The notes beneath the pieces were generated by a model, which did no database searches, was not told the origin of the DNA, and was given only the letters and a program-made list of their open reading frames with translations. From the NCBI RefSeq assembly GCF_025370775.1, contig NZ_JAMXEX010000002.1, forward strand, positions 372,001-436,000: a stretch of DNA of 64,000 bases, given 5' to 3'. Positions 1-64,000 of this stretch are shown one piece after another. Position numbers and translations under genes: made by a program. Positions within the stretch are counted from its first letter, which is position 1. Each line of letters opens with the position of its first letter. Origin of the DNA: Ancylothrix sp. D3o (GTDB lineage: Bacteria > Cyanobacteriota > Cyanobacteriia > Cyanobacteriales > Oscillatoriaceae).

Positions 1-72
1 CCTGGGGTAAGGTGGAATCTTAGAACACTAGAGAGAAAACAGCACAAGCCCAGAGCGAGATTAGAAAAAAAG

Positions 73-2076
73 ATGGATACTTTAGATACGCGAGAATGGT
101 TGCTCACAAATGGTTTAGGCAGCTTTGCCAGTGGAACTGTATGCGATGCGAGGACGCGGACTTATCATGGTTGGTTAATTGCTGCTCTTGAGCCTCCTTG
201 CCAGCGTACTTTGTTGCTTTCTCATTTGGAGGCAACTTTGGAAGTGGGCGGTCAGGTTTGGCAGTTGGGGACAAATTTTTGGCAGGGTGGAACAGTTGCA
301 CCGGCAGGTTTTCAATTGTTGCGCTCGTTTGAAAGAGAACCGGCCCCGACTTGGACTTGGGGTGAGGGCGACTGGCAGCTTAGGCGACGTTTGTTGATGC
401 CGCATCGGGGTTTAGAAAAAGTTTCTCACAATATTTTGATTGAATATGAATATCGCGGTATTTCACCGGCAATTTTGAAACTTCGTCCTTTGATTGCCGA
501 TAGAGATTTTCATTATCAGCAAAGCTCGGCGGAGCAGTTACATTTTTCCCGCAGCATCGGTGAGCAAGAAGTTGTTTTTCAAGGATTTAGGAATGGTCAA
601 GCCTTGACGGCGTGGCGGTTGCGTTGGAGTTCTGGGGAGTATGATGGTGAGAGTTTCTGGTATTGGAATTATTATTATCCCGAAGAAAACAAGCGAGGTT
701 TAAATGATATTGAAGATTTATATAATCCGGGGTGTTTGACTGTGGTTTTGCAACCGCGTGGTTGTGTGGTTTTAGAGGCATCTGTAGGGGAAGAAATTGG
801 AAATTATCAGCTTGATAAAAATTCGTTTGAAAAAGCTCTTTTATGGGAAAATCAGCGATTAACTGAGGTATTTGGAAAGGTACTTGTTAAGGGTAATAAT
901 AATGAGAAAAAGCTTAAAAATCGGTTGTTAAAAGCAAGTGATCAGTTTATTGTTTATCGGGCTTCAATTGATGGGCCTACGGTGATTGCGGGGTATCCTT
1001 GGTTTAATGATTGGGGACGGGATACGTTAATTGCGTTACCGGGTTTAGCTTTGGCTACGGGGCGTTTTGAGCTTGCGAAGGGCTTGCTGAGAACGTTTGG
1101 AAAATATTGTAAGCATGGCTTAATTCCGAATGCGTTTCCTGATGCGGGGAGTCAGCCTTTTTATAACAGTGTTGATGCGGCTTTGTGGTGGGTAGAAATT
1201 TTGGGGCTTTATCTGGAGGCGACGCAGGATTGGCAATTTTTGAGGGAGCAATATGGGGTGGTAAGGCAAATTTATAAAGGCTTTAGTGCGGGGAGTTTGT
1301 ATAATATTGGCGTGGATGCGTCGGATGGGTTGGTGATGTGGGATGCTCTTGGGGCGGCGGTGACGTGGATGGATGTGGTGCTTGATGGGGTGCCGGTGAC
1401 TCCGCGCCGGGGCAAGCCGGTGGAGATTAATGCTTTGTGGTATTCGCTTTTGTGTTGGGGGGCTGTTTGGGCGGGCCGGTTGGCGGCGGAGGGTGGTGAG
1501 TTCGGGGTTAAGTATCAAAATCAAGCGGTTAGATATGCACATCACGCCGAAATTGTCAAGGCTTCTTTACAAAAATTTTGGAATGCTAAGAAAGGTTATT
1601 TATATGATGTGATAGACCCGGAGGGTGTAAGGGATGGGAGAATACGCCCGAATGCGGTTTTGGCCTTGTCGTTGTCTCATTGTGCGTTTTCGCAGGCACA
1701 GGGGCGCCAGGTGATGGAGGTGGCGCGGGAGAGGTTGTTGACACCGTATGGGTTGCGGAGTTTAGATTGGGAGGATGGGGGGTACAAGGGGCGCTATGAG
1801 GGGGGCCGGTATGGTCGAGATCGGGCGTATCATCAGGGGACGGTTTGGAGTTGGTTGATTGGCGCGTTTGTGCGGGGTTGGGTGCGGTTTTACCCGGAGG
1901 TAGAGGTGCCGGTGGATTGGGGTGCAATGTTGCAGCATTTTTGTGAGGAGGGTTGTATAGATAGCGTTTCGGAGATTTTTGATGGGGATGCGCCGCATTT
2001 TCCCCAAGGTACTTTTGCTCAAGCTTGGTCGGTTGCTGAGTTGTTGCGACATTGGCCGGGGATGGAGTTGGATTAA
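73..2076 (+). CDS. Amylo-alpha-1,6-glucosidase / glycogen debranching enzyme family
   Basis: A 667-residue protein of the GDE family that hydrolyses alpha-1,6 branch points in glycogen-type glucans in the cytoplasm. The N-terminal part (about residues 1-250) has the GDE N-domain opening ending in NGLGSFASGT and then RTYHGWL. The C-terminal (alpha/alpha)6 barrel carries the family motif WFNDWGRDT near residue 310 and the C-terminal YHQGTVWSWLIGAF block. Length is normal for the bacterial family. The ATG at 73 follows an A-rich leader. The gene stands alone with pepP 116 bp downstream. The family assignment is from the motifs; the precise substrate (glycogen, limit dextrin or storage glucan) is inferred. 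Confidence 0.9.
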   Translation: MDTLDTREWLLTNGLGSFASGTVCDARTRTYHGWLIAALEPPCQRTLLLSHLEATLEVGGQVWQLGTNFWQGGTVAPAGFQLLRSFEREPAPTWTWGEGDWQLRRRLLMPHRGLEKVSHNILIEYEYRGISPAILKLRPLIADRDFHYQQSSAEQLHFSRSIGEQEVVFQGFRNGQALTAWRLRWSSGEYDGESFWYWNYYYPEENKRGLNDIEDLYNPGCLTVVLQPRGCVVLEASVGEEIGNYQLDKNSFEKALLWENQRLTEVFGKVLVKGNNNEKKLKNRLLKASDQFIVYRASIDGPTVIAGYPWFNDWGRDTLIALPGLALATGRFELAKGLLRTFGKYCKHGLIPNAFPDAGSQPFYNSVDAALWWVEILGLYLEATQDWQFLREQYGVVRQIYKGFSAGSLYNIGVDASDGLVMWDALGAAVTWMDVVLDGVPVTPRRGKPVEINALWYSLLCWGAVWAGRLAAEGGEFGVKYQNQAVRYAHHAEIVKASLQKFWNAKKGYLYDVIDPEGVRDGRIRPNAVLALSLSHCAFSQAQGRQVMEVARERLLTPYGLRSLDWEDGGYKGRYEGGRYGRDRAYHQGTVWSWLIGAFVRGWVRFYPEVEVPVDWGAMLQHFCEEGCIDSVSEIFDGDAPHFPQGTFAQAWSVAELLRHWPGMELD

Positions 2077-2192
2077 TCAATGTTGATGGGGGGGTGTTAA
2101 TAAGCCGGTTTTTATGCAGCTATACTCTTAAAGTTTTAGAGTCTGGAATTAACCGTTTAGAATAGTGGAGAAGTTCAGAATTATAAACAACA

Positions 2193-3479
2193 ATGCAAGC
2201 AGAACACCGGCAAAGACGCGAAAAGTTAATGGCAAAAATTGGCAATGGAACAGCGATTTTTCGCAGTGCGCCTATGGCAGTTATGCACAATGATGTTGAG
2301 TATGCTTTTCGTCAAGATAGCGATTTTTTCTATTTAACCGGCTTTAATGAACCCTCAGCAGTGGCAGTTTTGGCACCGCATCACGATGAGCATAAATTTG
2401 TTTTATTTGTGCAACCAAAAGAACCTGAAAAAGAAGTTTGGACAGGATATCGGGCGGGAGTTGAAGGTGCAAAAGAACTTTACGGCGCTGATGAAGCTTT
2501 TCCGATGAGTGAGTTAGATGAAAAGTTGCCGAAGTATTTAGAAAAAGCCGACCGTATTTATTATCATTTGGGGCGAGATAAGGCGTTTAATGATACGGTT
2601 TTGAAACATTGGCAGCAGTTAATGCGAACTTATCCTAAACGCGGAATTGGGCCTACTGCAATTGAGGACACCGGCCCCATTTTACACGCGATGCGTTTAA
2701 TTAAAAGTGAGGCAGAATTAGAGTTAATGCGGAAAGCGGCGGCTATTTCTGTAGAGGCGCATTTGTTGGCGCAGGAAATGGCAAAACCGGGTGTTTTTGA
2801 GTATGAAATTCAAGCAGAAATGGAGCGACTTTTTCGCTTACGGGGTGGAAATGGGCCGGCTTATCCGTCAATTGTGGCTTCGGGGCCAAATGCTTGTATT
2901 TTGCACTATATTGAAAATAATCGGCAATTACAAGAAAATGATTTATTGCTGATTGATGCCGGTGGTGCTTACGGTTATTACAATGGCGATATCACCCGAA
3001 CTTTTCCGGTGAGTGGCAATTTTACGCCTGAGCAAAAGGTGATTTATGATCTTGTCTTGACGGCACAATTAAAGGCAATTGAACAAGTGCAACCAGGGAA
3101 TGAGTGGAGTAAAATTCACGAAACTGCGGTGCGAGTTTTGGTGGAAGGTTTAATGGATTTAAAAATTTTGGTAGGGGATATTGAGGAGATTATTAAGGAG
3201 GAGAAATATAAGCCTTATTATATGCACCGCACCGGCCATTGGTTAGGTTTAGATGTGCATGATGTGGGGGTTTATCAGTTTGGGGAACAGTCGCAAATTT
3301 TGCAAGCTGGGCAAGTTTTAACTGTGGAACCAGGGCTTTATTTTGGCGGAAATATTAAGCCGGTGGAGGGTCAACCAGAACTTGATGAACGCTGGCGCGG
3401 AATTGGAATTCGTATCGAAGATGATGTTTTGGTAACGAATTCTGGGCATGAAATTTTAACTGCCGGTGTTCCTAAATAG
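2193..3479 (+). CDS. pepP: Xaa-Pro aminopeptidase (M24B)
   Basis: A 428-residue metallopeptidase that removes the N-terminal residue from peptides with proline in position 2. The aminopeptidase-P N domain covers about residues 1-150, with NDVEYAFRQDSDFFYLTG typical of the family. The pita-bread catalytic domain follows. The dinuclear metal ligands are visible: Asp in LLIDAGG (near 255), Asp in GDITRTF, His in HRTGHWLGLDVHD, Glu in TVEPGLYF, and Glu in GIRIEDD near the C terminus. All five are intact, so the enzyme should be active. It is convergent with the downstream dehydrogenase, and a strong hairpin sits between the two stop codons. Confidence 0.93.
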   Translation: MQAEHRQRREKLMAKIGNGTAIFRSAPMAVMHNDVEYAFRQDSDFFYLTGFNEPSAVAVLAPHHDEHKFVLFVQPKEPEKEVWTGYRAGVEGAKELYGADEAFPMSELDEKLPKYLEKADRIYYHLGRDKAFNDTVLKHWQQLMRTYPKRGIGPTAIEDTGPILHAMRLIKSEAELELMRKAAAISVEAHLLAQEMAKPGVFEYEIQAEMERLFRLRGGNGPAYPSIVASGPNACILHYIENNRQLQENDLLLIDAGGAYGYYNGDITRTFPVSGNFTPEQKVIYDLVLTAQLKAIEQVQPGNEWSKIHETAVRVLVEGLMDLKILVGDIEEIIKEEKYKPYYMHRTGHWLGLDVHDVGVYQFGEQSQILQAGQVLTVEPGLYFGGNIKPVEGQPELDERWRGIGIRIEDDVLVTNSGHEILTAGVPK

Positions 3480-3496
3480 GGGATATGTTGTTGCTT

Positions 3497-3522
3497 TGCC
3501 CACCATTTTAAGCCGGTGGGCA
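3497..3522. terminator. Hairpin between convergent genes (repeat-family member)
   Basis: Perfect 8-bp arms TGCCCACC and GGTGGGCA enclose a 10-nt loop, followed on the + strand by gagcttttt. It lies between the stop codons of pepP and the convergent dehydrogenase. It fits a rho-independent terminator for pepP. A near-identical hairpin occurs at 4570-4595, so it is also a small dispersed repeat. Confidence 0.7.
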
Positions 3523-3529
3523 GAGCTTT

Positions 3530-4537
3530 TTAATTTGCTGTTAAAACGGCGCGATAGCGAACTTTATTAGCGCGCACTTTTTGCAAAGCTTCGTTAGCTT
3601 GCTGCATGGAAAATGTTTCAACAATTGGTTTTACACCATATTTTTCCGCTACGTTTAACATATCCATCATTATTGCCCGTCCGCCAATAATTGACCCCAT
3701 GATCCGGCGACGTTTCATTATTAATGGAAACAGCGGAACATTAAGCGGTTGACTGGGAACGCCTACCATTGTTAAAGTACCGTCAGAGTCGAGATATTCA
3801 ACATAAGCCGGCCAATCTAAATCGGCGGGAACGGTACTAATTAAGATTTGAAATTTGCGATCTGGTGGTGGTGGAGAACTGCCGGCCGGCACTACAATTG
3901 CATCAGCGGCGCCGAGTTGGGTAGCAAATTCTGCTTTGTCTTGAGAGGTAGTAAAAGCGGTGACACGGTTGCCTAATTTACTGGCAAATTGTACGGCTAA
4001 ATGTCCTAATCCGCCAACACCAATTACGCCTATTTCTTGACCAGAACTCATGCCGGCAGAACGCAAGGCGGAATAAACGGTAATACCGGCACATAAAAGC
4101 GGGCCGGCGTGTTGAGTTTCAATGCCCGCCGGGATAGGAAAAGCAAAGCGAGAATCAACTTTTAAATAATCAGCAAAGCCGCCGTATCCTGCTACAATTA
4201 AGCCTTGATTTTCATCACAAAGGTTTTCATTTCCTCGCAAACAATCACGGCATTGTAAACACGAGGATGCTTGCCAACCAACGCCGACACGATCACCTTT
4301 TTTTAAGTGTTGAATTTGCTCGCCCAATTCGACAATTTCGCCGACAACTTCGTGTCCGACAACAGCGGGATAGCGAGACATTCCCCAATCATCATCAATG
4401 ATATGCAGGTCAGAGTGACAAACACCGCAGGCTAATACTTTGATGATACATTCGTAGCCGGTGGAAGATTCCACATCAAAGCTGTAAGGTTTTAATTCTG
4501 CGCCTTTTTCAAGGACTGCAAAAGCGTTAATTTTCAT
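3530..4537 (-). CDS. Zinc-dependent alcohol dehydrogenase (CAD/YahK-like)
   Basis: A 335-residue medium-chain dehydrogenase that interconverts alcohols and aldehydes with NAD(P)H. Catalytic zinc ligands are Cys40 in GVCHSD, His62 in GHE and Cys149 in LLCAG. Four structural-zinc cysteines are at 93, 96, 99 and 107. The Rossmann motif GVGGLGHLA begins near residue 173. The sequence is most like the cinnamyl-alcohol-dehydrogenase/YahK group, which usually prefers NADPH and a broad range of aldehydes; the physiological substrate cannot be read from the sequence. It lies upstream-to-downstream with cysK on the same strand but separated by a hairpin, so it may be a separate unit. Confidence 0.88.
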   Translation of the reverse strand: MKINAFAVLEKGAELKPYSFDVESSTGYECIIKVLACGVCHSDLHIIDDDWGMSRYPAVVGHEVVGEIVELGEQIQHLKKGDRVGVGWQASSCLQCRDCLRGNENLCDENQGLIVAGYGGFADYLKVDSRFAFPIPAGIETQHAGPLLCAGITVYSALRSAGMSSGQEIGVIGVGGLGHLAVQFASKLGNRVTAFTTSQDKAEFATQLGAADAIVVPAGSSPPPPDRKFQILISTVPADLDWPAYVEYLDSDGTLTMVGVPSQPLNVPLFPLIMKRRRIMGSIIGGRAIMMDMLNVAEKYGVKPIVETFSMQQANEALQKVRANKVRYRAVLTAN

Positions 4538-4569
4538 TATTTTTTTTCCTATCTATGTAGGGGAAGTTC

Positions 4570-4595
4570 TGCCCACCATTATAAGCCGGTGGGCA
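4570..4595. terminator. Hairpin downstream of cysK, second copy of the 3.5-kb element
   Basis: The arms TGCCCACC/GGTGGGCA and the loop (ATTATAAGCC) match the 3497-3522 element almost exactly. It lies between the end of cysK and the start of the dehydrogenase, both on the minus strand. It could terminate cysK transcription, although the T-run is weak on the minus strand. Confidence 0.5.
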
Positions 4596-4612
4596 AAGCA
4601 TCGCCCTACAGA

Positions 4613-5587
4613 TTAGGCTGGTAAGAGTCCTTTTGAGGCAAGCCATTCTTTATTATAAAGTCGGGATTGATAGCGCGCCCCGCCATCACATAATACAGTA
4701 ACAATTGTATGTCCGGGGCCCATTTGTTTTGCCAAAGCCACAGCAGCCGCGACATTAATTCCGACGGAACCTCCCATAAATAAGCCATCTTTTTCTAATA
4801 GTTGATAAATCGCTTTTACGGCTTCTTTATCATCAACTTGGATGGCATCATCAAAAGGCACATTTTCCATATTAGCGGTAATGCGGCTGTTGCCAATTCC
4901 TTCGGTTATTGAGCTTCCTTCTGTTTGAATTTCGCCGGTTTTAACGTAGCTATATAAACCGCTTCCCATTGGATCTGCCACAACTACTTTGATGTTGGGA
5001 TTTTTTTCTTTTAAATACAAGGCAACGCCTGCATAGGTTCCACCGGTGCCGGTTGCTGTTACCCAAGCATCAATTTTTCCCTCGGTTTGTTCCCAAATTT
5101 CCGGGCCGGTGGTTTCATAATGGGCGATGCGGTTGGCAAGGTTATCAAATTGATTTGCCCAGATGGCATTTTCCATTTCTGAGGCTAATCTTCCTGATAA
5201 TTTTACATAGTTATTCGGGTCTTTATAGGGGACTGCCGGCACAGTTCGGACTTCCGCCCCCAGCGTTCTTAAAGCATCAATTTTTTCTTGAGATTGTGTG
5301 TCTGGAATAACAATCAAACATTTATAACCTTTGGCATTACAAATGTGCGCTAAACCGATGCCGGTGTTGCCGGCGGTGCCTTCTACTACTGTTCCACCTG
5401 GTTTGAGTAAACCTTTTTCTTCGGCATCTTTGATGATATATAATGCAGCGCGATCTTTAACTGATCCACCGGGGTTAAGAAATTCTGCTTTGCCTAAAAT
5501 TTCACAGCCGGTTTCTTCACTAAAGCTATTTAATCGTATCAAAGGCGTATTGCCAACACTTCCGATGAATCCGTTTTTGATGTCCAT
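4613..5587 (-). CDS. cysK: Cysteine synthase A (O-acetylserine sulfhydrylase)
   Basis: A 324-residue PLP enzyme of fold type II that makes L-cysteine from O-acetylserine and sulfide. The PLP lysine is Lys44 in NPGGSVKDRAA. The substrate loop EGTAGNTG is near residues 70-75, and the phosphate-binding GTGGT is near 180. The C-terminal part carries the GSVGIN block found in the family. The start MDIKNGFIG matches the usual cyanobacterial N terminus. Cysteine is the sulfur source for the IscS-type desulfurase that a Dnd system without dndA would need, but that link to the 39-54 kb island is only an inference and cysK is a core gene. Confidence 0.93.
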   Translation of the reverse strand: MDIKNGFIGSVGNTPLIRLNSFSEETGCEILGKAEFLNPGGSVKDRAALYIIKDAEEKGLLKPGGTVVEGTAGNTGIGLAHICNAKGYKCLIVIPDTQSQEKIDALRTLGAEVRTVPAVPYKDPNNYVKLSGRLASEMENAIWANQFDNLANRIAHYETTGPEIWEQTEGKIDAWVTATGTGGTYAGVALYLKEKNPNIKVVVADPMGSGLYSYVKTGEIQTEGSSITEGIGNSRITANMENVPFDDAIQVDDKEAVKAIYQLLEKDGLFMGGSVGINVAAAVALAKQMGPGHTIVTVLCDGGARYQSRLYNKEWLASKGLLPA

Positions 5588-5674
5588 TGGTTGCGTTTCC
5601 CCGTTTTATTTAACGTTGTTTCTGCGTCATAGAAATTTTGCTGTTGGGTTGCGCTAAGCTTCACCCATCCTACC

Positions 5675-6259
5675 TTACCAAATTTTCCTCATATTTAATA
5701 CAAATCCTGGCAACACCGGCTCACCACTTACGCTTTCAGGGTTTTCTAATATTTCTTCTTCTTGATTAGGCCGGTAAATATAAACTCGGCGATTTTGAGG
5801 ATCTATTAACCATCCTAATTGAAATCCAGGCTCGCTTTGATATTCGAGCATTTTTTCTTTTAAGGGTTTTAAATTATCCGAGGGTGAGCGCAATTCTACA
5901 ACAAAATCAGGACAAATAGGAGCAAATTTTTTCCTCTGTTCTGCTGATAAAGCATTCCAACGTTCTAATTTTATCCAAGAAGCATCAGGAGAGCGTTCTG
6001 CACCTGTGGAAAGTGTAAAACCGGCACTCGAAGAAAAAGCAATGCCGGTTTCATCTTCATCAGCCCAGTTCATTAATTGTTGAATAATTCTCGCATCTTT
6101 ATGTCCTGTTTCTGAGCCGGTTGGCGACATAATTATTAATTCTCCTTTTTTGTTTCTTTCAATTTGTAATTCTGAGTTTATTTGGCAGAATTCAAAAAAT
6201 TGATCAGATGTCATTTGCAATTCTGGAGGCATCCTTAAAACAATCGGAGATGAAAGCAT
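5675..6259 (-). CDS. Uma2-family endonuclease (DUF820)
   Basis: A 194-residue protein of the Uma2 family, a PD-(D/E)XK-fold group greatly expanded in cyanobacteria. Visible landmarks are the N-terminal MSPTGSETGHK, the catalytic-type segment SPDASWIKLERW, the PDFVVELRSPSD core (residues about 115-126, with the Asp and E-x-R) and the C-terminal GWLIDPQNRRVYIYRP. A GAGGT ribosome site lies 8 bases before the ATG. The family is thought to be nuclease-derived and mobile; the cellular role is unknown. The gene is upstream of cysK on the same strand with an 87-bp gap. Confidence 0.85.
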   Translation of the reverse strand: MLSSPIVLRMPPELQMTSDQFFEFCQINSELQIERNKKGELIIMSPTGSETGHKDARIIQQLMNWADEDETGIAFSSSAGFTLSTGAERSPDASWIKLERWNALSAEQRKKFAPICPDFVVELRSPSDNLKPLKEKMLEYQSEPGFQLGWLIDPQNRRVYIYRPNQEEEILENPESVSGEPVLPGFVLNMRKIW

Positions 6260-6292
6260 AAAATTTACCTCAATTCTTTGAAAAATTATAAC

Positions 6293-6317
6293 AAAAAAAG
6301 CTGGGCATAACCCAGCC
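6293..6317 (-). terminator. Rho-independent terminator of the peroxiredoxin gene
   Basis: Read on the minus strand, a GCTGGG/CCCAGC stem with a 5-nt loop is followed directly by a run of seven T. It starts 23 bp after the peroxiredoxin stop codon. Confidence 0.85.
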
Positions 6318-6339
6318 TTGTTTTACACTCTAGGAGCTT

Positions 6340-6978
6340 TTATTTGTTAGGTTGAGGTGTTAAGCGCAGATAAGGTTTAACGGCGTTGTATCCTTTGGGG
6401 AATTTTTCTTGCAATTCTTGCGGATCTTGAATGGAAGGAACAATCACACAATCTTGTCCATCTTGCCAATTTGCCGGCGTTGCAACGCTGTATTTATCTG
6501 TTAGTTGTAACGAGTCAATTACCCGCAGCAATTCATCAAAATTACGACCTGTACTGGCAGGATAAGTGAAGGTTAGACGGAGTTTTTTGCTGGGGTCAAT
6601 TATGAAAACAGAACGAATTGTTAGATTATCTAAGGAGTTGGGGTGGATCATGTCGTAAAGATCAGAAACTTTACGATCTGGATCTGCCAAAATCGGATAA
6701 TTTAAGCTGACATTTTGGGTTTCTTCGATGTCTTTAATCCAACCCTGGTGAGATTCTACATCATCCACGCTGAGCGCAAGTGGTTTGACGTTGCGTTTCT
6801 CAAATTCCGATTTGAGGCGAGCTACAGCGCCGAGTTCGGTGGTGCAAACCGGCGTATAGTCTTTCGGATGGGAAAATAATACAACCCAGCTATCACCAGC
6901 CCAGTCATAAAAGTTGATTTCGCCCTTAGAGGAGGCTTGCGTAAAGTTGGGGACGGTATCACCTAAGCGGAGTGCCAT
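6340..6978 (-). CDS. 1-Cys peroxiredoxin (Prx6-type)
   Basis: A 212-residue thiol peroxidase that reduces H2O2 and organic hydroperoxides in the cytoplasm. The peroxidatic Cys45 lies in the motif PKDYTPVCTTELG, and the conserved Arg is in the RSVFIIDP segment. The long C-terminal extension (about residues 165-212) with PANWQDGQDCVI is characteristic of the Prx6 subgroup; no resolving Cys of the 2-Cys classes is in place. An AGGA ribosome site precedes the ATG. The gene is monocistronic, with its own terminator. Confidence 0.93.
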   Translation of the reverse strand: MALRLGDTVPNFTQASSKGEINFYDWAGDSWVVLFSHPKDYTPVCTTELGAVARLKSEFEKRNVKPLALSVDDVESHQGWIKDIEETQNVSLNYPILADPDRKVSDLYDMIHPNSLDNLTIRSVFIIDPSKKLRLTFTYPASTGRNFDELLRVIDSLQLTDKYSVATPANWQDGQDCVIVPSIQDPQELQEKFPKGYNAVKPYLRLTPQPNK

Positions 6979-7165
6979 AACTGTTTTCCTGTGCTTCTCA
7001 ATTGCAGAAAAAAATATTCTCTCAAGGCATCATGCCATAAAACCCCGGTTCTCCGATAGATTTTTGGCGGTTTGTTACAAAAAATTACAACCTCTTGGCC
7101 AATGTAATACTATAATCAATGTTTACCTTGTCCACATATCTTTATTTGTTTTTAAGATAAAGCCT

Positions 7166-7444
7166 GTGTTTCAACTGCTATATCCTTTAATCCACGCTAT
7201 TGAGCCGTTTTTGGTGCCCATCTGTTTCGTTTCGGCTTGGGCGATGGTGTTGCTGGTGGGGTTGAGTCTCTGGAGTGCTATCAGAGATGGAATGGCTCGC
7301 GCTAAGCAAATGCACCAGATCCCTTGCTCGAATTGTGTATTTTTTACCAATGATCACCGGCTCAAATGCCCTGTCCGTCCGACGGAGGCCGGTACCGAAG
7401 AGGCGATTGCTTGTTTAGATTACCGGCCCCCGACTCGATTTTAA
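7166..7444 (+). CDS. Conserved cyanobacterial membrane-anchored small protein
   Basis: A 92-residue protein starting at a GTG at 7166. The reading frame stays open further upstream, but that part runs into the peroxiredoxin gene on the other strand and looks non-coding. Residues about 10-35 form one hydrophobic membrane segment (VPICFVSAWAMVLLVGLSLW). The C-terminal part contains Cys-rich IPCSNCVFFTNDHRLKC, resembling a small metal- or disulfide-forming motif, and ends IACLDYRPP. This arrangement is familiar from unnamed cyanobacterial proteins. The function is unknown. Confidence 0.65.
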   Translation: MFQLLYPLIHAIEPFLVPICFVSAWAMVLLVGLSLWSAIRDGMARAKQMHQIPCSNCVFFTNDHRLKCPVRPTEAGTEEAIACLDYRPPTRF

Positions 7445-7496
7445 TTAAAATTAAATCACCAAATTGAGTAGCCGGTTAATTAACTCAGAACATCAA

Positions 7497-8462
7497 TCAG
7501 ATTTTGTGTTCTCCCATTTCCAATAACACCTTTAAAACCCCCCGTTTTCCCGCACATTCAAAAGCCGAAATCGCTTCCTCGAAAGGGTAACGATGCTGAA
7601 TTAAACTCTTGACATCTATAGTTTTTTGTGCTAATAAATCAATGGCTTTTTTGAACGGGCCGCAACGAGAACCAATCAAGGTAATTTCATCCACAACTAT
7701 CCCAGAAATATCTAAATTCAAATTAGCGGCGTAGGTACTTTTTAACACCAAAATTCCACGCGGACGTAAGGCACTGCGGGCAATTGAAAAGCCTTCTGGG
7801 TTGCCGGTGCATTCCACAGCAATATCAAAACTACGCTCTTTTAAAACATCTTTAAAACCTACTTTTATGCCGCGCTGTTCTAAATTTGCCAGCTTATCCG
7901 AATGGCGACCTATTACTAATAAATCACAGCCGGTTAATGCTAAAGTTTGAGCTACCAACTGCCCCAATTTTCCATCCCCTACAACTAAAACTTTTTCATT
8001 TGGGGTAATTTTAACTTGTTCTTGAATTTCCAGCGCCGCCGCCACCGGCTCAGTAAAAGTTGCCTCATCCAGACTAACATTTTCTGGAACCAAATATAAA
8101 TTTTTAACCGGCAAAGTTAAATATTCAGCAAAGGCACCATGACGATTAACAATTCCTAAAACTGTGCGATTTTCGCAGTGTGTTGGTTGTCCGCTTTTAC
8201 AAAACCGGCATTCCCCACAAGCAGCATTTATTTCACCAACAACAGCGCGGTTAATGAGATTTTCTGGGCCTTTTTCTACCCTTCCCACAAATTCATGTCC
8301 TAAAATGCCGGTGTAGGGGTAATATCCTCTCAGAAGTTCCAAATCAGTATTACAAATTCCTGCTTGCAATACCTTAATTAAGGCTTCACCTTCTGGCGGT
8401 TGAGGGATGGGGAGATTATCTTTAAGCGACAGTTGCTTATTTTCTAACCATACTGCTTTCAT
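7497..8462 (-). CDS. Zinc-dependent MDR dehydrogenase (threonine/sorbitol dehydrogenase-like)
   Basis: A 321-residue medium-chain dehydrogenase. The catalytic zinc site includes Cys in GICNTD and the His-Glu pair in GHEFVG; the structural zinc loop is CGECRFCKSGQPTHC. The Rossmann segment is VLVVGDGKLGQLVAQ. The glycine pattern GDGKLG differs from the usual GxGxxG but retains the alternation. Short length and this loop place it with unassigned threonine-dehydrogenase-like MDR proteins of cyanobacteria. Substrate unknown. It converges on the small membrane gene ending at 7444, with a 52-bp A/T-rich gap. Confidence 0.82.
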   Translation of the reverse strand: MKAVWLENKQLSLKDNLPIPQPPEGEALIKVLQAGICNTDLELLRGYYPYTGILGHEFVGRVEKGPENLINRAVVGEINAACGECRFCKSGQPTHCENRTVLGIVNRHGAFAEYLTLPVKNLYLVPENVSLDEATFTEPVAAALEIQEQVKITPNEKVLVVGDGKLGQLVAQTLALTGCDLLVIGRHSDKLANLEQRGIKVGFKDVLKERSFDIAVECTGNPEGFSIARSALRPRGILVLKSTYAANLNLDISGIVVDEITLIGSRCGPFKKAIDLLAQKTIDVKSLIQHRYPFEEAISAFECAGKRGVLKVLLEMGEHKI

Positions 8463-8513
8463 AGGAAGTTAAAACCTCAATTACAAGCTTAAAAAAGACA
8501 AAATAAACCAGAG

Positions 8514-9263
8514 TTAAACTAAGGCAAGTTGCGATGCAGTCTTGATGCTACTATATTTTTCCAAAAAGTTGACAGCATCCACAAGCGATGGAAAAAGCCG
8601 GTTTTTTATATCTCGCGGTGTCATGGCAGAAATGCCATCTTTATCTACAGTTTCGCTGATTTTACCAATCGAGCGAACTTTTAAGCCAGACGCAGTTTTT
8701 TCTGTACAATAAACGGCATATTCTGCCAGTTGATAGTTTGGCGTTTTTTCTAACCAAAAACCTTTAGGACATTCAGCAATATCAATACACACCGGCTCAC
8801 AATCCCATTCTACTGCCGGTACTGCCACCGCCGCAAACGTAAACACTGCCGCCAACGCCACTGATAATTTATCAATTTCGGCTAATAAAACTTTGCCAAT
8901 TGCCTCAATTTTGCGCCGTACCATCTCGATATGCTTGCATGGGGGTTTAATTTCGCTTTGCTGGGAGACAAACGCCGTACAGGTGCAAGAATCGAGTTTA
9001 ACGCGATGTTGTTTGCCGGTGTCTAAATTTGTGCAGATAGCGCAGTCGGTGTAAAACTTGAGGTGATAGCCTTTAAACTTGCGCCGTGCGATAAAGGTAC
9101 TCCACCGGCGCCCGGTTGCTTTTGAGACGTATAATGCCCAGGGGCACTTGTTGCGAAGCATCATCCGCACTTCTACAACCTTACTGGCGATGTCTTCGAG
9201 GACGCAAGAGACAGCATTAATTAGATTTTCTGTCGATTCAGTATTGAGAATGCACTCTAACAT
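8514..9263 (-). CDS. SWIM zinc-finger protein
   Basis: A 249-residue protein. The ATG at 9263 is chosen because AAAGGAG lies just upstream. The middle contains a SWIM finger, CTC followed 14 residues later by CKH (CxCx(n)CxH), predicted to bind zinc and DNA or protein. The N-terminal part has KATGRRWSTFIARRKFKGYHL, a basic stretch that could contact nucleic acid. The C-terminal half has no domain I recognise. It is transcribed away from the small RHH-like gene at 9488, with a shared 220-bp regulatory gap. Such proteins are often found on accessory DNA. The role is not known. Confidence 0.7.
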   Translation of the reverse strand: MLECILNTESTENLINAVSCVLEDIASKVVEVRMMLRNKCPWALYVSKATGRRWSTFIARRKFKGYHLKFYTDCAICTNLDTGKQHRVKLDSCTCTAFVSQQSEIKPPCKHIEMVRRKIEAIGKVLLAEIDKLSVALAAVFTFAAVAVPAVEWDCEPVCIDIAECPKGFWLEKTPNYQLAEYAVYCTEKTASGLKVRSIGKISETVDKDGISAMTPRDIKNRLFPSLVDAVNFLEKYSSIKTASQLALV

Positions 9264-9487
9264 TGCTATAATCTCCTTTAGGTATTTTGTGCCGGGGTTT
9301 AAACCCGGTCTTTTTTTCGGTAAGTATTTATTTCCCGAAACTTTATTTGTTGAATCTATCCTAGAGATTAACACCGCAATGTCTAGTTAACCAGTCTTTT
9401 AAGTCAAATGTAACATATCTTTACATCGGCCTTACTTAAGGTTGTAAAATGTAGACTAGACCGAGAATTAAATTTTGTGGAGTTGTA

Positions 9488-9706
9488 ATGGCAAATAATA
9501 ATCCGAGAACAGAACAGTTAAAAGCGTATCAGTTTCAGAAGCAGGGGGACGAACCGCTATCAGATAAACCCATAGCAATACGTCTTCCTAAATCTGCCGA
9601 TCAGCGTATTCGAGAAATTCCAGCCTCTAAGCGTTCAGTGCTGTTGAGAGAATGGATTTTGATGGGTTTAATGCAAATGGAAGAACAGGAATTAACGGGA
9701 TCATAA
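9488..9706 (+). CDS. Small RHH-like protein
   Basis: A 72-residue basic protein. Residues about 25-62 (KPIAIRLPKSADQRIREIP then SVLLREWILMGL) have the strand-helix-helix pattern of ribbon-helix-helix DNA-binding domains: an alternating hydrophobic strand, then two helices. GGAG lies 8 bases before the ATG. It is divergent from the SWIM-finger gene, so it could regulate the shared promoter region. The RHH assignment is by pattern only. Confidence 0.6.
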   Translation: MANNNPRTEQLKAYQFQKQGDEPLSDKPIAIRLPKSADQRIREIPASKRSVLLREWILMGLMQMEEQELTGS

Positions 9707-9880
9707 TTGAACAAAAACCCAATTTTGCCAATTTATAGAGTGTTATTTTGAAGCCGGTTATTATAAAAAAATAAAAGAATAAAATCTCATTATTGATGCC
9801 TTCACCGAGCAGAAACACCAGATTTTGCTATTGTGGGAGGGGTTGGATAAAATGATATCTAAGGTGGAAATGCGCCATTT

Positions 9881-10102
9881 TTGGGCACTGTTGGGGGGAT
9901 CGGTGCAAGCGGTGCGGTTGGTGGTAATAAGAATGCTTGTTCGGGGTTTGATGTGTTTCGCAACTGGGAGTTTAACCCGGAACAGGTGATGGACTATATT
10001 CGCCGTTGGTTGGCGCCGATGGGGGATGCAGCGACGGGGGAGAGTTTAGAGGCGGCGTTAGCACAGTCGGAAAATTCCCGTCTCAAGGAGTTTAAACTAT
10101 AA
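9881..10102 (+). CDS. Hypothetical 73-residue reading frame, possibly a remnant
   Basis: The frame begins with a Gly-rich stretch and continues with a plausible globular segment (FRNWEFNPEQVMDYIRRWL, then EAALAQSENSRLKEF). No good ribosome site precedes it. The stop overlaps the end of the convergent gene at 10097. The C-terminal part looks protein-like; the Gly-rich start does not. It may be the 3' end of a broken gene. I do not recognise it. Confidence 0.3.
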   Translation: MGTVGGIGASGAVGGNKNACSGFDVFRNWEFNPEQVMDYIRRWLAPMGDAATGESLEAALAQSENSRLKEFKL

Positions 10103-10531
10103 ATAGGTAACTCGATTTTGGGCATCAATTTGTATATGTTTTAACCTTTGCAGTTCAGATAGTATTCTTTCTTGTTCAGCCTCAGAAATTCCTCCTTGAG
10201 ATTGAAACATGGTACCAATTGAATTTTTAAGGGTTTTTCTTGTCCTTGGCTTTAACTTTATGATCCTTTCAAAAACATATTGAACTACTTCTGAGTCATT
10301 TTGAGGTTTCGATAAGTCTTTGGGGTAACTTTCAATTTGGCTTTGAGGATTTTGAGTTTCCTCTTCTTTTCTAGCTAGCTGTATCAGCAGTTGCGCCAAA
10401 CGCAACTTGTCTCTGTATCCAAGCTGTTCGCACAAGGCAGCTATCTCATCATAGCTAATAACAACTTTTGTTTGAAACTTATCGTTAAGGGATAACTGTT
10501 GCTGTTGAGAAAAAAATTCAGGATTTGACAT
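10097..10531 (-). CDS. Hypothetical protein, MSNPE-type N terminus
   Basis: A 144-residue protein whose start at 10531 is fixed by comparison with the paralogue at 11615: both begin MSNPE, then a Gln-rich helix and QLS...KFQ. Residues about 90-144 are helical and end in a winged-helix-like tail (ERIIKLKPRTRKTLKNS, QGGISEAEQERILSELQRL, ...RVTYL). The frame is open upstream of the ATG, but that stretch belongs to the duplicated remnant described at 10532-10977. Function unknown. Confidence 0.55.
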   Translation of the reverse strand: MSNPEFFSQQQQLSLNDKFQTKVVISYDEIAALCEQLGYRDKLRLAQLLIQLARKEEETQNPQSQIESYPKDLSKPQNDSEVVQYVFERIIKLKPRTRKTLKNSIGTMFQSQGGISEAEQERILSELQRLKHIQIDAQNRVTYL

Positions 10532-10977
10532 AACACAACCTTGACTTTTTTTCGATCTTACCACTACCCCAAAGATTAAATCAAACCTTCCAACTCTTCT
10601 GCATCGACGGCAGTAAATTCGATAACCCCGATAACCCCGCCACCGATATCTAAGAAGCAACTGGTCAAAAAACGGGACAACCACAGGGGGATTGCCCCTA
10701 CCCAAATCCACAGAAGGCACACCTCGCACCCTCACTGAACTCAAAATCTAGTCTTCACTCCTAGACCGGCAAAAACACCCCATCCTCATTTTCTACGAAC
10801 ATACAAACCCCCAAGGTTTTAGCCCAACTTTTCAAGGGTTCTCTCACTCGCTTCGACGTACCATGTTATCACCGGCACACCCCATCCCACCATTCCCACT
10901 TTCTCCCCCCAAGATCCGCACCTGATTCAAACTATTATTAATTGGATAAAACGCACTATTTTAGAAGCTTAATAATC
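10532..10977 (+). pseudogene. Decayed duplicated segment, copy A
   Basis: Plus-strand coding traces are visible but broken by frame changes. An early piece reads QLFCIDGSKFDNPDNPATDI then stop. A later piece reads ITGTPHPTIPTF, then QDPHLIQTIINW, then RTILEA and stop. The same two pieces, in the same order and spacing, recur at 11616-12046 with changes. The segment therefore holds the degenerate 3' ends of former genes, duplicated together with the start of the neighbouring minus-strand gene. The parent protein is not recognised. Confidence 0.6.
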
Positions 10978-11404
10978 TCAAATATCCCTAAATTTAGGAC
11001 ACACTTCAAACGCTAACTGTGCCCTATAAAAACAAACATCAAACTCAGCAAAAAAGTTAGTCCGTCCTAAAAGAATTGGAATATTATCTACCCTAGTCCA
11101 AGCAAAAGCTAACTGAACTGGCTCAAACTCCCCTACTGTTGCCCAAACTAATAACCCTTTTGCTTCAGCAATTGCTAAATTACCCGCTAAATTAACAGAA
11201 AATCTTTGCTCTTCCCAAATTGCCCCTAATTGCACTCCAATATTATAGGGTAAAACATTAACACGCTTCTCCTGTATCCAGTAAACCCATAACCTCAACT
11301 GAACGATTTTGATAAGTTAGCGTTAAAGGCAAATACGGAACATCGGCTAAAACGCCAAACTCATCTCGTTTAGGTTGAAAAGGATATCGCCTACTATTAA
11401 ACAT
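10978..11404 (-). pseudogene. Retropepsin-like aspartic protease gene with a single frameshift
   Basis: Two adjoining frames together encode a cyanobacterial retropepsin-like protein. The upstream frame starts at ATG 11404 and reads MFNSRRYPF ... VPYLPLTLTYQNRSVEVMGLLDTGEA, containing the active-site DTG. The frame then meets a stop near 11260. The other frame continues VNVLPYNIGVQLGAIW and later PILLGRTNFFAEFDVCFYRAQ to the natural end. Removing one base near 11261-11270 restores a 141-residue protein. The start codon overlaps the end of the upstream gene by 8 bases, indicating an operon. It is either a recent pseudogene or a sequencing error. Confidence 0.75.
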
Positions 11405-11615
11405 TTTGAGTTTGCTTCTGCTCTATTTCTAGTAGCTGCATCAATTGTTCCGCTGCACCATTAGACGTATGCACAGCACCAATAATTTCTGCCGGTTCAT
11501 TCCCTAATGTGATTCCTTCTTCTTTCGCCAATTCAGCCGTTAAAAATTGCATCATTTGAAACTTCTCAGCACGGGATAACTGCCGCAGTTGCGCTAATAA
11601 TTCAGGATTTGACAT
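11397..11615 (-). CDS. Small MSNPE-type protein upstream of the retropepsin-like gene
   Basis: A 72-residue acidic helical protein beginning MSNPELLAQLRQLSRAEKF. Its stop overlaps the start of the retropepsin-like gene, an arrangement I know from other cyanobacteria, where a short helical gene precedes a retropepsin-like gene. The pair behaves like a small accessory two-gene unit, possibly toxin-antitoxin-like, but no function is established. It is the paralogue of the first 30 residues of the 10097-10531 gene. Confidence 0.6.
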   Translation of the reverse strand: MSNPELLAQLRQLSRAEKFQMMQFLTAELAKEEGITLGNEPAEIIGAVHTSNGAAEQLMQLLEIEQKQTQNV

Positions 11616-12046
11616 AAAATAACCTTGAATTCATTTTTCCATTTTACCACTACCGCACAGATTCCACCAAACCTTGCAACTCTTCTGCATCGATGGCAGC
11701 AAATTCGATAACTGCGATAACCCCGCCACCGATATCTAAGAAGTAACTGATCAAAAAACACCACTGTCACAAATCCACAGAAGGCATAAATAACACCCTC
11801 ATAGAACTCAAAATCTACTCTTCACTACTGCTAGACTTGGAAAAACACTCCATACTCATTTTCTCCGAAAAACCGAAACCCCAAAATTTTAACCAAAATT
11901 TTCCAGGGTTCTCTCACACGAACGACGCTACAATTTGCATCATCACCGGCACACCCCATCCCACCATTCCCACTTTCTCATCCCAAGACTCCTACCTCAT
12001 CCAAACTATTATTAATTGCCTACAACGCACTATTTTAGAACCTTGA
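11616..12046 (+). pseudogene. Decayed duplicated segment, copy B
   Basis: This is the counterpart of copy A. It contains the trace QLFCIDGSKFDN.DNPATDI, then an open stretch from 11837 (ILIFSEKPKPQNF) that ends ITGTPHPTIPTF, QDSYLIQTIIN, QRTILEP. Copy A needs a frame change to read the same C terminus, so B is slightly better preserved. It lies directly before the ParD-like gene. Confidence 0.55.
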
Positions 12047-12115
12047 TGCTATAACTAAGCTAGAATATCTACAAAGCCTAATCCTAACTCAAAATGACTA
12101 AAATTGAGGTTAAAA

Positions 12116-12385
12116 ATGAATATATCGTTAAGTTCAGAAATTGAGAAGTTTATTGAAAGTCAGGTAGAAAGCGGTAAGTATCCTTCTGCTGAAGAAGTCA
12201 TCGCGGCAGGTATCAGGCTATTAGAAGAACGAGAACGCATTTACAAAGGGAGGTTTGAGGAATTGAAAAAGGAAATTATGGTTGGCGTTGAAGCCTCAGA
12301 ACGAGGTGAGGTTGTTGATGGGGAAATGGTTTTCTCCGAACTGCAACAGAAACTACAACAACGCCGAAATCAATCTGGTTTATGA
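12116..12385 (+). CDS. ParD-like antitoxin (RHH)
   Basis: An 89-residue antitoxin of the ParD/CopG type. The N-terminal ribbon-helix-helix domain is MNISLSSEIEKFIESQV, then GKYPSAEEVIAAGIRLL, with the typical S-x-E/D and Y-x-S/N-x-S/A-E-V-I features. The C-terminal charged helix would wrap the toxin. The ATG at 12116 is preferred over a TTG at 12104; GAGG lies just upstream. The stop overlaps the toxin start (ATGA), so the two are translationally coupled. It is expected to neutralise the toxin and repress its own promoter. Confidence 0.88.
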   Translation: MNISLSSEIEKFIESQVESGKYPSAEEVIAAGIRLLEERERIYKGRFEELKKEIMVGVEASERGEVVDGEMVFSELQQKLQQRRNQSGL

Positions 12386-12693
12386 CTAATATTTGTCGTT
12401 TTACGTCTCCCGCCAGCCGAGATATTGAAACCATTATCGATTTGATTGCTGACAATAATGGTTTTGATGCGGCAGAGCGCTTCCTGAAAAAAGTTAATCA
12501 AAAGTGTAAGAATTTAGCAACTTTTCCAAATATGGGGCGTAGGCGTGATGAACTTCTTGAGGAGTTGCGGAGTTTTCCAGTTGATGATTACCTGATTTTT
12601 TATCGCCCAATTGAAGGGGGTATTGAGATTTTAAGGGTAATCAGTGGCTATCGGAATTTGTCAGAACTTTTTGAAGAACCTTTTGAGGAGTGA
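12382..12693 (+). CDS. ParE/RelE-family toxin
   Basis: A 103-residue type II toxin of the ParE/RelE fold. The N-terminal FTSPASRDIETIIDLIADN, the central ATFPNMGRRRDEL and the C-terminal VDDYLIFYRPI followed by EILRVISGYRNL match the ParE group (poisons DNA gyrase) more than ribosome-cutting RelE, though the sequence alone does not settle the target. It overlaps the antitoxin by 4 bases. It sits in an unstable patch between two duplicated segments. Confidence 0.87.
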   Translation: MTNICRFTSPASRDIETIIDLIADNNGFDAAERFLKKVNQKCKNLATFPNMGRRRDELLEELRSFPVDDYLIFYRPIEGGIEILRVISGYRNLSELFEEPFEE

Positions 12694-12754
12694 TAAATTT
12701 GTTCAAGGCTAATTAATACAACTCATAATGCCTATTCTTCTATCATTTGTCTCA

Positions 12755-13297
<543 letters not shown>

Positions 13298-13906
13298 ATG
13301 CCCAAACGTAACAATATATTAGTGATCGGCGCGGTTTTATTCGGTTTAGCCTATTATGGGGCTTCTAATAACCGTCAAATTTATTTACCACGACAGCCGC
13401 AAGTGCAGTATCTTGTGCCGGTTGGTACGGCGCCGCCGATGCCAGTTGCGCCGATGGCTACATCTTCTGGATGGATGAATTTTCAATCACCTCAAGGCCG
13501 GTTTTCCGTTTTACTTCCACAGCTTCCAATTCAAAAAACCCCTCAAAATAATAATTCCCGATTAAGCCATAGTTACACTGTTTCTACCCATTATGAAAGT
13601 TATAGTGTCACATATCAAGACTTGCCCGAAAGATTCATACCGGATATGAATGAGAAACGCTCAATGATAAATGATATGGGCAATTCTATGAAAGGCGCTC
13701 CAGGCTACTATAGTGTAGGTGCAAAACGAAATTTTGCGTTAGGAGGTCATCCTGGCATTGAGATTAACTTAGAATCTCCCGATTCTGATATTTCCAGAGG
13801 TAAAATTTGGCATCTTATGGTAGAAAGACGAGTGTACACCTTATCAGTAATTACTCCATACCCCGAAAATGCGGAAGCTTTTTTAAGGTCTTTCCGTTTC
13901 TATTAA
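13298..13906 (+). CDS. Conserved exported or membrane-anchored cyanobacterial protein
   Basis: A 202-residue protein starting at ATG 13298 with GGGG a short distance upstream. An N-terminal hydrophobic segment (ILVIGAVLFGLAYYG) follows a short basic N terminus and could be a signal anchor. A Pro-rich linker follows, then a globular domain from about residue 60 beginning FQSPQGRFSVLLP. That opening is shared by many unnamed cyanobacterial proteins with a PsbP-like or DUF1795-like feel (VTYQDLPE, RVYTLSVITP, AFLRSFRF). The function is not known. It converges on enolase; a partial duplicate of its 3' end lies at 12755. Confidence 0.7.
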   Translation: MPKRNNILVIGAVLFGLAYYGASNNRQIYLPRQPQVQYLVPVGTAPPMPVAPMATSSGWMNFQSPQGRFSVLLPQLPIQKTPQNNNSRLSHSYTVSTHYESYSVTYQDLPERFIPDMNEKRSMINDMGNSMKGAPGYYSVGAKRNFALGGHPGIEINLESPDSDISRGKIWHLMVERRVYTLSVITPYPENAEAFLRSFRFY

Positions 13907-14008
13907 CCGGCTTTCTTATTAACACCACCGGCCCCCAAAAACCCAAACAAAAAAGTAAAAGGTAAAAGGTAACAAATATCCTCATTACCCCTTACCAATT
14001 ACAACAAA

Positions 14009-15316
<1,308 letters not shown>

Positions 15317-15561
15317 TCAACAAGAGAGTGTTCAGATCGAAGCTGAAATTTCAGCAGGCATCGCTCCGGCGTGGCTTTGCCGGCGCAAAAATCACCAATG
15401 GTAAGCATATCTTTTAAAGCTGCACGCCTGTACAGAAATTAATCATTTCAACAAAATTGCCATTGCTTGCTTCTTGAAAGCCGGTTAACCGAACCCCAGC
15501 AAAAAGCGCCGGTGGAGCAACCTTAGAATAAAAAAGAGAAGCAATACCAATGGAGAAGGCC

Positions 15562-15996
15562 ATGCGATTACTGCATACAATGCTCAGAGTCGGCAATTTA
15601 GAGAGATCCCTAGATTTCTACTGCAATATCTTGGGGATGAAGTTGCTGCGCCAAAAAGATTATCCCAGTGGTGAGTTTACTTTGGCTTTTATTGGTTATG
15701 GCGAGGAGTCGGAGAATACAGTCCTTGAATTGACCTACAACTGGGGCAAAGATAGTTATAACTTGGGCGATGCCTACGGTCATATCGCTATCGGGGTGGA
15801 TGATATTTATGGCACTTGTGAAGAAATTCGCGCTAAGGGGGGGAAAGTCTCCCGCGAACCAGGGCCCATGAAACACGGTTCGACAGTGATTGCTTTTGTG
15901 GAAGACCCCGATGGGTATAAGGTTGAGTTGATTCAGCTTGGTACTCAGGGATCTGCCGGGGAAAAACAACCGAGTGCGGCTGTTGGTGCTAAGTAG
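15562..15996 (+). CDS. gloA: Lactoylglutathione lyase (glyoxalase I)
   Basis: A 144-residue metal enzyme that converts the methylglyoxal-glutathione hemithioacetal to lactoylglutathione. The metal ligands are in place: His5 (LLHTMLRV), Glu in [10 protein letters not shown], His in [10 protein letters not shown] and Glu in YKVELIQ. The C-terminal 15 residues are a variable tail. The start at 15562 is favoured by GGAGAAGG just upstream over an ATG four codons earlier. It is followed by a strong terminator. Confidence 0.93.
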
Positions 15997-16018
15997 CCGG
16001 TTTTCAAAGCAGAAGATA

Positions 16019-16049
16019 AAAACCCGGTTAGCCAAAAAAGCCGGGTTTT
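16019..16049 (+). terminator. Rho-independent terminator after gloA
   Basis: A 9-bp perfect stem (AAAACCCGG / CCGGGTTTT) with a 13-nt loop lies 22 bp after the gloA stop and is followed within 10 bases by a run of T. Confidence 0.8.
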
Positions 16050-16085
16050 GAGCAGAGTTTTTTATGTGTGTTGTGAGGTTTGGTT

Positions 16086-17729
16086 GTGAAGTTTTTTCTC
16101 TGGCGGGGATGTGGTTTGGGGTTTTTGATGTTTTTTGGTTATGGGTTGCCGGTGGCTGGGGTGTCGCAGTCGCCACCGGTTAAAACCGGCGTCTACACAA
16201 ATAAAGTCCCCTCCGGCGACTGGGGAACCGGCCAAAGTGAACAACCTGCGCCGCTTAAAACCGGCCTCTACCCAAACCAAATTTCCTCCGGGGATTGGTT
16301 AACCGGCCAAAGTGAGGCAATGTTGGATACCCCGGAATCAGAAGCAATGGGCCAACTGACATCCGTTGAGCAGTTGTCGGATGTCTTGCCTAGTGATTGG
16401 GCTTATCAGGCTTTAAAATCGCTTATTGAGCGCTATGGGATTCGTTTGGGATATCCTGATCGGTCGTTTCGTGGCAATCAGGCGATGACGCGCTATGAGT
16501 TTGCGGCGGCGTTGTCGGAGGTTTTGGAGAAAATTCAGCCGTTGCTGGGTGTGGATCGTGAAAGTGTAGAGCAAGATTTGGCGACACTGCAACGTTTGCA
16601 ACGCGAGTTTGCCGGTGCTTTGGCTCAATTGCGCGGCAGAATGGATGGTTTGGAGGATCGCACAACTGACTTAGAAAATAATCGTTTTTCTCCGACTACA
16701 AAAATGACCGGCCAGTTTATCTGGACTCCCACAACTGGCAATCAGGCTGACTTTACTTTTGTTTCTCGTCTGCGGCTGAATTTGCTTACTGCTTGGCGTC
16801 CAGAAACCGGTTTTCTAACGACTCAGTTGGAAATGGGTAATGGTGGCGGCGATACGGTGAGTGCTCTTCAAAATGATGATGGCGTGAATTTGCTGGGTAG
16901 CACCGGCCTGTTTGCTGGGGCCGGCGGTCTGGATTATGTTGAGGTTGACCCGCAAGTTCGTCTGCGGAAGCTATACTACACTTTACCTTTTTTGTCAAGT
17001 GCTACGCTAACAATTGGGGCAAAAATGTCACCGCGTTATTTTATTGACCGCAACCGGTTTGCCAATAATGAGGCGGTCGATTTTAATTCCAGTTTTTTTG
17101 TGAATAATCCGCTGATTGTCCAAAATCAAATTGACCGCGAGGGGGGGGCCGGTGTGGCGCTAAATTGGCCTATTCAAGGCACGCCCCTCACTCTGAATGC
17201 GCTTTATATTGCAGCAAATGCGGCAGATCCGCAAAGGGGTGGTTTTTTTGAAGACGTCAACCAGGGGAGTGTTGAATTACAGTATGCCCCAAACCCAGAT
17301 ATGGCTGTCCGTTTGCAATATACCCATGCGAGAATTAATCAAACGGATGTTAAGGCGTTTGGCATTAATGGGGAGTGGGCTTATAGTCCCCGGATAGGGG
17401 TGTTTGGGCGTTTGGGGGTTGGGGACTATAGCGGGTTTAATTCTGTGTTGGGCCGGGAGTTGAATGCTTCGCCTTGGACGTGGATGCTGGGGGTGACATT
17501 CCGCAATACGCCGGTGCCTGGTACGATGGCGGGGATTGCAATAGGTCAGCCGTTTGTTACGGGTGAGGTAGGGAATGCCACCCAAACGAATTTTGAGGCG
17601 TTTTACAATGTTCTGATCAGCGATAATATAAGTGTGACTCCGACGTTTTTGTTGGTGAATAATGCCGATAATGACAGTGAAAATGGTACCATTTGGCAGC
17701 TTGGTCTGCGGACGGTGTTTTCTTTTTAG
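16086..17729 (+). CDS. SLH-domain iron-uptake-type porin (OprB-like)
   Basis: A 547-residue outer-membrane beta-barrel protein. The GTG at 16086 is chosen because GAGG lies 7 bases upstream; a TTG two codons earlier is too close to it. Order of parts: signal peptide (1-25), two near-identical 22-residue repeats (about 31-52 and 56-77), an SLH domain (about 97-160; DWAYQALKSLIERYG, GYPDRSFRG, MTRYEFAAAL) that would bind peptidoglycan, a coiled-coil (about 170-200), then the barrel ending in Phe. This matches cyanobacterial SomA/SomB-like porins, several annotated as iron-uptake porins. The transported solute cannot be read directly. Confidence 0.88.
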   Translation: MKFFLWRGCGLGFLMFFGYGLPVAGVSQSPPVKTGVYTNKVPSGDWGTGQSEQPAPLKTGLYPNQISSGDWLTGQSEAMLDTPESEAMGQLTSVEQLSDVLPSDWAYQALKSLIERYGIRLGYPDRSFRGNQAMTRYEFAAALSEVLEKIQPLLGVDRESVEQDLATLQRLQREFAGALAQLRGRMDGLEDRTTDLENNRFSPTTKMTGQFIWTPTTGNQADFTFVSRLRLNLLTAWRPETGFLTTQLEMGNGGGDTVSALQNDDGVNLLGSTGLFAGAGGLDYVEVDPQVRLRKLYYTLPFLSSATLTIGAKMSPRYFIDRNRFANNEAVDFNSSFFVNNPLIVQNQIDREGGAGVALNWPIQGTPLTLNALYIAANAADPQRGGFFEDVNQGSVELQYAPNPDMAVRLQYTHARINQTDVKAFGINGEWAYSPRIGVFGRLGVGDYSGFNSVLGRELNASPWTWMLGVTFRNTPVPGTMAGIAIGQPFVTGEVGNATQTNFEAFYNVLISDNISVTPTFLLVNNADNDSENGTIWQLGLRTVFSF

Positions 17730-17822
17730 CACCGATTTTTATTGATTGTAGGGGAGTGGGTATCTAGGTTTATGTTATTAAAAAACAGCTTTGATAAACT
17801 CTCTCCTAGTTGCTAAGTTTGT

Positions 17823-17875
17823 GTTTTTTTGAACCGCAGATAAACGCAGATGAACGCAGATAAATACGGATGGTT
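17823..17875. repeat. Dispersed intergenic repeat (CGCAGATAAACGCAGAT family)
   Basis: Tandem 12-mers of the form CGCAGATAAACG / CGCAGATGAACG start after AACCG. The same element occurs near 22797, 37500, and (inverted) 41826 and 54066. It lies between the porin and clpB. Confidence 0.7.
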
Positions 17876-17928
17876 AACTGTTTTATCTTTGTCTATTTTG
17901 TAAAGTAAACAAATTCCCGATTCTACAA

Positions 17929-20577
17929 ATGCAACCTACTGATTCAACTAAATTTACTGATAAAGCCTGGGATGCGATTGTTAAATCCCAAGATGTTGCT
18001 CGCCGGTTCGCTAATCAAAATCTTGAGGTGGAACATTTGGCAATGGCGGCGCTGGAACAACAAGATGGTCTGGCTGGTAAGATTTTATCTAAGGCTGGGG
18101 TTGTTCCTGATCAACTTTTGCAGCGGTTAAAGACTTTTACTCAAAGCCAGGCGAAACAAGGTAAGATTGACCAGCTTTATCTGGGGCGTGGTTTGGATTT
18201 GATGTTGGATAAGGCTGAGGAGTTTCGCCAAGGTTTTCAGGATGATTTTATTTCTATTGAGCATATTGTTTTGGCTTTGTGTGAAGATGAAAGAATTGGA
18301 AAACGGACTTTTCGGATTTTAAATTGTGACCGGCAAGCTTTGGAAATTGCTATTAGGGCTTTGCGTGGTTCTGCCAAAGTTCAAGATCCAAACCCGGAAA
18401 ATAGTTATGGGGCTTTGGAAAAGTATGGACGGGATTTAACGGAACAAGCAAAGGCGGGTAAACTTGATCCGGTAATTGGTAGGGATGACCAAATCCGCAG
18501 GGTGATTCAAGTGCTTTCTCGCCGGTCAAAAAATAACCCGGTTTTGATTGGGGAACCGGGGGTTGGTAAGACGGCTATTGCTGAGGCTTTGGCTCAAAGA
18601 ATTGTTAATGGTGATGTGCCGGAATCTTTGAAAAATCGCCGCTTAATTTCTCTGGATATGGGGAGTTTAATTGCGGGGGCAAAATATCGCGGTGAGTTTG
18701 AGGAACGCTTGCGGGCTGTGTTGCGCGAGGTGATGGGAAGTGATGGGCAAGTTGTGCTGTTTATTGATGAGTTGCATACTGTTGTTGGCACCGGCGCTAA
18801 TTCTCAAGGTTCAATGGATGCTGGGAATTTGTTAAAGCCTATGTTGGCGCGGGGTGAGTTGCGTTGTATTGGCGCGACTACGCTGGATGAATATCGTAAG
18901 TTTATTGAAAAAGATGCGGCTTTGGATCGCCGGTTTCAACAGGTTTTTGTTGACCAGCCAAATGTGGAGGATACTATCTCAATTTTACGCGGTTTAAAGG
19001 AGCGTTATGAGGTGCATCATGGGGTGAAAATTTTGGATTCTGCTTTGGTGGCGGCGGCGATGTTGTCGGAACGTTATATTGCGGATCGATTTTTGCCAGA
19101 TAAGGCGATTGATTTGGTGGATGAGGCGGCGGCGAAGTTGAAGATGGAAATTACTTCTAAGCCGGCAGAATTGGAAACGGCAGACCGGCGTTTGATGCAG
19201 TTACAAATGGAGAAGCTTTCTCTGGAAGCGGAACAAAATAAAGCGGCTGCGGAACGTCTCGAACGTATTGAGAAGGAAATGGGGGATCTTAAAGCGAAAC
19301 AGCAGCGTCTCAGTGCTCAATGGCAAGGGGAAAAGCAGTTACTTGAGGGAATTAATACTCTTAAGGAAGAAGAAAACGAATTGCGGAAAAAAATTGACCG
19401 CGCTGAGCGAAATTATGATTTGAATACAGCGGCGCAGTTAAAGTATGGCCGGTTGGAAAAGGTACAGCGCGAACGGGAGGCAAAGGAGGCTGAGTTATTA
19501 AAGTTGCAATCGCAAGGATCGACGCTTTTACGAGAGCAAGTTACGGAGGGTGATATTGCGGAAATTGTGGCGAAATGGACTGGTATTCCTGTTACTCGGT
19601 TGATGGAATCTGAGCGGCAAAAGTTATTACAATTAGAGGCTCAATTACATCAGCGTGTTATCGGTCAAGATGAGGCTGTTTCTGCTGTTTCTCAGGCGAT
19701 CCGACGGGCAAGGGCGGGGATGAAAGATCCTGGTCGTCCGATTGGTTCGTTTTTGTTTATGGGGCCGACTGGTGTTGGTAAAACTGAGTTGGTGCGAGCT
19801 TTGGCGCATTGTTTGTTTGATACGGAAAATGCGCTTGTCCGACTTGATATGTCGGAATATATGGAGAAACATTCGGTTTCTCGGTTGGTGGGGGCTCCTC
19901 CGGGTTATGTTGGCTATGAGGAGGGGGGTCAGCTTTCGGAGGCTGTCCGGCGACACCCTTATTCGGTTGTGCTTTTTGATGAGGTTGAAAAGGCTCACCC
20001 GGATGTTTTTAATATTTTGTTGCAGGTGTTAGATGAGGGGAGAATTACTGATTCGCAAGGCCGTTTGGTAGATTTCCGAAATACGGTTATTGTGATGACA
20101 AGTAATATTGGCAGTGATCATATTTTGGATGTGGCGGGGGATGATTCTAAGTATGAGGAAATGCAAAAGCGGGTGATGCACGCTTTGCGTGGTCATTTCC
20201 GCCCGGAGTTTCTTAATCGGGTGGATGATATTATTTTGTTTCATGCGCTTTCTCGGAAGGAGTTGCGGCAAATTGTTGGGGTGCAACTTAAGCGGGTTGA
20301 GCGTTTATTGGCGGAGCAAAAAATTAGTTTGCTGATGACGCCGGCGGCTCAGGATCATTTGGCGCTTGCGGGTTTTGATCCGGTTTATGGGGCACGTCCT
20401 CTTAAGCGAGCAATCCAGCGCGAGATTGAGAATCCGATTGCTACAAAGTTGTTGGAAAATTCTTTTGTAGCGGGGGATACGATTGTGGTGGATTGTGTAG
20501 GGGATGATTTGACGTTTAGCTGTGAGTTGCCGCAGGTGGCGGAGGTGGAGGTTTCCGAGGAGGTGCCGGTTTCTTAG
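17929..20577 (+). CDS. clpB: ATP-dependent disaggregase ClpB
   Basis: An 882-residue Hsp104/ClpB chaperone that disaggregates proteins with DnaK in the cytoplasm. The Clp N domain covers about 1-145. AAA+ module 1 has Walker A GEPGVGKT near residue 208 and Walker [10 protein letters not shown]. The coiled-coil M domain lies at about 410-525. AAA+ module 2 has Walker A GPTGVGKT near 611, Walker [12 protein letters not shown] and the sensor segment [10 protein letters not shown]. There is no ClpP-binding IGF loop, as expected for ClpB. Cyanobacteria usually have two ClpB proteins; I cannot tell which one this is. Confidence 0.95.
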
Positions 20578-20599
20578 GGGAGAGGGGGGCTTTTGTGAT

Positions 20600-20632
20600 A
20601 GGGAGGCGGGCACCCTTCCCGCCCCACCAAGG
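20600..20632. repeat. Short GC-rich palindrome after clpB
   Basis: GGCGGGCACCCTTCCCGCC forms a compact hairpin. It belongs to the dispersed GGCAnnnTGCC-type palindromic family seen at 41768, 48787, 50113 and 54045, and may double as a clpB terminator. Confidence 0.5.
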
Positions 20633-20775
20633 ATAAGTCCCCTTGCTTCTGGTGTGGTGACAAAGCAAGGAACCGGCTGTTATGATAGCGGTTGAAGTAA
20701 GTTAAAAGTTTATTTTTTCCTTAGATAAAGTTTTTTTGCTTTTTATAAACTTCTCTCAAACATTTACCGAGAGCA

Positions 20776-22245
20776 ATGACAGATTCTTTGTTACCGTCTA
20801 CTCCTTTATCTGAGCCTGTGCCGGCGGCCCGTCCAAAGAAAAGCAATTTGGGGCGTATTTTAATTGGTTTAGGATTGCTGATTAATGGCGCTCTTTGGGC
20901 GGCTGCAATTGCATATATTAAGTTAACGCCGTCAAATTACACCAGTGAATTTACAATCTTTTTACCGGCAGCGAGTTCGAGTGCAAATGTCAATGTTTCG
21001 GATACAAACGCGCAGGTAGAGGGTTCAAATCAATCTCCTTATCAAACTTTAATCCGGGTTGATCCGAGACAAAACTATTTATTTATTGCTAACAGTCGGA
21101 CGGTTTTGTCGGCGGCGGCGGCGGCGGTGCAAATGCCGATGGAAGATTTTGGCACGCCGCTGGTGGGGACGAATAAAAATGATACGCTGATGTCTTTTAA
21201 AATTGATGGTTCAAGTCCGGCGGAGGCTCAGCGAAAGGCGCAGGCGCTTTATAAGGCTTTAGTTCAGCAAATTGATAGTTTGCGTGAGGAAATGGGGCAG
21301 AAAGAATTTCAGCGCCAGCAGTCGGAAAATCAACTAATGCTGAAGGATGCTCAAGGAAAGTTAGAGGCGGCAAATAAACAGTTAGCGATTTTTAAGAAAC
21401 AATCTCCGCTGCGCCGGTCTGAACAAATTGGCGAGCTTTCTGGCAGTTTGGAATCTTTGCGACAAGAGCGGGAGATGGCTTTAGCTTCTTTGCAGCAGAC
21501 AAGTTCTCGCTTACAACAATTAGGCGCAAGTTTAAATATTTCGGTTGAGCAAGCATCAGATATTATTACTCTGCAAGCCGATGAAATTTTCTTGAAACAA
21601 TGGGCAGATTATAGTGCAGCTAGTGCGAATTTATCGAGTTTGTTAGCGCAGTGGCGCCCCGGTTCTCCGCAGATAGAAAGTGCGGAAGCCAAGCTTACAA
21701 CGGCAAGGTTTGCTTTGCAAACGCGGGCAACTGCGGTATTAGGGAAACAGGTGGGGGAAGAGACTTTACAGCAGTTAAATCGCAGCCTTAATAGTAGTGG
21801 GGGAACGCGAGAAAGTTTGTTTCAAGATGTTGTGACTTTGCAGGCAGATCAAAAAGGTTATGCGGCTAAGTTGAAAAGCCTTGATGAACAAATTGCTCAG
21901 CTTGATTCTCAGGTAAAAGTGTTGATCCAAGAGCAGTTTACGCTGACTGATTTGGAGCGCAATGCAAAGGTTGCTGATAATTATTTTACGTCTACGATGG
22001 CTCAGTTAAATTTGAGTAAGCCGGAGGTGGCTACTTCTTATCCGGTGGTGCAATTGATTGCTGATCCAAGTTTGCCGGCAGAATCAAGTGGCCCGGATAA
22101 GAAACTGCCGCTTTTAGGAGCACTTGCTTTTACTTTGTTGAGTGTTACTGGTGTCGCGCTGTTTTCTTGGGAGCGCTCTCTGCACAAAAATAATAGAATC
22201 ATAGAGGATAGCAATTCTGTGGTAGGACAGCTTGGTGATGAGTAA
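20776..22245 (+). CDS. Wzz-like polysaccharide co-polymerase (chain-length determinant)
   Basis: A 489-residue inner-membrane protein of the Wzz/GumC type that sets polymer length in exopolysaccharide or O-antigen export. One membrane segment is near residues 27-48 (ILIGLGLLINGALWAAAIAYI). A large periplasmic coiled-coil region fills about 150-420, and a second segment is near 445-463. A Pro-rich patch precedes the second segment, as in the family. No tyrosine-kinase domain is fused. Its nearest possible partners in the window are the O-antigen ligase, glycosyltransferase and flippase genes at 29-34 kb. Confidence 0.8.
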   Translation: MTDSLLPSTPLSEPVPAARPKKSNLGRILIGLGLLINGALWAAAIAYIKLTPSNYTSEFTIFLPAASSSANVNVSDTNAQVEGSNQSPYQTLIRVDPRQNYLFIANSRTVLSAAAAAVQMPMEDFGTPLVGTNKNDTLMSFKIDGSSPAEAQRKAQALYKALVQQIDSLREEMGQKEFQRQQSENQLMLKDAQGKLEAANKQLAIFKKQSPLRRSEQIGELSGSLESLRQEREMALASLQQTSSRLQQLGASLNISVEQASDIITLQADEIFLKQWADYSAASANLSSLLAQWRPGSPQIESAEAKLTTARFALQTRATAVLGKQVGEETLQQLNRSLNSSGGTRESLFQDVVTLQADQKGYAAKLKSLDEQIAQLDSQVKVLIQEQFTLTDLERNAKVADNYFTSTMAQLNLSKPEVATSYPVVQLIADPSLPAESSGPDKKLPLLGALAFTLLSVTGVALFSWERSLHKNNRIIEDSNSVVGQLGDE

Positions 22246-22292
22246 GGGTTTCTATACACGCTACACGACGCTACACAAGGAGATAAGTCAAG

Positions 22293-22796
22293 GTGAATAG
22301 TCCATTATCAAAACAGCTAAAGCAATTAAAAGCAAGTTTAATTACTCCTGAGAATTTTAAGCCTTACGGACAGGTAATTTTTGCGAGTGCGGATGGTAAG
22401 GCTTTTGATTCTGAGGATGCTCAGTTAGTTTTAAATCGGGGTATTCCGCGTTTTTATATTATCCGGTTGATGAATAAAGGACGCAAGTTTGGCGGGATTA
22501 CTCGGCATTTGCAATGTACGCAGTGTTTGGGATCTTTGGAGGGGAAGGAGTGGTTTATGGGGGTGGCTCCACCGGCTGATTTTCTTTGTCCAAAGTTAGA
22601 GGATATTGTGGTGTTTAAAATTCCGGGTAATTGTTTTATTAAGTTGGAGGTGGGTACTTGGCACGCGGGCCCCTATTTTGATGCTGATTTTGTGGATTTT
22701 TATAATTTGGAGTTGAGTGATACAAATGTGAGCGATCACGATACTTGTAGTTTGGTAAAAACCTATGGGGTTGAGTTTGAAATTGCGGATTATTAA
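22293..22796 (+). CDS. Ureidoglycolate lyase-like protein (AllA family)
   Basis: A 167-residue cupin-fold protein of the ureidoglycolate lyase family, which releases urea and glyoxylate from ureidoglycolate at the end of purine (allantoin) breakdown. The N-terminal SLITPENFKPYGQVI and the C-terminal VGTWHAGPYFD and DFYNLELSDTNVSDH are family features. The GTG start at 22293 follows AAGGAG by 10 bases. No other allantoin genes are adjacent; two nearby genes (a cupin and an isochorismatase-like hydrolase) could act on related ureides, but that is only suggested by position. Confidence 0.8.
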   Translation: MNSPLSKQLKQLKASLITPENFKPYGQVIFASADGKAFDSEDAQLVLNRGIPRFYIIRLMNKGRKFGGITRHLQCTQCLGSLEGKEWFMGVAPPADFLCPKLEDIVVFKIPGNCFIKLEVGTWHAGPYFDADFVDFYNLELSDTNVSDHDTCSLVKTYGVEFEIADY

Positions 22797-22890
22797 CCGC
22801 AGATAAACGCGAATAAACGCAGATAGATCATTTGCGTAGCGCTATCGCGCCGCTCCGCGTACATCTGCTACAGGATGCGGTTTATTAAAT
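22797..22890. repeat. Dispersed intergenic repeat with a palindromic insert
   Basis: It begins AACCGCAGATAAACGC, the repeat of 17823. Between TCATTTGCG and ACATCTGC it carries a GC-rich palindromic insert (GTAGCGCTATCGCGCC...). A similar insert at the same place interrupts the copy at 41826-41883. Confidence 0.7.
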
Positions 22891-22984
22891 AGATGTTTTT
22901 TAAGGCTGCTGCAAGGGTTAAATTAAGGCTTTGTTGAAATTTATTTTCTGTAGCCGGTTGGGGTTTGTTTTTTGATGGGTTGGG

Positions 22985-23482
22985 TTAGGCGAGGAGTTTT
23001 TTGCTTTTTAACATTAGTTCAAAGAGTTGGAGATCGGCTTCTGTATAAAAGGCGGCTTTGGGGATATAATAAATGGATGCTTTGGTGACGTATAAAAAGT
23101 AAAATTCTCTTACATTTTCCGCTTTATGAAAGTTGGATACTCTGTACTTGAATAAGCTTCCGTCATCGTAGAAAAATGTAAAAAAATCAATGTCTATTTC
23201 TACTCTGGTTTTTTGAAAGACAAATTTGTTTTGGGCTGCTGTTTTATAGGCTAATAATGGCGTAAGTCCATAAAGAATTGCAAAAAATATTACCCAAATC
23301 ATTAATCCTGGGAGAGCAGATGATAAAGGTTGGGTGAATAATGGCACTAAATTTACGACAAACAGCAAACCCCATATAATTAGGTTGATTTTGCTGCGTT
23401 TGTAATACAAACTAGATATAATTTTGAAAAATTGTTTTTCTGTGATGTTATATTCTTTGGTTTTGATATTTATGTTTTCCAT
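22985..23482 (-). CDS. YcxB-like membrane protein
   Basis: A 165-residue protein with two adjacent membrane helices (about residues 33-50 and 60-78) and a C-terminal soluble domain resembling the YcxB family (DGSLFKYRVSNFHKAENVREFYFLYVT, then IYYIPKAAF). Family members are small inner-membrane proteins of unknown role. The C-terminal LLxxK and the AF(Y/F)TEADLQLFELML end are typical. It is downstream of the cupin gene with a 15-bp gap and may be co-transcribed. Confidence 0.7.
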   Translation of the reverse strand: MENINIKTKEYNITEKQFFKIISSLYYKRSKINLIIWGLLFVVNLVPLFTQPLSSALPGLMIWVIFFAILYGLTPLLAYKTAAQNKFVFQKTRVEIDIDFFTFFYDDGSLFKYRVSNFHKAENVREFYFLYVTKASIYYIPKAAFYTEADLQLFELMLKSKKLLA

Positions 23483-23497
23483 GTTTTTGAGAGGGGG

Positions 23498-23965
23498 CTA
23501 AATTCCAACGGCGAAGGTTTTGGGGGTTGTTTGACATAAGACGGCTAAATCTTCTTCGTCTAATTCCACCGGCTCACCGCTATGAATTAATTCTGCAAAG
23601 TCTTCGTTTGGTACCATTACACACAAGGCATAAAGTCTTGTATTGCCGATATTTTCGATAACATGAATGCCGGTGGGTGGTACTAAAATGCTGTCTCCTG
23701 CGCGTATAGAAACGCTTTTTCCATCACAATGTGCTCGCCCTTCTCCTTTGAGGATAAAAAACATTTCGACGGCGTATTGATGCCGGTTTGGGGGGGTTTT
23801 TCCGCCGACATCAAAAATTTCGACACAAAATGTTACAGACATATTTGCGCTGGAAGGCTCAAATACAATTGCCAGCCGGTTTGTGTCGTGGGGGCTGATG
23901 CGAAAAACTTGATAATCTTTGGGTGATTTTACAACGGGAATTACGCAGCTTTCAGCTTCCATCAA
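23498..23965 (-). CDS. Cupin-domain protein
   Basis: A 155-residue single-domain cupin. Motif 1 is PNRHQYAVEMFFILKGEGRA with the metal-binding H, E pattern (His and Glu spaced as HxxxxxE). Motif 2 is PTGIHVIENIG with the conserved His. The fold binds a metal and often a small acid substrate; no activity can be assigned. It lies between the YcxB-like gene and the cysteine hydrolase on the same strand, with 15- and 50-bp gaps, suggesting one operon. Confidence 0.8.
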   Translation of the reverse strand: MMEAESCVIPVVKSPKDYQVFRISPHDTNRLAIVFEPSSANMSVTFCVEIFDVGGKTPPNRHQYAVEMFFILKGEGRAHCDGKSVSIRAGDSILVPPTGIHVIENIGNTRLYALCVMVPNEDFAELIHSGEPVELDEEDLAVLCQTTPKTFAVGI

Positions 23966-24015
23966 AGTTTACTCCTGTGGGGGGAGAAGGGTGAGTCAAA
24001 GAGATAGCAAATATT

Positions 24016-24774
24016 TTATTGCATTGCTTCAAAAATGGCTTGGGAGTCGGTGACGAAACCGAAACATTGCTTAACGTTGTAGAGGGTTGCTTGCCAGCAA
24101 AATTCAGGGGATGTTGTGGCGGTGCAATCTTTTACTAGAAGGCAATCATAGCCTAAAAAATTGGCGTCTTGGAGGGTTGCCATGACGCATTGATCGGCAT
24201 TGACTCCGGCAAAAAATAAGGTGGTTTTTCCTAAGTTTCGCAAAATGCTATCCAGGGGGGTGTCCCAAAATCCGCTCATACGATATTTATCCACTCGGAT
24301 GTCTTGGGGGTTTGGTTCGAGTTCGTCTACGACTGCGGCTGCCCAACTGCCTGCTTCTAAAACTTTTGCGCCGTTGCTGGGTAAGGGGTTGCCGAGTCCG
24401 ATAGCGGTGCCTGTGGGGTTATAAACGTGGAGGGTGGCGGGGCTGATGTTTAAGAGATCCGGTCGATTACCCCAGTTAAGCCAAATGATGGGGATGCCGG
24501 CTTCTCGCAGGCTGGGGAGGAGCTTTTGCAAGGGTTGGATGGGGGTGCGGGCGGGTGAAATGTCTACGCCTATATGGGCTAACCAGCCATCGGCGTGACA
24601 GAAATCGTTTTGCATATCTATTACTAAGATGGCGGTTTTGGTTAAGTCTAGGTGTAGGGTTTTGGTTTCTGTTAGTAAGGTGATGGGTTTTGGGGGTAGT
24701 GGGGGGCGGGTGAGATCGGCGGTTTTTTCATCGACTTTCCAGGCGTTGGGGGGGTTTCCAAGGGTATGTTCCAT
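24016..24774 (-). CDS. Isochorismatase-like cysteine hydrolase
   Basis: A 252-residue enzyme of the isochorismatase superfamily. The Asp-Lys-Cys triad is visible: Asp in LVIDMQNDF (near 53), Lys in RVDKYRMSGFWDTPLD (near 163) and Cys in GVNADQCVMATL (near 197). Family members include isochorismatase, nicotinamidase, biuret and triuret hydrolases. The closest fit among these by context would be a ureide or biuret-type amidohydrolase, because an AllA-like gene lies 1.2 kb away, but substrate assignment is not supported by sequence alone. Confidence 0.85.
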   Translation of the reverse strand: MEHTLGNPPNAWKVDEKTADLTRPPLPPKPITLLTETKTLHLDLTKTAILVIDMQNDFCHADGWLAHIGVDISPARTPIQPLQKLLPSLREAGIPIIWLNWGNRPDLLNISPATLHVYNPTGTAIGLGNPLPSNGAKVLEAGSWAAAVVDELEPNPQDIRVDKYRMSGFWDTPLDSILRNLGKTTLFFAGVNADQCVMATLQDANFLGYDCLLVKDCTATTSPEFCWQATLYNVKQCFGFVTDSQAIFEAMQ

Positions 24775-25046
24775 AGAGATCGAGGAGGGAAGATTAGGTT
24801 GGTTTGAGTGTATGCGTTAGCAATTACGAAAAGTTATTAAATAGGTATTTTTTTGATGTTAAGGGGAAAAGTCGAGGCTGGTGGACAAATCTACAAAAAT
24901 TTACAAAGCCCGCAGTCTGGGGGTCTAGGGTGGTTGCGTGGGCTTTGCAGCAATGGGCTGGTAGCATTTTGGTTCATCTTGGTAGTAGGGGAGAAAGCAT
25001 ACTAGACTATTATTAATAAAATTTAGGAATTTTGGTAATAAAAGCA
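24775..25046. promoter_or_regulatory. Divergent intergenic region upstream of tyrA
   Basis: A 270-bp A/T-rich gap between the divergent cysteine hydrolase and tyrA genes. It contains a hairpin with CAAAGCCC (24904-24911) and GGGCTTTG (24940-24947), separated by 28 nt. No known riboswitch was recognised. The hairpin lies about 100 bp before tyrA. Confidence 0.35.
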
Positions 25047-26144
25047 ATGACCCACACAACACTTGAACAAATCGATTTGCAATTAATCAAACTTTTGGGC
25101 GAAAGAATTTCTTTGTTGGCCCACTCTACAAAAAACCCAAGTTTAAAGGAACAAATATCGGCTTTAAAACCATTACTAAAAGAGGCGGGTGTCCCAGAGT
25201 TTATATGGGAAAATTTGATTACAACCTGTGCAGCTGCGACTGTTGCTGCTGCTGCTATACCAAGCTCGAATGTAATAGCCCGAAATGTTACGATCATTGG
25301 TGGGCGGGGCATGATGGGTCAATTTTTCAGTCAACAACTAACCGCTGCTGGTCATCATGTAAAAAGTTTGGGAAGTAAGGACTGGGAACGGGCAGATACT
25401 CTGTTAAAAGAGGCAGATTTGGTTTTAGTATGTGTTCCCATTGAACGAACAATTGATATTATCCAAAAAACGGCATCCTATATTTCTAAAAGTACAGTTT
25501 TGGCCGATATTACTAGCATTAAAACTCCTTTTTTAAAGGCTATGTTAGAGGCTCATTCTGGGCCGGTGGTTGGTCTTCATCCGATGTTTGGGCCGGGGGT
25601 TAATTCGTTTTTATCCCAAACGGTCGTGGCTTGTCCTGGTCGAGACCAAGAGGCGTTTCAATGGCTTTTAGATTTTATTAAAAATGAAGGAAGTAAGTTG
25701 ATTGTTTGTAGTGCGGAGGATCACGATCAAATGATGGTTGCAGTGCAAGCAATTCGGCATTTTTCCACATTTAGTTTAGGTGTATTTTTGGCAGGAGAAA
25801 AGTTTGATATTGCTCGAAGCTTGGAGTTTTCAAGCCCAATTTATCGTTTAGGGATTGATATGGTAAGCCGACTTTTTGCTCAGGATGCTTCGCTGTATGT
25901 CGATATTATGTTGGCGACGGATGAGCGGTGTTTAGCGATTAATAATTTGGCCAATACTATTGCTCGACTTGCGGAATTAGTTATTGAAAAAAATCGCGCT
26001 GGGTTGCTAGAAGAATTTGAGAAAACCAGCGCTGTTTTTGGCGAAGAAACAGAGAGAGCGTTGCGGGAAAGTAATCATGTTATTAATGCTTTGAGTACCT
26101 TATTAGCTGCCCGCAAAGCTGAGGAAAACTGGCAAGGAAGTTAG
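25047..26144 (+). CDS. tyrA: Prephenate dehydrogenase, E. coli TyrA-type with degenerate chorismate-mutase domain
   Basis: A 365-residue enzyme making 4-hydroxyphenylpyruvate from prephenate with NAD. Residues 1-65 align to the AroQ chorismate-mutase domain of E. coli TyrA (LEQIDLQLIKLLGERISLLA), but the first catalytic Arg is replaced by Glu and the LVAEVGEVK Lys region is missing, so mutase activity is unlikely. The dehydrogenase part has VTIIGGRGMMGQFF (from 81), GLHPMFGPG and QAIRHFSTFSLG, all as in E. coli. Cyanobacteria normally use an arogenate-type TyrA of about 280 residues, so this is an extra, probably pathway-dedicated enzyme. It heads the region that also holds HPPD and an NRPS-like gene. 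ATG 25047 was chosen; a TTG at 25032 is possible. Confidence 0.88.
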   Translation: MTHTTLEQIDLQLIKLLGERISLLAHSTKNPSLKEQISALKPLLKEAGVPEFIWENLITTCAAATVAAAAIPSSNVIARNVTIIGGRGMMGQFFSQQLTAAGHHVKSLGSKDWERADTLLKEADLVLVCVPIERTIDIIQKTASYISKSTVLADITSIKTPFLKAMLEAHSGPVVGLHPMFGPGVNSFLSQTVVACPGRDQEAFQWLLDFIKNEGSKLIVCSAEDHDQMMVAVQAIRHFSTFSLGVFLAGEKFDIARSLEFSSPIYRLGIDMVSRLFAQDASLYVDIMLATDERCLAINNLANTIARLAELVIEKNRAGLLEEFEKTSAVFGEETERALRESNHVINALSTLLAARKAEENWQGS

Positions 26145-27139
26145 ATCGTATAATCTAACTCTTGCATGGTTTTTTCAAAGAGGGGAAGAATGGCGGGGTT
26201 GAGGGGGAAGCTTTTTTTGGCCGGTGCCGGTGAGAGGGTTTGACACGCATAGTCTAAAAACGTATCGTCGGAAGGCAATTCGCAAAATTCCAGCAGTTCT
26301 TTTAAGCTGGTTTTGGGAGACGAGGCAAGGTCTTCATAACGGAGCATATAAAGGTTGCCAGGATTTTGTTTCATTAATTGCATTCCTTCTCGCATGGTTA
26401 CTACCCACTCAACGGCTGCCATGTCGGTGTGTTCGGTAAAATTAGCAATTTCTGAAGCAACGTTTTGAAATTCTGGATCTTGAGCAATGACTTGTTTTAC
26501 AAGTAAGTCCCATTTACGATTATTGACTCCCCACCAGTCATGGAGCTCCCCCTGAGATTGAACGCCTAGGCGTTTTGACCAAGTTTGAATTGACCGGCAA
26601 GTATCCCATCCATTGCGAACTAAAAAGATAAATTTGGCATCGGGAAAAATGCCGCTTACAAAGGAGGTACGAAAGATTAATTCGGGGTATTTATCGACGA
26701 CTCGTTTTGAGCCGACAGCGGTGAGATAAGCACCAAAAAGGCGATGAGCGTTGAGGCGAATTTCTGGGGTTACATCAGCTTCTGTCAGACGGTAATGGGC
26801 CTCTTCCCGACTGTAACTTCCCACTAAATCTTCATCGGGGTAAATGGCGTGCCAAAGTGCTTTTGGTTCATTAAGAAAACCAACTTCTCGGTGCATGGAA
26901 AGCACGATTCCTAAAATTGTTGTACCACTGCGTCCAGTCCCAATAATAAAAATCGGTTTTTCAATTTTTTTGAGTTGGGGAATGCGTTTTTCCAGGGCAA
27001 ATAAGGTGAATACTAAAGGATTTATCCATTGACCTTTTGTAGTGACAGGCCGGCCTTCAAATAAGCTATAGCTAAGCAACCGGGTAATTGCTTTTGTCGG
27101 GCGAGTTTTGATGTACAAATTGTCCATTTGAGCAATCAT
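26141..27139 (-). CDS. Sulfotransferase family protein 1
   Basis: A 332-residue PAPS-dependent sulfotransferase. The 5'-phosphosulfate loop is FIIGTGRSGTTILG near residue 65, and the 3'-phosphate segment is KFIFLVRNGWDTCRS near 172, with the LRYEDL block downstream. It transfers a sulfo group to a hydroxyl of a sugar, lipid or aromatic; the acceptor is not identifiable. It overlaps the upstream sulfotransferase by 4 bases (ATGA), so the two are coupled. The stop overlaps the end of tyrA by 4 bases on the opposite strand. Confidence 0.85.
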   Translation of the reverse strand: MIAQMDNLYIKTRPTKAITRLLSYSLFEGRPVTTKGQWINPLVFTLFALEKRIPQLKKIEKPIFIIGTGRSGTTILGIVLSMHREVGFLNEPKALWHAIYPDEDLVGSYSREEAHYRLTEADVTPEIRLNAHRLFGAYLTAVGSKRVVDKYPELIFRTSFVSGIFPDAKFIFLVRNGWDTCRSIQTWSKRLGVQSQGELHDWWGVNNRKWDLLVKQVIAQDPEFQNVASEIANFTEHTDMAAVEWVVTMREGMQLMKQNPGNLYMLRYEDLASSPKTSLKELLEFCELPSDDTFLDYACQTLSPAPAKKSFPLNPAILPLFEKTMQELDYTI

Positions 27140-28167
27140 GTTAAACGTCTCCTGATTGTTTCTGTAATATTCCGCATCCGTTTAAGGTTTAGCAGTAATG
27201 CCAAGGCAATTTGCACCGGCAAAGAAATTACGCTAGAACCCACCGTTAGAGGGTTGGGATTAATAGCCATCGGCTCATAACCGTGCTTTTCCATTGTAGT
27301 TTTTGCAACCCACTGGCATAAAAAAATTTCTGTGGAAGTTAAACCACCTTTTTGCCAGCTACCGGCTCTTTCTTTGTTGATACCTTTTTCTTCAGGTTTG
27401 TCAAGTCCGCTGGAAGAACCCACCTGTGGAACTTCCAACAAATTTTTATCAAAGGGAATTTCAATAAATTCGCAAACTTTTTGAACAATGCTATCGGGAT
27501 CGCTTAGCAAATCTTCAAAACGAATGGAAAAGACGCGGGGATCATCGGCAAATTTTTTAGCAGAACGGATCGAGGCATTCCAAAGTTTAGTAATGGTAAT
27601 GGGATGATAATTCATCCTCGCTCGAAATGCCTCTTGCAATGGAATATTTTTTGCTCCCAAAAACCGCCGCATCCACTTACGCTTTTGCGATAACAAGACA
27701 TCACGGGGATCTCGAATCATGTTAATAATTCGCGCTTCGGGATATAACTCCAAAATTTCCCCAATATAAAAAACATTTCTTGGGGTTTGGTCACAAGGAA
27801 TCGTTTTATTGTATTTCGCTGCTTCCCAATATAAGAAAGCATCAAATATGTCTGCTGAAGTTAGGTCTTTAGCCCCAGTTGCCGTTAGTAATTCTTTAGC
27901 TTCTGGTAAAAATCGGCTAGAATCTCCTTGCCGTAAATAGCCATCTCTTTGAATACAAAGCAAGCGAGATGCTAGTTGTTCTGCTTTGTTGTTTTCAACG
28001 GTACGATCTCGATCTTCCGGCGCCCATAACTGCTCAAAAAAATGCAGTTCATCAAACGTAAAAACTTGCGGATGTTTCCCCATGATGCGCCCCATCATGG
28101 TTGTACCGCTGCGACTGTTGCCGACTACAAAAATCAGCCGACGTTTTCGTTCATACATTGACAGCAC
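27136..28167 (-). CDS. Sulfotransferase family protein 2
   Basis: A 343-residue sulfotransferase. The PAPS loop is FVVGNSRSGTTMMG near residue 14; the 3'-phosphate site is RIINMIRDPRDVLLS near 148; RFEDLLSDPD follows. It is not a close copy of the downstream sulfotransferase, so the pair may act on two positions or two acceptors. It is the first gene of the pair, with about 100 bp to the lipoprotein hydrolase gene upstream. A C-terminal hydrophobic stretch (ISLPVQIALALLLNL) could anchor it at a membrane. Confidence 0.85.
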   Translation of the reverse strand: MLSMYERKRRLIFVVGNSRSGTTMMGRIMGKHPQVFTFDELHFFEQLWAPEDRDRTVENNKAEQLASRLLCIQRDGYLRQGDSSRFLPEAKELLTATGAKDLTSADIFDAFLYWEAAKYNKTIPCDQTPRNVFYIGEILELYPEARIINMIRDPRDVLLSQKRKWMRRFLGAKNIPLQEAFRARMNYHPITITKLWNASIRSAKKFADDPRVFSIRFEDLLSDPDSIVQKVCEFIEIPFDKNLLEVPQVGSSSGLDKPEEKGINKERAGSWQKGGLTSTEIFLCQWVAKTTMEKHGYEPMAINPNPLTVGSSVISLPVQIALALLLNLKRMRNITETIRRRLT

Positions 28168-28270
28168 CTTCTGATACTTATTTGTTCTTTGGCTATCTTA
28201 ACCGCTTTCTTTTGAGAACGGTAGATTTTAATGAGATTTTATCAAAATTTTATAATATATCTAGTGGTTT

Positions 28271-29791
28271 CTAAGGACTGAGTTTTGTAATGGAGTAAGG
28301 AGGAAGGCTAAGGGCTCCTGAGACTGTGCCTTTATTGTTCATAAGTAAATCATTGTTTACGTTTGAAGTCAGAGGATTGCCAGAAATTTGTTCGTAATTT
28401 ATTGGTTGAGTAAACAAGGGAGTAACATCAATTTTTAGGGGTTGAGGCGATAAATTTAAGATGATACCTTTCTGACTTTTGGCGTTGCTGAATAGCCACC
28501 CATATAAGGACGGATATTCAAAATTATTTTTGCCTTTTAATAGGTATTTTTCTGGAAAATTGATTTTTTGGGCAGATGTCATTTCTTCTGTGGCATCGCC
28601 TAATAAACGTAAAGCTGAGCCGCTGGCTGATAAATTAAAAGAACGAGGTATTCCTGGTGCCTTTTTGTCAATAACCGCTGCAAAGTGGGGATGTCCAGCT
28701 AAAAGATGATTGCAAATGAGTTCTACCCTCGAATCTTCTAAAAACACCATGCTCATTGCTGCGCTATAAAGTCCATGTGCCCACGTACCAGCCACCTTTG
28801 GCTGTTCTTGATTCTGATTATCTGGTTTGGTTTCCCTTAAGTTATATTCGGTAATCCAAATTTTTTTGTTTTGGATGTTTTGGAAGTTTGGATCGGTTTG
28901 TAGGGTTTGCCAGTTGCGGAATGGTTCGCCTAAAACAATAGGAATTTCTACTTCAGTAAATGGTGTAGATGATGAAGAATTTAATCCATTTTCCCAGTAC
29001 AAATGCAGAGTTATCGCCTCAGCATTTTGTAAAACTGGGCCTAAAATAGCTTTATTCCAATTTTGTAATCGACCTGATCTTTGAGGGATAGGAATCGCTC
29101 CAACAACAGAGGTTTTCACATCAGGAAATTTTTGCTTGATGGCCGTAATCCATTGATTCGCTGTTTCTGCATAAGATCGAGGGGTTGGAAAGACAGTATT
29201 ATAATTTTTAATATTAAAATAAAATTCGTTTCCTAACTCAATATACTCCACAGGTATGCCTATTTTTTCGGCTTTTTCCAACATTTGTATTTGCGATTTC
29301 AAGTCAGATGTGAGCATATTTAAGACAAATAAAGGACTGGTGCCTGTTGCCTCTAATCCTATTTTAAAATCTTCAAGTTTGCTGGCGGTATTTTTGCGAG
29401 CTTGATACCGTAAAAACTGTGGCAAACCTCCGGGTAAACTGCTAGTATCCTCAATCAACCCTCCACGTTGCCAATCCCAATAATTTGCGACTTCTCCCCC
29501 TGGTAAACGCAACATTCTAGGGTTTAGTAAACTGACGTTTTTGACTAAATCGGTATCTCGCCAAGATTCAATGCGTACTGAGTTAACATTGAAACACATA
29601 TACTTCGGAGAAAGTGGTCTTTGTGTCGCCAAAGAAAGAGCAGGGTTTGTCACATTTTGGCGGGAATTTTGGCTAATAAAATTGTTGTTATTTTCTCCCT
29701 GACAAGCGTTTATACCCAACAAAATAAGTCCAGAGACAACGAGGGATGAAGCAGTTTTATACAAATTATTTTTATTATCAATTCTTTTCAT
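28271..29791 (-). CDS. Lipoprotein with glycoside-hydrolase-like (GH-A clan) domain
   Basis: A 506-residue protein starting at ATG 29791 (GGGGA upstream). The N terminus has a lipoprotein signal with lipobox LGINAC near residue 30, so it should be lipid-anchored. The body is a (beta/alpha)8-type hydrolase: the acid/base Glu is in YIELGNEFYF and the nucleophile Glu in KIWITEYNL, the spacing of clan GH-A enzymes such as GH39, GH51 and GH79. The exact family and glycan are unknown. Its place beside sulfotransferases, an O-antigen ligase and a flippase suggests trimming or remodelling of a surface polysaccharide. Confidence 0.7.
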   Translation of the reverse strand: MKRIDNKNNLYKTASSLVVSGLILLGINACQGENNNNFISQNSRQNVTNPALSLATQRPLSPKYMCFNVNSVRIESWRDTDLVKNVSLLNPRMLRLPGGEVANYWDWQRGGLIEDTSSLPGGLPQFLRYQARKNTASKLEDFKIGLEATGTSPLFVLNMLTSDLKSQIQMLEKAEKIGIPVEYIELGNEFYFNIKNYNTVFPTPRSYAETANQWITAIKQKFPDVKTSVVGAIPIPQRSGRLQNWNKAILGPVLQNAEAITLHLYWENGLNSSSSTPFTEVEIPIVLGEPFRNWQTLQTDPNFQNIQNKKIWITEYNLRETKPDNQNQEQPKVAGTWAHGLYSAAMSMVFLEDSRVELICNHLLAGHPHFAAVIDKKAPGIPRSFNLSASGSALRLLGDATEEMTSAQKINFPEKYLLKGKNNFEYPSLYGWLFSNAKSQKGIILNLSPQPLKIDVTPLFTQPINYEQISGNPLTSNVNNDLLMNNKGTVSGALSLPPYSITKLSP

Positions 29792-29885
29792 AAATCCCCT
29801 GTAGGTAAAAATTGCTTGGCGAATCAAGTCTCGCCTATTCTATCCTAAATTATAGCTAAGAGCTATAATTTTATTGATCCTAATT

Positions 29886-31325
29886 TTAGGTGCCTGTCAG
29901 CCTCTTTTTTCGTTCAACGTAATAAGCATTAACCGCTAATCCTGCCAGTAGCCAAAAATAAAAGGCAAAGGGTCGTAGCTTAAAGATACGTTCAATAAAT
30001 CCATAGAAAAATGCCACCTGGGTCAAAGTTTTTACGATGACTCCTAGATTTTTATATTCTTGGCTAGAAGTCATCCGAATCAATACATTAGCATACTGAA
30101 AAATCCTCAAAAGAATCATCCAATAAAGTAACAGCCCTGGAAAACCTATAAATCCTAAAACACCAAACCAGTAAGGATCTTCATAAACAAACAAATTATT
30201 CTCTAACAAAACTTGATCTTCGGGTTCGGTTAACAGTTGTTGAATTTTTTTCCTTACTGAACCTAGCTCTGGACCAAAGCCAAAAATGCTACCACTCATA
30301 ACAATGCTACGACAAATTGTTATAATCATCCATCCTCGAGAAGCTTCTGCGGTATGTTGCCAATATTCAGCGGAAAAAATAGTTAAAAAATAAGAAGTTA
30401 TATCAAACGATTCCTCACTGCCACTAAATTTTCCTCCCACATAGCTGGTCTCAAAATTCAACAGCGGCAGCAGAAAAGAAGCAATCAGTCCTAATGCAAG
30501 TACACTCCAAAGAATCTTTAAAACCGCTTGAAATCTCTTAAAATATATTAAAATAATGAGCGGCACGATTAGTAAAAACATTAAGGTAGCCCGTTTTTTG
30601 GAAGCAAATATTCCAAAATAAATAGCTAACATACTAGCGGCATCTTTTACATTGTAAACAAAAGGCGAAGGACCCAATACATAAACTAGCCAAACTATTG
30701 TAATGACTAATAAAAATCCAGCTAAAATCGCATTATCTCCAAAAGTCCCGAAATTAGCTCCTTTATGCTCTAAAGCGCCTTGAGCAGCATTGGAGCCTTT
30801 AGGAGCAAACAGAATTTGACTGACTTGAGAAGGTAAAAAGAATTGCAAGGAAGCAACCAAAGCTTGTATCAGCCCCGATATTCTAACAACATTTAAAATT
30901 TGCTGAAGTTGAGGAATCGAAATATCAATATTAGCAACCGTATAATAAACTGCTAAGTAGCGCCAAACGGCGCGAATATTTTTAATACTCCCTGGAAGGC
31001 TGGCTTTATTGATTATAATTGAAATCGTGATGGAAATAAATAAAGCAATGACTAAAGGATCTATAGGGGTGATTCGGATTTTTTTACCGGCTTGGATGCG
31101 ATCATAAAAAACTTTTCCCATCAAAATATAAAGCGCCAATTCTGGAACCAAGCCCAACAGTGTCAACACCGGCTTTGGCATCAGTGTCAATTTGAGAATA
31201 AAATCTTCAAACGGTGTGTATATACTAAAGCCCAAAATAATCGCATACGGCAATTGTCCGCTTTCTTTGGTAGTGTGATACCATGCTTTTGCATGAGCGA
31301 TAGCTTTAGGGATGCTATAATTCAT
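29886..31325 (-). CDS. O-antigen ligase / Wzy-type polymerase family membrane protein
   Basis: A 479-residue polytopic protein, start at ATG 31325. About ten to twelve hydrophobic helices alternate with short loops; one large periplasmic loop (around residues 300-400) contains the conserved charged segment and RSIVMSGSIFGFGPELGSV, typical of WaaL/Wzy-type proteins. It would polymerise or ligate an undecaprenyl-linked glycan on the periplasmic face. It is divergent from the GT4 gene at 31453, with a 127-bp promoter region between them. Confidence 0.8.
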   Translation of the reverse strand: MNYSIPKAIAHAKAWYHTTKESGQLPYAIILGFSIYTPFEDFILKLTLMPKPVLTLLGLVPELALYILMGKVFYDRIQAGKKIRITPIDPLVIALFISITISIIINKASLPGSIKNIRAVWRYLAVYYTVANIDISIPQLQQILNVVRISGLIQALVASLQFFLPSQVSQILFAPKGSNAAQGALEHKGANFGTFGDNAILAGFLLVITIVWLVYVLGPSPFVYNVKDAASMLAIYFGIFASKKRATLMFLLIVPLIILIYFKRFQAVLKILWSVLALGLIASFLLPLLNFETSYVGGKFSGSEESFDITSYFLTIFSAEYWQHTAEASRGWMIITICRSIVMSGSIFGFGPELGSVRKKIQQLLTEPEDQVLLENNLFVYEDPYWFGVLGFIGFPGLLLYWMILLRIFQYANVLIRMTSSQEYKNLGVIVKTLTQVAFFYGFIERIFKLRPFAFYFWLLAGLAVNAYYVERKKRLTGT

Positions 31326-31452
31326 AAAACTCTTGTCCTTTGTTTTTTTTATCTTTCTTCCAACATCGGCTATTGTATCGCAACCAAAAATAGCAGGATG
31401 TTCTAGGGCGAACACCGAACCACTTATTACCAATTACTTTTTCTCGAAAACT

Positions 31453-32565
31453 ATGACAGTTGCTTTAATCGCGCATTATCTAGGACCACGTTTAGGAATT
31501 GGCCAATATCTGGAAAGATTATTGCCACCTTTAATCGAGCAATTGATCGGCCTAAATATTCCGGTAAAAATATTTGCTTCACCCAACGCATTTGACAAAA
31601 CTCCGGCCTTACAAAAGTTAGAGAATTACACAAAAATTGTGCCGTTTCTTGATTACTCACCAAGCAAGCGCTACGCTTGGGTGGCGACAAGTTTCAGCAC
31701 TTATTGTAACAAAGAAAACGTCAAAACAGTTGTTTGGTTATCTAATCCTATTGTACTGCCTTGGCATCCCCCTACCCTTGCGGTTATTCACGATGTTAAC
31801 GAATGGAAAAACGCTAATAAATATGGAGATCGCCTAAAAACTGCCTTACGATCTGCGATTTATCTTGATGCTTCGATTCGGTTTAGTCGAAAAATTATTG
31901 CGGTTAGCAAAGCCACAGAAAAAGATTTATTACATTTTCGTCCTCAATCAAATTTAAAAGAGAAATTAAAAGCAATTCCCAATGGTGCAGACTCGCCGTT
32001 GGTGAATTTAAAATCCGTGCCGGTGCAGATGCCGAGCGGCCCCTTTTTGTTATCGGTTGGACGCATTGATCCTGTGGCTAAACGTCTTCCTGAAGCCGTT
32101 GCTTTAGTCTCAGCATTGCGAGAGAGCAGTGGAGAAGGTTGGGAATTACATCTAGTCGGAGGAATGAATACCACAACTCAATCTGCGGGTGAGGCATTTT
32201 TGAAATCAATTGAATCATTACCTTGGGTAACTTATCACGGTCATATTCCAGATAACGAATTAGCCGAATGGTATCGCAAAGCCTCCGCAATTGTATTTTT
32301 ATCTGATCAGGAAGGCTTTGGTTTTCCCATTGCAGAAGCGGCATCTTTTGGCCGTTGGGTGGTCGTTAGTCAAAGCAACGAAGCCGGAATAGAAGCTGGT
32401 GGACAGGCAATTATTCCGGTAGATTCCCAAAAGCCTAAAGCTGGTGCGGCGCTGCTGTTACAACAATTACAAAAGCCAAATTCTCCTGTCGCTAATCAAA
32501 ATTTGCTAACCTGGGAAGCTACAGCAAAAGCTTATGCTGAGGAAATTTCTGGGATGCTAAAATAA
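31453..32565 (+). CDS. GT4-family glycosyltransferase
   Basis: A 370-residue retaining glycosyltransferase with two Rossmann-like domains. The C-terminal donor domain has SVGRIDPVAKRLPEAV, HLVGG, WVTYHGHIPDNELAEWY and the E-x7-E motif in DQEGFGFPIAEAASFG. The start ATG 31453 removes an unlikely N-terminal extension. It probably adds a sugar during assembly of the surface glycan made by the surrounding genes. It is the only plus-strand gene among them and converges on the flippase gene. Confidence 0.88.
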   Translation: MTVALIAHYLGPRLGIGQYLERLLPPLIEQLIGLNIPVKIFASPNAFDKTPALQKLENYTKIVPFLDYSPSKRYAWVATSFSTYCNKENVKTVVWLSNPIVLPWHPPTLAVIHDVNEWKNANKYGDRLKTALRSAIYLDASIRFSRKIIAVSKATEKDLLHFRPQSNLKEKLKAIPNGADSPLVNLKSVPVQMPSGPFLLSVGRIDPVAKRLPEAVALVSALRESSGEGWELHLVGGMNTTTQSAGEAFLKSIESLPWVTYHGHIPDNELAEWYRKASAIVFLSDQEGFGFPIAEAASFGRWVVVSQSNEAGIEAGGQAIIPVDSQKPKAGAALLLQQLQKPNSPVANQNLLTWEATAKAYAEEISGMLK

Positions 32566-32626
32566 AACCTAGGGAATTGGGGACGCAGGGGAACCATAGC
32601 TTCTGTTCTCAATTCCCAAAAATTCT

Positions 32627-33967
32627 TTATTTTGCATTAAATTTGGCAAACAAAGAAACGCCGGTCTTTTCTAAAAAATACAGAATCACGCCCACATTAA
32701 TAACCAACATTAAACTGGCACCCATTGCAATGCCAGCCAAACCTTGCCATTGCAAAAACAACCAACTCATAAACACCCCGACAAACGACATAGACACCAT
32801 TGTGTAAAACAATAAAAGATACTTTCTTTGAGCATACAGCCCGCCCTCCAATAACGGAATTATACAAGCAAATACTAACCCCATCCCGAACCACAAAAAT
32901 ACATCGGAAGTTTGCTGTATAGAAGCTTCTCCGAAGGAACCACGTCCATACAATCCTTCAATAATTTGCTGATTGAATAAGGCGATAAAGAGGGTGGCGG
33001 GCACTGTTATTAATAAAGCTGATTTAAGATTCCGCCGTAACGCAGAACCCAAACGAGATTTTTTACCGGCCAGGTCATCTTCTGTCATTGCCGGCAGACT
33101 GGTGGTAGCAATACTTATCCCTAACAAAGTTTGAGCAGCAGAAACAACTCTCATCGCAAAATATAACATCGAAACTCCGCCAACGCCCACCAAAGATGGT
33201 AATAATTGACTGCGAATTAAATTAGCCGCTTGTCTGAGAATAAAACCGAACGTAGGTAAAAAGCCTGCTTCCCACAAACCGGATAAATCTTCTTTAGAAA
33301 CCCAAGCTTTCCATTGATGTTGATGACCGGCTTTGAAGGCATCAATAAACACCATCACGAAAAAAGCACCAAACCCAACACTATAAGCCAAAGCAACCCA
33401 GAGGGAAATGTTATTAAAATTCCATGCAAAAGCGATAGCAGCGACTACAACTGCCGGTGCAGCTGCATTTCTCAAAGCTACCACACTAAAGCGTTTTTGG
33501 CTATTTAAAACCACACTTAAAACCGCGATAGGTGGTGCAAAAAGCGCCATAGGGGCTGAGGCTTGTAGTAAAAAAGCAGCTTCCCTTCTACCTTCACTTG
33601 AAAATCCGGGCGCAAGGGCAATGACAATGATTGGGGCGAAAATTGCTAACACCAAAGCTATAACTAAACCAACCACCAACGATAAATTTACAATTCCACT
33701 AACAAAGCGATTATATTCTTGTTCGTTAGCCTTAACTTTGTACTCCAAAAATAGCGGCACTAAGCTAAAACGAGTTCCCTCACGCCAAACAATATCGCTA
33801 ATGCGAGGCAAGCTCAAACCAATTATTAAAGCATCAGCAGTTATGCTAGTACCAAGTTTTGCCGCAATCAAAATATCAGCAAGCAACCCCAACAACATCC
33901 CCACAAAGGTTAATATCATTACTTTCAGGGTTGGCGATCTCAACAATTTAACCAGCCGATTTTTCAT
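32627..33967 (-). CDS. MurJ/MviN-like lipid-linked glycan flippase
   Basis: A 446-residue MOP-superfamily transporter with about 12-14 membrane helices. The N-terminal segment ADALIIGLSLPRISDIVWREG and SLVPLFLEY resemble MurJ. Such proteins flip undecaprenyl-linked oligosaccharides across the inner membrane. Genuine MurJ is usually a core gene placed elsewhere, and this one sits with glycan genes, so a Wzx-like role is more likely. An export role for the NRPS-like product is an alternative. Confidence 0.8.
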   Translation of the reverse strand: MKNRLVKLLRSPTLKVMILTFVGMLLGLLADILIAAKLGTSITADALIIGLSLPRISDIVWREGTRFSLVPLFLEYKVKANEQEYNRFVSGIVNLSLVVGLVIALVLAIFAPIIVIALAPGFSSEGRREAAFLLQASAPMALFAPPIAVLSVVLNSQKRFSVVALRNAAAPAVVVAAIAFAWNFNNISLWVALAYSVGFGAFFVMVFIDAFKAGHQHQWKAWVSKEDLSGLWEAGFLPTFGFILRQAANLIRSQLLPSLVGVGGVSMLYFAMRVVSAAQTLLGISIATTSLPAMTEDDLAGKKSRLGSALRRNLKSALLITVPATLFIALFNQQIIEGLYGRGSFGEASIQQTSDVFLWFGMGLVFACIIPLLEGGLYAQRKYLLLFYTMVSMSFVGVFMSWLFLQWQGLAGIAMGASLMLVINVGVILYFLEKTGVSLFAKFNAK

Positions 33968-34075
33968 TGTTTATTCTTGAATCTTGAAATTGCAAAGTTC
34001 ATGGCTCTTTATTGTTTCTTAAAATTGAAACTCTAAATAATGAGCCATGAACTCTCAACAGCTTACCACTAATGA

Positions 34076-37000
34076 TTAAGCATTAACTTTCTCTAAACAA
34101 GCTTTTAATTTTCTGGCAAGTACCTCGACATTTGGTAGACTCATCACACCATCCGTACCCAAAGTATCGTGTTTTCCAGGGACTTCGTGAATTTCTAAAC
34201 CATCGGCAATAAATTCTCTCCAACCCATATCCGCTTTGTTGTAATATTTCACCGGCTGAATACTGGCACGGAATAAAACTGCCGTTCCTTGATAGGCCGG
34301 TGGATTATATTTTGCGGCTGCTTGCCGATGTGCTTCTGTTAGTAATTGATTTTTTACCATTTCTGGTAATTGATGCCCCCTTTTTTGGTACATTTTAGAA
34401 ATTCTGTACAACGCTTTACGCTTATATTTCTTGACTTTCCATTGAAGTTTATCGACAACATAATTGAATTTTTCTTTCATTCCCAGTTGGCTTAAGTTGC
34501 TCAAGTGGTTTGACAAACGCTCACCAGAGACTAAATTATTATCGCCTTGCCGCAATAAGTCTGGGGATGGACTATCTAATAAAGCGAGTAAACCCACTGT
34601 TTCTCCATCGGCTTGTAGTTGTCGTGCCATCTCAAAAGCCACCGCACCACCAAACGAATATCCTGCTAAATGATAAGGCCCTTTGATTTGTAGAGTACGT
34701 ATTTCTTGGAGATAGTAAGCTGCCATTTCTTCTACGCAGGTGAGAGGAAATTTGATCCCATCTAATCCTTGGGCTTGCAATCCGTAGACAGGTTGATCTT
34801 CGCCAAGAAGCCGCGCTAAATCTCGATAAAATAACACATTGCCGGCGGCGGCGTGAACGCAAAATAACGGCGGTTTAGAGCCTTTTGGCTGAATCGGAAT
34901 TAAAGAAGACCAGCTAACATTTTGCTGCTCATCCCCTAGGATTTTTGCAATTTGTTCAATGGTGGGGGCACTAAGAAGCGTTGCCAGGGGTAAACTTTTG
35001 GCAAACTCTTTTTGAATTTCTGCAAAAACTGTTACAGCTTGCAAGGAATTTCCGCCGAGTTCAAAGTAGTTATCTTTGATACCAACGCGATTAATATTCA
35101 AAGCATTTTGCCAAATCTTAGCAAGTTTGGTTTCTACTTCATCACGAGGCTCTATATACTCGGTTTCTGCATCCCGTTCTTGTTCTAAAGGAGGCTGAGG
35201 TAGCCCTTTTCGGTCTTGTTTTCCATTTGGTGTCACCGGCAATGCTTCCAACACCATAAACACCGAAGGAATCATATAATCTGGTAATTTCTCTGCCAAA
35301 TATTCCCGCAATTCTTTGGTTTTTGGCTGTTTTTTTCCTTCTAAAACAATATAGGCAACTAAGCGTTTATCGCCAGGGATATCTTCTCTGGCAGTCACAG
35401 CAGCATCGTGAATATCTGGGTGTTGTCTTAAGACTGATTCAATTTCGGCAACTTCAATACGGAAGCCCCGCAGAGATACTTGAAAGTCTGTTCGTCCCAA
35501 CAATTCAACTTTGCCATCATTTAAAAATCGTCCGACGTCGCCGGTTTTGTAAAATCTTTCTCCGTCGATCACCACATATTTTTCGCGGGTTAATTCTTCG
35601 CGGTTGGCATAGCCGCGTGTGATGCTGGCACCGCCTACATATATCTCACCCGGAACGCCTATCGGCACAAGGTTTTGATAGGGATCATAAATCCGAATTC
35701 GCACGTTATTAAAAGCGCTGCCAATGATGTTTTTTACCGCTTTTGTTTCTCGGCAAACCGGATAATTTGAGCAAAGAGTTGTGGTTTCACTGCATCCGTA
35801 AAGGATATAAATTTGGGCGTTTTTAAAGATGGGTTTGACATCTTCGATTAAGTCGGGGGCAACGGTATCGCCTCCCATGAAAACACGCCGAATATTGTTG
35901 AATTTTTCGGGTGGTAAATTTTGGGCGTTGATATAATCAACGGCTTTCCGCATTAAGCTGGGGGTTAAATGAACGTTGGTAAGTGAATCAAAACCGGCAA
36001 CAAGTCGGCTCATGTCTAAAACGTTTTCGCGGGAAATGACAACAGAAGTGCCACCACCCATCCAGGGCCCTAATACTTCCAGCAAGGAAATACTAAAGGA
36101 AAATCTGGCAATACATGGCATGATATCGCTTGATTCAAACTTGAATTTATCCTGGGCTGTCAGAATATAATTCATTAAGTTTCCATGTTCGGCGACAACT
36201 GCTTTCGGTTTGCCGGTGGTGCCAGATGTGTACAGAATATAGGCGGCGTTGTTTTGGGTAGTTGTTGTGATTAAATTCTCTTGACTTTCTGGGGCAATGG
36301 CGGGTTCTTTGAGGTTGGTATTTTCTTCGGCGTTGATTGATAAACCGGCCCCTAATAATTCGTCTAGGCAGAGAATTTGTGCGTTGGTTTTTGGCAGTTG
36401 GGAAACGAGGGGAGTTTGGGTGAGTAATACCGGCACATTGGAGTCTTCTATCATGTAGGCGAGCCGGTCTTTTGGATAGCTTGGATCGAGGGGAACGTAA
36501 ACGCCTCCCGCTTTAAATATGGCGATGAATGCAATTACTATTTCTAGGGAACGATCCGCACAAATTCCCACCCGAACTTCTGGGCCAATACCTAATTTTT
36601 GCAGATAGTGAGCGAGTTGATTTGCTTGATTATTGAGTTGCCGGTAGGTTAGGCTTTGGTCGTTAAATTTAACGGCGATGGAGTCGGGGGTGCGTTCGAC
36701 TTGTTCTTCAATTAATTGATGTAAGCATTTATCTTTGGGGTACTCTGCGCTTAGGTTATTCCATTGTTGAGTGATTTGGGTGATTTCGGGTTGGGTGAGT
36801 ATTTGATAGCTGTTGATTGGTTCGTTGCGGCTGGTTAATATGTCTTGGAGTATGGTTTGATAATGGCCGGTGATGCGTTCGATGGTTTCGCTGTTAAAGA
36901 GTTCGCTGTTATAGTCGATGATGCCTTCTATTTCTGCGTTGAGGTGGCTAAAGGAAAGATGCAAATCGACTTGGGGAAATTGGGGGGAGAGGATGCCTTT

Positions 37001-37459
37001 TGTACAACCTACTTGGAAGATTGAAAGGGGGGTGAGGTTTTGTTCTTGCAGGATAATTTCAAAGGGGTATTCTTTGTAAGTTAAGGCTTGATTTAGGGTT
37101 TGTTGAACTCGCTGGAGTAGTTCTAAAAAGGTGGGATTTCCTGAGAGGTTTGTTCTTAATGCTAGGGTGTTTTTGCCGCTGGTGGTGCCGGTGATTATGT
37201 CTTCGGTGTTTGTGTAGCGATAGAGGAGAATTTTAAAGGCGGTTAAAAGGATTGTGAATAAGTCGGTTTGTTCTTGTTCGCTGAGGTTCTGTAGGCCGGT
37301 GCTTAGTAGTTCGGGTATGGCAAAGGAATGGGTGGCGCTTTGATAGGTTTGGCTGGCGGTTCTGGGCCGGTCGGTTGGTAGTTGCAATACTGGCAGGGGG
37401 CCGGTGAGTTGTTGTTTCCAGTATTCGGCTGCTGATGTTTTTGGGGTTGTTGCTGTCAT
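34076..37459 (-). CDS. NRPS-like synthetase, partial C - A - T - TE
   Basis: A 1127-residue megasynthase. Residues about 1-235 are the C-terminal half of a condensation domain without the HHxxxDG motif and with an internal gap, so it is not catalytic. The adenylation domain (about 240-760) has YTSGTTGKPK, GEIYVGG, YKTGDVGR and NGKQDR (catalytic Lys). The T domain has LGGNSLQ near 801; the TE has GYSFGG near 933 and His in PGKHD near 1098. Aligned to GrsA-PheA, position 235 is Ser (FSISLLEV) where amino-acid-activating domains have Asp, and the A5 core reads YGCSETTT. This argues for a keto, hydroxy or aryl acid substrate. A-T-TE enzymes elsewhere dimerise arylpyruvates; tyrA and HPPD in the same region fit that reading. 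Confidence 0.85.
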   Translation of the reverse strand: MTATTPKTSAAEYWKQQLTGPLPVLQLPTDRPRTASQTYQSATHSFAIPELLSTGLQNLSEQEQTDLFTILLTAFKILLYRYTNTEDIITGTTSGKNTLALRTNLSGNPTFLELLQRVQQTLNQALTYKEYPFEIILQEQNLTPLSIFQVGCTKGILSPQFPQVDLHLSFSHLNAEIEGIIDYNSELFNSETIERITGHYQTILQDILTSRNEPINSYQILTQPEITQITQQWNNLSAEYPKDKCLHQLIEEQVERTPDSIAVKFNDQSLTYRQLNNQANQLAHYLQKLGIGPEVRVGICADRSLEIVIAFIAIFKAGGVYVPLDPSYPKDRLAYMIEDSNVPVLLTQTPLVSQLPKTNAQILCLDELLGAGLSINAEENTNLKEPAIAPESQENLITTTTQNNAAYILYTSGTTGKPKAVVAEHGNLMNYILTAQDKFKFESSDIMPCIARFSFSISLLEVLGPWMGGGTSVVISRENVLDMSRLVAGFDSLTNVHLTPSLMRKAVDYINAQNLPPEKFNNIRRVFMGGDTVAPDLIEDVKPIFKNAQIYILYGCSETTTLCSNYPVCRETKAVKNIIGSAFNNVRIRIYDPYQNLVPIGVPGEIYVGGASITRGYANREELTREKYVVIDGERFYKTGDVGRFLNDGKVELLGRTDFQVSLRGFRIEVAEIESVLRQHPDIHDAAVTAREDIPGDKRLVAYIVLEGKKQPKTKELREYLAEKLPDYMIPSVFMVLEALPVTPNGKQDRKGLPQPPLEQERDAETEYIEPRDEVETKLAKIWQNALNINRVGIKDNYFELGGNSLQAVTVFAEIQKEFAKSLPLATLLSAPTIEQIAKILGDEQQNVSWSSLIPIQPKGSKPPLFCVHAAAGNVLFYRDLARLLGEDQPVYGLQAQGLDGIKFPLTCVEEMAAYYLQEIRTLQIKGPYHLAGYSFGGAVAFEMARQLQADGETVGLLALLDSPSPDLLRQGDNNLVSGERLSNHLSNLSQLGMKEKFNYVVDKLQWKVKKYKRKALYRISKMYQKRGHQLPEMVKNQLLTEAHRQAAAKYNPPAYQGTAVLFRASIQPVKYYNKADMGWREFIADGLEIHEVPGKHDTLGTDGVMSLPNVEVLARKLKACLEKVNA

Positions 37460-37499
37460 GGTATGGGTTATTTTTTTATTGTGGGTTTTTTAGGGTTTT

Positions 37500-37533
37500 T
37501 AACCGCAGATAAACGCAGATAAACGCGGATAAA
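37500..37533. repeat. Dispersed CGCAGATAAACG repeat upstream of the NRPS-like gene
   Basis: AACCGCAGATAAACGCAGAT followed by AAACGCGGAT, the same element as at 17823 and 22797. It lies in the 180-bp gap between HPPD and the NRPS-like gene and probably does not carry a promoter. Confidence 0.65.
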
Positions 37534-37640
37534 TTAAATGCGTTTTTGGTTGGTTTTTTGGGTTTATTTTTAGGAGGGTGGTAATGGGTTTTTTTGATCT
37601 GCCCATTACCAATGACTTTTGACAAATGACAAAGGACAAG

Positions 37641-38762
37641 TTATAAGTTTCCGCGTAGGGATTGTTCGCGTTCTACGGCTTTGAAGAGGGCTTCAATGTT
37701 TCCGTGTCCGAAGAGTTGGGTGCCGTTGCGCTGGATGATTTCTAGGAATAGGGTAGGCCGGCTTTGGACGGGTTTTGTGAAGATTTGCATGAGGTATCCT
37801 TGGGGATCGCGGTCGATTAAGATTCCTAGATCCCGTAGCATAGAAAAGTCTTCGTCTACGTCGCCAACACGGTCTTCTATGACGTCATAGTAGGTGTCGG
37901 GGATGCGTAGGAATTCGATGCCGTTTCCGCGTAGTGATTGGATGGTTTGTACCATGTCGTTTGTCAGGAGGGCAACGTGTTGAATTCCTGGGCCGCGATG
38001 ATAGTTTAAAAATTCTTGAATTTGTGATTTTTGGCTGCCGGAAACTGGTTCGACTATTGCAAGTTTTATGGAACCTACTTTGTTCTGCACGATGGAGTAG
38101 TGCATTCCGCTGACGTGGGTGTTGACGTCTAGGTTGTAGGAGTTGATGAAGCCTAAAACGTTGCAATAATGGTCTACCCATTTTTGAATTTCTCCGCTGG
38201 GTACACACAATACCATGTGGTCTACGGAAAGTAGGCCGGTGGAGAGAGTGAGGGGAGGATTTTTGATGGGTTCGTAGCCTGGTAAAAATGAGCCTTCGTA
38301 GTTATCTCTTTGAATGAATGAGTGTACAAAGTCTCCACAAATGCCGATGGTTGCTTTGATGGCTTGCCCGTTTTCGTCTTCCATAACTGTTGGTTCGAGG
38401 ACGGGTTCGGCACCGCGTTTAACGGCTTCGTTGAAGGCTTTTACGGCATCATCTACTTTAAAGGCGATGTCTTTTACTCCGTCGCCGTGTTCGGTTATAT
38501 GTTTGGAAATTGGGCTGTTTGGCTCGAAGGATGAGGAGAAGACAAAGCGGACGTTTCTTTGTCTAACGACGTAGGAAACATGATCGCGGACTCCTGTTTC
38601 AAAGCCGGCATAAGCTATGGGTTTAAATCCGAAGGCGGTGCGGAAAAAATGTGCTGTTTGAAAGGCGTTACTTGCGTAATATTCGATGTGATCGATGCCT
38701 TTTATTCCTAATAAATCTTCTTGTTTTTGGCTGGTTACTTCTGGTTTAGTTCCGACTACCAT
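37641..38762 (-). CDS. hppD: 4-hydroxyphenylpyruvate dioxygenase
   Basis: A 373-residue non-haem iron dioxygenase converting 4-hydroxyphenylpyruvate to homogentisate. Two vicinal-oxygen-chelate domains are present. The iron ligands are His in SVDHMVLC, His in GIQHVALL and Glu in PTLFLEIIQR; the C terminus FGHGNIEALFKAVEREQ is characteristic. The related hydroxymandelate synthase is a possible alternative, but the C-terminal block is HPPD-like. The length and sequence match the long bacterial type, not the shorter form I associate with core cyanobacterial tocopherol synthesis, so this may be a pathway-specific copy. It lies upstream of, and in line with, the NRPS-like gene. Confidence 0.9.
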   Translation of the reverse strand: MVVGTKPEVTSQKQEDLLGIKGIDHIEYYASNAFQTAHFFRTAFGFKPIAYAGFETGVRDHVSYVVRQRNVRFVFSSSFEPNSPISKHITEHGDGVKDIAFKVDDAVKAFNEAVKRGAEPVLEPTVMEDENGQAIKATIGICGDFVHSFIQRDNYEGSFLPGYEPIKNPPLTLSTGLLSVDHMVLCVPSGEIQKWVDHYCNVLGFINSYNLDVNTHVSGMHYSIVQNKVGSIKLAIVEPVSGSQKSQIQEFLNYHRGPGIQHVALLTNDMVQTIQSLRGNGIEFLRIPDTYYDVIEDRVGDVDEDFSMLRDLGILIDRDPQGYLMQIFTKPVQSRPTLFLEIIQRNGTQLFGHGNIEALFKAVEREQSLRGNL

Positions 38763-39279
38763 CTTTGCATTCTCCTGACGTGGCTATTTTGGGCTTTGAG
38801 TTTGTCTTTAGTCTTGATCTTCCGGGGGGAAGGGCCAGACTGTGGTTGTTCTTAAACTTGTAAAAGTTAATCCTTGAAGGATTTAACAGGTTTTTTATCG
38901 TGTTCTGTGTTCAGTCTGTGGGGTCGGTGATTTTGACCCTTATGGTAGAGGCGTTGTTGAGAACGTCTCTACCACATTGTATATGCCAATTTCTGGAACT
39001 GTCCACAAAAGTTTTTATTGTTTTATTAAGTACGCTGACATAAAAGCTATGTGGTTGAGCTTTGGCGCTATTACGAACCACGCCTATGTCGGCTTATTTA
39101 ATTCTGGTTGTTTGGCCGGCCTGCTGGGAGGCACTTTTTACAAAAATTTTAAAGAGGGGGGATTTTTGTTTAAGGTTTCTTTATATTCGGGATTGGGCAA
39201 ATTGTCCTTTGTCCTGTGTCATTGGTCATTAGTTTTTTAAATGCGGACTAATGACTAATGACTAGGGAGTAATGGCTGT
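38763..39279. other. Gene-poor spacer between HPPD and dndE
   Basis: No convincing gene. It includes the HPPD promoter region, an inverted repeat at 38945-38972 (GTAGAGGCGTT / AACGTCTCTAC), which is a common cyanobacterial dispersed element, and tandem ACTAATG heptads at 39246-39263. The spacer marks the border between the biosynthetic region and the Dnd island. Confidence 0.5.
38945..38972. repeat. Inverted repeat, GTAGAG-type dispersed element
   Basis: Arms GTAGAGGCGTT and AACGTCTCTAC pair over 11 bp (one G-T) with a 6-nt loop. Its location in a gene-poor spacer suits a small mobile palindrome. Confidence 0.6.
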
Positions 39280-39663
39280 TTAGTCTAATGTTAGCTGGAT
39301 CAAGTCTTCGATTTTTTTGAGTTTTTGTTCACCGGCCAAATAACCTATTCCGCGATGTAGATGCAGGCGAAATTGGGTTGCGAGGGTTTCTTTGTCTGTT
39401 CCTAACTTGTCTTTTTGGCAGCGTTGTTTGAGGGCGATTGTTAATATGTCGCTCATTTCTCCTCCGAATATTTTCCAGGTAAGTTCTAGGTTGCTATCGG
39501 CGGGGATGGGAACGGGTGAGGGGATGCTTGGTTCGGCTAATGACCGGCAAAATGCCCACCGGCATAGTATGTTCCATTGGTCTATTTTTGTGTTTCTTTT
39601 AAGTTTGATTAGTTGGTCTCTGGCTGTTTGGGATAGGCGTATTCTTTCGACTGGTGGTTCCAT
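39280..39663 (-). CDS. dndE: DNA sulfur modification protein DndE
   Basis: A 127-residue basic, helical protein. The opening RIRLSQTARDQLIKLKR, the central WNILCRWAFCRSLAEPS and the block SNLELTWKIFGG plus the end RLHLHRGIGYL are diagnostic of DndE. DndE is a small DNA-binding subunit of the phosphorothioation complex, with affinity for nicked DNA in characterised systems. It is the last gene of the dndC-dndD-dndE series, 70 bp after dndD. Confidence 0.92.
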   Translation of the reverse strand: MEPPVERIRLSQTARDQLIKLKRNTKIDQWNILCRWAFCRSLAEPSIPSPVPIPADSNLELTWKIFGGEMSDILTIALKQRCQKDKLGTDKETLATQFRLHLHRGIGYLAGEQKLKKIEDLIQLTLD

Positions 39664-39733
39664 AATTGTTAAGTGTATAAGCGGTGTTTTAGCTCAATGC
39701 GTAATTGCCGGTGGATGTGGTATGTGCATCGCC

Positions 39734-41731
39734 CTACCAAAAATATCCTTTTTCTATAATGGTTTGCCGGCCTGCTGAGTCATATTTTAACAAATATTCT
39801 TGAGCTATTGCTTCTTGTTCTTTCAACTTTTTAAATTCATTTTCTCCTATTTCTGTGTCTGTTGAAAGCAGGATGACTTGATGGGATGCTGTGGGAAAAT
39901 ATTTCTCTACAAGATTAGATCGGTGGGAGGAGTCAAGCCGGCCTAATGGTGTGTCAATCGCGATGGGAAGATGCCGGCCTGAAACTCTGGCTAATCCCCA
40001 TAAAAAGGCGATGGCTAAAAGTTGTTTTTCACCGGCAGATATGCGGTGTTTCGGTACTGGTTTTCCTTGGGTATCATAAAGGGATAAACTGAAGGTGTTG
40101 GTGTCTATTACAACCCGATGAACGAGATCGTTTTTGTGTAATAAATATCGGAAACATTCAGTTATTTCGATTTCCAGTTTGTTGAGTTTTTTGAGGGTTA
40201 TTTTTTGTTTAAATTCTTTTAGGGTGTTTTGGGTTCTGGCGATGGCGTTGATGATGTGTTCGTTGTTTCTTTTGGTGATGTGTTTTTGGCTATAGTCTTC
40301 GAGTTCTTTTTGAACTTTGATGATTTGCTTTTGGATGTCTTCGAGTTGCCGTTTTGTTGTTTCGTAGTTGACTTTTTCTTCTGCTACTTGTTTTTGGGCT
40401 TCTTGCAGGGCTTTTTCTAGTTTTTCGTAGACTTCGGGGGAAGCGGCGGCGGCTAGGGTGCGGTCGGTGTTGTCAATTTCTATTTCTATTTTTTGCAGTT
40501 CTTGTAGTGTTTGTTGGGCTGTATTTTGGCTGGCGGTTATGTGATATTTGAGGAGGGTTTCTAGTTGGTTTATGGTTGCTTCATCGGCGTTTAGCCAGAG
40601 TTTTTCTGTGCTGTGCGCTTGTTGTTCTAGTTGTTGGTTTTCTTGGTCAATAAAGGTTTGTATTTGCTCGATTTGTTGGGGTTTAAGGGCGATTTCGTTG
40701 AGGTAGTTGAGGAGGCGGATTGTTCTTTGGTTCATCGCTTCTAGGGCGATTTTTGCGCTTGTTTGGGTGGTTTCTTTTTCGGCTTGAATTTGTGCTTCTT
40801 GGAGTAGGGGGGTGATGAGGGCGAGGGGAAGGGGGCCGGCGGCTTGTTCTGCCATTGCTTGCCTGGTGGTTTCTGCTTGTGCTGTTAGGGTTTTGAGCTT
40901 TTGTTCAATGTTGCTGCGTTCGGCGGCGATTTTTCCGCCTTCGGTGAGGAATTTTTGGCTGGCTTTTTGTTGGTTATTTTCGGCGCGATCTACGCGGGTT
41001 TGGTATTTGCTTAGTTCTTGTTTTACGTCTTCTTTTTGGCTGTAGAGTTGTTTAAGTTTTTCTTCGATTTTGTCGAGGGTGGTTTTTTGTTCTGCATCGG
41101 CTAGTTGTTTGCGTTTGCGGTTGAGTAATATGTCGAGGTGGATGCCAAGTTTTTCGGCCAGTTCTAAGCCTAAAAGTGATTTGATGGCACCGGTGACTGT
41201 TTCGGGGGGAGTTTCCATTTCGGCTAGTTCTTTGACTTGTTCTCCGTCGAATAAGAACAAGTTTGATATGCCGAGGGGAAGGAGGGTTTCGATGTATTCA
41301 TCCCAGGTTTCTGTGAGGGCTTCGTCTACTTCCCAGTCTGAGGTGTTTTCGCTGTAAACTAAGATGCCTAATGTGTCTTTGTTGTCTTTGAGAATGGGAT
41401 ACCAATAGCGGACGATTTTAACTTTTTTGATTTGGTTGTCTTCAATGTGTTGAAAGGCGAGTTCGATGCGGGCGCTGTCGGCGGTTTGATGACGGTTAAT
41501 GCTTTGTTTTAAAAAGTCGGGGTAACTGAGATTTCCGCGTGTAGAACATTGAGCCCGGATGCCATAAAGGGCGAGGCGAATGGCATCCATAAGAGTTGTT
41601 TTACCGCCGCCATTCATGCCGCCAAAGAGGATAATAGGCCGGTGATTTCCATCAATTTCCGGGCTAAGATTGATGATTTGTTTACCTTGATAGGGGCCAA
41701 AATTTTGCAGAGTAAGTTCTAAAAATTGCAT
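39734..41731 (-). CDS. dndD: DNA sulfur modification protein DndD (SMC-like ATPase)
   Basis: A 665-residue ATPase with RecF/SMC architecture. Walker A is GGMNGGGKTTLMDA near residue 40; the central 210-500 region is coiled coil; the signature ISAGEKQLLAIAF and Walker B IAIDTPLGRLD lie near the C terminus. FLFDGEQVKELAEM is the DndD-typical DGEQ segment. DndD is thought to supply energy for DNA opening or nicking during sulfur insertion. No CxxC zinc hook is present in the coiled coil. It lies between dndC and dndE on the same strand; a 180-bp repeat-rich gap separates it from dndC. Confidence 0.93.
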   Translation of the reverse strand: MQFLELTLQNFGPYQGKQIINLSPEIDGNHRPIILFGGMNGGGKTTLMDAIRLALYGIRAQCSTRGNLSYPDFLKQSINRHQTADSARIELAFQHIEDNQIKKVKIVRYWYPILKDNKDTLGILVYSENTSDWEVDEALTETWDEYIETLLPLGISNLFLFDGEQVKELAEMETPPETVTGAIKSLLGLELAEKLGIHLDILLNRKRKQLADAEQKTTLDKIEEKLKQLYSQKEDVKQELSKYQTRVDRAENNQQKASQKFLTEGGKIAAERSNIEQKLKTLTAQAETTRQAMAEQAAGPLPLALITPLLQEAQIQAEKETTQTSAKIALEAMNQRTIRLLNYLNEIALKPQQIEQIQTFIDQENQQLEQQAHSTEKLWLNADEATINQLETLLKYHITASQNTAQQTLQELQKIEIEIDNTDRTLAAAASPEVYEKLEKALQEAQKQVAEEKVNYETTKRQLEDIQKQIIKVQKELEDYSQKHITKRNNEHIINAIARTQNTLKEFKQKITLKKLNKLEIEITECFRYLLHKNDLVHRVVIDTNTFSLSLYDTQGKPVPKHRISAGEKQLLAIAFLWGLARVSGRHLPIAIDTPLGRLDSSHRSNLVEKYFPTASHQVILLSTDTEIGENEFKKLKEQEAIAQEYLLKYDSAGRQTIIEKGYFW

Positions 41732-41767
41732 GACGTATTGCTAATTACTAATTAAACGTGAAGACAA

Positions 41768-41791
41768 TCGCAGGCAAGATGCCTGCGCCAC
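41768..41791. repeat. Dispersed palindromic repeat (GGCAnnnTGCC family)
   Basis: TCGCAGGCAAGATGCCTGCG then CCAC, a near-perfect short palindrome. Relatives are at 48787-48810, 50113-50172 and 54045-54068. Confidence 0.7.
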
Positions 41792-41825
41792 AAAAGCTGT
41801 GCCAAAACAGAAAACCCATCCTATT

Positions 41826-41883
41826 CATCTGCGTTCATTTGCGTAGCGCTACGCGCGGCTACGCCTAACATCTGCGGTTAAAA
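41826..41883. repeat. Dispersed ATCTGCG repeat with palindromic insert (inverted copy)
   Basis: TTCATCTGCGTTCATTTGCG, then a palindromic insert GTAGCGCTACGCGCGGCTACGC, then ACATCTGCGGTTAAA. It has the same design as 22797-22890 in the opposite orientation. It lies between dndC and dndD. Confidence 0.7.
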
Positions 41884-41910
41884 AATCCTCATTTAGCAAA
41901 AATTAAACCA

Positions 41911-43584
41911 TTAATCCTCCTCTTCCGTCGTTTCTGCCTGACCAAATTTTAAATCTGCCCAAGAGAGTTGTTTGTCTTCCTTAGTGTCCGTTTCTTTGAG
42001 TTTTTGTAGTTGGAGAGTTTGCTTTTTAGATTCACCTTCGGGAGTGTTCATAACTTCGCGAAATTTTTCGAGTTTTTCGGGGTTGTCTGTAATTTCTTTG
42101 ATGGTGGTTTTTAGGTTGTATTGATAGTGGGCGTTGTCGATGGCTTGGTCTTCGTTTCTGGAACTGGTGTCAAAGCATTTTTCGAGGTCGCTGTAGATGC
42201 CGGTGGGTTTGGGTTTTGTGAAGTATTGGCGTTCGGTGTCGAGGAGTCTTGTCATTAGTTCGAGGTGCATGGGATCGTCGTGGCATATTTCAGTTAATAC
42301 TGCCCATTCGTCGGTTCCCAGGAGTGGGTTGCCGGCGCCGGTTCGTGTGTCTTGAAATGGTTGGCCGGTGACTTCTTGATATATGCCAGGGAGGCTGTCG
42401 TCAAATTCGTGTTTTTCTTCCAGCCAAATGCGTCTTATTTCGCTTAGTTCTTCTTGGGTTATTAGGGTGATATCCCGCATTTCTGGGGGTGCTGTTTCTT
42501 GGATTTGTTTTTGAGCTTGGAGGAGTCTTCTTAGCCAATATTCCCGCGATTCTTTGGTATATGGGCCGGGTATTGGTTCAATTGACAATTTCCCCTCAGA
42601 ATTGCGCTCAAAAAGTTCTACTCTGCCATAAATACGACGGAAATCTCTTCGCTCTCGATCATTTTTAGCGTCTAATTCATTACGGAGATCAAGTAAAGGC
42701 TGCATCCATTGTTTTTCTACATCATTTTGGATCATCGCTTCCATAGATTTATCTTGACTAACCATAGTGCAAACCCAACACCCAAAACGAGAGTCGCCAC
42801 AACTAGGAGTAGAAGTATCAACAACTAAAGGACATTCATTATCTGCTGTTGCACCCCGATACATAGAAAATAAGTCTTTATTACTGTGTCCCCAAGGATT
42901 AGGCCATTGATTCAGATATAGCCAAACTTCATCATTTCGCCAATCTTCGATAGGCGTGTAAATCAAGGAATTAGGTAGACGAGCATTTGGGCTAAGGCGA
43001 TCCCTTAACCTACCCACTTCATGTTTTTTCATAGTGGCTGCTCGTCTACTACTTTCAGCCTTACGAGTACCTAAAACAACTATTGTTTCCCCGTTAACTC
43101 TCACAATATCGCGGATAAATTGGTTAACGGGCTCAATTTTCATACGATCAGTACACCACCTAAATCCATTTCGAGGTGCAGGGTAGCCCTTACCCATTAA
43201 ATTTACCCAGAATGTATCTTTGACTGTAGGATGAAGTAAATGTGGTTCAATGGGTATATTTTTTTCCTGAGCAGCAGATTTCATCCTATTAATTGATTTT
43301 CTTACCCAAGTAGAAACAAAGGGATTTTCTACAAGCGTATCTGTTGTAATGACGTGAATCTTTTTCTTTCTTTCTTTTAATGGAATATCCGCAATAGCGT
43401 TCCAGATAAGCTGCAAAACTGTAGTTGAATCTTTGCCCCCGCTATATCCAATAACCCAGGGAATTTCATCAAGACAATATAACTCTTGAATTTCTTTATT
43501 TAAAGTTTTTATATCTTCAACTAATTCGGTAACATTGCGCGGTGTAAAAAATGACATTTGCTGTAATTCTGTCATGTTAAGCAA
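41911..43584 (-). CDS. dndC: DNA sulfur modification protein DndC
   Basis: A 557-residue PAPS-reductase-like ATP pyrophosphatase. The PP-loop SGGKDS lies in WVIGYSGGKDSTTVLQL near residue 50. The cysteine cluster for an iron-sulfur centre is NECPLVVDTSTPSCGDSRFG then CWVC near 252-273. The C-terminal 100 residues form a charged tail. DndC carries the sulfur mobilised by a cysteine desulfurase. It is the first gene of the minus-strand dndCDE series and is divergent from the plus-strand DGQHR gene. The chain is somewhat longer than the Streptomyces protein, as in other cyanobacteria. Confidence 0.94.
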   Translation of the reverse strand: MLNMTELQQMSFFTPRNVTELVEDIKTLNKEIQELYCLDEIPWVIGYSGGKDSTTVLQLIWNAIADIPLKERKKKIHVITTDTLVENPFVSTWVRKSINRMKSAAQEKNIPIEPHLLHPTVKDTFWVNLMGKGYPAPRNGFRWCTDRMKIEPVNQFIRDIVRVNGETIVVLGTRKAESSRRAATMKKHEVGRLRDRLSPNARLPNSLIYTPIEDWRNDEVWLYLNQWPNPWGHSNKDLFSMYRGATADNECPLVVDTSTPSCGDSRFGCWVCTMVSQDKSMEAMIQNDVEKQWMQPLLDLRNELDAKNDRERRDFRRIYGRVELFERNSEGKLSIEPIPGPYTKESREYWLRRLLQAQKQIQETAPPEMRDITLITQEELSEIRRIWLEEKHEFDDSLPGIYQEVTGQPFQDTRTGAGNPLLGTDEWAVLTEICHDDPMHLELMTRLLDTERQYFTKPKPTGIYSDLEKCFDTSSRNEDQAIDNAHYQYNLKTTIKEITDNPEKLEKFREVMNTPEGESKKQTLQLQKLKETDTKEDKQLSWADLKFGQAETTEEED

Positions 43585-43850
43585 CTCCTGATTTGCATGG
43601 CCGGGCCTTTAATGATATAATCAATTTTCCATTTTACTATAAAGTAGAGCTTGTTCTTTATTATTTGCTTTTTTACGCAGTACCTTCCTTAATGAGCTCC
43701 TATGCTGGTTATAATAAATAGGCGTTCAGCTTACTTGCTTTCTTGCGAAACAACACGAATCTCCGAGAAAATAAAATTTTTGAATTGGAGAAAGAGTGAT
43801 GTAATTCAAGAGGTACGGAAAAACAATTATACCAGCTTCCGTGAGATTAT
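43585..43850. promoter_or_regulatory. Divergent promoter region between dndC and the first DGQHR gene
   Basis: A 266-bp A/T-rich gap separating the modification genes from a DndB-family gene. DndB proteins regulate dnd promoters in studied systems, so a DndB operator may lie here. No clear operator repeat is visible. Confidence 0.45.
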
Positions 43851-45026
43851 ATGTCAGAACCAAACTCATCCTCCTCTGAGGCAAACCAGCGACTTGATGA
43901 TGTACTTGAGCCTTACTTCGGTGAAAATTATCGTGACAAGTGTTATTTAGGCTTAATGTTGGAGCAGGGGCAGCGAAAAATGGTACAAATTAATGTCCCC
44001 GCCCACGACTTACCTATTCTTTTGCAAGCAAAACCCTCCACTGGTAATGATCCTGACTCAGGCAAAAATCGCCCAGTCGTAAAAGGCCATTCTGAAGAAA
44101 TTAAAAACTATATCCTTAAAAAAGCTAGAAACAATAAACCTTGGATTTTAGGAACACTCACAGCAAATATCAATCCCACCAAAATCAAGATAATCGAATT
44201 AGGGAGAGGAATTTGTTTTGTAGCTATTCCTCGCGGTGTTAAGTTAGATATTACGGATGGGCAGCATCGTCAACGTGCCATCTGGGATCTAATCGAAAGT
44301 CCTGAAAGTGAGCTAATAGGTAATAATGATTTTCCAATTACTCTAGTTTTAGAGTCTGACTTTAACCAGTGCCAAGCTGACTTTCGAGATATGGCACAAA
44401 CCCGTGCCCTCGATAAATCACTGCTCTTATCATTTGGTGAATTTGAAGGAAGAGTTGGAATTCTCAAAAAAGTAATCGATCAAGTTCCTATGTTTCAGGA
44501 TAAAACAGAAAAAATTAAGGCTACCCCTGACAGTAAGAAGAAGTTAATTTATACTATTAATTATCTAGCTAAAGCCATTAGTTGTGCTTTTGAAAATGAG
44601 CCGGATAATGAGTTAAAAAACTACGATGTTACTAACTCATCAGAAGCATTAATTAATTGCTTTAATCAATTTTTTTCAGAATGCAACCAGACCCGATATA
44701 TTTTTGAGACTCAGTTTGAAACATTGAAAGTCGAGGATGTTGCTAAATTCCAAGAAAACTGTCTTTTAGGTAGAAGTGTGGGTTTAGAAATTTTAGGGAA
44801 ATTACTACACTACACCTATGAGCCAGAAACTAATAATTTTATTCCTGAAGAAGTTTCACAACTTGCTCAACTTAATTGGTTAAGAGATAGCGAAGTGTGG
44901 GAGGGAAATGTGGTTTTGTGTAATATTGATCCTAGTACAAACAAGAAGTCTTACAAAATCACCGCCAGTGCAAGTGCTGTAAGAATAGCAGTAAATAAAG
45001 CAAAATCAAAGCTAGGATGGCGCTAA
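43851..45026 (+). CDS. DndB-family DGQHR protein 1
   Basis: A 391-residue protein of the DGQHR family. The signature TDGQHRQRAIWDL lies near residue 143; RDMAQTRALDKSLLLSFG follows, as in the family. DndB homologues act as transcriptional regulators of dnd genes or dampen modification. This copy is closer to generic DGQHR proteins than the classical DndB at 45074. ATG 43851 has a weak GAG upstream. It is divergent from dndC and converges on the second family member, with a terminator hairpin between. Confidence 0.85.
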   Translation: MSEPNSSSSEANQRLDDVLEPYFGENYRDKCYLGLMLEQGQRKMVQINVPAHDLPILLQAKPSTGNDPDSGKNRPVVKGHSEEIKNYILKKARNNKPWILGTLTANINPTKIKIIELGRGICFVAIPRGVKLDITDGQHRQRAIWDLIESPESELIGNNDFPITLVLESDFNQCQADFRDMAQTRALDKSLLLSFGEFEGRVGILKKVIDQVPMFQDKTEKIKATPDSKKKLIYTINYLAKAISCAFENEPDNELKNYDVTNSSEALINCFNQFFSECNQTRYIFETQFETLKVEDVAKFQENCLLGRSVGLEILGKLLHYTYEPETNNFIPEEVSQLAQLNWLRDSEVWEGNVVLCNIDPSTNKKSYKITASASAVRIAVNKAKSKLGWR

Positions 45027-45036
45027 ACTTTTAGCA

Positions 45037-45071
45037 AGGGTATTGAAAAGTTTTAAAACCTTCAATACCCT
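45037..45071. terminator. Bidirectional terminator between two DndB-family genes
   Basis: Arms AGGGTATTGAA (45037-45047) and TTCAATACCCT (45061-45071) pair perfectly over 11 bp with a 13-nt A/T-rich loop. It lies between two convergent stop codons. Confidence 0.8.
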
Positions 45072-45073
45072 AA

Positions 45074-46117
45074 CTAAACAACCCCCAAACACTCCAAAAT
45101 ATACCCCCGTAAAAACTCCAAACTCTGACGAGAACTAGAAACCCCACCCCTACCAACAACAACCCCCTGCAAAAGAGGATTAGAAACCGACCAATCAACA
45201 GCAGACAAACCCGACAAAGACCCCTCCCAACTATCAGGAAACCGGCCCAACAAAACCGAACCAACCTCACCCAAAGCAGCCAAACCAACTCCATGACAAT
45301 GCACAAAATCTCGACGCACCTCAAAAGCCGAAATCTTCCGCTGCAAAACCAACTCCCAATCAGGAATTAAACCACAAACCGCCTGCCAAAAATTCACAGC
45401 CAAATCAACCCTGCGGCCCACATCAACCCCCTGAAAATTTACCAACAAACTCATCGTACCACCATAAATACCCCTCAGCGTAAATAATTTACCAGAACGC
45501 ACCGGCACTCTATCCCTTTCCAACTCCGTCAACTCCCGAAAAACCCGCACTTCCTTAACAACTTCCCGCACAACTTTCGCCATACTATCCCGCGTATCAT
45601 AAAGCATATTTAACGACGTCTCCGGCACCACAGCAAAACGATTTAGATCCGCAAACATTTGTTGACAGCGTTGCAAACCAATATCCAAAAAAAACACCAC
45701 CGCCACCGTCTCATATCCCAACTCAGGATTTTCTTTCAAAGCCAATTCAAAAGCAGCCCGGCGATGTTTGCCATCATTAATAATAAACCTCGCATCCATT
45801 GGCACCCGAAGCCGGCCAAGTTTCCGCAACTCCGCCTCATTTCCCACCGGCTCAAATTGAATTTCTGCATCAATAGAAACCGTCATCGCCGAAAAAATAT
45901 AGCTTTTAGGATTATTAAGAATATACCCGCCTATTTCCCGCACCCGTTGTTTATTCAGACTACGAGAAGCCCGCAACATTGGCGAAATTTCTTCATCATC
46001 CAAAGGAAACAATTTCGGCAAAACTCGCAACGGACACATGGAAATATAATACTCGCGTCCCGCCTGTATTCCGCGAATCACCGGCAACACATATTCAAAA
46101 GTAGATTGCATTAACAT
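45074..46117 (-). CDS. dndB: DndB-family protein 2 (classical DndB)
   Basis: A 347-residue protein whose layout is the classical DndB form: FEYVLPVIRGIQAGREYY at the N terminus, SRSLNKQRVREIGGYIL, and the signature NDGKHRRAAFELAL (a DGQHR variant, Gln to Lys) near residue 120. DFVHCHGVGLAALG is also a family feature. DndB represses or tunes the dnd operon. Two in-frame ATGs (46117, 46111) are both plausible. It is separated from the dndCDE genes by the plus-strand DGQHR gene, unlike the usual dndBCDE order. Confidence 0.88.
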   Translation of the reverse strand: MLMQSTFEYVLPVIRGIQAGREYYISMCPLRVLPKLFPLDDEEISPMLRASRSLNKQRVREIGGYILNNPKSYIFSAMTVSIDAEIQFEPVGNEAELRKLGRLRVPMDARFIINDGKHRRAAFELALKENPELGYETVAVVFFLDIGLQRCQQMFADLNRFAVVPETSLNMLYDTRDSMAKVVREVVKEVRVFRELTELERDRVPVRSGKLFTLRGIYGGTMSLLVNFQGVDVGRRVDLAVNFWQAVCGLIPDWELVLQRKISAFEVRRDFVHCHGVGLAALGEVGSVLLGRFPDSWEGSLSGLSAVDWSVSNPLLQGVVVGRGGVSSSRQSLEFLRGYILECLGVV

Positions 46118-46185
46118 GGGAATTGGGGATTGTTTAGAGTGGGGTAAATGGGGCTGGTTAGACCCCAATAAAGCAATAACTTGGA

Positions 46186-46995
46186 CTAATTTTGCTCTTT
46201 TTCTAACTCCCTTGAAATTTCTCGAACTCGCTCAATATCTAGCTCAACAATTTCTGCAATAGATTCCACAGAATCACCTCGGCGTAACATATTTTTGACA
46301 ATTTTTAAGTTTTTTTGATCTTCCACTTGAGCAGTAACCTCTGCCGAAATTTCTTGATACAAACGAGTTTGTTTAATATCATCTACTCCAAACATAGCCG
46401 CTAATTCCTCCTTTGTTTTGTTGACAAACTTGTACACAATCACCGTATCTATTAATTTTAGAACATCAATTCGAGTTTGTTCTTCTGATACCTCCTGCTC
46501 AGTTCGTTGTCTTAATTCCCTGACTATTTCCGGGGCTGTATTTTCTGCACACAGCATCAACTGAATAATTTTCAAACCAATGGAAGAAAACCCCTCGACA
46601 GTCAATTCATCCAAATAAACCCGCGTCACCTTAAAAGAATTCAGCAAATCTTGATAAGGTAAAACCTCCGTAGGTTCCTGACTGCGAGTTTCATAAATCA
46701 CCACAGCGCGCCAATCTTGCGCCGGATTATTTTGATGAAGATAAACAAAAATCTCCGCAAATAAACCCGAATAAACCTTTGGATCGCGGCGAAATTGTAC
46801 CTCCACAAAATACACCGGCTTCTCTATATCTTCCACAACCGGCACAAACAAACCATCAATTCTAAAAGCAGTTTGTTTCAACTCTACAGAGTCAAATCGA
46901 TAATTTAATGCTTCCTCAGCCGGCCTTCCAATTAACTCAAAAAAACTACTAGGAAGCTGTTTAAATAAACTATAAAAAATAGGGTCTGTTTTCAT
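46186..46995 (-). CDS. Rpn-family nuclease (DUF2887-type, PD-(D/E)XK)
   Basis: A 269-residue protein; start at ATG 46995 with AGGAG upstream. The N-terminal segment MKTDPIFYSLFKQLPSSFF, then FRIDGLFVP (catalytic Asp) and VYFVEVQFRRDP (E-x-Q) form the nuclease core. The C terminus is helical and charged. Rpn-type nucleases are linked to recombination and, more recently, to phage defence. The location inside a Dnd island makes a defence link plausible, though these genes are widespread in cyanobacteria. Confidence 0.82.
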   Translation of the reverse strand: MKTDPIFYSLFKQLPSSFFELIGRPAEEALNYRFDSVELKQTAFRIDGLFVPVVEDIEKPVYFVEVQFRRDPKVYSGLFAEIFVYLHQNNPAQDWRAVVIYETRSQEPTEVLPYQDLLNSFKVTRVYLDELTVEGFSSIGLKIIQLMLCAENTAPEIVRELRQRTEQEVSEEQTRIDVLKLIDTVIVYKFVNKTKEELAAMFGVDDIKQTRLYQEISAEVTAQVEDQKNLKIVKNMLRRGDSVESIAEIVELDIERVREISRELEKEQN

Positions 46996-47018
46996 AAAAA
47001 CTGCACTCCTGATATTTT

Positions 47019-47080
47019 CGGGCCGGTCTTGGCCATTTGGCGGGCCGGTGTTGGCCATCTGGCGGGCCGGTCAAGCCATG
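47019..47080. repeat. Short tandem repeat (2.8 x 22 bp) upstream of the Rpn gene
   Basis: Units start at 47019, 47041 and 47063, each CGGGCCGGT.TTGGCCAT.TGG or a truncated form. They lie just upstream of the Rpn ribosome site, so they would be in its leader. Confidence 0.65.
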
Positions 47081-47168
47081 TAAAGATTTGAAAACCCAAC
47101 CTTGACACAACAATAGCATAACCGATAAGTTTTAAAAAACCACTTCAAGTTTCACAAAACTTAAAGCC

Positions 47169-48773
47169 ATGACCCCAAGCACCCCTGACTCCGCCGGCCA
47201 CATTTCCGCCAATATCCACCAAAAACAAAAAGAAGAACAGCAAAACTTAGCCCTCTTACTCGACAGCCAACTTTCACGAAACAATCAAATATTAGTCCAA
47301 AAAACCCAAATGGGAAACACCGAAGCCTACATCGGTTCAGTAAGCCTAGAATGGTTAGAAAGCCGAGTTAGATTCGCCTCCCAACTACCTCTTTTTCGCC
47401 AAAAACATGACCCCACAACCGACAACATAATCCGCGATGAAGACACCGCCGACGAGCTTTTTCAACGCCCCCTAGACTGGTCACGCCAAGCCTCCCTCGC
47501 CCAATATTTAATCGGCAGAAAAAACCACAAATTCCCCGCCGTCTTAGTCGTCCAAAACCCGCCCTGGGTAGACCATCCCAGCGCCCCAGAATGGGACAAA
47601 AACGGAGTGGCTACCCAATCAGCCACTAACTTTATCCCCCTCGATAAAGACAAAACTATCGGCCTTTTAGACATCTCAGAAGACATCGCCATTTACGCCT
47701 TAGATGGGCAACACCGGCTCATGGGAATTCAAGGCTTAATTAGTATCATAAAAACCGGAAAATTGCAACCCTTTAATAAATTTAAAAAGCCGGTGGGAAG
47801 CGCCATAACCACAGAGCAACTCCTAGAAAAATATCAACTCACCTACAGCCAATTACAAAACCTCGCCAGAGAAAAAATCGGCATAGAATTTATCCCCGCC
47901 GTCACTCAAGGAGAAACCCGCGAAGACGCAAGTCGAAGAGTGCGTTCAATCTTCGTTCATGTTAACTTAATGGCCGTCAATTTAAGCCAAGGACAACTAG
48001 CATTATTAAACGAAGACGACGGCTTCTCAATTATCGCCCGCAAAATAGCCGTCAGCCACCCATTATTTAAAGCCAAAAAAGGCAGAAACCCCCGCGTCAA
48101 TTGGGATAGCGCCACCGTCGCCGCCAAATCAACCGTATTAACCACCCTCCAAGCCTTAAAAGAAATGTCGGAACGCTATTTAAGCCATAAATTCCCCCAT
48201 TGGAAACCCATCGACAAAAAAGGCTTAATCCCCCTCCGTCCCGACGACGAAGAATTAGAAGAAGGAATCAAAGAATTTAATTTTTTATTTGATAATCTTT
48301 CCGAATTATTCAGCTATCAAAAACTAGAAGAAGGAAACGAAACACCCCAAATGCGCCGGTTTAGTTTTGAAAAAGACGGAGGCGAAGGCAATATTTTATT
48401 TCGTCCCATCGGACAAGTAGCCCTCGCCCAAGCATTAGGAATTTTGATTTTCAAAAAACACCATTCCCCCAAACAAGTCTTTCAAAAACTGCGCCGGTTT
48501 GATATAGATGGCGGTTTCAGTAATATGGAATTCCCACAATCATTATGGTATGGAGTTCTCTACGATCCCAACAAAAAACGCATTTTAGTTTCAGGAAAAG
48601 AATTAGCCACAAGATTATTAATTTACATTTTGGGAGGAATTGAAGATGATTTAGAACGCGCCGAACTGCGATTAGAATTAGCAGAATCCCGAACAATTGA
48701 AGGAAAAGCAATCAATTTTGAAGGCAAATTTGTCCAACCAAAAGCCGTAGGTTTGCCCCCCATTTTAGTATAG
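47169..48773 (+). CDS. DndB-family DGQHR protein 3
   Basis: A 534-residue protein with the signature ALDGQHRLMGIQGL near residue 180. It is longer than DndB, with an extra C-terminal domain (ERAELRLELAESRTIEGKAIN). The N-terminal SRNNQILVQKTQMG and EWLESRV resemble Dnd-associated DGQHR proteins. VNLMAVNLSQGQLALLNEDDGF is shared with generic DGQHR proteins. It is the only plus-strand gene in this half of the island. A role in regulation or in discriminating modified DNA is inferred from the family. Confidence 0.83.
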   Translation: MTPSTPDSAGHISANIHQKQKEEQQNLALLLDSQLSRNNQILVQKTQMGNTEAYIGSVSLEWLESRVRFASQLPLFRQKHDPTTDNIIRDEDTADELFQRPLDWSRQASLAQYLIGRKNHKFPAVLVVQNPPWVDHPSAPEWDKNGVATQSATNFIPLDKDKTIGLLDISEDIAIYALDGQHRLMGIQGLISIIKTGKLQPFNKFKKPVGSAITTEQLLEKYQLTYSQLQNLAREKIGIEFIPAVTQGETREDASRRVRSIFVHVNLMAVNLSQGQLALLNEDDGFSIIARKIAVSHPLFKAKKGRNPRVNWDSATVAAKSTVLTTLQALKEMSERYLSHKFPHWKPIDKKGLIPLRPDDEELEEGIKEFNFLFDNLSELFSYQKLEEGNETPQMRRFSFEKDGGEGNILFRPIGQVALAQALGILIFKKHHSPKQVFQKLRRFDIDGGFSNMEFPQSLWYGVLYDPNKKRILVSGKELATRLLIYILGGIEDDLERAELRLELAESRTIEGKAINFEGKFVQPKAVGLPPILV

Positions 48774-48786
48774 CTGCAAAAACCCA

Positions 48787-48810
48787 GTGGGGCGGGCATC
48801 TTGCCCGCCA
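48787..48810. repeat. Dispersed palindromic repeat
   Basis: GTGGGGCGGGCATCTTGCCC then GCCA, a member of the palindromic family at 41768. Confidence 0.65.
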
Positions 48811-48844
48811 TTACCCATTACCCCCCCTCATATCTCACCCCCAA

Positions 48845-49312
48845 TCAAGTCAAAAACCGGCTCAAATCAAAATCCTCCACCGGCTCAATATCCTTTTGCC
48901 TTTCCTCCACCATAACCAACAAAAGACGCTCCGTATAATCCACCGCACCGCGAAACTCTTCCCGCAAAATTTCTAAGCCGCCATTCGCATATTCCTCAAA
49001 AATTTGAACTCGTATTTCCTCAGCCTTAATATCAACCGGCGACAAAACTTTTAGATCTTTTATTTCCGTAACAGCCAACAACTTAATCACACAATCATAA
49101 CCACGATTAATAAAAATATTAACATCAATAGGAGCCGGTTCTCTTGCCACTTCTCCCAAAGGCAAACGCTTTTTTTTCCGCGCACCCAAACTTGCCGCAA
49201 AAACCATCGCATCCGCATAAGTTTGAAACGGGCCGGTGGTTTCCTCTCCATCCACCAAAGCCTTAACTAAATCCGCCTTATTTTTAGCAATTCTAATTCG
49301 ACTTGCACCCAT
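48845..49312 (-). CDS. DNA phosphorothioation-associated protein 4-like
   Basis: A 155-residue protein beginning MGASRIRIAKNKADLVKALV, followed by GPFQTYADAMVFAASLGAR, a combination I associate with Dnd system-associated protein 4. The C-terminal part (EEYANGGLEILREEF) is helical. No catalytic motif is seen. Its presence next to dnd genes supports the naming. The biochemical role is unknown. Confidence 0.75.
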   Translation of the reverse strand: MGASRIRIAKNKADLVKALVDGEETTGPFQTYADAMVFAASLGARKKKRLPLGEVAREPAPIDVNIFINRGYDCVIKLLAVTEIKDLKVLSPVDIKAEEIRVQIFEEYANGGLEILREEFRGAVDYTERLLLVMVEERQKDIEPVEDFDLSRFLT

Positions 49313-49350
49313 ATTTCCCCTCTAAACCCTAACTTAAATCTAACTACTAT

Positions 49351-49989
49351 CTAACTAAAAGTTTGGATTAGCCAGCGCAAAATTTCCCCATTATCTCCCT
49401 CACGGCTGCGTTGCACAGCCTCCTCAACAATAGCTATAGATAACCCAGGCAAAACTTGCGACTCTTTAATTTCTCCACTGCGTCCCTCCCCCATTCCAAA
49501 AGCAATAACTTTTAAGTCAATTGCATCAACTACCCAATATTCTCGCACATTTGCCCGTTCATAAAGTAACCGCTTGCGCCCCAAATCCTCACTTAAAGAA
49601 GAAGCAGCAATTTCTACAACTAAAGTCGGCGGATCATATTGATTTAAATCCACAGGAGAATCACTATCATCTGGTATCTTTAGATCAGACCCAATATAAA
49701 AAGCCACATCAGGCTGAAATTCATCTAACCCAGCTTTTCTGAAACTTGTATTTGAAAACTCCACAAAGACTATATTTCTGATGGCCGCAAAATAAGCCAC
49801 AACATAAGGAATAATAGAATTTCGCCGTCCGTGACGTGGCCCAACAGGTGACATTTCAACCCTCATATATCCTTGATAATAATAAAACTTAGCCTTCTCA
49901 TATTTCGGCTCATTTGCCAATGCCAAAAACTCCTCCCAGCTAACCTTCACCCAATTATCAGTCCCGATATTTTGCTCTGTAATTATCAT
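49351..49989 (-). CDS. Uma2-family endonuclease 2
   Basis: A 212-residue Uma2 protein, start at ATG 49989 with GAGG nearby; an open upstream extension overlaps a repeat and is excluded. Landmarks are SWEEFLALANEPKYEKAKFYY, EMSPVGPRHG, FQPDVAFYI, the core PPTLVVEIAASSLSEDLGRK and REYWVVDAIDLKVIAF. It is only distantly similar to the Uma2 at 5675. It lies inside the Dnd island but is probably a passenger, as this family is very common. Confidence 0.84.
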   Translation of the reverse strand: MIITEQNIGTDNWVKVSWEEFLALANEPKYEKAKFYYYQGYMRVEMSPVGPRHGRRNSIIPYVVAYFAAIRNIVFVEFSNTSFRKAGLDEFQPDVAFYIGSDLKIPDDSDSPVDLNQYDPPTLVVEIAASSLSEDLGRKRLLYERANVREYWVVDAIDLKVIAFGMGEGRSGEIKESQVLPGLSIAIVEEAVQRSREGDNGEILRWLIQTFS

Positions 49990-50112
49990 AAACCTAAATT
50001 CCTCAAAAATTGCCCTAAAAAAATTATAGCAATTTGGCTGTAAAAACCCGGTTTCTGTAAAAGCGATACCCCTTGTAGAACATCTATCCCAGATGTCATG
50101 GCGCCAGCTTCT

Positions 50113-50172
50113 GTGGCGCAGGCATCCTGCCTGCGAGTAGGGCAGCAATCGCAGGCAGGGTGCCGGCGCCAC
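50113..50172. repeat. Head-to-head pair of palindromic repeats forming a long hairpin
   Basis: Two 24-bp arms (50113-50136, 50149-50172) pair with two mismatches around a 12-nt loop. Each arm is itself a member of the GGCAnnnTGCC family, so this is an inverted doublet like the BIME doublets of REP sequences. It lies in the 240-bp gap between the SMC ATPase end and the Uma2 gene. Confidence 0.75.
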
Positions 50173-50227
50173 TGGGGATTGCAATTACCCCCCCTGATCC
50201 GGCTTTTTGAAATACCCTTATTAAATC

Positions 50228-52309
50228 TTAAAAACCCAAACCATTCCCACGTTCCACCTCAACAATCTCCGTATAATCAAACTCATTCTGACTTTGCCGA
50301 ACCAAAGAATAACGCACCCCATTAAGCTCAATAAAATCCTCCTCAAAATCCGGTTTAGACGAATAATAAACCAACACATACTCCCGCCCAATAAAACTCG
50401 CCATCTCCTCAGCAACCTCCCCACGCCATTGAGTTTTCGTTACCAAAACCACCAACTGATTAGCCAACTTTGGCAAACAATTCGCCACCCGGCGCCGCGA
50501 AATTTCATCTAAACTACCAAACGGAGAATCCATCACAATTGGAAACGTACTACTATCCGGGCCCATCAAAGTATTACGCTTACTCCAATCCCTCACCCTA
50601 TCAACAATACCCCCAATAAAAGACAAACATAAAATTTGATTTTCCCCCGTCGAAGCAGCCACCGGCCACTCAACATCCCCAACATTTTCCACCAAAGTTA
50701 ACTCATATTTCTCATTCAACCTTGGCAAATAAGGAGTAAAAGAAATCCCCCGAAAAATCTCCTGAACCCGCAACTCCAACTGTAAACGAAACTGCCGATC
50801 CAAACGATTTTTCACCTCAACAAGCCGGTCAATCGCATCTTGGGCCGCCGCAATTCTTCGCTGCGCCAAAACCTGGCGTATTTCCTGCATTCTTTGCTTA
50901 TCAATTTCCTTACCCAACCGCGTAATTTCCCCATTCAAACTATGAATTTGCTGCTCATTTGACCCCAACTCCTTATTTAACTCACTCACCTTTTTATCAA
51001 TATCATCCAACCGGCGCTGCAACAAACTTACATCCTCATCAGGAAAATTGCGTAACTTATTCTTCACATCATCAAGCTGATTTTCCACCTCAGAAAGCTG
51101 CACCCGACAATCATTAATTATTGCCTGTTGCCGGTCAAATTCCCCCCACAACTCCACCCCTTGCTTATCAACATCATCAACCAAAACCCCCATCCGAATA
51201 GCCGCCTCCTCCACCTGTTCCGCACCGGCTTTTTCCATCCACTCCTCAACCAAATGACGACCATGCGAACCCTCATCTAAATCCGCCCCACAAATACACT
51301 TTCCCCTCTCCAACAAATCAAAAACAAACTGTTGCTTAATCCCCACCGGCAACTCACCACTAGCCCGCAAACCCCCCACCAAACCCCGAAACTCCGCCGT
51401 TAAATCCCCCAACCAAACCGCATAACCACGCCCAGAAATCGCCCGTTTAATAGCATTCTTCCCCTGACGAATTTGCAGATCCAGCCCACTTTTTTGCCCC
51501 TCCAACTGATTCCGCAACTGTTGTAAATTATCCGCACCTTCCAACTCCAAACGCCGACCACCAATCGTCTTTTTAATCTCCCCTTGATCCTCCAATTCCT
51601 GCTGAATTTCCCCTTGTCTTTGCATCAAACGTTCAACTTCCTGCTCAAAATTCTGCTTATCCCTCAACAACTTTTTCGTTTCATAATCCCCAAACCCCCT
51701 TAAATCAGTTTCCAAAGACTTTTTCGCCTCCCCCAAATGACGAATCGAGCGATTTAAAACCTCAACCCCCAATAACTCCTTAGTCGCCTCCGCAATTTCA
51801 CCCTTTTTTTCAAAACGCACAATTTGCTCAATTCTCTCCCCATCAAAAAAGAAATATTTATGCAAACTTTCCGGCAAAATCCTACCAATAATATCCTCTG
51901 GAGGTTGAGGCGGAACAATCCACCGGCCCCCATCCGCCTCTATCAACATCTTTAACTCACTTTTCCCTCTTTCAAAACCTCCATCCGCATTTTTATAAGC
52001 CCGACAAATACGCTGAGCCCGATAACGTTTATGATCATGTTCAAACAAAACCTCCACCCAACAAGCCACCCCATTACCCACCTCAACTTCCGCCAAAGCA
52101 CGTTTATTAACTAACTGCTCTTCCGCCGCAAAAGCCGCCGTAAACCTCTCATAAAGCACCCAAGTAAACCCATTCATCAAAGTAGTTTTACCGGCCCCAT
52201 TATTGCCATGTAAAATCGTCGTATTCCGTTCCCCACCAGCCAACTTAATCTCTGGCGTTTTCCCAAAAAACTGTCTAAAATTACAAAGAACAATCGAAAT
52301 AAGTTTCAT
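50228..52309 (-). CDS. DndD-like SMC/RecF-type ATPase (Dnd-associated)
   Basis: A 693-residue ATPase related to DndD but distinct. Walker A is HGNNGAGKTTLMNGF near residue 35; KYFFFDGERIEQIVRFE is the DGE(R/Q) segment also seen in DndD. Coiled coils fill about 200-290 and 400-520, with KCICGADLD (C-x-C) near residue 330 as a half zinc hook. The signature is STGENQILCLSFIGG and Walker B is IVMDSPFGSLDE. It forms an operon with a 61-residue gene and the helicase. In known Dnd or phosphorothioate-dependent systems, large ATPases act in restriction, which is the likely role here. Confidence 0.83.
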   Translation of the reverse strand: MKLISIVLCNFRQFFGKTPEIKLAGGERNTTILHGNNGAGKTTLMNGFTWVLYERFTAAFAAEEQLVNKRALAEVEVGNGVACWVEVLFEHDHKRYRAQRICRAYKNADGGFERGKSELKMLIEADGGRWIVPPQPPEDIIGRILPESLHKYFFFDGERIEQIVRFEKKGEIAEATKELLGVEVLNRSIRHLGEAKKSLETDLRGFGDYETKKLLRDKQNFEQEVERLMQRQGEIQQELEDQGEIKKTIGGRRLELEGADNLQQLRNQLEGQKSGLDLQIRQGKNAIKRAISGRGYAVWLGDLTAEFRGLVGGLRASGELPVGIKQQFVFDLLERGKCICGADLDEGSHGRHLVEEWMEKAGAEQVEEAAIRMGVLVDDVDKQGVELWGEFDRQQAIINDCRVQLSEVENQLDDVKNKLRNFPDEDVSLLQRRLDDIDKKVSELNKELGSNEQQIHSLNGEITRLGKEIDKQRMQEIRQVLAQRRIAAAQDAIDRLVEVKNRLDRQFRLQLELRVQEIFRGISFTPYLPRLNEKYELTLVENVGDVEWPVAASTGENQILCLSFIGGIVDRVRDWSKRNTLMGPDSSTFPIVMDSPFGSLDEISRRRVANCLPKLANQLVVLVTKTQWRGEVAEEMASFIGREYVLVYYSSKPDFEEDFIELNGVRYSLVRQSQNEFDYTEIVEVERGNGLGF

Positions 52310-52324
52310 TATTTAATAACATCC

Positions 52325-52510
52325 TTATTGAATAACTTCCTTAACAACCTTCAAAATATCATCATTAATCCGAGGATTTTTTAAATAAAGCTTTTCCTTC
52401 TCCATTTCCAACACCCGCTCAATAATTTCTCTCACCTCTGGCGGCGCTTTTGTAATCGGTTCTTGTATATCCTGCATCGAATCTTGCATCATCTTTTTTT
52501 TCTCTCCCAA
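52325..52510 (-). CDS. Small acidic helical protein between helicase and ATPase genes
   Basis: A 61-residue (or 54-residue from an internal Met) protein with a charged helix (VREIIERVLEMEKEKL) and tail PRINDDILKVVKEVIQ. It lies 15 bp before the ATPase gene and about 110 bp after the helicase. Small linkers of this kind often bridge subunits. I do not recognise it. Confidence 0.5.
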   Translation of the reverse strand: MGEKKKMMQDSMQDIQEPITKAPPEVREIIERVLEMEKEKLYLKNPRINDDILKVVKEVIQ

Positions 52511-52617
52511 AAAAATAAAAACCTCATTCTTTTATCCAAAATCTTACCACAGCCAAACCGGCCCAGACCCAACATTTACAAAAACTTTACCGCCCTCACC
52601 ACCAAAAACTCACTACT

Positions 52618-54006
52618 TCAAATATCCAACAAACCATACTGCCGTTGAAGCTCCAACAAAACCATCCTAGCCTGCCCAGAATTCTCTGCTAAATCCGCAA
52701 ATTCAAGAAACCTTTTCAACTCTTTTCGTAACAAATTGCGCTCCACATCCAAAGTTTCCCGACCCAAATCTGGAGGCTTAACAATCATATCAAACAAAGT
52801 AGCCCGAACCTTACCCGGATAAGGGCGTAAAATGCGACCACGACGCTGAATAAACTGCCGAGGATTCGTACTACTAGCCAAAATAACAGCCGATTGAATA
52901 GCAGGAATATCAACCCCCTCATCCAAACAACGAATCGCCACCAAACCTTGCAACTCCCCACATTCAAATTGCCGGCGTAACTTTTCCCTTTCCTTTAACG
53001 GAGTCATCGCCGTATAAGTATTAACCCGATAACCCAACTCCGAACCCAAAAGCCGCGAAACCGCAGCCAATTGTCGAGAGCTTTTCTGACTAATAGCCCC
53101 CTCAATAGAACCATCCCCACAATAAAAAAGAGTATGCGTTGTATTAAGCCGGTTTACCATCACCTTTCGCAGAGCATTTAACTTATTAGAAGCAGAAGCA
53201 ATAATCCGAGAACGCCGCATCAAAAGCGAAGTCACCACCTCATCATCAGCAAAATCTTCCCCACAGTCCATCAAAGCCCAACCTATCTTAGTAGTTAAAC
53301 GTAAATAAGCCTCAGTTTCCGCTTCCGTTAAATAAACCAAAATCGGATAATAAAGATAACGAACCAAAGCCCCTTGCCCAATAGCATCACCTAAAGTTAA
53401 TTCCGGTGCTAAAACCTGACCAAAATAGTCAAAAACCGCCTCAGTTCCCTCCTCATCAAAATAACGCTCAGGAGTAGCAGAAAGACCCAAACGCAGCCCA
53501 AAATTACGCGGTAAACATTCCCCCAACCTAGGCGAACCCAAATTATGAACCTCATCACCAACAATCAAACTTTTCGCCGGAAAAAACCGTAATTGAGACT
53601 GAAAAGACTCAGAAATCAAAGTTGCATTCGTAGTAATAACCGTCAAAAAAACCTGATGACCAGTTCTCACACTATAAAGCTGCCTAGAAAGTTCAACTTG
53701 CCAATTATTAACCGACTCAAAAGCCAAAACCGGCCTCAAATTAAACTTCTCACACTCCCGCGCCCATTGTGACACCAAATGCCGGTAAGGGCACACCACC
53801 AACAAAACCTGTAAATTAATTCTCTTATAAAGTTCCGTCACCAAAGCCAGAGCAGTAATAGTCTTCCCACTGCCCGTAGCCATCTTCAAAGTCCCGCGTC
53901 CTTGCGCCGCAAACCAATTAGCAACCGCCTGCTTTTGATATCCTCGCAAATTCAAAAACCCAGGAATTCTCGGAACCCCATAATTTCCCTCAAAAAAACC
54001 ATCCAT
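52618..54006 (-). CDS. DEAD/DEAH helicase, Dnd restriction-type
   Basis: A 462-residue superfamily 2 helicase. Motif I is MATGSGKTITAL near residue 43; motif II is VGDEVHNLG near 150; motif III region is LGLSATPERY; motif VI is QRRGRILRPY near 395. The first residues FEGNYGVPRIPGFLNLRGYQKQA and the overall length match the type annotated as a DNA phosphorothioation system restriction enzyme. There is no fused nuclease domain, so cleavage would need a partner. The ATG at 54006 is used; a GTG two codons earlier is possible. It is first in the operon with the small gene and the SMC ATPase. Confidence 0.85.
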   Translation of the reverse strand: MDGFFEGNYGVPRIPGFLNLRGYQKQAVANWFAAQGRGTLKMATGSGKTITALALVTELYKRINLQVLLVVCPYRHLVSQWARECEKFNLRPVLAFESVNNWQVELSRQLYSVRTGHQVFLTVITTNATLISESFQSQLRFFPAKSLIVGDEVHNLGSPRLGECLPRNFGLRLGLSATPERYFDEEGTEAVFDYFGQVLAPELTLGDAIGQGALVRYLYYPILVYLTEAETEAYLRLTTKIGWALMDCGEDFADDEVVTSLLMRRSRIIASASNKLNALRKVMVNRLNTTHTLFYCGDGSIEGAISQKSSRQLAAVSRLLGSELGYRVNTYTAMTPLKEREKLRRQFECGELQGLVAIRCLDEGVDIPAIQSAVILASSTNPRQFIQRRGRILRPYPGKVRATLFDMIVKPPDLGRETLDVERNLLRKELKRFLEFADLAENSGQARMVLLELQRQYGLLDI

Positions 54007-54026
54007 CAACACCCCACCCCCTCAAA

Positions 54027-54085
54027 ACACATCTGCATTTATCAGTGGAGCAGGCATCTTGCCTGCTTTACATCTGCGGTTAAAA
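54027..54085. repeat. Composite repeat: palindrome inside the ATCTGCG element
   Basis: ACATCTGCATTTATCA, then the palindrome GTGGAGCAGGCATCTTGCCT (54045-54068), then ACATCTGCGGTTAAAAAA. This shows the palindrome family nested in the other repeat family. Confidence 0.7.
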
Positions 54086-54216
54086 AACCCCCCAAAACCA
54101 AAAACCCAACCCTAATCTTATAACAACCCAAAGAACCAAACCTAAAAAAAACATCAAAAAACCCATAAAACCGCAACAACAGAGATAAAATCCATAAAAG
54201 GATAAAAAGTGCATCC

Positions 54217-54948
54217 ATGACCTACAGCCTAAGAATCCTAGACATCCCCGAAACCGAACGGCCCCGCGAACGCCTAATGAGCTACGGGCCAAAAACCCTA
54301 TCCACAGCCGAACTACTCGCCATCTTGCTTGGCACCGGCCAAGGCGCCGGCAAACTCTCAGCCATCGGACTCGGACAGCACATCTTGCAAAAACTCAGCG
54401 AAAACCAAAGAGATCCCCTAGCCGTTTTGCGAGACATAAGCGTACCCGAACTCACACAAATACACGGTATTGGGCCGGCCAAAGCCACCACAATTTTAGC
54501 CGCCGTCGAACTCGGAAAAAGAGTATTTCAATCTCGACCACCCGAAGCCGCAATCATTGAAAACCCCGACATTGCAGCCGCAGCCTTCAGCCATGACCTA
54601 ATGTGGCAACCTCAAGAACTTTTTGCAGTATTAATGTTAGATGTAAAAAACCGGCTAATTGCCAACAAAGTTATCACGATGGGAACAGCCACCGAAACCC
54701 TTGCCCATCCCCGCGAAATTTTTAGAGAAGTGATAAGGGCCGGTGCTACTCGTTTAATTGTCGCCCACAACCACCCCACCGGCCACGTTGAACCAAGCCC
54801 AGAAGATATTAGCCTTACTCGTCAACTGCTGGCCGGTGCCCAACTGCTGAGTATTCCCCTCCTCGACCACTTAATTTTAGGCAATGGCAACTACCAAAGT
54901 CTGCGGCAAAATACAACTCTCTGGGACGAATACCCCCAAGATGAGTAA
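54217..54948 (+). CDS. radC: RadC-family JAB-domain protein
   Basis: A 243-residue protein. The N-terminal helix-hairpin-helix ([19 protein letters not shown]) precedes the C-terminal JAB/MPN+ domain, whose zinc site is [20 protein letters not shown]. The protein is traditionally called a DNA repair protein, but no repair role has been firmly shown; the fold suggests a metalloprotease or DNA-processing role. The start ATG 54217 is clear. It borders the Dnd island and the tRNA-Val gene. Confidence 0.92.
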
Positions 54949-55006
54949 AATTTTTCTCGCATATAGTTGATTTTTGAGCAAGGCAGATGTTATATTAGAA
55001 GTCTGC

Positions 55007-55078
<72 letters not shown>

Positions 55079-55537
55079 TTTTATAAAATATCAGCTAAAT
55101 TTCACTTTATTAGCCATATCGTCACAAGCGCTGAAATTTTTATGGCCGGTGATATAAAAAAAATCCCTCATCAATCTCTTAAAGATGTCTTACAAATTTG
55201 GGAGTTTTTTGGAAGCTATATTTCCAACAATCCTTTTTTAAGTCTAGCCGGTGAAATAAAAGCAACACCAAAACAGTTATACAGTTTCTCAGATAAGTGT
55301 GGTCTACTAAAAATCGCGTTTTTTACAAAAATTTTCTGTACTTCATTAAATTTTATTTTTAACCGGCTGCCAGACACTACGCCGGCATAACCCTACAACT
55401 ACAAGTTCCTCAATTCTAAACTCCCCCCAAAAACTCCCTCGAAAGAGGGATACACCCACAACACAACCGGCCCCGCTGATTGTTATAGTCACAGATAGAA
55501 ACCCTAAATAGAACAAAAAACCATAGGGGTAGGCACC
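55079..55537. other. Spacer after tRNA-Val
   Basis: An 82-residue frame (55142-55390) begins ATGGCCGGTGATATAAAAAA, but lacks a ribosome site and any recognised similarity; its tail becomes low complexity. I treat it as doubtful. The rest is A/T-rich or C-rich without a clear feature. Confidence 0.35.
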
Positions 55538-55795
55538 GTGTACGCTCCACAACTGCTAGAACTGAACATCGAAAACCCAAACATCCCCAAGCTGCTAGAT
55601 CCCTCCCTCCTCAAAGCAGCCCGAAAAATTTATCGTGCCTACCAGCAAGTCAACCCCGACCACATCCAGCGACCCCTGGGAGTCGCCATCAGCCGCCTTA
55701 CCTATCGCGGACAAGTAATATTTTTCCGCAAACCGATCTTATTACCCGATGAATGCTTCATCCCCTTCGAGCAAATGGAATCAGAACTGCATTAG
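55538..55795 (+). CDS. Small conserved cyanobacterial protein
   Basis: An 85-residue protein with a GTG start (AGGGGT and AGG just upstream). It contains LLDPSLLKAARKIYRAYQQ and the end segment GQVIFFRKPILLPDECFIPF. The pattern is familiar from cyanobacterial unnamed proteins. The function is unknown. Confidence 0.6.
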   Translation: MYAPQLLELNIENPNIPKLLDPSLLKAARKIYRAYQQVNPDHIQRPLGVAISRLTYRGQVIFFRKPILLPDECFIPFEQMESELH

Positions 55796-55860
55796 TCATT
55801 AGTCATTAGTCACTATCCTATAGTCAGTAAGCAATAAGTAATGACTAATCTCTCAATCCT

Positions 55861-56673
55861 ATGATCGATACCCTGATCTACACAATCACCGGCCTGTTTG
55901 TCTTCTTTCTCGGCGCTTCTATCGGTAGTTTTATTAACGTTGTAGTTTACCGTATCCCCGCCGGCCTATCCCTGCTTTGGCCCCCCTCCCGTTGTCCCCA
56001 TTGTCTCACCCGTCTCAAAGCCACAGAAAACATCCCCGTTTTTGGTTGGTTACGTCTCAAAGGAAAATGTGCCCATTGCAAAAGCCCTATTTCTAAACGC
56101 TATCCCATTATTGAAGCCACCAGCGCCTTATTATTTTTACTCGTTTATTTCCACTTTGGGATTCAATTACAAACCCTCGGATATTGGGCATTTTTTAGTT
56201 GGTTGCTTGCCCTATCTTTAATCGATTTTGACACCATGACTCTGCCAAACCCCCTCACTCAATCAGGGTTAGTGGTAGGCTTAATTTTTCAAATCATTCT
56301 CGGCATCCATAATAATAACCCCATCCCTCAAATCATGTTTGGCATCTTTGGCATGGTTTTAGGAATATGGCTTCTCGATATCATCAGTATCACCGGCTCC
56401 CTTGCCTTTGGACGCACCGCAATGGGGGCCGGTGATGCTAAACTCGCCGCTATGATGGGCGCGTGGTTGGGGTGGAGATACTTACTTGTTGCCGGCTTTC
56501 TTGCCTGTGCCACCGGCGCCCTAGCAGGCAGTGCCGGTATTGCCCTTGGATGGCTAGAACGCAATAAACCCATGCCTTTTGGCCCGTTTCTTGCCCTCGG
56601 TGCCGGTGTCACCGCCATCTGGGGACAACCTTTACTAAACGCCTACCTACAAATATTCTTTCCCCTGCGCTAA
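55861..56673 (+). CDS. pilD: Prepilin peptidase (type IV prepilin leader peptidase)
   Basis: A 270-residue A24-family aspartic protease that cuts and N-methylates type IV prepilins. The N-terminal domain has the two CxxC pairs (CPHC and CAHC, near 47-78). The catalytic Asp residues are in LIDFDTMTLPN and GAGDAKLAAMMGAWLG. About seven to eight hydrophobic helices follow. It would process pilin-type proteins such as the pilin-like gene starting at 63479. Confidence 0.93.
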   Translation: MIDTLIYTITGLFVFFLGASIGSFINVVVYRIPAGLSLLWPPSRCPHCLTRLKATENIPVFGWLRLKGKCAHCKSPISKRYPIIEATSALLFLLVYFHFGIQLQTLGYWAFFSWLLALSLIDFDTMTLPNPLTQSGLVVGLIFQIILGIHNNNPIPQIMFGIFGMVLGIWLLDIISITGSLAFGRTAMGAGDAKLAAMMGAWLGWRYLLVAGFLACATGALAGSAGIALGWLERNKPMPFGPFLALGAGVTAIWGQPLLNAYLQIFFPLR

Positions 56674-56696
56674 TTTTGTGAACCTTCACTTATTTA

Positions 56697-56978
56697 GTGC
56701 AACAGACGAATAAAGCCTTCATGGGAGACCCTTTTTTAGGTAGCAGGTTTAAAGTGAATTGGATAACCATTAGAACAACCAGCAGCCGGTGGGAAGCAGA
56801 ATTTCTGGGAGAAATATTATCTGCTAATGAAATACCCAACCGCATCCTAGACTTAGGAGTAGCATCCTATCTGGGGATGGGAAGCCCCGCCGCCTTGCAA
56901 GTACCGCTTCAACACAGGTGGACAGCGCTTTTATTACTTAGTCCCAGCGAAGCCGAAGAACAAGACCCCAACCTGTAA
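56697..56978 (+). CDS. DUF2007-like small protein
   Basis: A 93-residue protein with a GTG start (an internal ATG 8 codons on is possible). It contains VNWITIRTTSSRWEAEFLGEILSANEIP, resembling the putative signal-transducing fold of DUF2007 proteins, then SYLGMGSPAALQVPLQHRWTAL. The similarity is weak but the position before accD is consistent with a real gene. Confidence 0.55.
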   Translation: MQQTNKAFMGDPFLGSRFKVNWITIRTTSSRWEAEFLGEILSANEIPNRILDLGVASYLGMGSPAALQVPLQHRWTALLLLSPSEAEEQDPNL

Positions 56979-57043
56979 TAGAATAGAAAGTTTAAAAGCA
57001 CCCCTCGGCAGGCACTAATCGGCATCAAGTAGGTAGAGGTTTC

Positions 57044-57967
57044 ATGTCTTTATTTGATTGGTTTGCAAACCGGCGGAAAACCGGCCCCATGAGCCAAAAC
57101 ACGCAAGAACGCGAAATTGCAGATGGCTTGTGGAATAAATGTGAAAAATGCGGAGTTTTGACCTACACCAAAGACCTGCGGGCTAACCAAAAAGTTTGTT
57201 TAGAATGCGGGCATCATATCCGAGTCTACAGCGAGGAACGCATCCGCCAGTTAATTGACGCGAGCAGCTGGACTCCCCTAGATGAACAACTGCGTCCCAC
57301 AGATCCGCTAAAGTTTTATGACCGGAAATCTTACGGCGACCGGCTGCGAGAATATCAAGAAAAAACTCGTTTAAATGATGGCGTCCAAACCGGCACCGGC
57401 TTACTGGAAGGCTTACCCATCGCCCTCGGCGTAATGGACTTTCGGTTTATGGGCGGGAGTATGGGATCTGTGGTGGGCGAAAAACTCACCCGCTTAATTG
57501 AACACGCTACCAAAAACCGCATCCCCGTGATCATCGTCTGTGCGTCTGGCGGTGCCCGAATGCAAGAAGGGATGTTGAGTTTGATGCAAATGGCGAAAAT
57601 TTCCGGGGCACTGGAACGCCACCGCGAGGCAAAATTGCTTTATATCCCCATTTTGACCAATCCGACAACCGGCGGCGTAACAGCTTCTTTTGCCATGTTG
57701 GGAGATATTATTATTGCTGAACCTAAAGCAACGATTGGCTTTGCCGGCCGGCGCGTCATTGAACAAACTCTACGCGAAAAGCTGCCCGAAGATTTCCAAA
57801 GTGCTGAAGATTTGCTCAAACATGGTTTTGTGGATGCAATTGTGCCGCGAACTCATCTTAAGAGTACCTTGGCGCAGTTGATTCGCTTACACGCGCCGAC
57901 GCCGGTGCCCCTTGCTCATGCCGTTGTGGCCCCTCCACTGCCGGTTAGCGCTATTCTCCCCGATTAA
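57044..57967 (+). CDS. accD: Acetyl-CoA carboxylase carboxyltransferase subunit beta
   Basis: A 307-residue subunit that, with AccA, transfers carboxylate from biotin to acetyl-CoA for fatty-acid synthesis. The zinc finger CEKCG...CLECGH lies near residues 30-52. The crotonase-like domain has the oxyanion-hole segment [18 protein letters not shown], then [16 protein letters not shown] and [11 protein letters not shown]. The start ATG 57044 gives the usual [12 protein letters not shown] opening. Full length and intact. Confidence 0.96.
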
Positions 57968-58273
57968 GAGTACATCGGGCGGGTCTTCCTCCGGTAGCGG
58001 TTCTCCCCCCGGTGCCGGCCCTCCCCCGCCTCCCCACCTTTGCAGATGTGGGCAATATTGTAAATTTTTATGAAAATGTCGCTACAGATAAAAAGCTACA
58101 AACCTTAGCCGGTAAGAGTTTTTTGCGAAATTCCCTCAACGATAAAACAGAAAGTGGAAAGAGGCTTTTTTGTGTAATCGGGGTAACGAATTTGAACGAA
58201 AAGTACCGCTCGGTGAGATGATATTGGTATTAACTCGGCTTCTGTCTCAATTTTTGGGCAAAACATCACCGTT
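57968..58273. other. Spacer downstream of accD
   Basis: No convincing gene; short frames here overlap each other and have no ribosome site. It is likely the promoter region for the small gene at 58274. Confidence 0.35.
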
Positions 58274-58453
58274 ATGGGATTTGCAGACTTGTCAATTGCT
58301 GAAATCGCAGAAGACTATAATTTTCCGCTTGAGGAAGTATGCCGTCTGTGCGACAAGCTGGGCATTGCTTACAAAACCCCTCAAACTCGTCTGGCGTTAG
58401 AAGATGCTAAAGCCATCATTGCTGAAATTCTGCGTTTCTCGGCAGGCGAGTGA
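58274..58453 (+). CDS. Small conserved cyanobacterial helical protein
   Basis: A 59-residue protein beginning MGFADLSIAEIAEDYNFPLE and containing EEVCRLCDKLGIAYK and LALEDAKAIIAEIL. This pattern recurs in small conserved cyanobacterial proteins and looks like a helix-turn-helix. The frame is open upstream for about 17 codons but has no better start codon. It lies 120 bp before psbV, which recalls other cyanobacteria. The function is unknown. Confidence 0.6.
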   Translation: MGFADLSIAEIAEDYNFPLEEVCRLCDKLGIAYKTPQTRLALEDAKAIIAEILRFSAGE

Positions 58454-58575
58454 GGGTGAAGAAATATAGCCTAAGTCTGTATCTATGCCGTAAGGGGGAT
58501 GCACTCCAAAATAAGACCTTTTAGCCATAGCTGTGTTGAGTGTCCACACTTAAAGGGGATTTGTTGAGGAAAACC

Positions 58576-59067
58576 ATGCTGAAAAGATACATTTGGCTGG
58601 CTGTAGCCACTGTATTCTTCACGTTTCAAATGTTTGTCAGCCAAGCCTTTGCGGTTGAGCTAGACCAAGCAAGTCGTACCGTTGCCCTTGATGAAAGTGG
58701 GAAAACGGTTGTGGTGTCGGTGAAAGATTTGGAAAAAGGCAAGCGGTTATTTATTAATGCTTGTTCTCAATGCCATGTCGGCGGCAAAACCAGAACGAAC
58801 CCGAACGTGAATTTAGGCCCAGAATCTCTGGCCGGTGCGCTGCCCCGCCGAGATAATGTTGAGGGGTTGGTGGATTATATGAAAAATCCCACCAGCTATG
58901 ACGGGTTTGTGGATATTTCTGAGTTCCACCCCAGTATCGAAAGTGCGGATCTTTATCCTCAGATGAGAAATTTGTCTGAAGATGATTTGTATTCGATAGC
59001 GGGCCATATTCTTGTTCAGCCTAATATTCTGGGCAAAATGTGGGGCGGCGGCAAGGTGTACAACTAA
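58576..59067 (+). CDS. psbV: Photosystem II cytochrome c-550 (PsbV)
   Basis: A 163-residue secreted haem protein that binds the lumenal face of photosystem II and stabilises the Mn4CaO5 cluster. A 26-residue signal peptide ends near QAFA. The haem motif is ACSQCH; the second axial His is in ISEFHPSIE. The C-terminal GGKVYN is as in other PsbV proteins. The start at ATG 58576 (TGAGGA upstream) gives the usual MLKR opening. It is the first gene of a three-cytochrome series. Confidence 0.96.
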   Translation: MLKRYIWLAVATVFFTFQMFVSQAFAVELDQASRTVALDESGKTVVVSVKDLEKGKRLFINACSQCHVGGKTRTNPNVNLGPESLAGALPRRDNVEGLVDYMKNPTSYDGFVDISEFHPSIESADLYPQMRNLSEDDLYSIAGHILVQPNILGKMWGGGKVYN

Positions 59068-59082
59068 TGTCTTGCCGATAAT

Positions 59083-59144
59083 AAGTAAAAAGTAAAAGGT
59101 AAAATTTTGTTGCTACCTCTTGACTTTTTACTTTTTACTTTTTT
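59083..59144. terminator. Long A/T-rich inverted repeat between psbV and psbV2
   Basis: The arms AAGTAAAAAGTAAAA and its complement flank a 30-nt loop, ending in a T-run on the + strand. It could terminate psbV transcription and partly separate psbV2. Confidence 0.55.
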
Positions 59145-59161
59145 CAACCAAAGGGTCACTA

Positions 59162-59665
59162 ATGCTGCGTAGTTTCTTTTCGATTACCGTCTGGCGAGCT
59201 TTTTTTGCTGTTTGTTTAATTTGGATGGCGCTAACAATGCCGGCTACTGCGGCAACAAAGATCGATCCTTATGTGTTGCAGTATCTTAAGGCAAGTCAGC
59301 CGGTGGAAGTTCCGCTTAATGCTGCCGGTGATACCAAAACCTTTACGCCGGAGCAGTTGTCTGAAGGCAAGCGCTTGTTTAAATCAAGCTGCATTAACTG
59401 TCACGTTGGCGGTGCTACGCTTCCCAATCCGATTGTTTCTCTGTCTTTGAGTAAGCTAAAGGGGGCAACTCCTCCCCGCGATACTCTTGAGGGGTTGGTG
59501 GCTTTTATGCGCCATCCTATGACTTATGACGGTACTGAGGAGGCGGTTTTATGCCGTGAGGTACCGGCTAGTTGGTTGCCTCAAGAGACGACAGAGAATC
59601 TTGCGGCTTTTGTTTTAAGGGCTGCTGAGGTCGCTCGCGGATGGGCAACGGCTCGGTTTGAATAG
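59162..59665 (+). CDS. psbV2: Cytochrome c-550-like protein PsbV2
   Basis: A 167-residue exported c-type cytochrome paralogous to PsbV. The signal peptide ends near PATAA. The haem motif is SCINCH. At the place of the PsbV second ligand (FHPS), this protein has VLCREV with a Cys, matching the Cys axial ligand reported for PsbV2 of Thermosynechococcus. It probably has a very low or unusual redox potential. The function is unclear; it can partly replace PsbV in some species. Start at ATG 59162. Confidence 0.9.
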   Translation: MLRSFFSITVWRAFFAVCLIWMALTMPATAATKIDPYVLQYLKASQPVEVPLNAAGDTKTFTPEQLSEGKRLFKSSCINCHVGGATLPNPIVSLSLSKLKGATPPRDTLEGLVAFMRHPMTYDGTEEAVLCREVPASWLPQETTENLAAFVLRAAEVARGWATARFE

Positions 59666-59777
59666 AAAACCGGCATTTTTGTTCTTTCGTTCTGTACCCG
59701 CTTGCGTCGGGTGTAGACTGTGCCCGATAAAATGAAGTTTGACGAAAACTTCCTGTGTTTAGATGAGGAGAACTACC

Positions 59778-60110
59778 TTGAAGAAAGTTTTATCTGTTGT
59801 TTTGTTGGCTTTGGCCGCTGTGACCTTTTTCTTTAGCTCTCCGGCCCTTGCTGGTGATGCTGGTGCTGGTGCCAAGGTGTTTAGTGCTAATTGTGCGGCT
59901 TGTCATGCCGGTGGCAATAATGTGGTAATGGCCCAAAAAACTCTTAAGAAGGATGCTTTGGAAAAGTTCAACATGAATTCTTTGGAGTCTATTGTTACTC
60001 AAGTTACTAAGGGCAAAAATGCGATGCCGGCTTTTGCTGGCCGTCTGACCGCTGCTCAAATTGAGGATGTGGCTACCTATGTTTTAAACCAAGCTGAAAA
60101 AGGCTGGTAG
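59778..60110 (+). CDS. petJ: Cytochrome c6 (PetJ)
   Basis: A 110-residue precursor of the soluble lumenal electron carrier between cytochrome b6f and photosystem I. A TTG start at 59778 is chosen because GAGGAG is 7-8 bases upstream and the resulting [10 protein letters not shown] opening matches other PetJ signal peptides; an in-frame ATG at 59763 lies on the ribosome site itself. The haem motif is NCAACH, and the Met ligand is in KNAMPAFAG. The end is the standard VLNQAEKGW. Confidence 0.93.
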
Positions 60111-60329
60111 ATTTTGATGAGATAGCAGTGGAGGGTGAGAATTTGGGGTTAAATTTTCCTTGTTTTTCACTCTTTACTGTTATCTTGTGTTTTATTTGAT
60201 TGCCGTCATTAAAATCTTTTAATCTTGAAAATTAAACAAAAATAGGCTTATCTTTCCAAGTTTGCGGTCGGTTTTTTTCTTGTCGGGGGTTCGCAAACGT
60301 TAAGTTATGATCCAAAGCTAATAGCTAAA

Positions 60330-60401
60330 AGCCTTTGACGAGGATTGAACTCGTGACCTCACCCTTACCAAGGGTGTGCTCTACCACTGAGCTACAAAGG
60401 C
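60330..60401 (-). tRNA. tRNA-Thr (GGU)
   Basis: Minus-strand cloverleaf, 72 nt with the discriminator. The acceptor stem GCCTTTG pairs with CAAAGGC; D arm AGCTCAGTGGTAGAGC; anticodon loop TTGGTAA with anticodon GGT; T arm ACGAGTTCAATCCTCGT. Confidence 0.94.
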
Positions 60402-60417
60402 ATTAAAAAGTGGAAAG

Positions 60418-60499
60418 TGGGCCGAGCTAGATTCGAACTAGCGTAGGCGTAGCCAGTGGATTTACAGTCCACCCCCATTAGCCACTCGGGCATCGACCC
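60418..60499 (-). tRNA. tRNA-Tyr (GUA)
   Basis: Minus-strand class II tRNA of 82 nt. The acceptor GGGTCGA pairs with TCGGCCC; the anticodon loop is CTGTAAA with anticodon GTA; a long variable arm (GGCTACGCCTACG) is typical of bacterial tRNA-Tyr. The discriminator is A. Confidence 0.94.
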
Positions 60500-60818
60500 G
60501 CGCTTTCCACAGTTATAAACTGTAGCACAGGGTACTGGAGATTGCAAGTAGTTTGAGAAAGAAATTTTTGCTTTTTGCCGAAACTCCCTGAAATCCTTGC
60601 CTAATAAGCATTACAGCCAGAGGTAATCAAAAAGAAAGGCCCGCCCTTGTGCCGGCCCGCAGATTGGCACAAGGCCGCAGGCAAAAGCACAGGACACCGA
60701 TCTGTTAAGTTAATTAAAGATGGCTGCAATATTCCCTACCCCCAGACAACCACTCAAACCGCATCCAGATGCTCACTCAGTCCGCGTAAACTTCACTCAA
60801 TTGACACCAAATCATACA
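60500..60818. other. Spacer upstream of map
   Basis: No gene. It contains an inverted repeat CCTTGTGCC (60645-60653) / GGCACAAGG (60666-60674) with a 12-nt loop, followed 145 bp later by the map start. An open stretch precedes the chosen ATG but has no similarity to Map. Confidence 0.4.
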
Positions 60819-61646
60819 ATGAACATTCTCACCAACCTCCTCGCCCCAAAAACTCAAGAACCCACTGTCAAAAAAACACGCCGGGGTATAGAAATTAAAT
60901 CCGAACGCGAAATCGAAATTATGCGACAGTCTGGTAAAATTGTCGCTACCGTCTTAAAAGAAATCTCCGAGATGGTACAGCCCGGAATGACAACGGCTGA
61001 CCTAGATGCTTACGCAGAAAAACGCATCCGTGAGATGGGTGCAACCCCCAGCTTTAAAGGCTATCATGGCTTCCCCGCCTCTATTTGCTCTAGCATTAAT
61101 AACGAAGTTGTACATGGCATCCCTAGCCGCAAAAAAGTTATTCGTAGTGGCGACGTTTTAAAAGTGGACACCGGCGCGGTTTGGAATGGTTTTCACGGCG
61201 ACTCCTGCATCACCATTGCTGTTGGCGAAGTCACCCCGGAAGCCGCAAAATTAATCCGCGTAGCCGAAGAAGCTCTTTTTAAAGGAATTGAACAAGTAAA
61301 AGCAGGCAATTTTCTCTTAGATATTGCCGGTGCCATTGAAGATCATGTTAAAGCAAATAACTTTTCCGTTGTCGAAGATTTTACCGGTCATGGTGTGGGG
61401 AGAAACTTGCACGAGGAACCTTCAGTTTTTAACTTCCGCACCCATGAATTGCCTAACGTGAGACTGCGTGCCGGCATGACTTTAGCCATTGAGCCTATTT
61501 TGAATGCCGGTTCACGTTTTACCCGCGTTTTATCAGACAGATGGACGGCTGTAACCAAAGATAAATCGCTGTCTGCACAGTTTGAGCATACAGTTTTGGT
61601 AACAGAAAAAGGCTACGAAATTTTAACAGATCGCAGCAAAGTTTAA
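60819..61646 (+). CDS. map: Methionine aminopeptidase, type I
   Basis: A 275-residue enzyme that removes the initiator methionine from nascent proteins. The five metal ligands are visible: Asp in [11 protein letters not shown], Asp in GDSCIT, His in [13 protein letters not shown], Glu in AIEPILN and Glu in QFEHTVLV. The fold is the same pita-bread family as pepP at 2193. ATG 60819 gives a short N-terminal extension ([11 protein letters not shown]) common in cyanobacteria. Confidence 0.94.
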
Positions 61647-61677
61647 AAGCAAAATCTCTAGTTAAATAGGTAGAAAA

Positions 61678-61706
61678 AAACCGGTTTTCTCGAAGAAACC
61701 CGGTTT
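61678..61706 (+). terminator. Hairpin downstream of map
   Basis: AAACCGGTTTTCT pairs with AGAAACCCGGTTT over 13 bp with one mismatch and a 3-nt loop, about 31 bp after the map stop. The T-run is weak. Confidence 0.6.
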
Positions 61707-61963
61707 CTCTGCTTCCAACTGATTTTTTTTGTGGACTTACACGCCGAACCTAAAAAAATGCGATTTATAAACAACTAATTTCTATCTGTCAATGATGGGC
61801 GGGAGAAACCAGCTTTTTTGAGTTTGTCCTATTTTTTACACCTCAAAAAAGGACACTTTAACAACCGGCTATCCCCAACCCCTTTTTAGGAAAAAATAAG
61901 ACAAAAATAGAAAAACACAACACCTAACAACTTTCAGCAACCCGTAAAGCTAAACAAAATAAT
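61707..61963. promoter_or_regulatory. Leader of the amidase gene with competing hairpins
   Basis: The 61813-61822 arm CTTTTTTGAG pairs with 61842-61851 CTCAAAAAAG, and the latter region (to 61854) can instead pair with 61826-61837 GTCCTATTTTTT. The two folds exclude each other. No known riboswitch is recognised. Confidence 0.3.
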
Positions 61964-63358
61964 ATGAATTCTGAACAACTCGCCTTTAGCCCCGCCCTTC
62001 AACAAGCAGAACTCATCCGCACAAAACAAATTTCTCCCTTAGAACTGACAAAACTCTATCTTGAACGCATAGAAAAAATTGACCCGCAACTGACAAGTTA
62101 TTATCATATTGCGGCAGAGATGGCTCTCGCTGATGCCAAAGCCAAAACCGAAAAACTTATTAAAAACTCTAGCGAACTCCCGCCGTTTTTTGGCGTTCCT
62201 ATTTCTATTAAAGACCTCAACCCTGTCAATAATTTACCTTGCAGTTATGGTGTGCCTGCACTGCGAGACAAACCGGCCAACCTTGACAGCGGCGTTGTGA
62301 CAAAAATTAAACAAGCGGGCTTTACCATTTTGGGCAAAACAGCCACCTCCCAACTCGGTACCCTTCCCTACACCGAACCGGCAGGCTTTGCCCCCACCCG
62401 CAACCCTTGGAACCTCAACTACACCCCAGGCGGTTCGAGCGGTGGCGCAGCAGCAGCCCTAGCAGCCGGCCTCTGTGCCATTTCCCTAGGTTCCGATGGC
62501 GGCGGGTCTGTTCGCGGCCCAGCAAGCTGTTGTGGAGTGGTGGGGCTCAAACCGGCACGCGGACGCATCACTTCGGCACCCGTTGGCGACTGGTTAAATG
62601 GCATTGCTACGAATGGGGTTTTAGCGCGTACGGTTGAAGATGCGGCGGCTTTTTTGGATGTGGTGAGTGGTTATTTCACAGGAGATCCTTATTGGTTGCC
62701 GGCGCCAGAAACATCTTTTTTAAGTGCAAGTCAGCAAAAATTAGGCGATTTAAGAATTGCTTTTACAACTAAGTTGCCGCCTTTGGGAGAAGCGCATCCG
62801 ACTTGTGGAAAAGCGGTTTTAGAAACTGGAAAAATTTTGGAAAATTACGGCCATAAATTGCAAGAAAGCTGTCCTGATTTTAATGGATTAATTGATCCTT
62901 TTAAAGTAATTTGGCAAGCTGCGGTTGCCACATTTAATATTCCCCCGGAACTGCTGGAACCGATGAACCGCTGGTTATTAGAAACCGGCAACAGTGCGGG
63001 GACTTATTTACAAGCTATCGCCCAAGTGCAAATGATTTCGCGGGGTATTGTGGGATTTTTTGATAATTTTGATATTTTGGTGTTGCCGGTGAATTTGCAT
63101 CCTGCTATTAAAATTGGGGAATGGGCACATTTATCACCAGAAGACACTTTGCAAAAAATTACTAATTGGATCGCGCCTTGTCCGCCGTTTAATGTAAGTG
63201 GTTTGCCTGCTATTTCTGTACCGGCCGGTTTTGATGAAAATGGTGTGCCGGTGGGTGTTCAGTTAGTAGGAAAGCCGGCATCGGAAGGCACTTTACTTGC
63301 GGTTGCTGCTCAACTGGAAAAGGCTACATCTTTTCACACTAAATACCCTAATTTTTAG
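61964..63358 (+). CDS. Amidase (amidase-signature family)
   Basis: A 464-residue amidase-signature hydrolase. The Ser-cisSer-Lys triad is visible: Lys in PISIKDLN (near 83), the cis-Ser in GGGSVRGPA (near 181) and the nucleophilic Ser in the Gly/Ser-rich GGSSGGAAA (near 158 in the block) and neighbouring residues. It is GatA-like in length, but no gatC or gatB is adjacent, and cyanobacterial GatA has a different N terminus, so it is more likely a general or secondary amidase. Substrate unknown. Confidence 0.85.
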   Translation: MNSEQLAFSPALQQAELIRTKQISPLELTKLYLERIEKIDPQLTSYYHIAAEMALADAKAKTEKLIKNSSELPPFFGVPISIKDLNPVNNLPCSYGVPALRDKPANLDSGVVTKIKQAGFTILGKTATSQLGTLPYTEPAGFAPTRNPWNLNYTPGGSSGGAAAALAAGLCAISLGSDGGGSVRGPASCCGVVGLKPARGRITSAPVGDWLNGIATNGVLARTVEDAAAFLDVVSGYFTGDPYWLPAPETSFLSASQQKLGDLRIAFTTKLPPLGEAHPTCGKAVLETGKILENYGHKLQESCPDFNGLIDPFKVIWQAAVATFNIPPELLEPMNRWLLETGNSAGTYLQAIAQVQMISRGIVGFFDNFDILVLPVNLHPAIKIGEWAHLSPEDTLQKITNWIAPCPPFNVSGLPAISVPAGFDENGVPVGVQLVGKPASEGTLLAVAAQLEKATSFHTKYPNF

Positions 63359-63478
63359 CATAGATAGGGGCGGGTTTATGGCTGGGTTCTGCGGGTAGAA
63401 TAAATTAACTAGAACCCACCGCTAAAAAATTTTTTTGTGCTATCTTAAAAAAAACTTTGTGGAAACAAGAGAATCTTT

Positions 63479-64000
63479 ATGAAATTTAACTTAAGTTTTG
63501 TAAAAATTTTCATGGTGTGTGGGGCCGGTGTGTTAAGCATCGTGGCAACTTGCAACCGGCTGCAAGCCCAAAATAATCGGCCAGGGGTTAAGGAAGTTTC
63601 TTCAAACAAAATGCCCTTAACTTCCCAACATTTAACCCAGGCAGATGTGGACTACCAAACTATCCAAGCTCGTCAAACAGAAGCTATAAATCATATTGCG
63701 TTAATGAGCCGCGCACAACTCTATTCTTTTATTGATCATAAACGTTTCGCATCCAAACTAAACGATTTAGACCTAGAGATCAAACCTGAAAGCGAGAATT
63801 ATTACTACAGTATGAGGGCGCTCAGTCCGACTTTAATTCAAAATATAGGGGTTCCGAAAAGAGACAACTTAAAAAGTTATACAGGGATAATTTATGTATT
63901 TCAAAGTAAAGAAAATAATGAAACTGTAATAGGGGAGGTTAGATGCGAAAGCCGGCGACCTTCAAAAGCTGCACCACCACCTCCTCAAATGAAAGGAAAT
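63479..64000 (+). CDS. Type IV pilin-like protein (G/H family), cut by window end
   Basis: The 174 visible codons start at ATG 63479. A short hydrophobic N terminus (VKIFMVCGAGVLSIVATC) lacks the classic prepilin GFTLIE cleavage site, so it may be a signal peptide or lipoprotein-type anchor. The body QTIQARQTEAINHIALMSRA, FIDHKRFASKLNDLDLEIKP and NYYYSM matches the C-terminal domain of cyanobacterial PilA-type G/H pilins. The C-terminal end is outside the window. Confidence 0.75.
   Translation, partial: MKFNLSFVKIFMVCGAGVLSIVATCNRLQAQNNRPGVKEVSSNKMPLTSQHLTQADVDYQTIQARQTEAINHIALMSRAQLYSFIDHKRFASKLNDLDLEIKPESENYYYSMRALSPTLIQNIGVPKRDNLKSYTGIIYVFQSKENNETVIGEVRCESRRPSKAAPPPPQMKGN

Follow-up and report, generated by a model that had tools for sequence, protein, structure and literature searches.

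A cyanobacterial A-T-TE protein with serine in place of Asp235 as a candidate loading module for the product of a neighboring HPPD-family dioxygenase

In the window, that is, the 64,000-nucleotide stretch of Ancylothrix sp. D3o DNA that was analyzed, an NRPS-like protein whose adenylation (A) domain lacks Asp235 is encoded next to an HPPD-family dioxygenase (Table 1). The locus raises the question of which acid this A domain loads, and whether the dioxygenase supplies it. A sequence-only reading had proposed that the protein activates an arylpyruvate, which its thioesterase (TE) would dimerize in the manner of atromentin and ralfuranone synthetases, and had linked it to the HPPD and a TyrA encoded nearby. 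The answer towards which we lean is that the A domain probably loads the dioxygenase product, which, judged from pocket and active-site residues, would be 4-hydroxymandelate here and homogentisate in a related group of modules with HSGICM pockets.

Table 1. Features of the window discussed in the text
Feature	Coordinates	Strand	Residues or size	Family model or remark
TyrA, T-protein-type prephenate dehydrogenase	25032-26144	+		
MurJ/MVF-type membrane flippase	32627-33967	-		PF03023; below MurJ equivalog cut-off
NRPS-like protein, vestigial half C - A (Ser235) - T - TE	34076-37459	-	1127 aa	
Thioesterase	34154-34873	-	863-1102; Ser935/Asp962/His1097	Pfam Thioesterase
Carrier (T) domain	34943-35128	-	778-839; LGGNSL, Ser805	Pfam PP-binding
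Adenylation domain	35180-36727	-	245-760	Code SILHFGLTLK
C-domain C-terminal half, vestigial	36755-37435	-	9-235	Pfam Condensation
Hydroxymandelate-synthase-like Fe(II) dioxygenase	37641-38762	-	373 aa	NCBIfam: HPPD

Domain organization and adenylation pocket

The reading frame of the NRPS-like protein has no internal stop. Pfam finds the A, T, and TE domains in the order previously proposed, together with a feature that had not been listed, the C-terminal half of a condensation (C) domain. The best stretch of the Condensation match (residues 9-141) begins at position 193 of the 456-position profile, and the half that carries the HHxxxDG motif is missing according to Pfam. The remnant is 34-38% identical to C-domain stretches of NRPSs from the same genome (best eight matches). 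Within the A domain, AMP-binding and AMP-binding_C match residues 251-617 and 672-747, respectively, and Lys747 of motif A10, the T-domain serine, and the three TE residues given in Table 1 are all present. A scan of positions 33900-39300 for promoters and terminators gave no excess over shuffled sequences (11 versus 9.5 and 8 versus 7.2, respectively).

The specificity code was read by alignment to a fragment of GrsA PheA that itself yields DAWTIAAICK, with all ten positions right. The alignment places Ser456 (codon 36092-36094) at the position of Asp235, a feature of amino-acid-activating A domains that is absent here. The serine, the full code, and the A5 motif YGCSETTT (residue 554) are all exactly as first reported. 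Asp235 is kept in 20 of the 23 other NRPS-type A domains in the stretches fetched from the same genome (five acyl-ligase-like rows were kept out of this count), and its loss is thus uncommon rather than unique; the three exceptions have Val (two domains, VDW...) or an unrelated Ser (SGAKTFSSLK). Eleven A domains have the code SI[LF]H[FS]G... in common, and since these form one clade (support 94/87, below the starred level), it is not a chance resemblance. An AlphaFold model of the A domain, built from four sequences, reached a pLDDT of 49 and was unusable for the pocket.

The neighboring dioxygenase

The dioxygenase gene lies 181 bp upstream of the NRPS gene on the same strand. Its product scores 406 bits against the HPPD equivalog model (cut-off 277), which is the best curated family model. 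This label cannot decide the enzyme type, because a Streptomyces protein of the hydroxymandelate synthase (HMS) type, encoded beside NRPS genes, also passes the cut-off with 328 bits. The Fe ligands of the 2-His-1-carboxylate site are kept (His182, His262, and Glu341). At the positions of the HPPD residues Pro, Asn, and Phe the protein has Ala235, Val237, and Ile356, where the hydroxymandelate synthase 2R5V has Thr, Ile, and Ile and the dioxygenase of the related g145 set has Ser, Val, and Ile. Pro/Asn/Phe occurs in 49 of 56 aligned dioxygenase rows, a few of which represent one gene twice, and also in the product of L005, a second HPPD-family gene in the same genome. These residues were read in 33 of 54 HPPD matches (at most five candidates were scored per genome), leaving out the other 21, which are 41-47% identical. 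The neighbor had been taken for an HPPD; its active site is of the HMS type instead.

In a tree built from all alignment columns, the window dioxygenase stands beside actinobacterial HMS (98/96), with a long-branch warning for 3ZGJ. The same grouping was obtained with a support of 90/88, which does not reach the starred level, after the active-site stretches and the long rows had been removed; this second tree omitted 3ZGJ, L036, and three divergent NRPS-linked dioxygenases because of their long branches, as well as two duplicate rows. The single-domain protein of genome G289 was left out of both trees. Measured by path, the nearest rows outside g145 are HPPDs in both trees. We had considered that an HMS-like site arose by convergence inside the HPPD clade, an idea that was dropped because the later tree joins the window enzyme to HMS, though at only 90/88 once the active-site columns are taken out.

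Other features are those of an HPPD. The protein scores higher against the HPPD structure 1T47 (314 bits) than against the HMS structures 3ZGJ (222) and 2R5V (211), and it retains SQI, where HMS rows read G[QH]I, and a Phe that is Tyr in most HMS rows. These features leave room for a mixed product or a third one, and a quinolacetate-type shunt product is conceivable from an altered dioxygenase site. The A domain might accordingly load something other than 4-hydroxymandelate, either homogentisate in all members or a ring-oxidized shunt product of the oxepinone or quinolacetate type. Besides the HPPD-like overall sequence, mutant data are consistent with this: the F337I variant of HPPD loses about 98% of its activity and makes not only homogentisate but also hydroxymandelate and an oxepinone (Gunsior 2004, cited in PMC3739788), and the N282A variant of a plant HPPD is about 160-fold less efficient (PMC6750108). 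The hydroxymandelate made by F337I also counts in favor of the HMS reading. We nevertheless consider such a shunt product, or homogentisate throughout, unlikely, given that all three key changes point towards HMS, that the tree tentatively joins the protein to HMS, and that the window A pocket differs from the pockets paired with enzymes carrying HPPD residues. 4-Hydroxymandelate is therefore the product that we favor for the window.

Pairing of modules and dioxygenases in other genomes

The Ser235 type of A domain was found in at least 11 cyanobacterial genomes. Carriers numbered three of 386 genomes sampled across the phylum, four of eight in the family, and 10 of 388 sampled across the order; these sets overlap, and the counts are lower bounds, with at most nine candidates per genome scored in the phylum and order samples. 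An HPPD-like gene is the direct neighbor of the module, on the same strand and at a distance of 13-181 bp, in five of the 11 (the window, G442, G572, G510, and G571). Each of these five dioxygenases exceeds the NCBIfam HPPD cut-off, and they fall in three different branches. G289 has a VOC dioxygenase two genes away within a same-strand run, a single-domain protein with Tyr at the third position that scores 38.5 bits against HPPD. In the g145 set (G387, G388, and G389) a dioxygenase (77-78% identical) is on another contig than the module; its gene adjoins dnd genes, and the surrounding stretches of about 20 kb contain no NRPS. No adjacent dioxygenase was seen beside the modules of G129 and G543. 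Such absences are provisional, since several of the assemblies are drafts, that of G571 being 82% complete.

As a control, 37 other cyanobacterial HPPD loci were inspected, a set that does not include the HPPD of G442, although it appeared among the same matches; none had an NRPS match within about 1.5 kb, and 19 had HmgA. Likewise, no HPPD was found in any of 11 other NRPS stretches of the window's genome. The proposed link between the module and its HPPD-family neighbor is therefore supported by adjacency in 5/11 carriers versus 0/37 control loci. HmgA gave no match in any of the 11 carriers and was found in both control genomes, G334 and G197, of which G197 had supplied the query. The window dioxygenase thus probably does not initiate tyrosine degradation by the usual route.

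Pocket type and dioxygenase type vary together. HFG[LM][TS]LK pockets go with [AS]xV dioxygenases (window, g145, and G289), and HSGICMK pockets go with [PN]xN..F dioxygenases (G442, G572, G510, and G571); where partners of the SI[FL]HSGICMK group were seen, they match HPPD at two of the three key residues or at all of them. In the A-domain tree, G289 is nested within the HSGICM clade (93/87), and a single clade for the HFG group, with groups named before the tree was built, was rejected (p-AU 0.034). G289 agrees with the HSGICM group and differs from window/g145 at 87 of 370 columns, all outside the pocket; the reverse holds at 17 columns, three of which are pocket positions. This enrichment has a hypergeometric p of 0.006 (0.013 on a looser measure), values that are rough because independent lineages are few and tree columns are not independent. 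From these sequences we conclude that the G289 pocket appears convergent on that of the window and that pocket type seems to follow dioxygenase type.

A different reading is that the A domain takes another acid (benzoate, cinnamate, a beta-amino acid, or a hydroxy acid) and that the dioxygenase belongs to a different pathway. The unpaired modules of G129 and G543 would fit this, as would the unlinked g145 genes, including a dioxygenase among dnd genes. Adjacency in five genomes and across three dioxygenase branches, set against the control loci, and the match between pocket and dioxygenase type make it distinctly improbable, and we retain the dioxygenase product as the preferred substrate.

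The relatives occur either as lone A-T-TE proteins or as the start of two-module NRPSs (then C-A-T-TE). The second A domain has a code that we take to be Gly-like in G442 and G571 and DPRHFGFQAK in g145. No intact C domain was seen ahead of the module in the window, G442, G571, G572, and G510 (Pfam) or in G289, G129, and G543 (by eye), and the G389 copy of g145 reads HPVLLDS at the HHxxxDG position. A locus search with the whole NRPS returned only four loci, all distant, and tblastn of the A core against plasmids gave nothing at 1e-25.

Proposed function and comparison with known systems

The dioxygenase and the NRPS-like protein would form a two-gene unit. Judged from its active-site residues and tree position, the dioxygenase would convert 4-hydroxyphenylpyruvate to 4-hydroxymandelate, which the Ser-pocket A domain would adenylate and load onto Ser805, as gene pairing and the pockets that change with the dioxygenase suggest. 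Ten window proteins scanned in the vicinity of the dioxygenase included neither an aminotransferase nor a hydroxyacid oxidase, so the acid would be used without further conversion. Because the upstream C domain is a relic, no condensation would take place ahead of loading. In the least certain step, the TE would take the acyl group onto Ser935 and free it as an ester, either with itself (an oligomandelate or depside) or with an acceptor; we assume oligomerization or an acceptor because a lone A-T-TE protein that loads and hydrolyzes one acid would be futile. The SI[FL]HSGICMK group would load homogentisate in the same way.

The flippase gene, 108 bp downstream of the NRPS gene and on the same strand, is a possible operon member. 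The stretch 26141-33967 holds sulfotransferases, a glycosyltransferase, and this MurJ-like gene. TyrA is a possible source of 4-hydroxyphenylpyruvate. The suggested tie to tyrA is weak in the window, because no second PDH_N protein exceeds the cut-off in this genome, which is 95.7% complete, and because the tyrA gene lies within a conserved block that a synteny break separates from the NRPS gene; for these reasons we do not regard tyrA as a dedicated member of the cluster in the window. The tie finds some support in G289, where the NRPS run includes an additional tyrA of the same type.

More tentatively, with a likelihood that we place a little short of even, the modules may constitute a cyanobacterial loading-module family dedicated to the products of 4-hydroxyphenylpyruvate dioxygenases. 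Its pocket would have changed between homogentisate and 4-hydroxymandelate on two or more occasions, each time as an HPPD-type or HMS-type enzyme was recruited. If so, the family would be a natural two-substrate A-domain code, legible from neighboring genes; homogentisate and 4-hydroxymandelate would join the acids loaded directly by NRPS A domains, with the paired enzymes predicting which. Among the matches listed in a literature search of titles and abstract openings, with most subscription papers outside its reach, no description of such modules was found.

Aryl-acid loading modules of the DhbE/EntE type also use a non-amino-acid starter and have no Asp235 (code NFSAQG...). The window enzyme differs in its code and in having carrier and TE in one protein.

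The A-T-TE quinone and furanone synthetases (atromentin, polyporic acid, and ralfuranone) share with the window enzyme the A-T-TE part of the layout, the lack of Asp235, and a proposed aryl substrate derived from 4-hydroxyphenylpyruvate. Activation of 4-hydroxyphenylpyruvate or phenylpyruvate followed by TE-mediated dimerization to a quinone or furanone would agree with an A-T-TE protein lacking both Asp235 and a working C domain, and with the supply of 4-hydroxyphenylpyruvate. According to PMC10316625, fungal alpha-keto-acid enzymes have Val at code position 1 and, at position 5, Asn for 4-hydroxyphenylpyruvate (atromentin synthetases) or Ile/Val for phenylpyruvate; the window enzyme has Ser and Phe at these positions. 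It further differs in its vestigial C half and dioxygenase neighbor, which would use up 4-hydroxyphenylpyruvate, and in that some relatives are loading modules that feed a condensing second module. Judged against these fungal codes and the gene context, dimerization as first suggested is very unlikely; of the original substrate proposal, a non-amino-acid aryl acid derived from 4-hydroxyphenylpyruvate still stands, and the arylpyruvate itself is not supported.

With HPPD, the window dioxygenase has in common the fold family and Fe ligands; it lacks the active-site Pro, Asn, and Phe, no HmgA was found in its genome, and the second HPPD-family gene is present there. Hydroxymandelate synthase is known from actinobacterial Hpg pathways, and a cyanobacterial example would extend it beyond these, masked by an HPPD label. 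The enzymes of those pathways (HmaS/Hms, 2R5V) share with the window protein the Fe ligands, Ile in place of Phe, the loss of the HPPD Pro and Asn, and a genomic link to NRPS genes, and they probably form the neighboring tree branch; the window protein differs in being cyanobacterial and in having Ala/Val rather than Thr/Ile, and its residues suggest an HMS-type function.

The NRPS gene and its adenylation domain

The NRPS ORF is open throughout, with no internal stop, and the TE residues Ser935, Asp962, and His1097 are in place. The sequence-only reading had given the pocket code of the A domain as SILHFGLTLK, with Ser in place of PheA Asp235, and its A5 motif as YGCSETTT; alignment bore out the code, and the motif was confirmed. 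Among the fetched stretches of the window's genome, a further 23 NRPS-type A domains were read, and 20 of them keep Asp235 (five acyl-ligase-like rows, separated by the A-domain tree, lie outside this count), the remainder having Val (two) or Ser (one). Because these three domains share the absence, loss of Asp235 in this genome is uncommon, yet not unique. The other Ser235 domain (L134, G000:C25) has the code SGAKTFSSLK, which is unrelated to that of the window.

Searches with a 176-residue A-domain core gave matches in at least 3 of 386 phylum genomes at 1e-35 and, at 1e-30, in 4 of 8 family genomes and at least 10 of 388 order genomes. Combined, these samples contain at least 11 carriers, namely the window's genome (G000), G387, G388, and G389 (all of genus g145), G289, G129, G543, G442, G510, G571, and G572. 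All of their A domains fit the code pattern SI[LF]H[FS]G[LMI][TSC][LM]K, and together they form a single clade versus 34 other A domains (supports 94/87, not starred).

The architecture is A–T–TE in G129 and G543 and window-like in G289 (all three by eye), A–T–TE after an N-terminal stretch unrecognized by Pfam in G572 and G510, A–T–C–A–T–TE after a similar stretch in G571, A–T–C–A–T–TE in G442, and the same order behind a degenerate C domain (HPVLLDS) in g145. No functional C domain was seen ahead of the Ser235 domain in the 11 carriers, by Pfam or by eye. The Ser235 domain thus comes first in every carrier protein. The TE nucleophile is Cys in G289 and G571. In G442 and G571, the second A domain has the code DILQ[IL]G[IV]VWK, which is close to the glycine code; in g145, it has DPRHFGFQAK. 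The latter recurs in two NRPSs of the window's genome, L129 and L135 (in L135 without the last residue, which did not align).

Features of the window and of three stretches fetched from other genomes
Feature	Position	Content
First block conserved in g145	14009-26144	One block in L162, mostly also in L164; TyrA at its end
TyrA	25032-26144(+)	T-protein-type prephenate dehydrogenase
Region between TyrA and dioxygenase	26141-37459	Two sulfotransferases, Wzy-like protein, glycosyltransferase, MurJ-like flippase, NRPS
Sulfotransferases to MurJ-like flippase	26141-33967	Lies between the two g145-conserved blocks
NRPS	34076-37459(-)	Half C, A, T, TE
A-domain core (query)	35660-36187	
HPPD-family dioxygenase	37641-38762	Same strand as NRPS, 181 bp upstream; NCBIfam name HPPD, 406 bits
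Second block conserved in g145	37641-54948	Dioxygenase and dnd genes; L093, L096
dnd-type DNA phosphorothioation genes	39734-48773	PAPS reductase-fold protein (DndC-like), AAA ATPase (DndD-like), three DndB-family proteins
G289 VOC protein	L016:13832-14512	Single-domain relative of the C-terminal half of HPPD; all three Fe ligands
g145 NRPS	L018:6797-14104	Module 2 code DPRHFGFQAK
G382 run	L058:5125-9957	Stand-alone acyl ligase (CFNFFAGPFK; relative in G000, L133), two ORFs, small VOC-like ORF, T-protein TyrA

The neighboring dioxygenase

Aligned with 4-hydroxyphenylpyruvate dioxygenase (HPPD), the window protein has Ala235 for the active-site Pro, Val237 for Asn, and Ile356 for the final-helix Phe. 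Pro/Asn/Phe is conserved in every other cyanobacterial HPPD gene read except that of G442 (Asn/Asn/Phe). The 56 aligned rows comprise 49 PNF (including 1T47), three SVI (g145), two AVI (the window gene twice), one TII (the hydroxymandelate synthase [HMS] 2R5V), and one NNF; in HMS chains and in the HMS-type genes carried by Streptomyces plasmids, two of which were found beside NRPS genes, the three positions are Thr, Ile or Leu, and Ile. As related in a passage of PMC3739788 citing Gunsior 2004, HPPD with the final-helix Phe changed to Ile loses about 98% of its activity and forms hydroxymandelate and an oxepinone besides homogentisate. Parts of two further papers count Ile355, near Phe350/Gly351, among the Hms tunnel residues (PMC3720870) and describe Asn282 of plant HPPD as important (PMC6750108).

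The window enzyme scores higher overall against HPPD 1T47 (314 bits) than against HMS 2R5V (211). Maximum-likelihood analysis of 36 rows placed the enzymes of the window and of g145 next to HMS from actinobacteria (supports 98/96, accompanied by a warning about long branches), and without the active-site stretches and long rows (29 rows), this grouping has supports of 90/88. Since an HMS-type protein likewise passes the HPPD family cut-off, the label is unable to separate HPPD from HMS activity.

Pairing of genes and pockets

An HPPD-like gene, in each case above the NCBIfam HPPD cut-off, directly adjoins the NRPS in the window, G442, G572, G510, and G571. G289 has a same-strand run of a single-domain VOC dioxygenase, an O-methyltransferase, TyrA, and the NRPS; the VOC protein is possibly a minimal hydroxymandelate-synthase-like enzyme. 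In G387–G389, the dioxygenase (77–78% identical) and TyrA (71%) are on contigs other than the NRPS contig, and searches of their relatives G386, G390, G391, and G392 found no NRPS core and no close dioxygenase. No dioxygenase was seen adjoining the NRPS in G129, which has one Pro/Asn/Phe gene elsewhere, or in G543, whose genome gave no match at 1e-70. As controls, no NRPS occurred within about 1.5 kb of 37 other HPPD loci, of which 19 have HmgA, a marker of usual tyrosine breakdown, and HPPD was absent from all 11 further NRPS stretches of the window's genome. HmgA had no match in any of the 11 carriers and was matched in both control genomes, one being the query source.

Pocket groups were defined ahead of tree building. 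The HFG[LM][TS]LK pocket occurs with an [AS]-x-V dioxygenase (window, g145, G289) and the HSGICMK pocket with a [PN]-x-N plus Phe dioxygenase (G442, G572, G510, G571). The G289 A domain is nested in the HSGICM group (93/87); constraining the HFG group to one clade was rejected (p-AU 0.034), and constraining the HSGICM group together was not (p-AU 0.249). G289 is like the HSGICM group and unlike window/g145 at 87 of 370 columns, including zero pocket positions, and the reverse holds at 17 columns, including three of nine pocket positions (p 0.006; by a looser measure, 43 columns and four pocket positions, p 0.013), these p values having few lineages beneath them and columns that, on a tree, are not independent. 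The pocket shared by G289 and window/g145 looks like convergence, which would be the pattern expected from a substrate change.

Genomic setting and a proposed route

The region between TyrA and the dioxygenase, NRPS included, was found in neither g145 block, the search being confined to these blocks except for the NRPS, which was sought across the g145 genomes. Its sulfotransferase-to-flippase genes suggest a sulfated polysaccharide or decorated product. The HMS-like gene lies at the same end of the dnd block in g145 (L093–L095). TyrA, whose first ~80 residues by eye resemble a worn chorismate mutase domain, is alone above the PDH_N cut-off in the window's genome, as are its counterparts in G387–G389; given this and the block structure, it is probably housekeeping, its closeness to the NRPS resulting from rearrangement. 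G289 has an ordinary PDH_N TyrA in addition to its operon copy.

In the proposed route, the HMS-like enzyme would oxidize 4-hydroxyphenylpyruvate to 4-hydroxymandelate, a step that the active-site residues and tree support. The A domain would then adenylate 4-hydroxymandelate and load the T domain, a proposal that rests on gene pairing and pocket covariation, and our guess is that the TE, through Ser935, Asp962, and His1097, would join the loaded acid by an ester bond to another unit or to an acceptor. Among the literature matches listed, titles and abstract openings gave no published report of such a dioxygenase–NRPS system.
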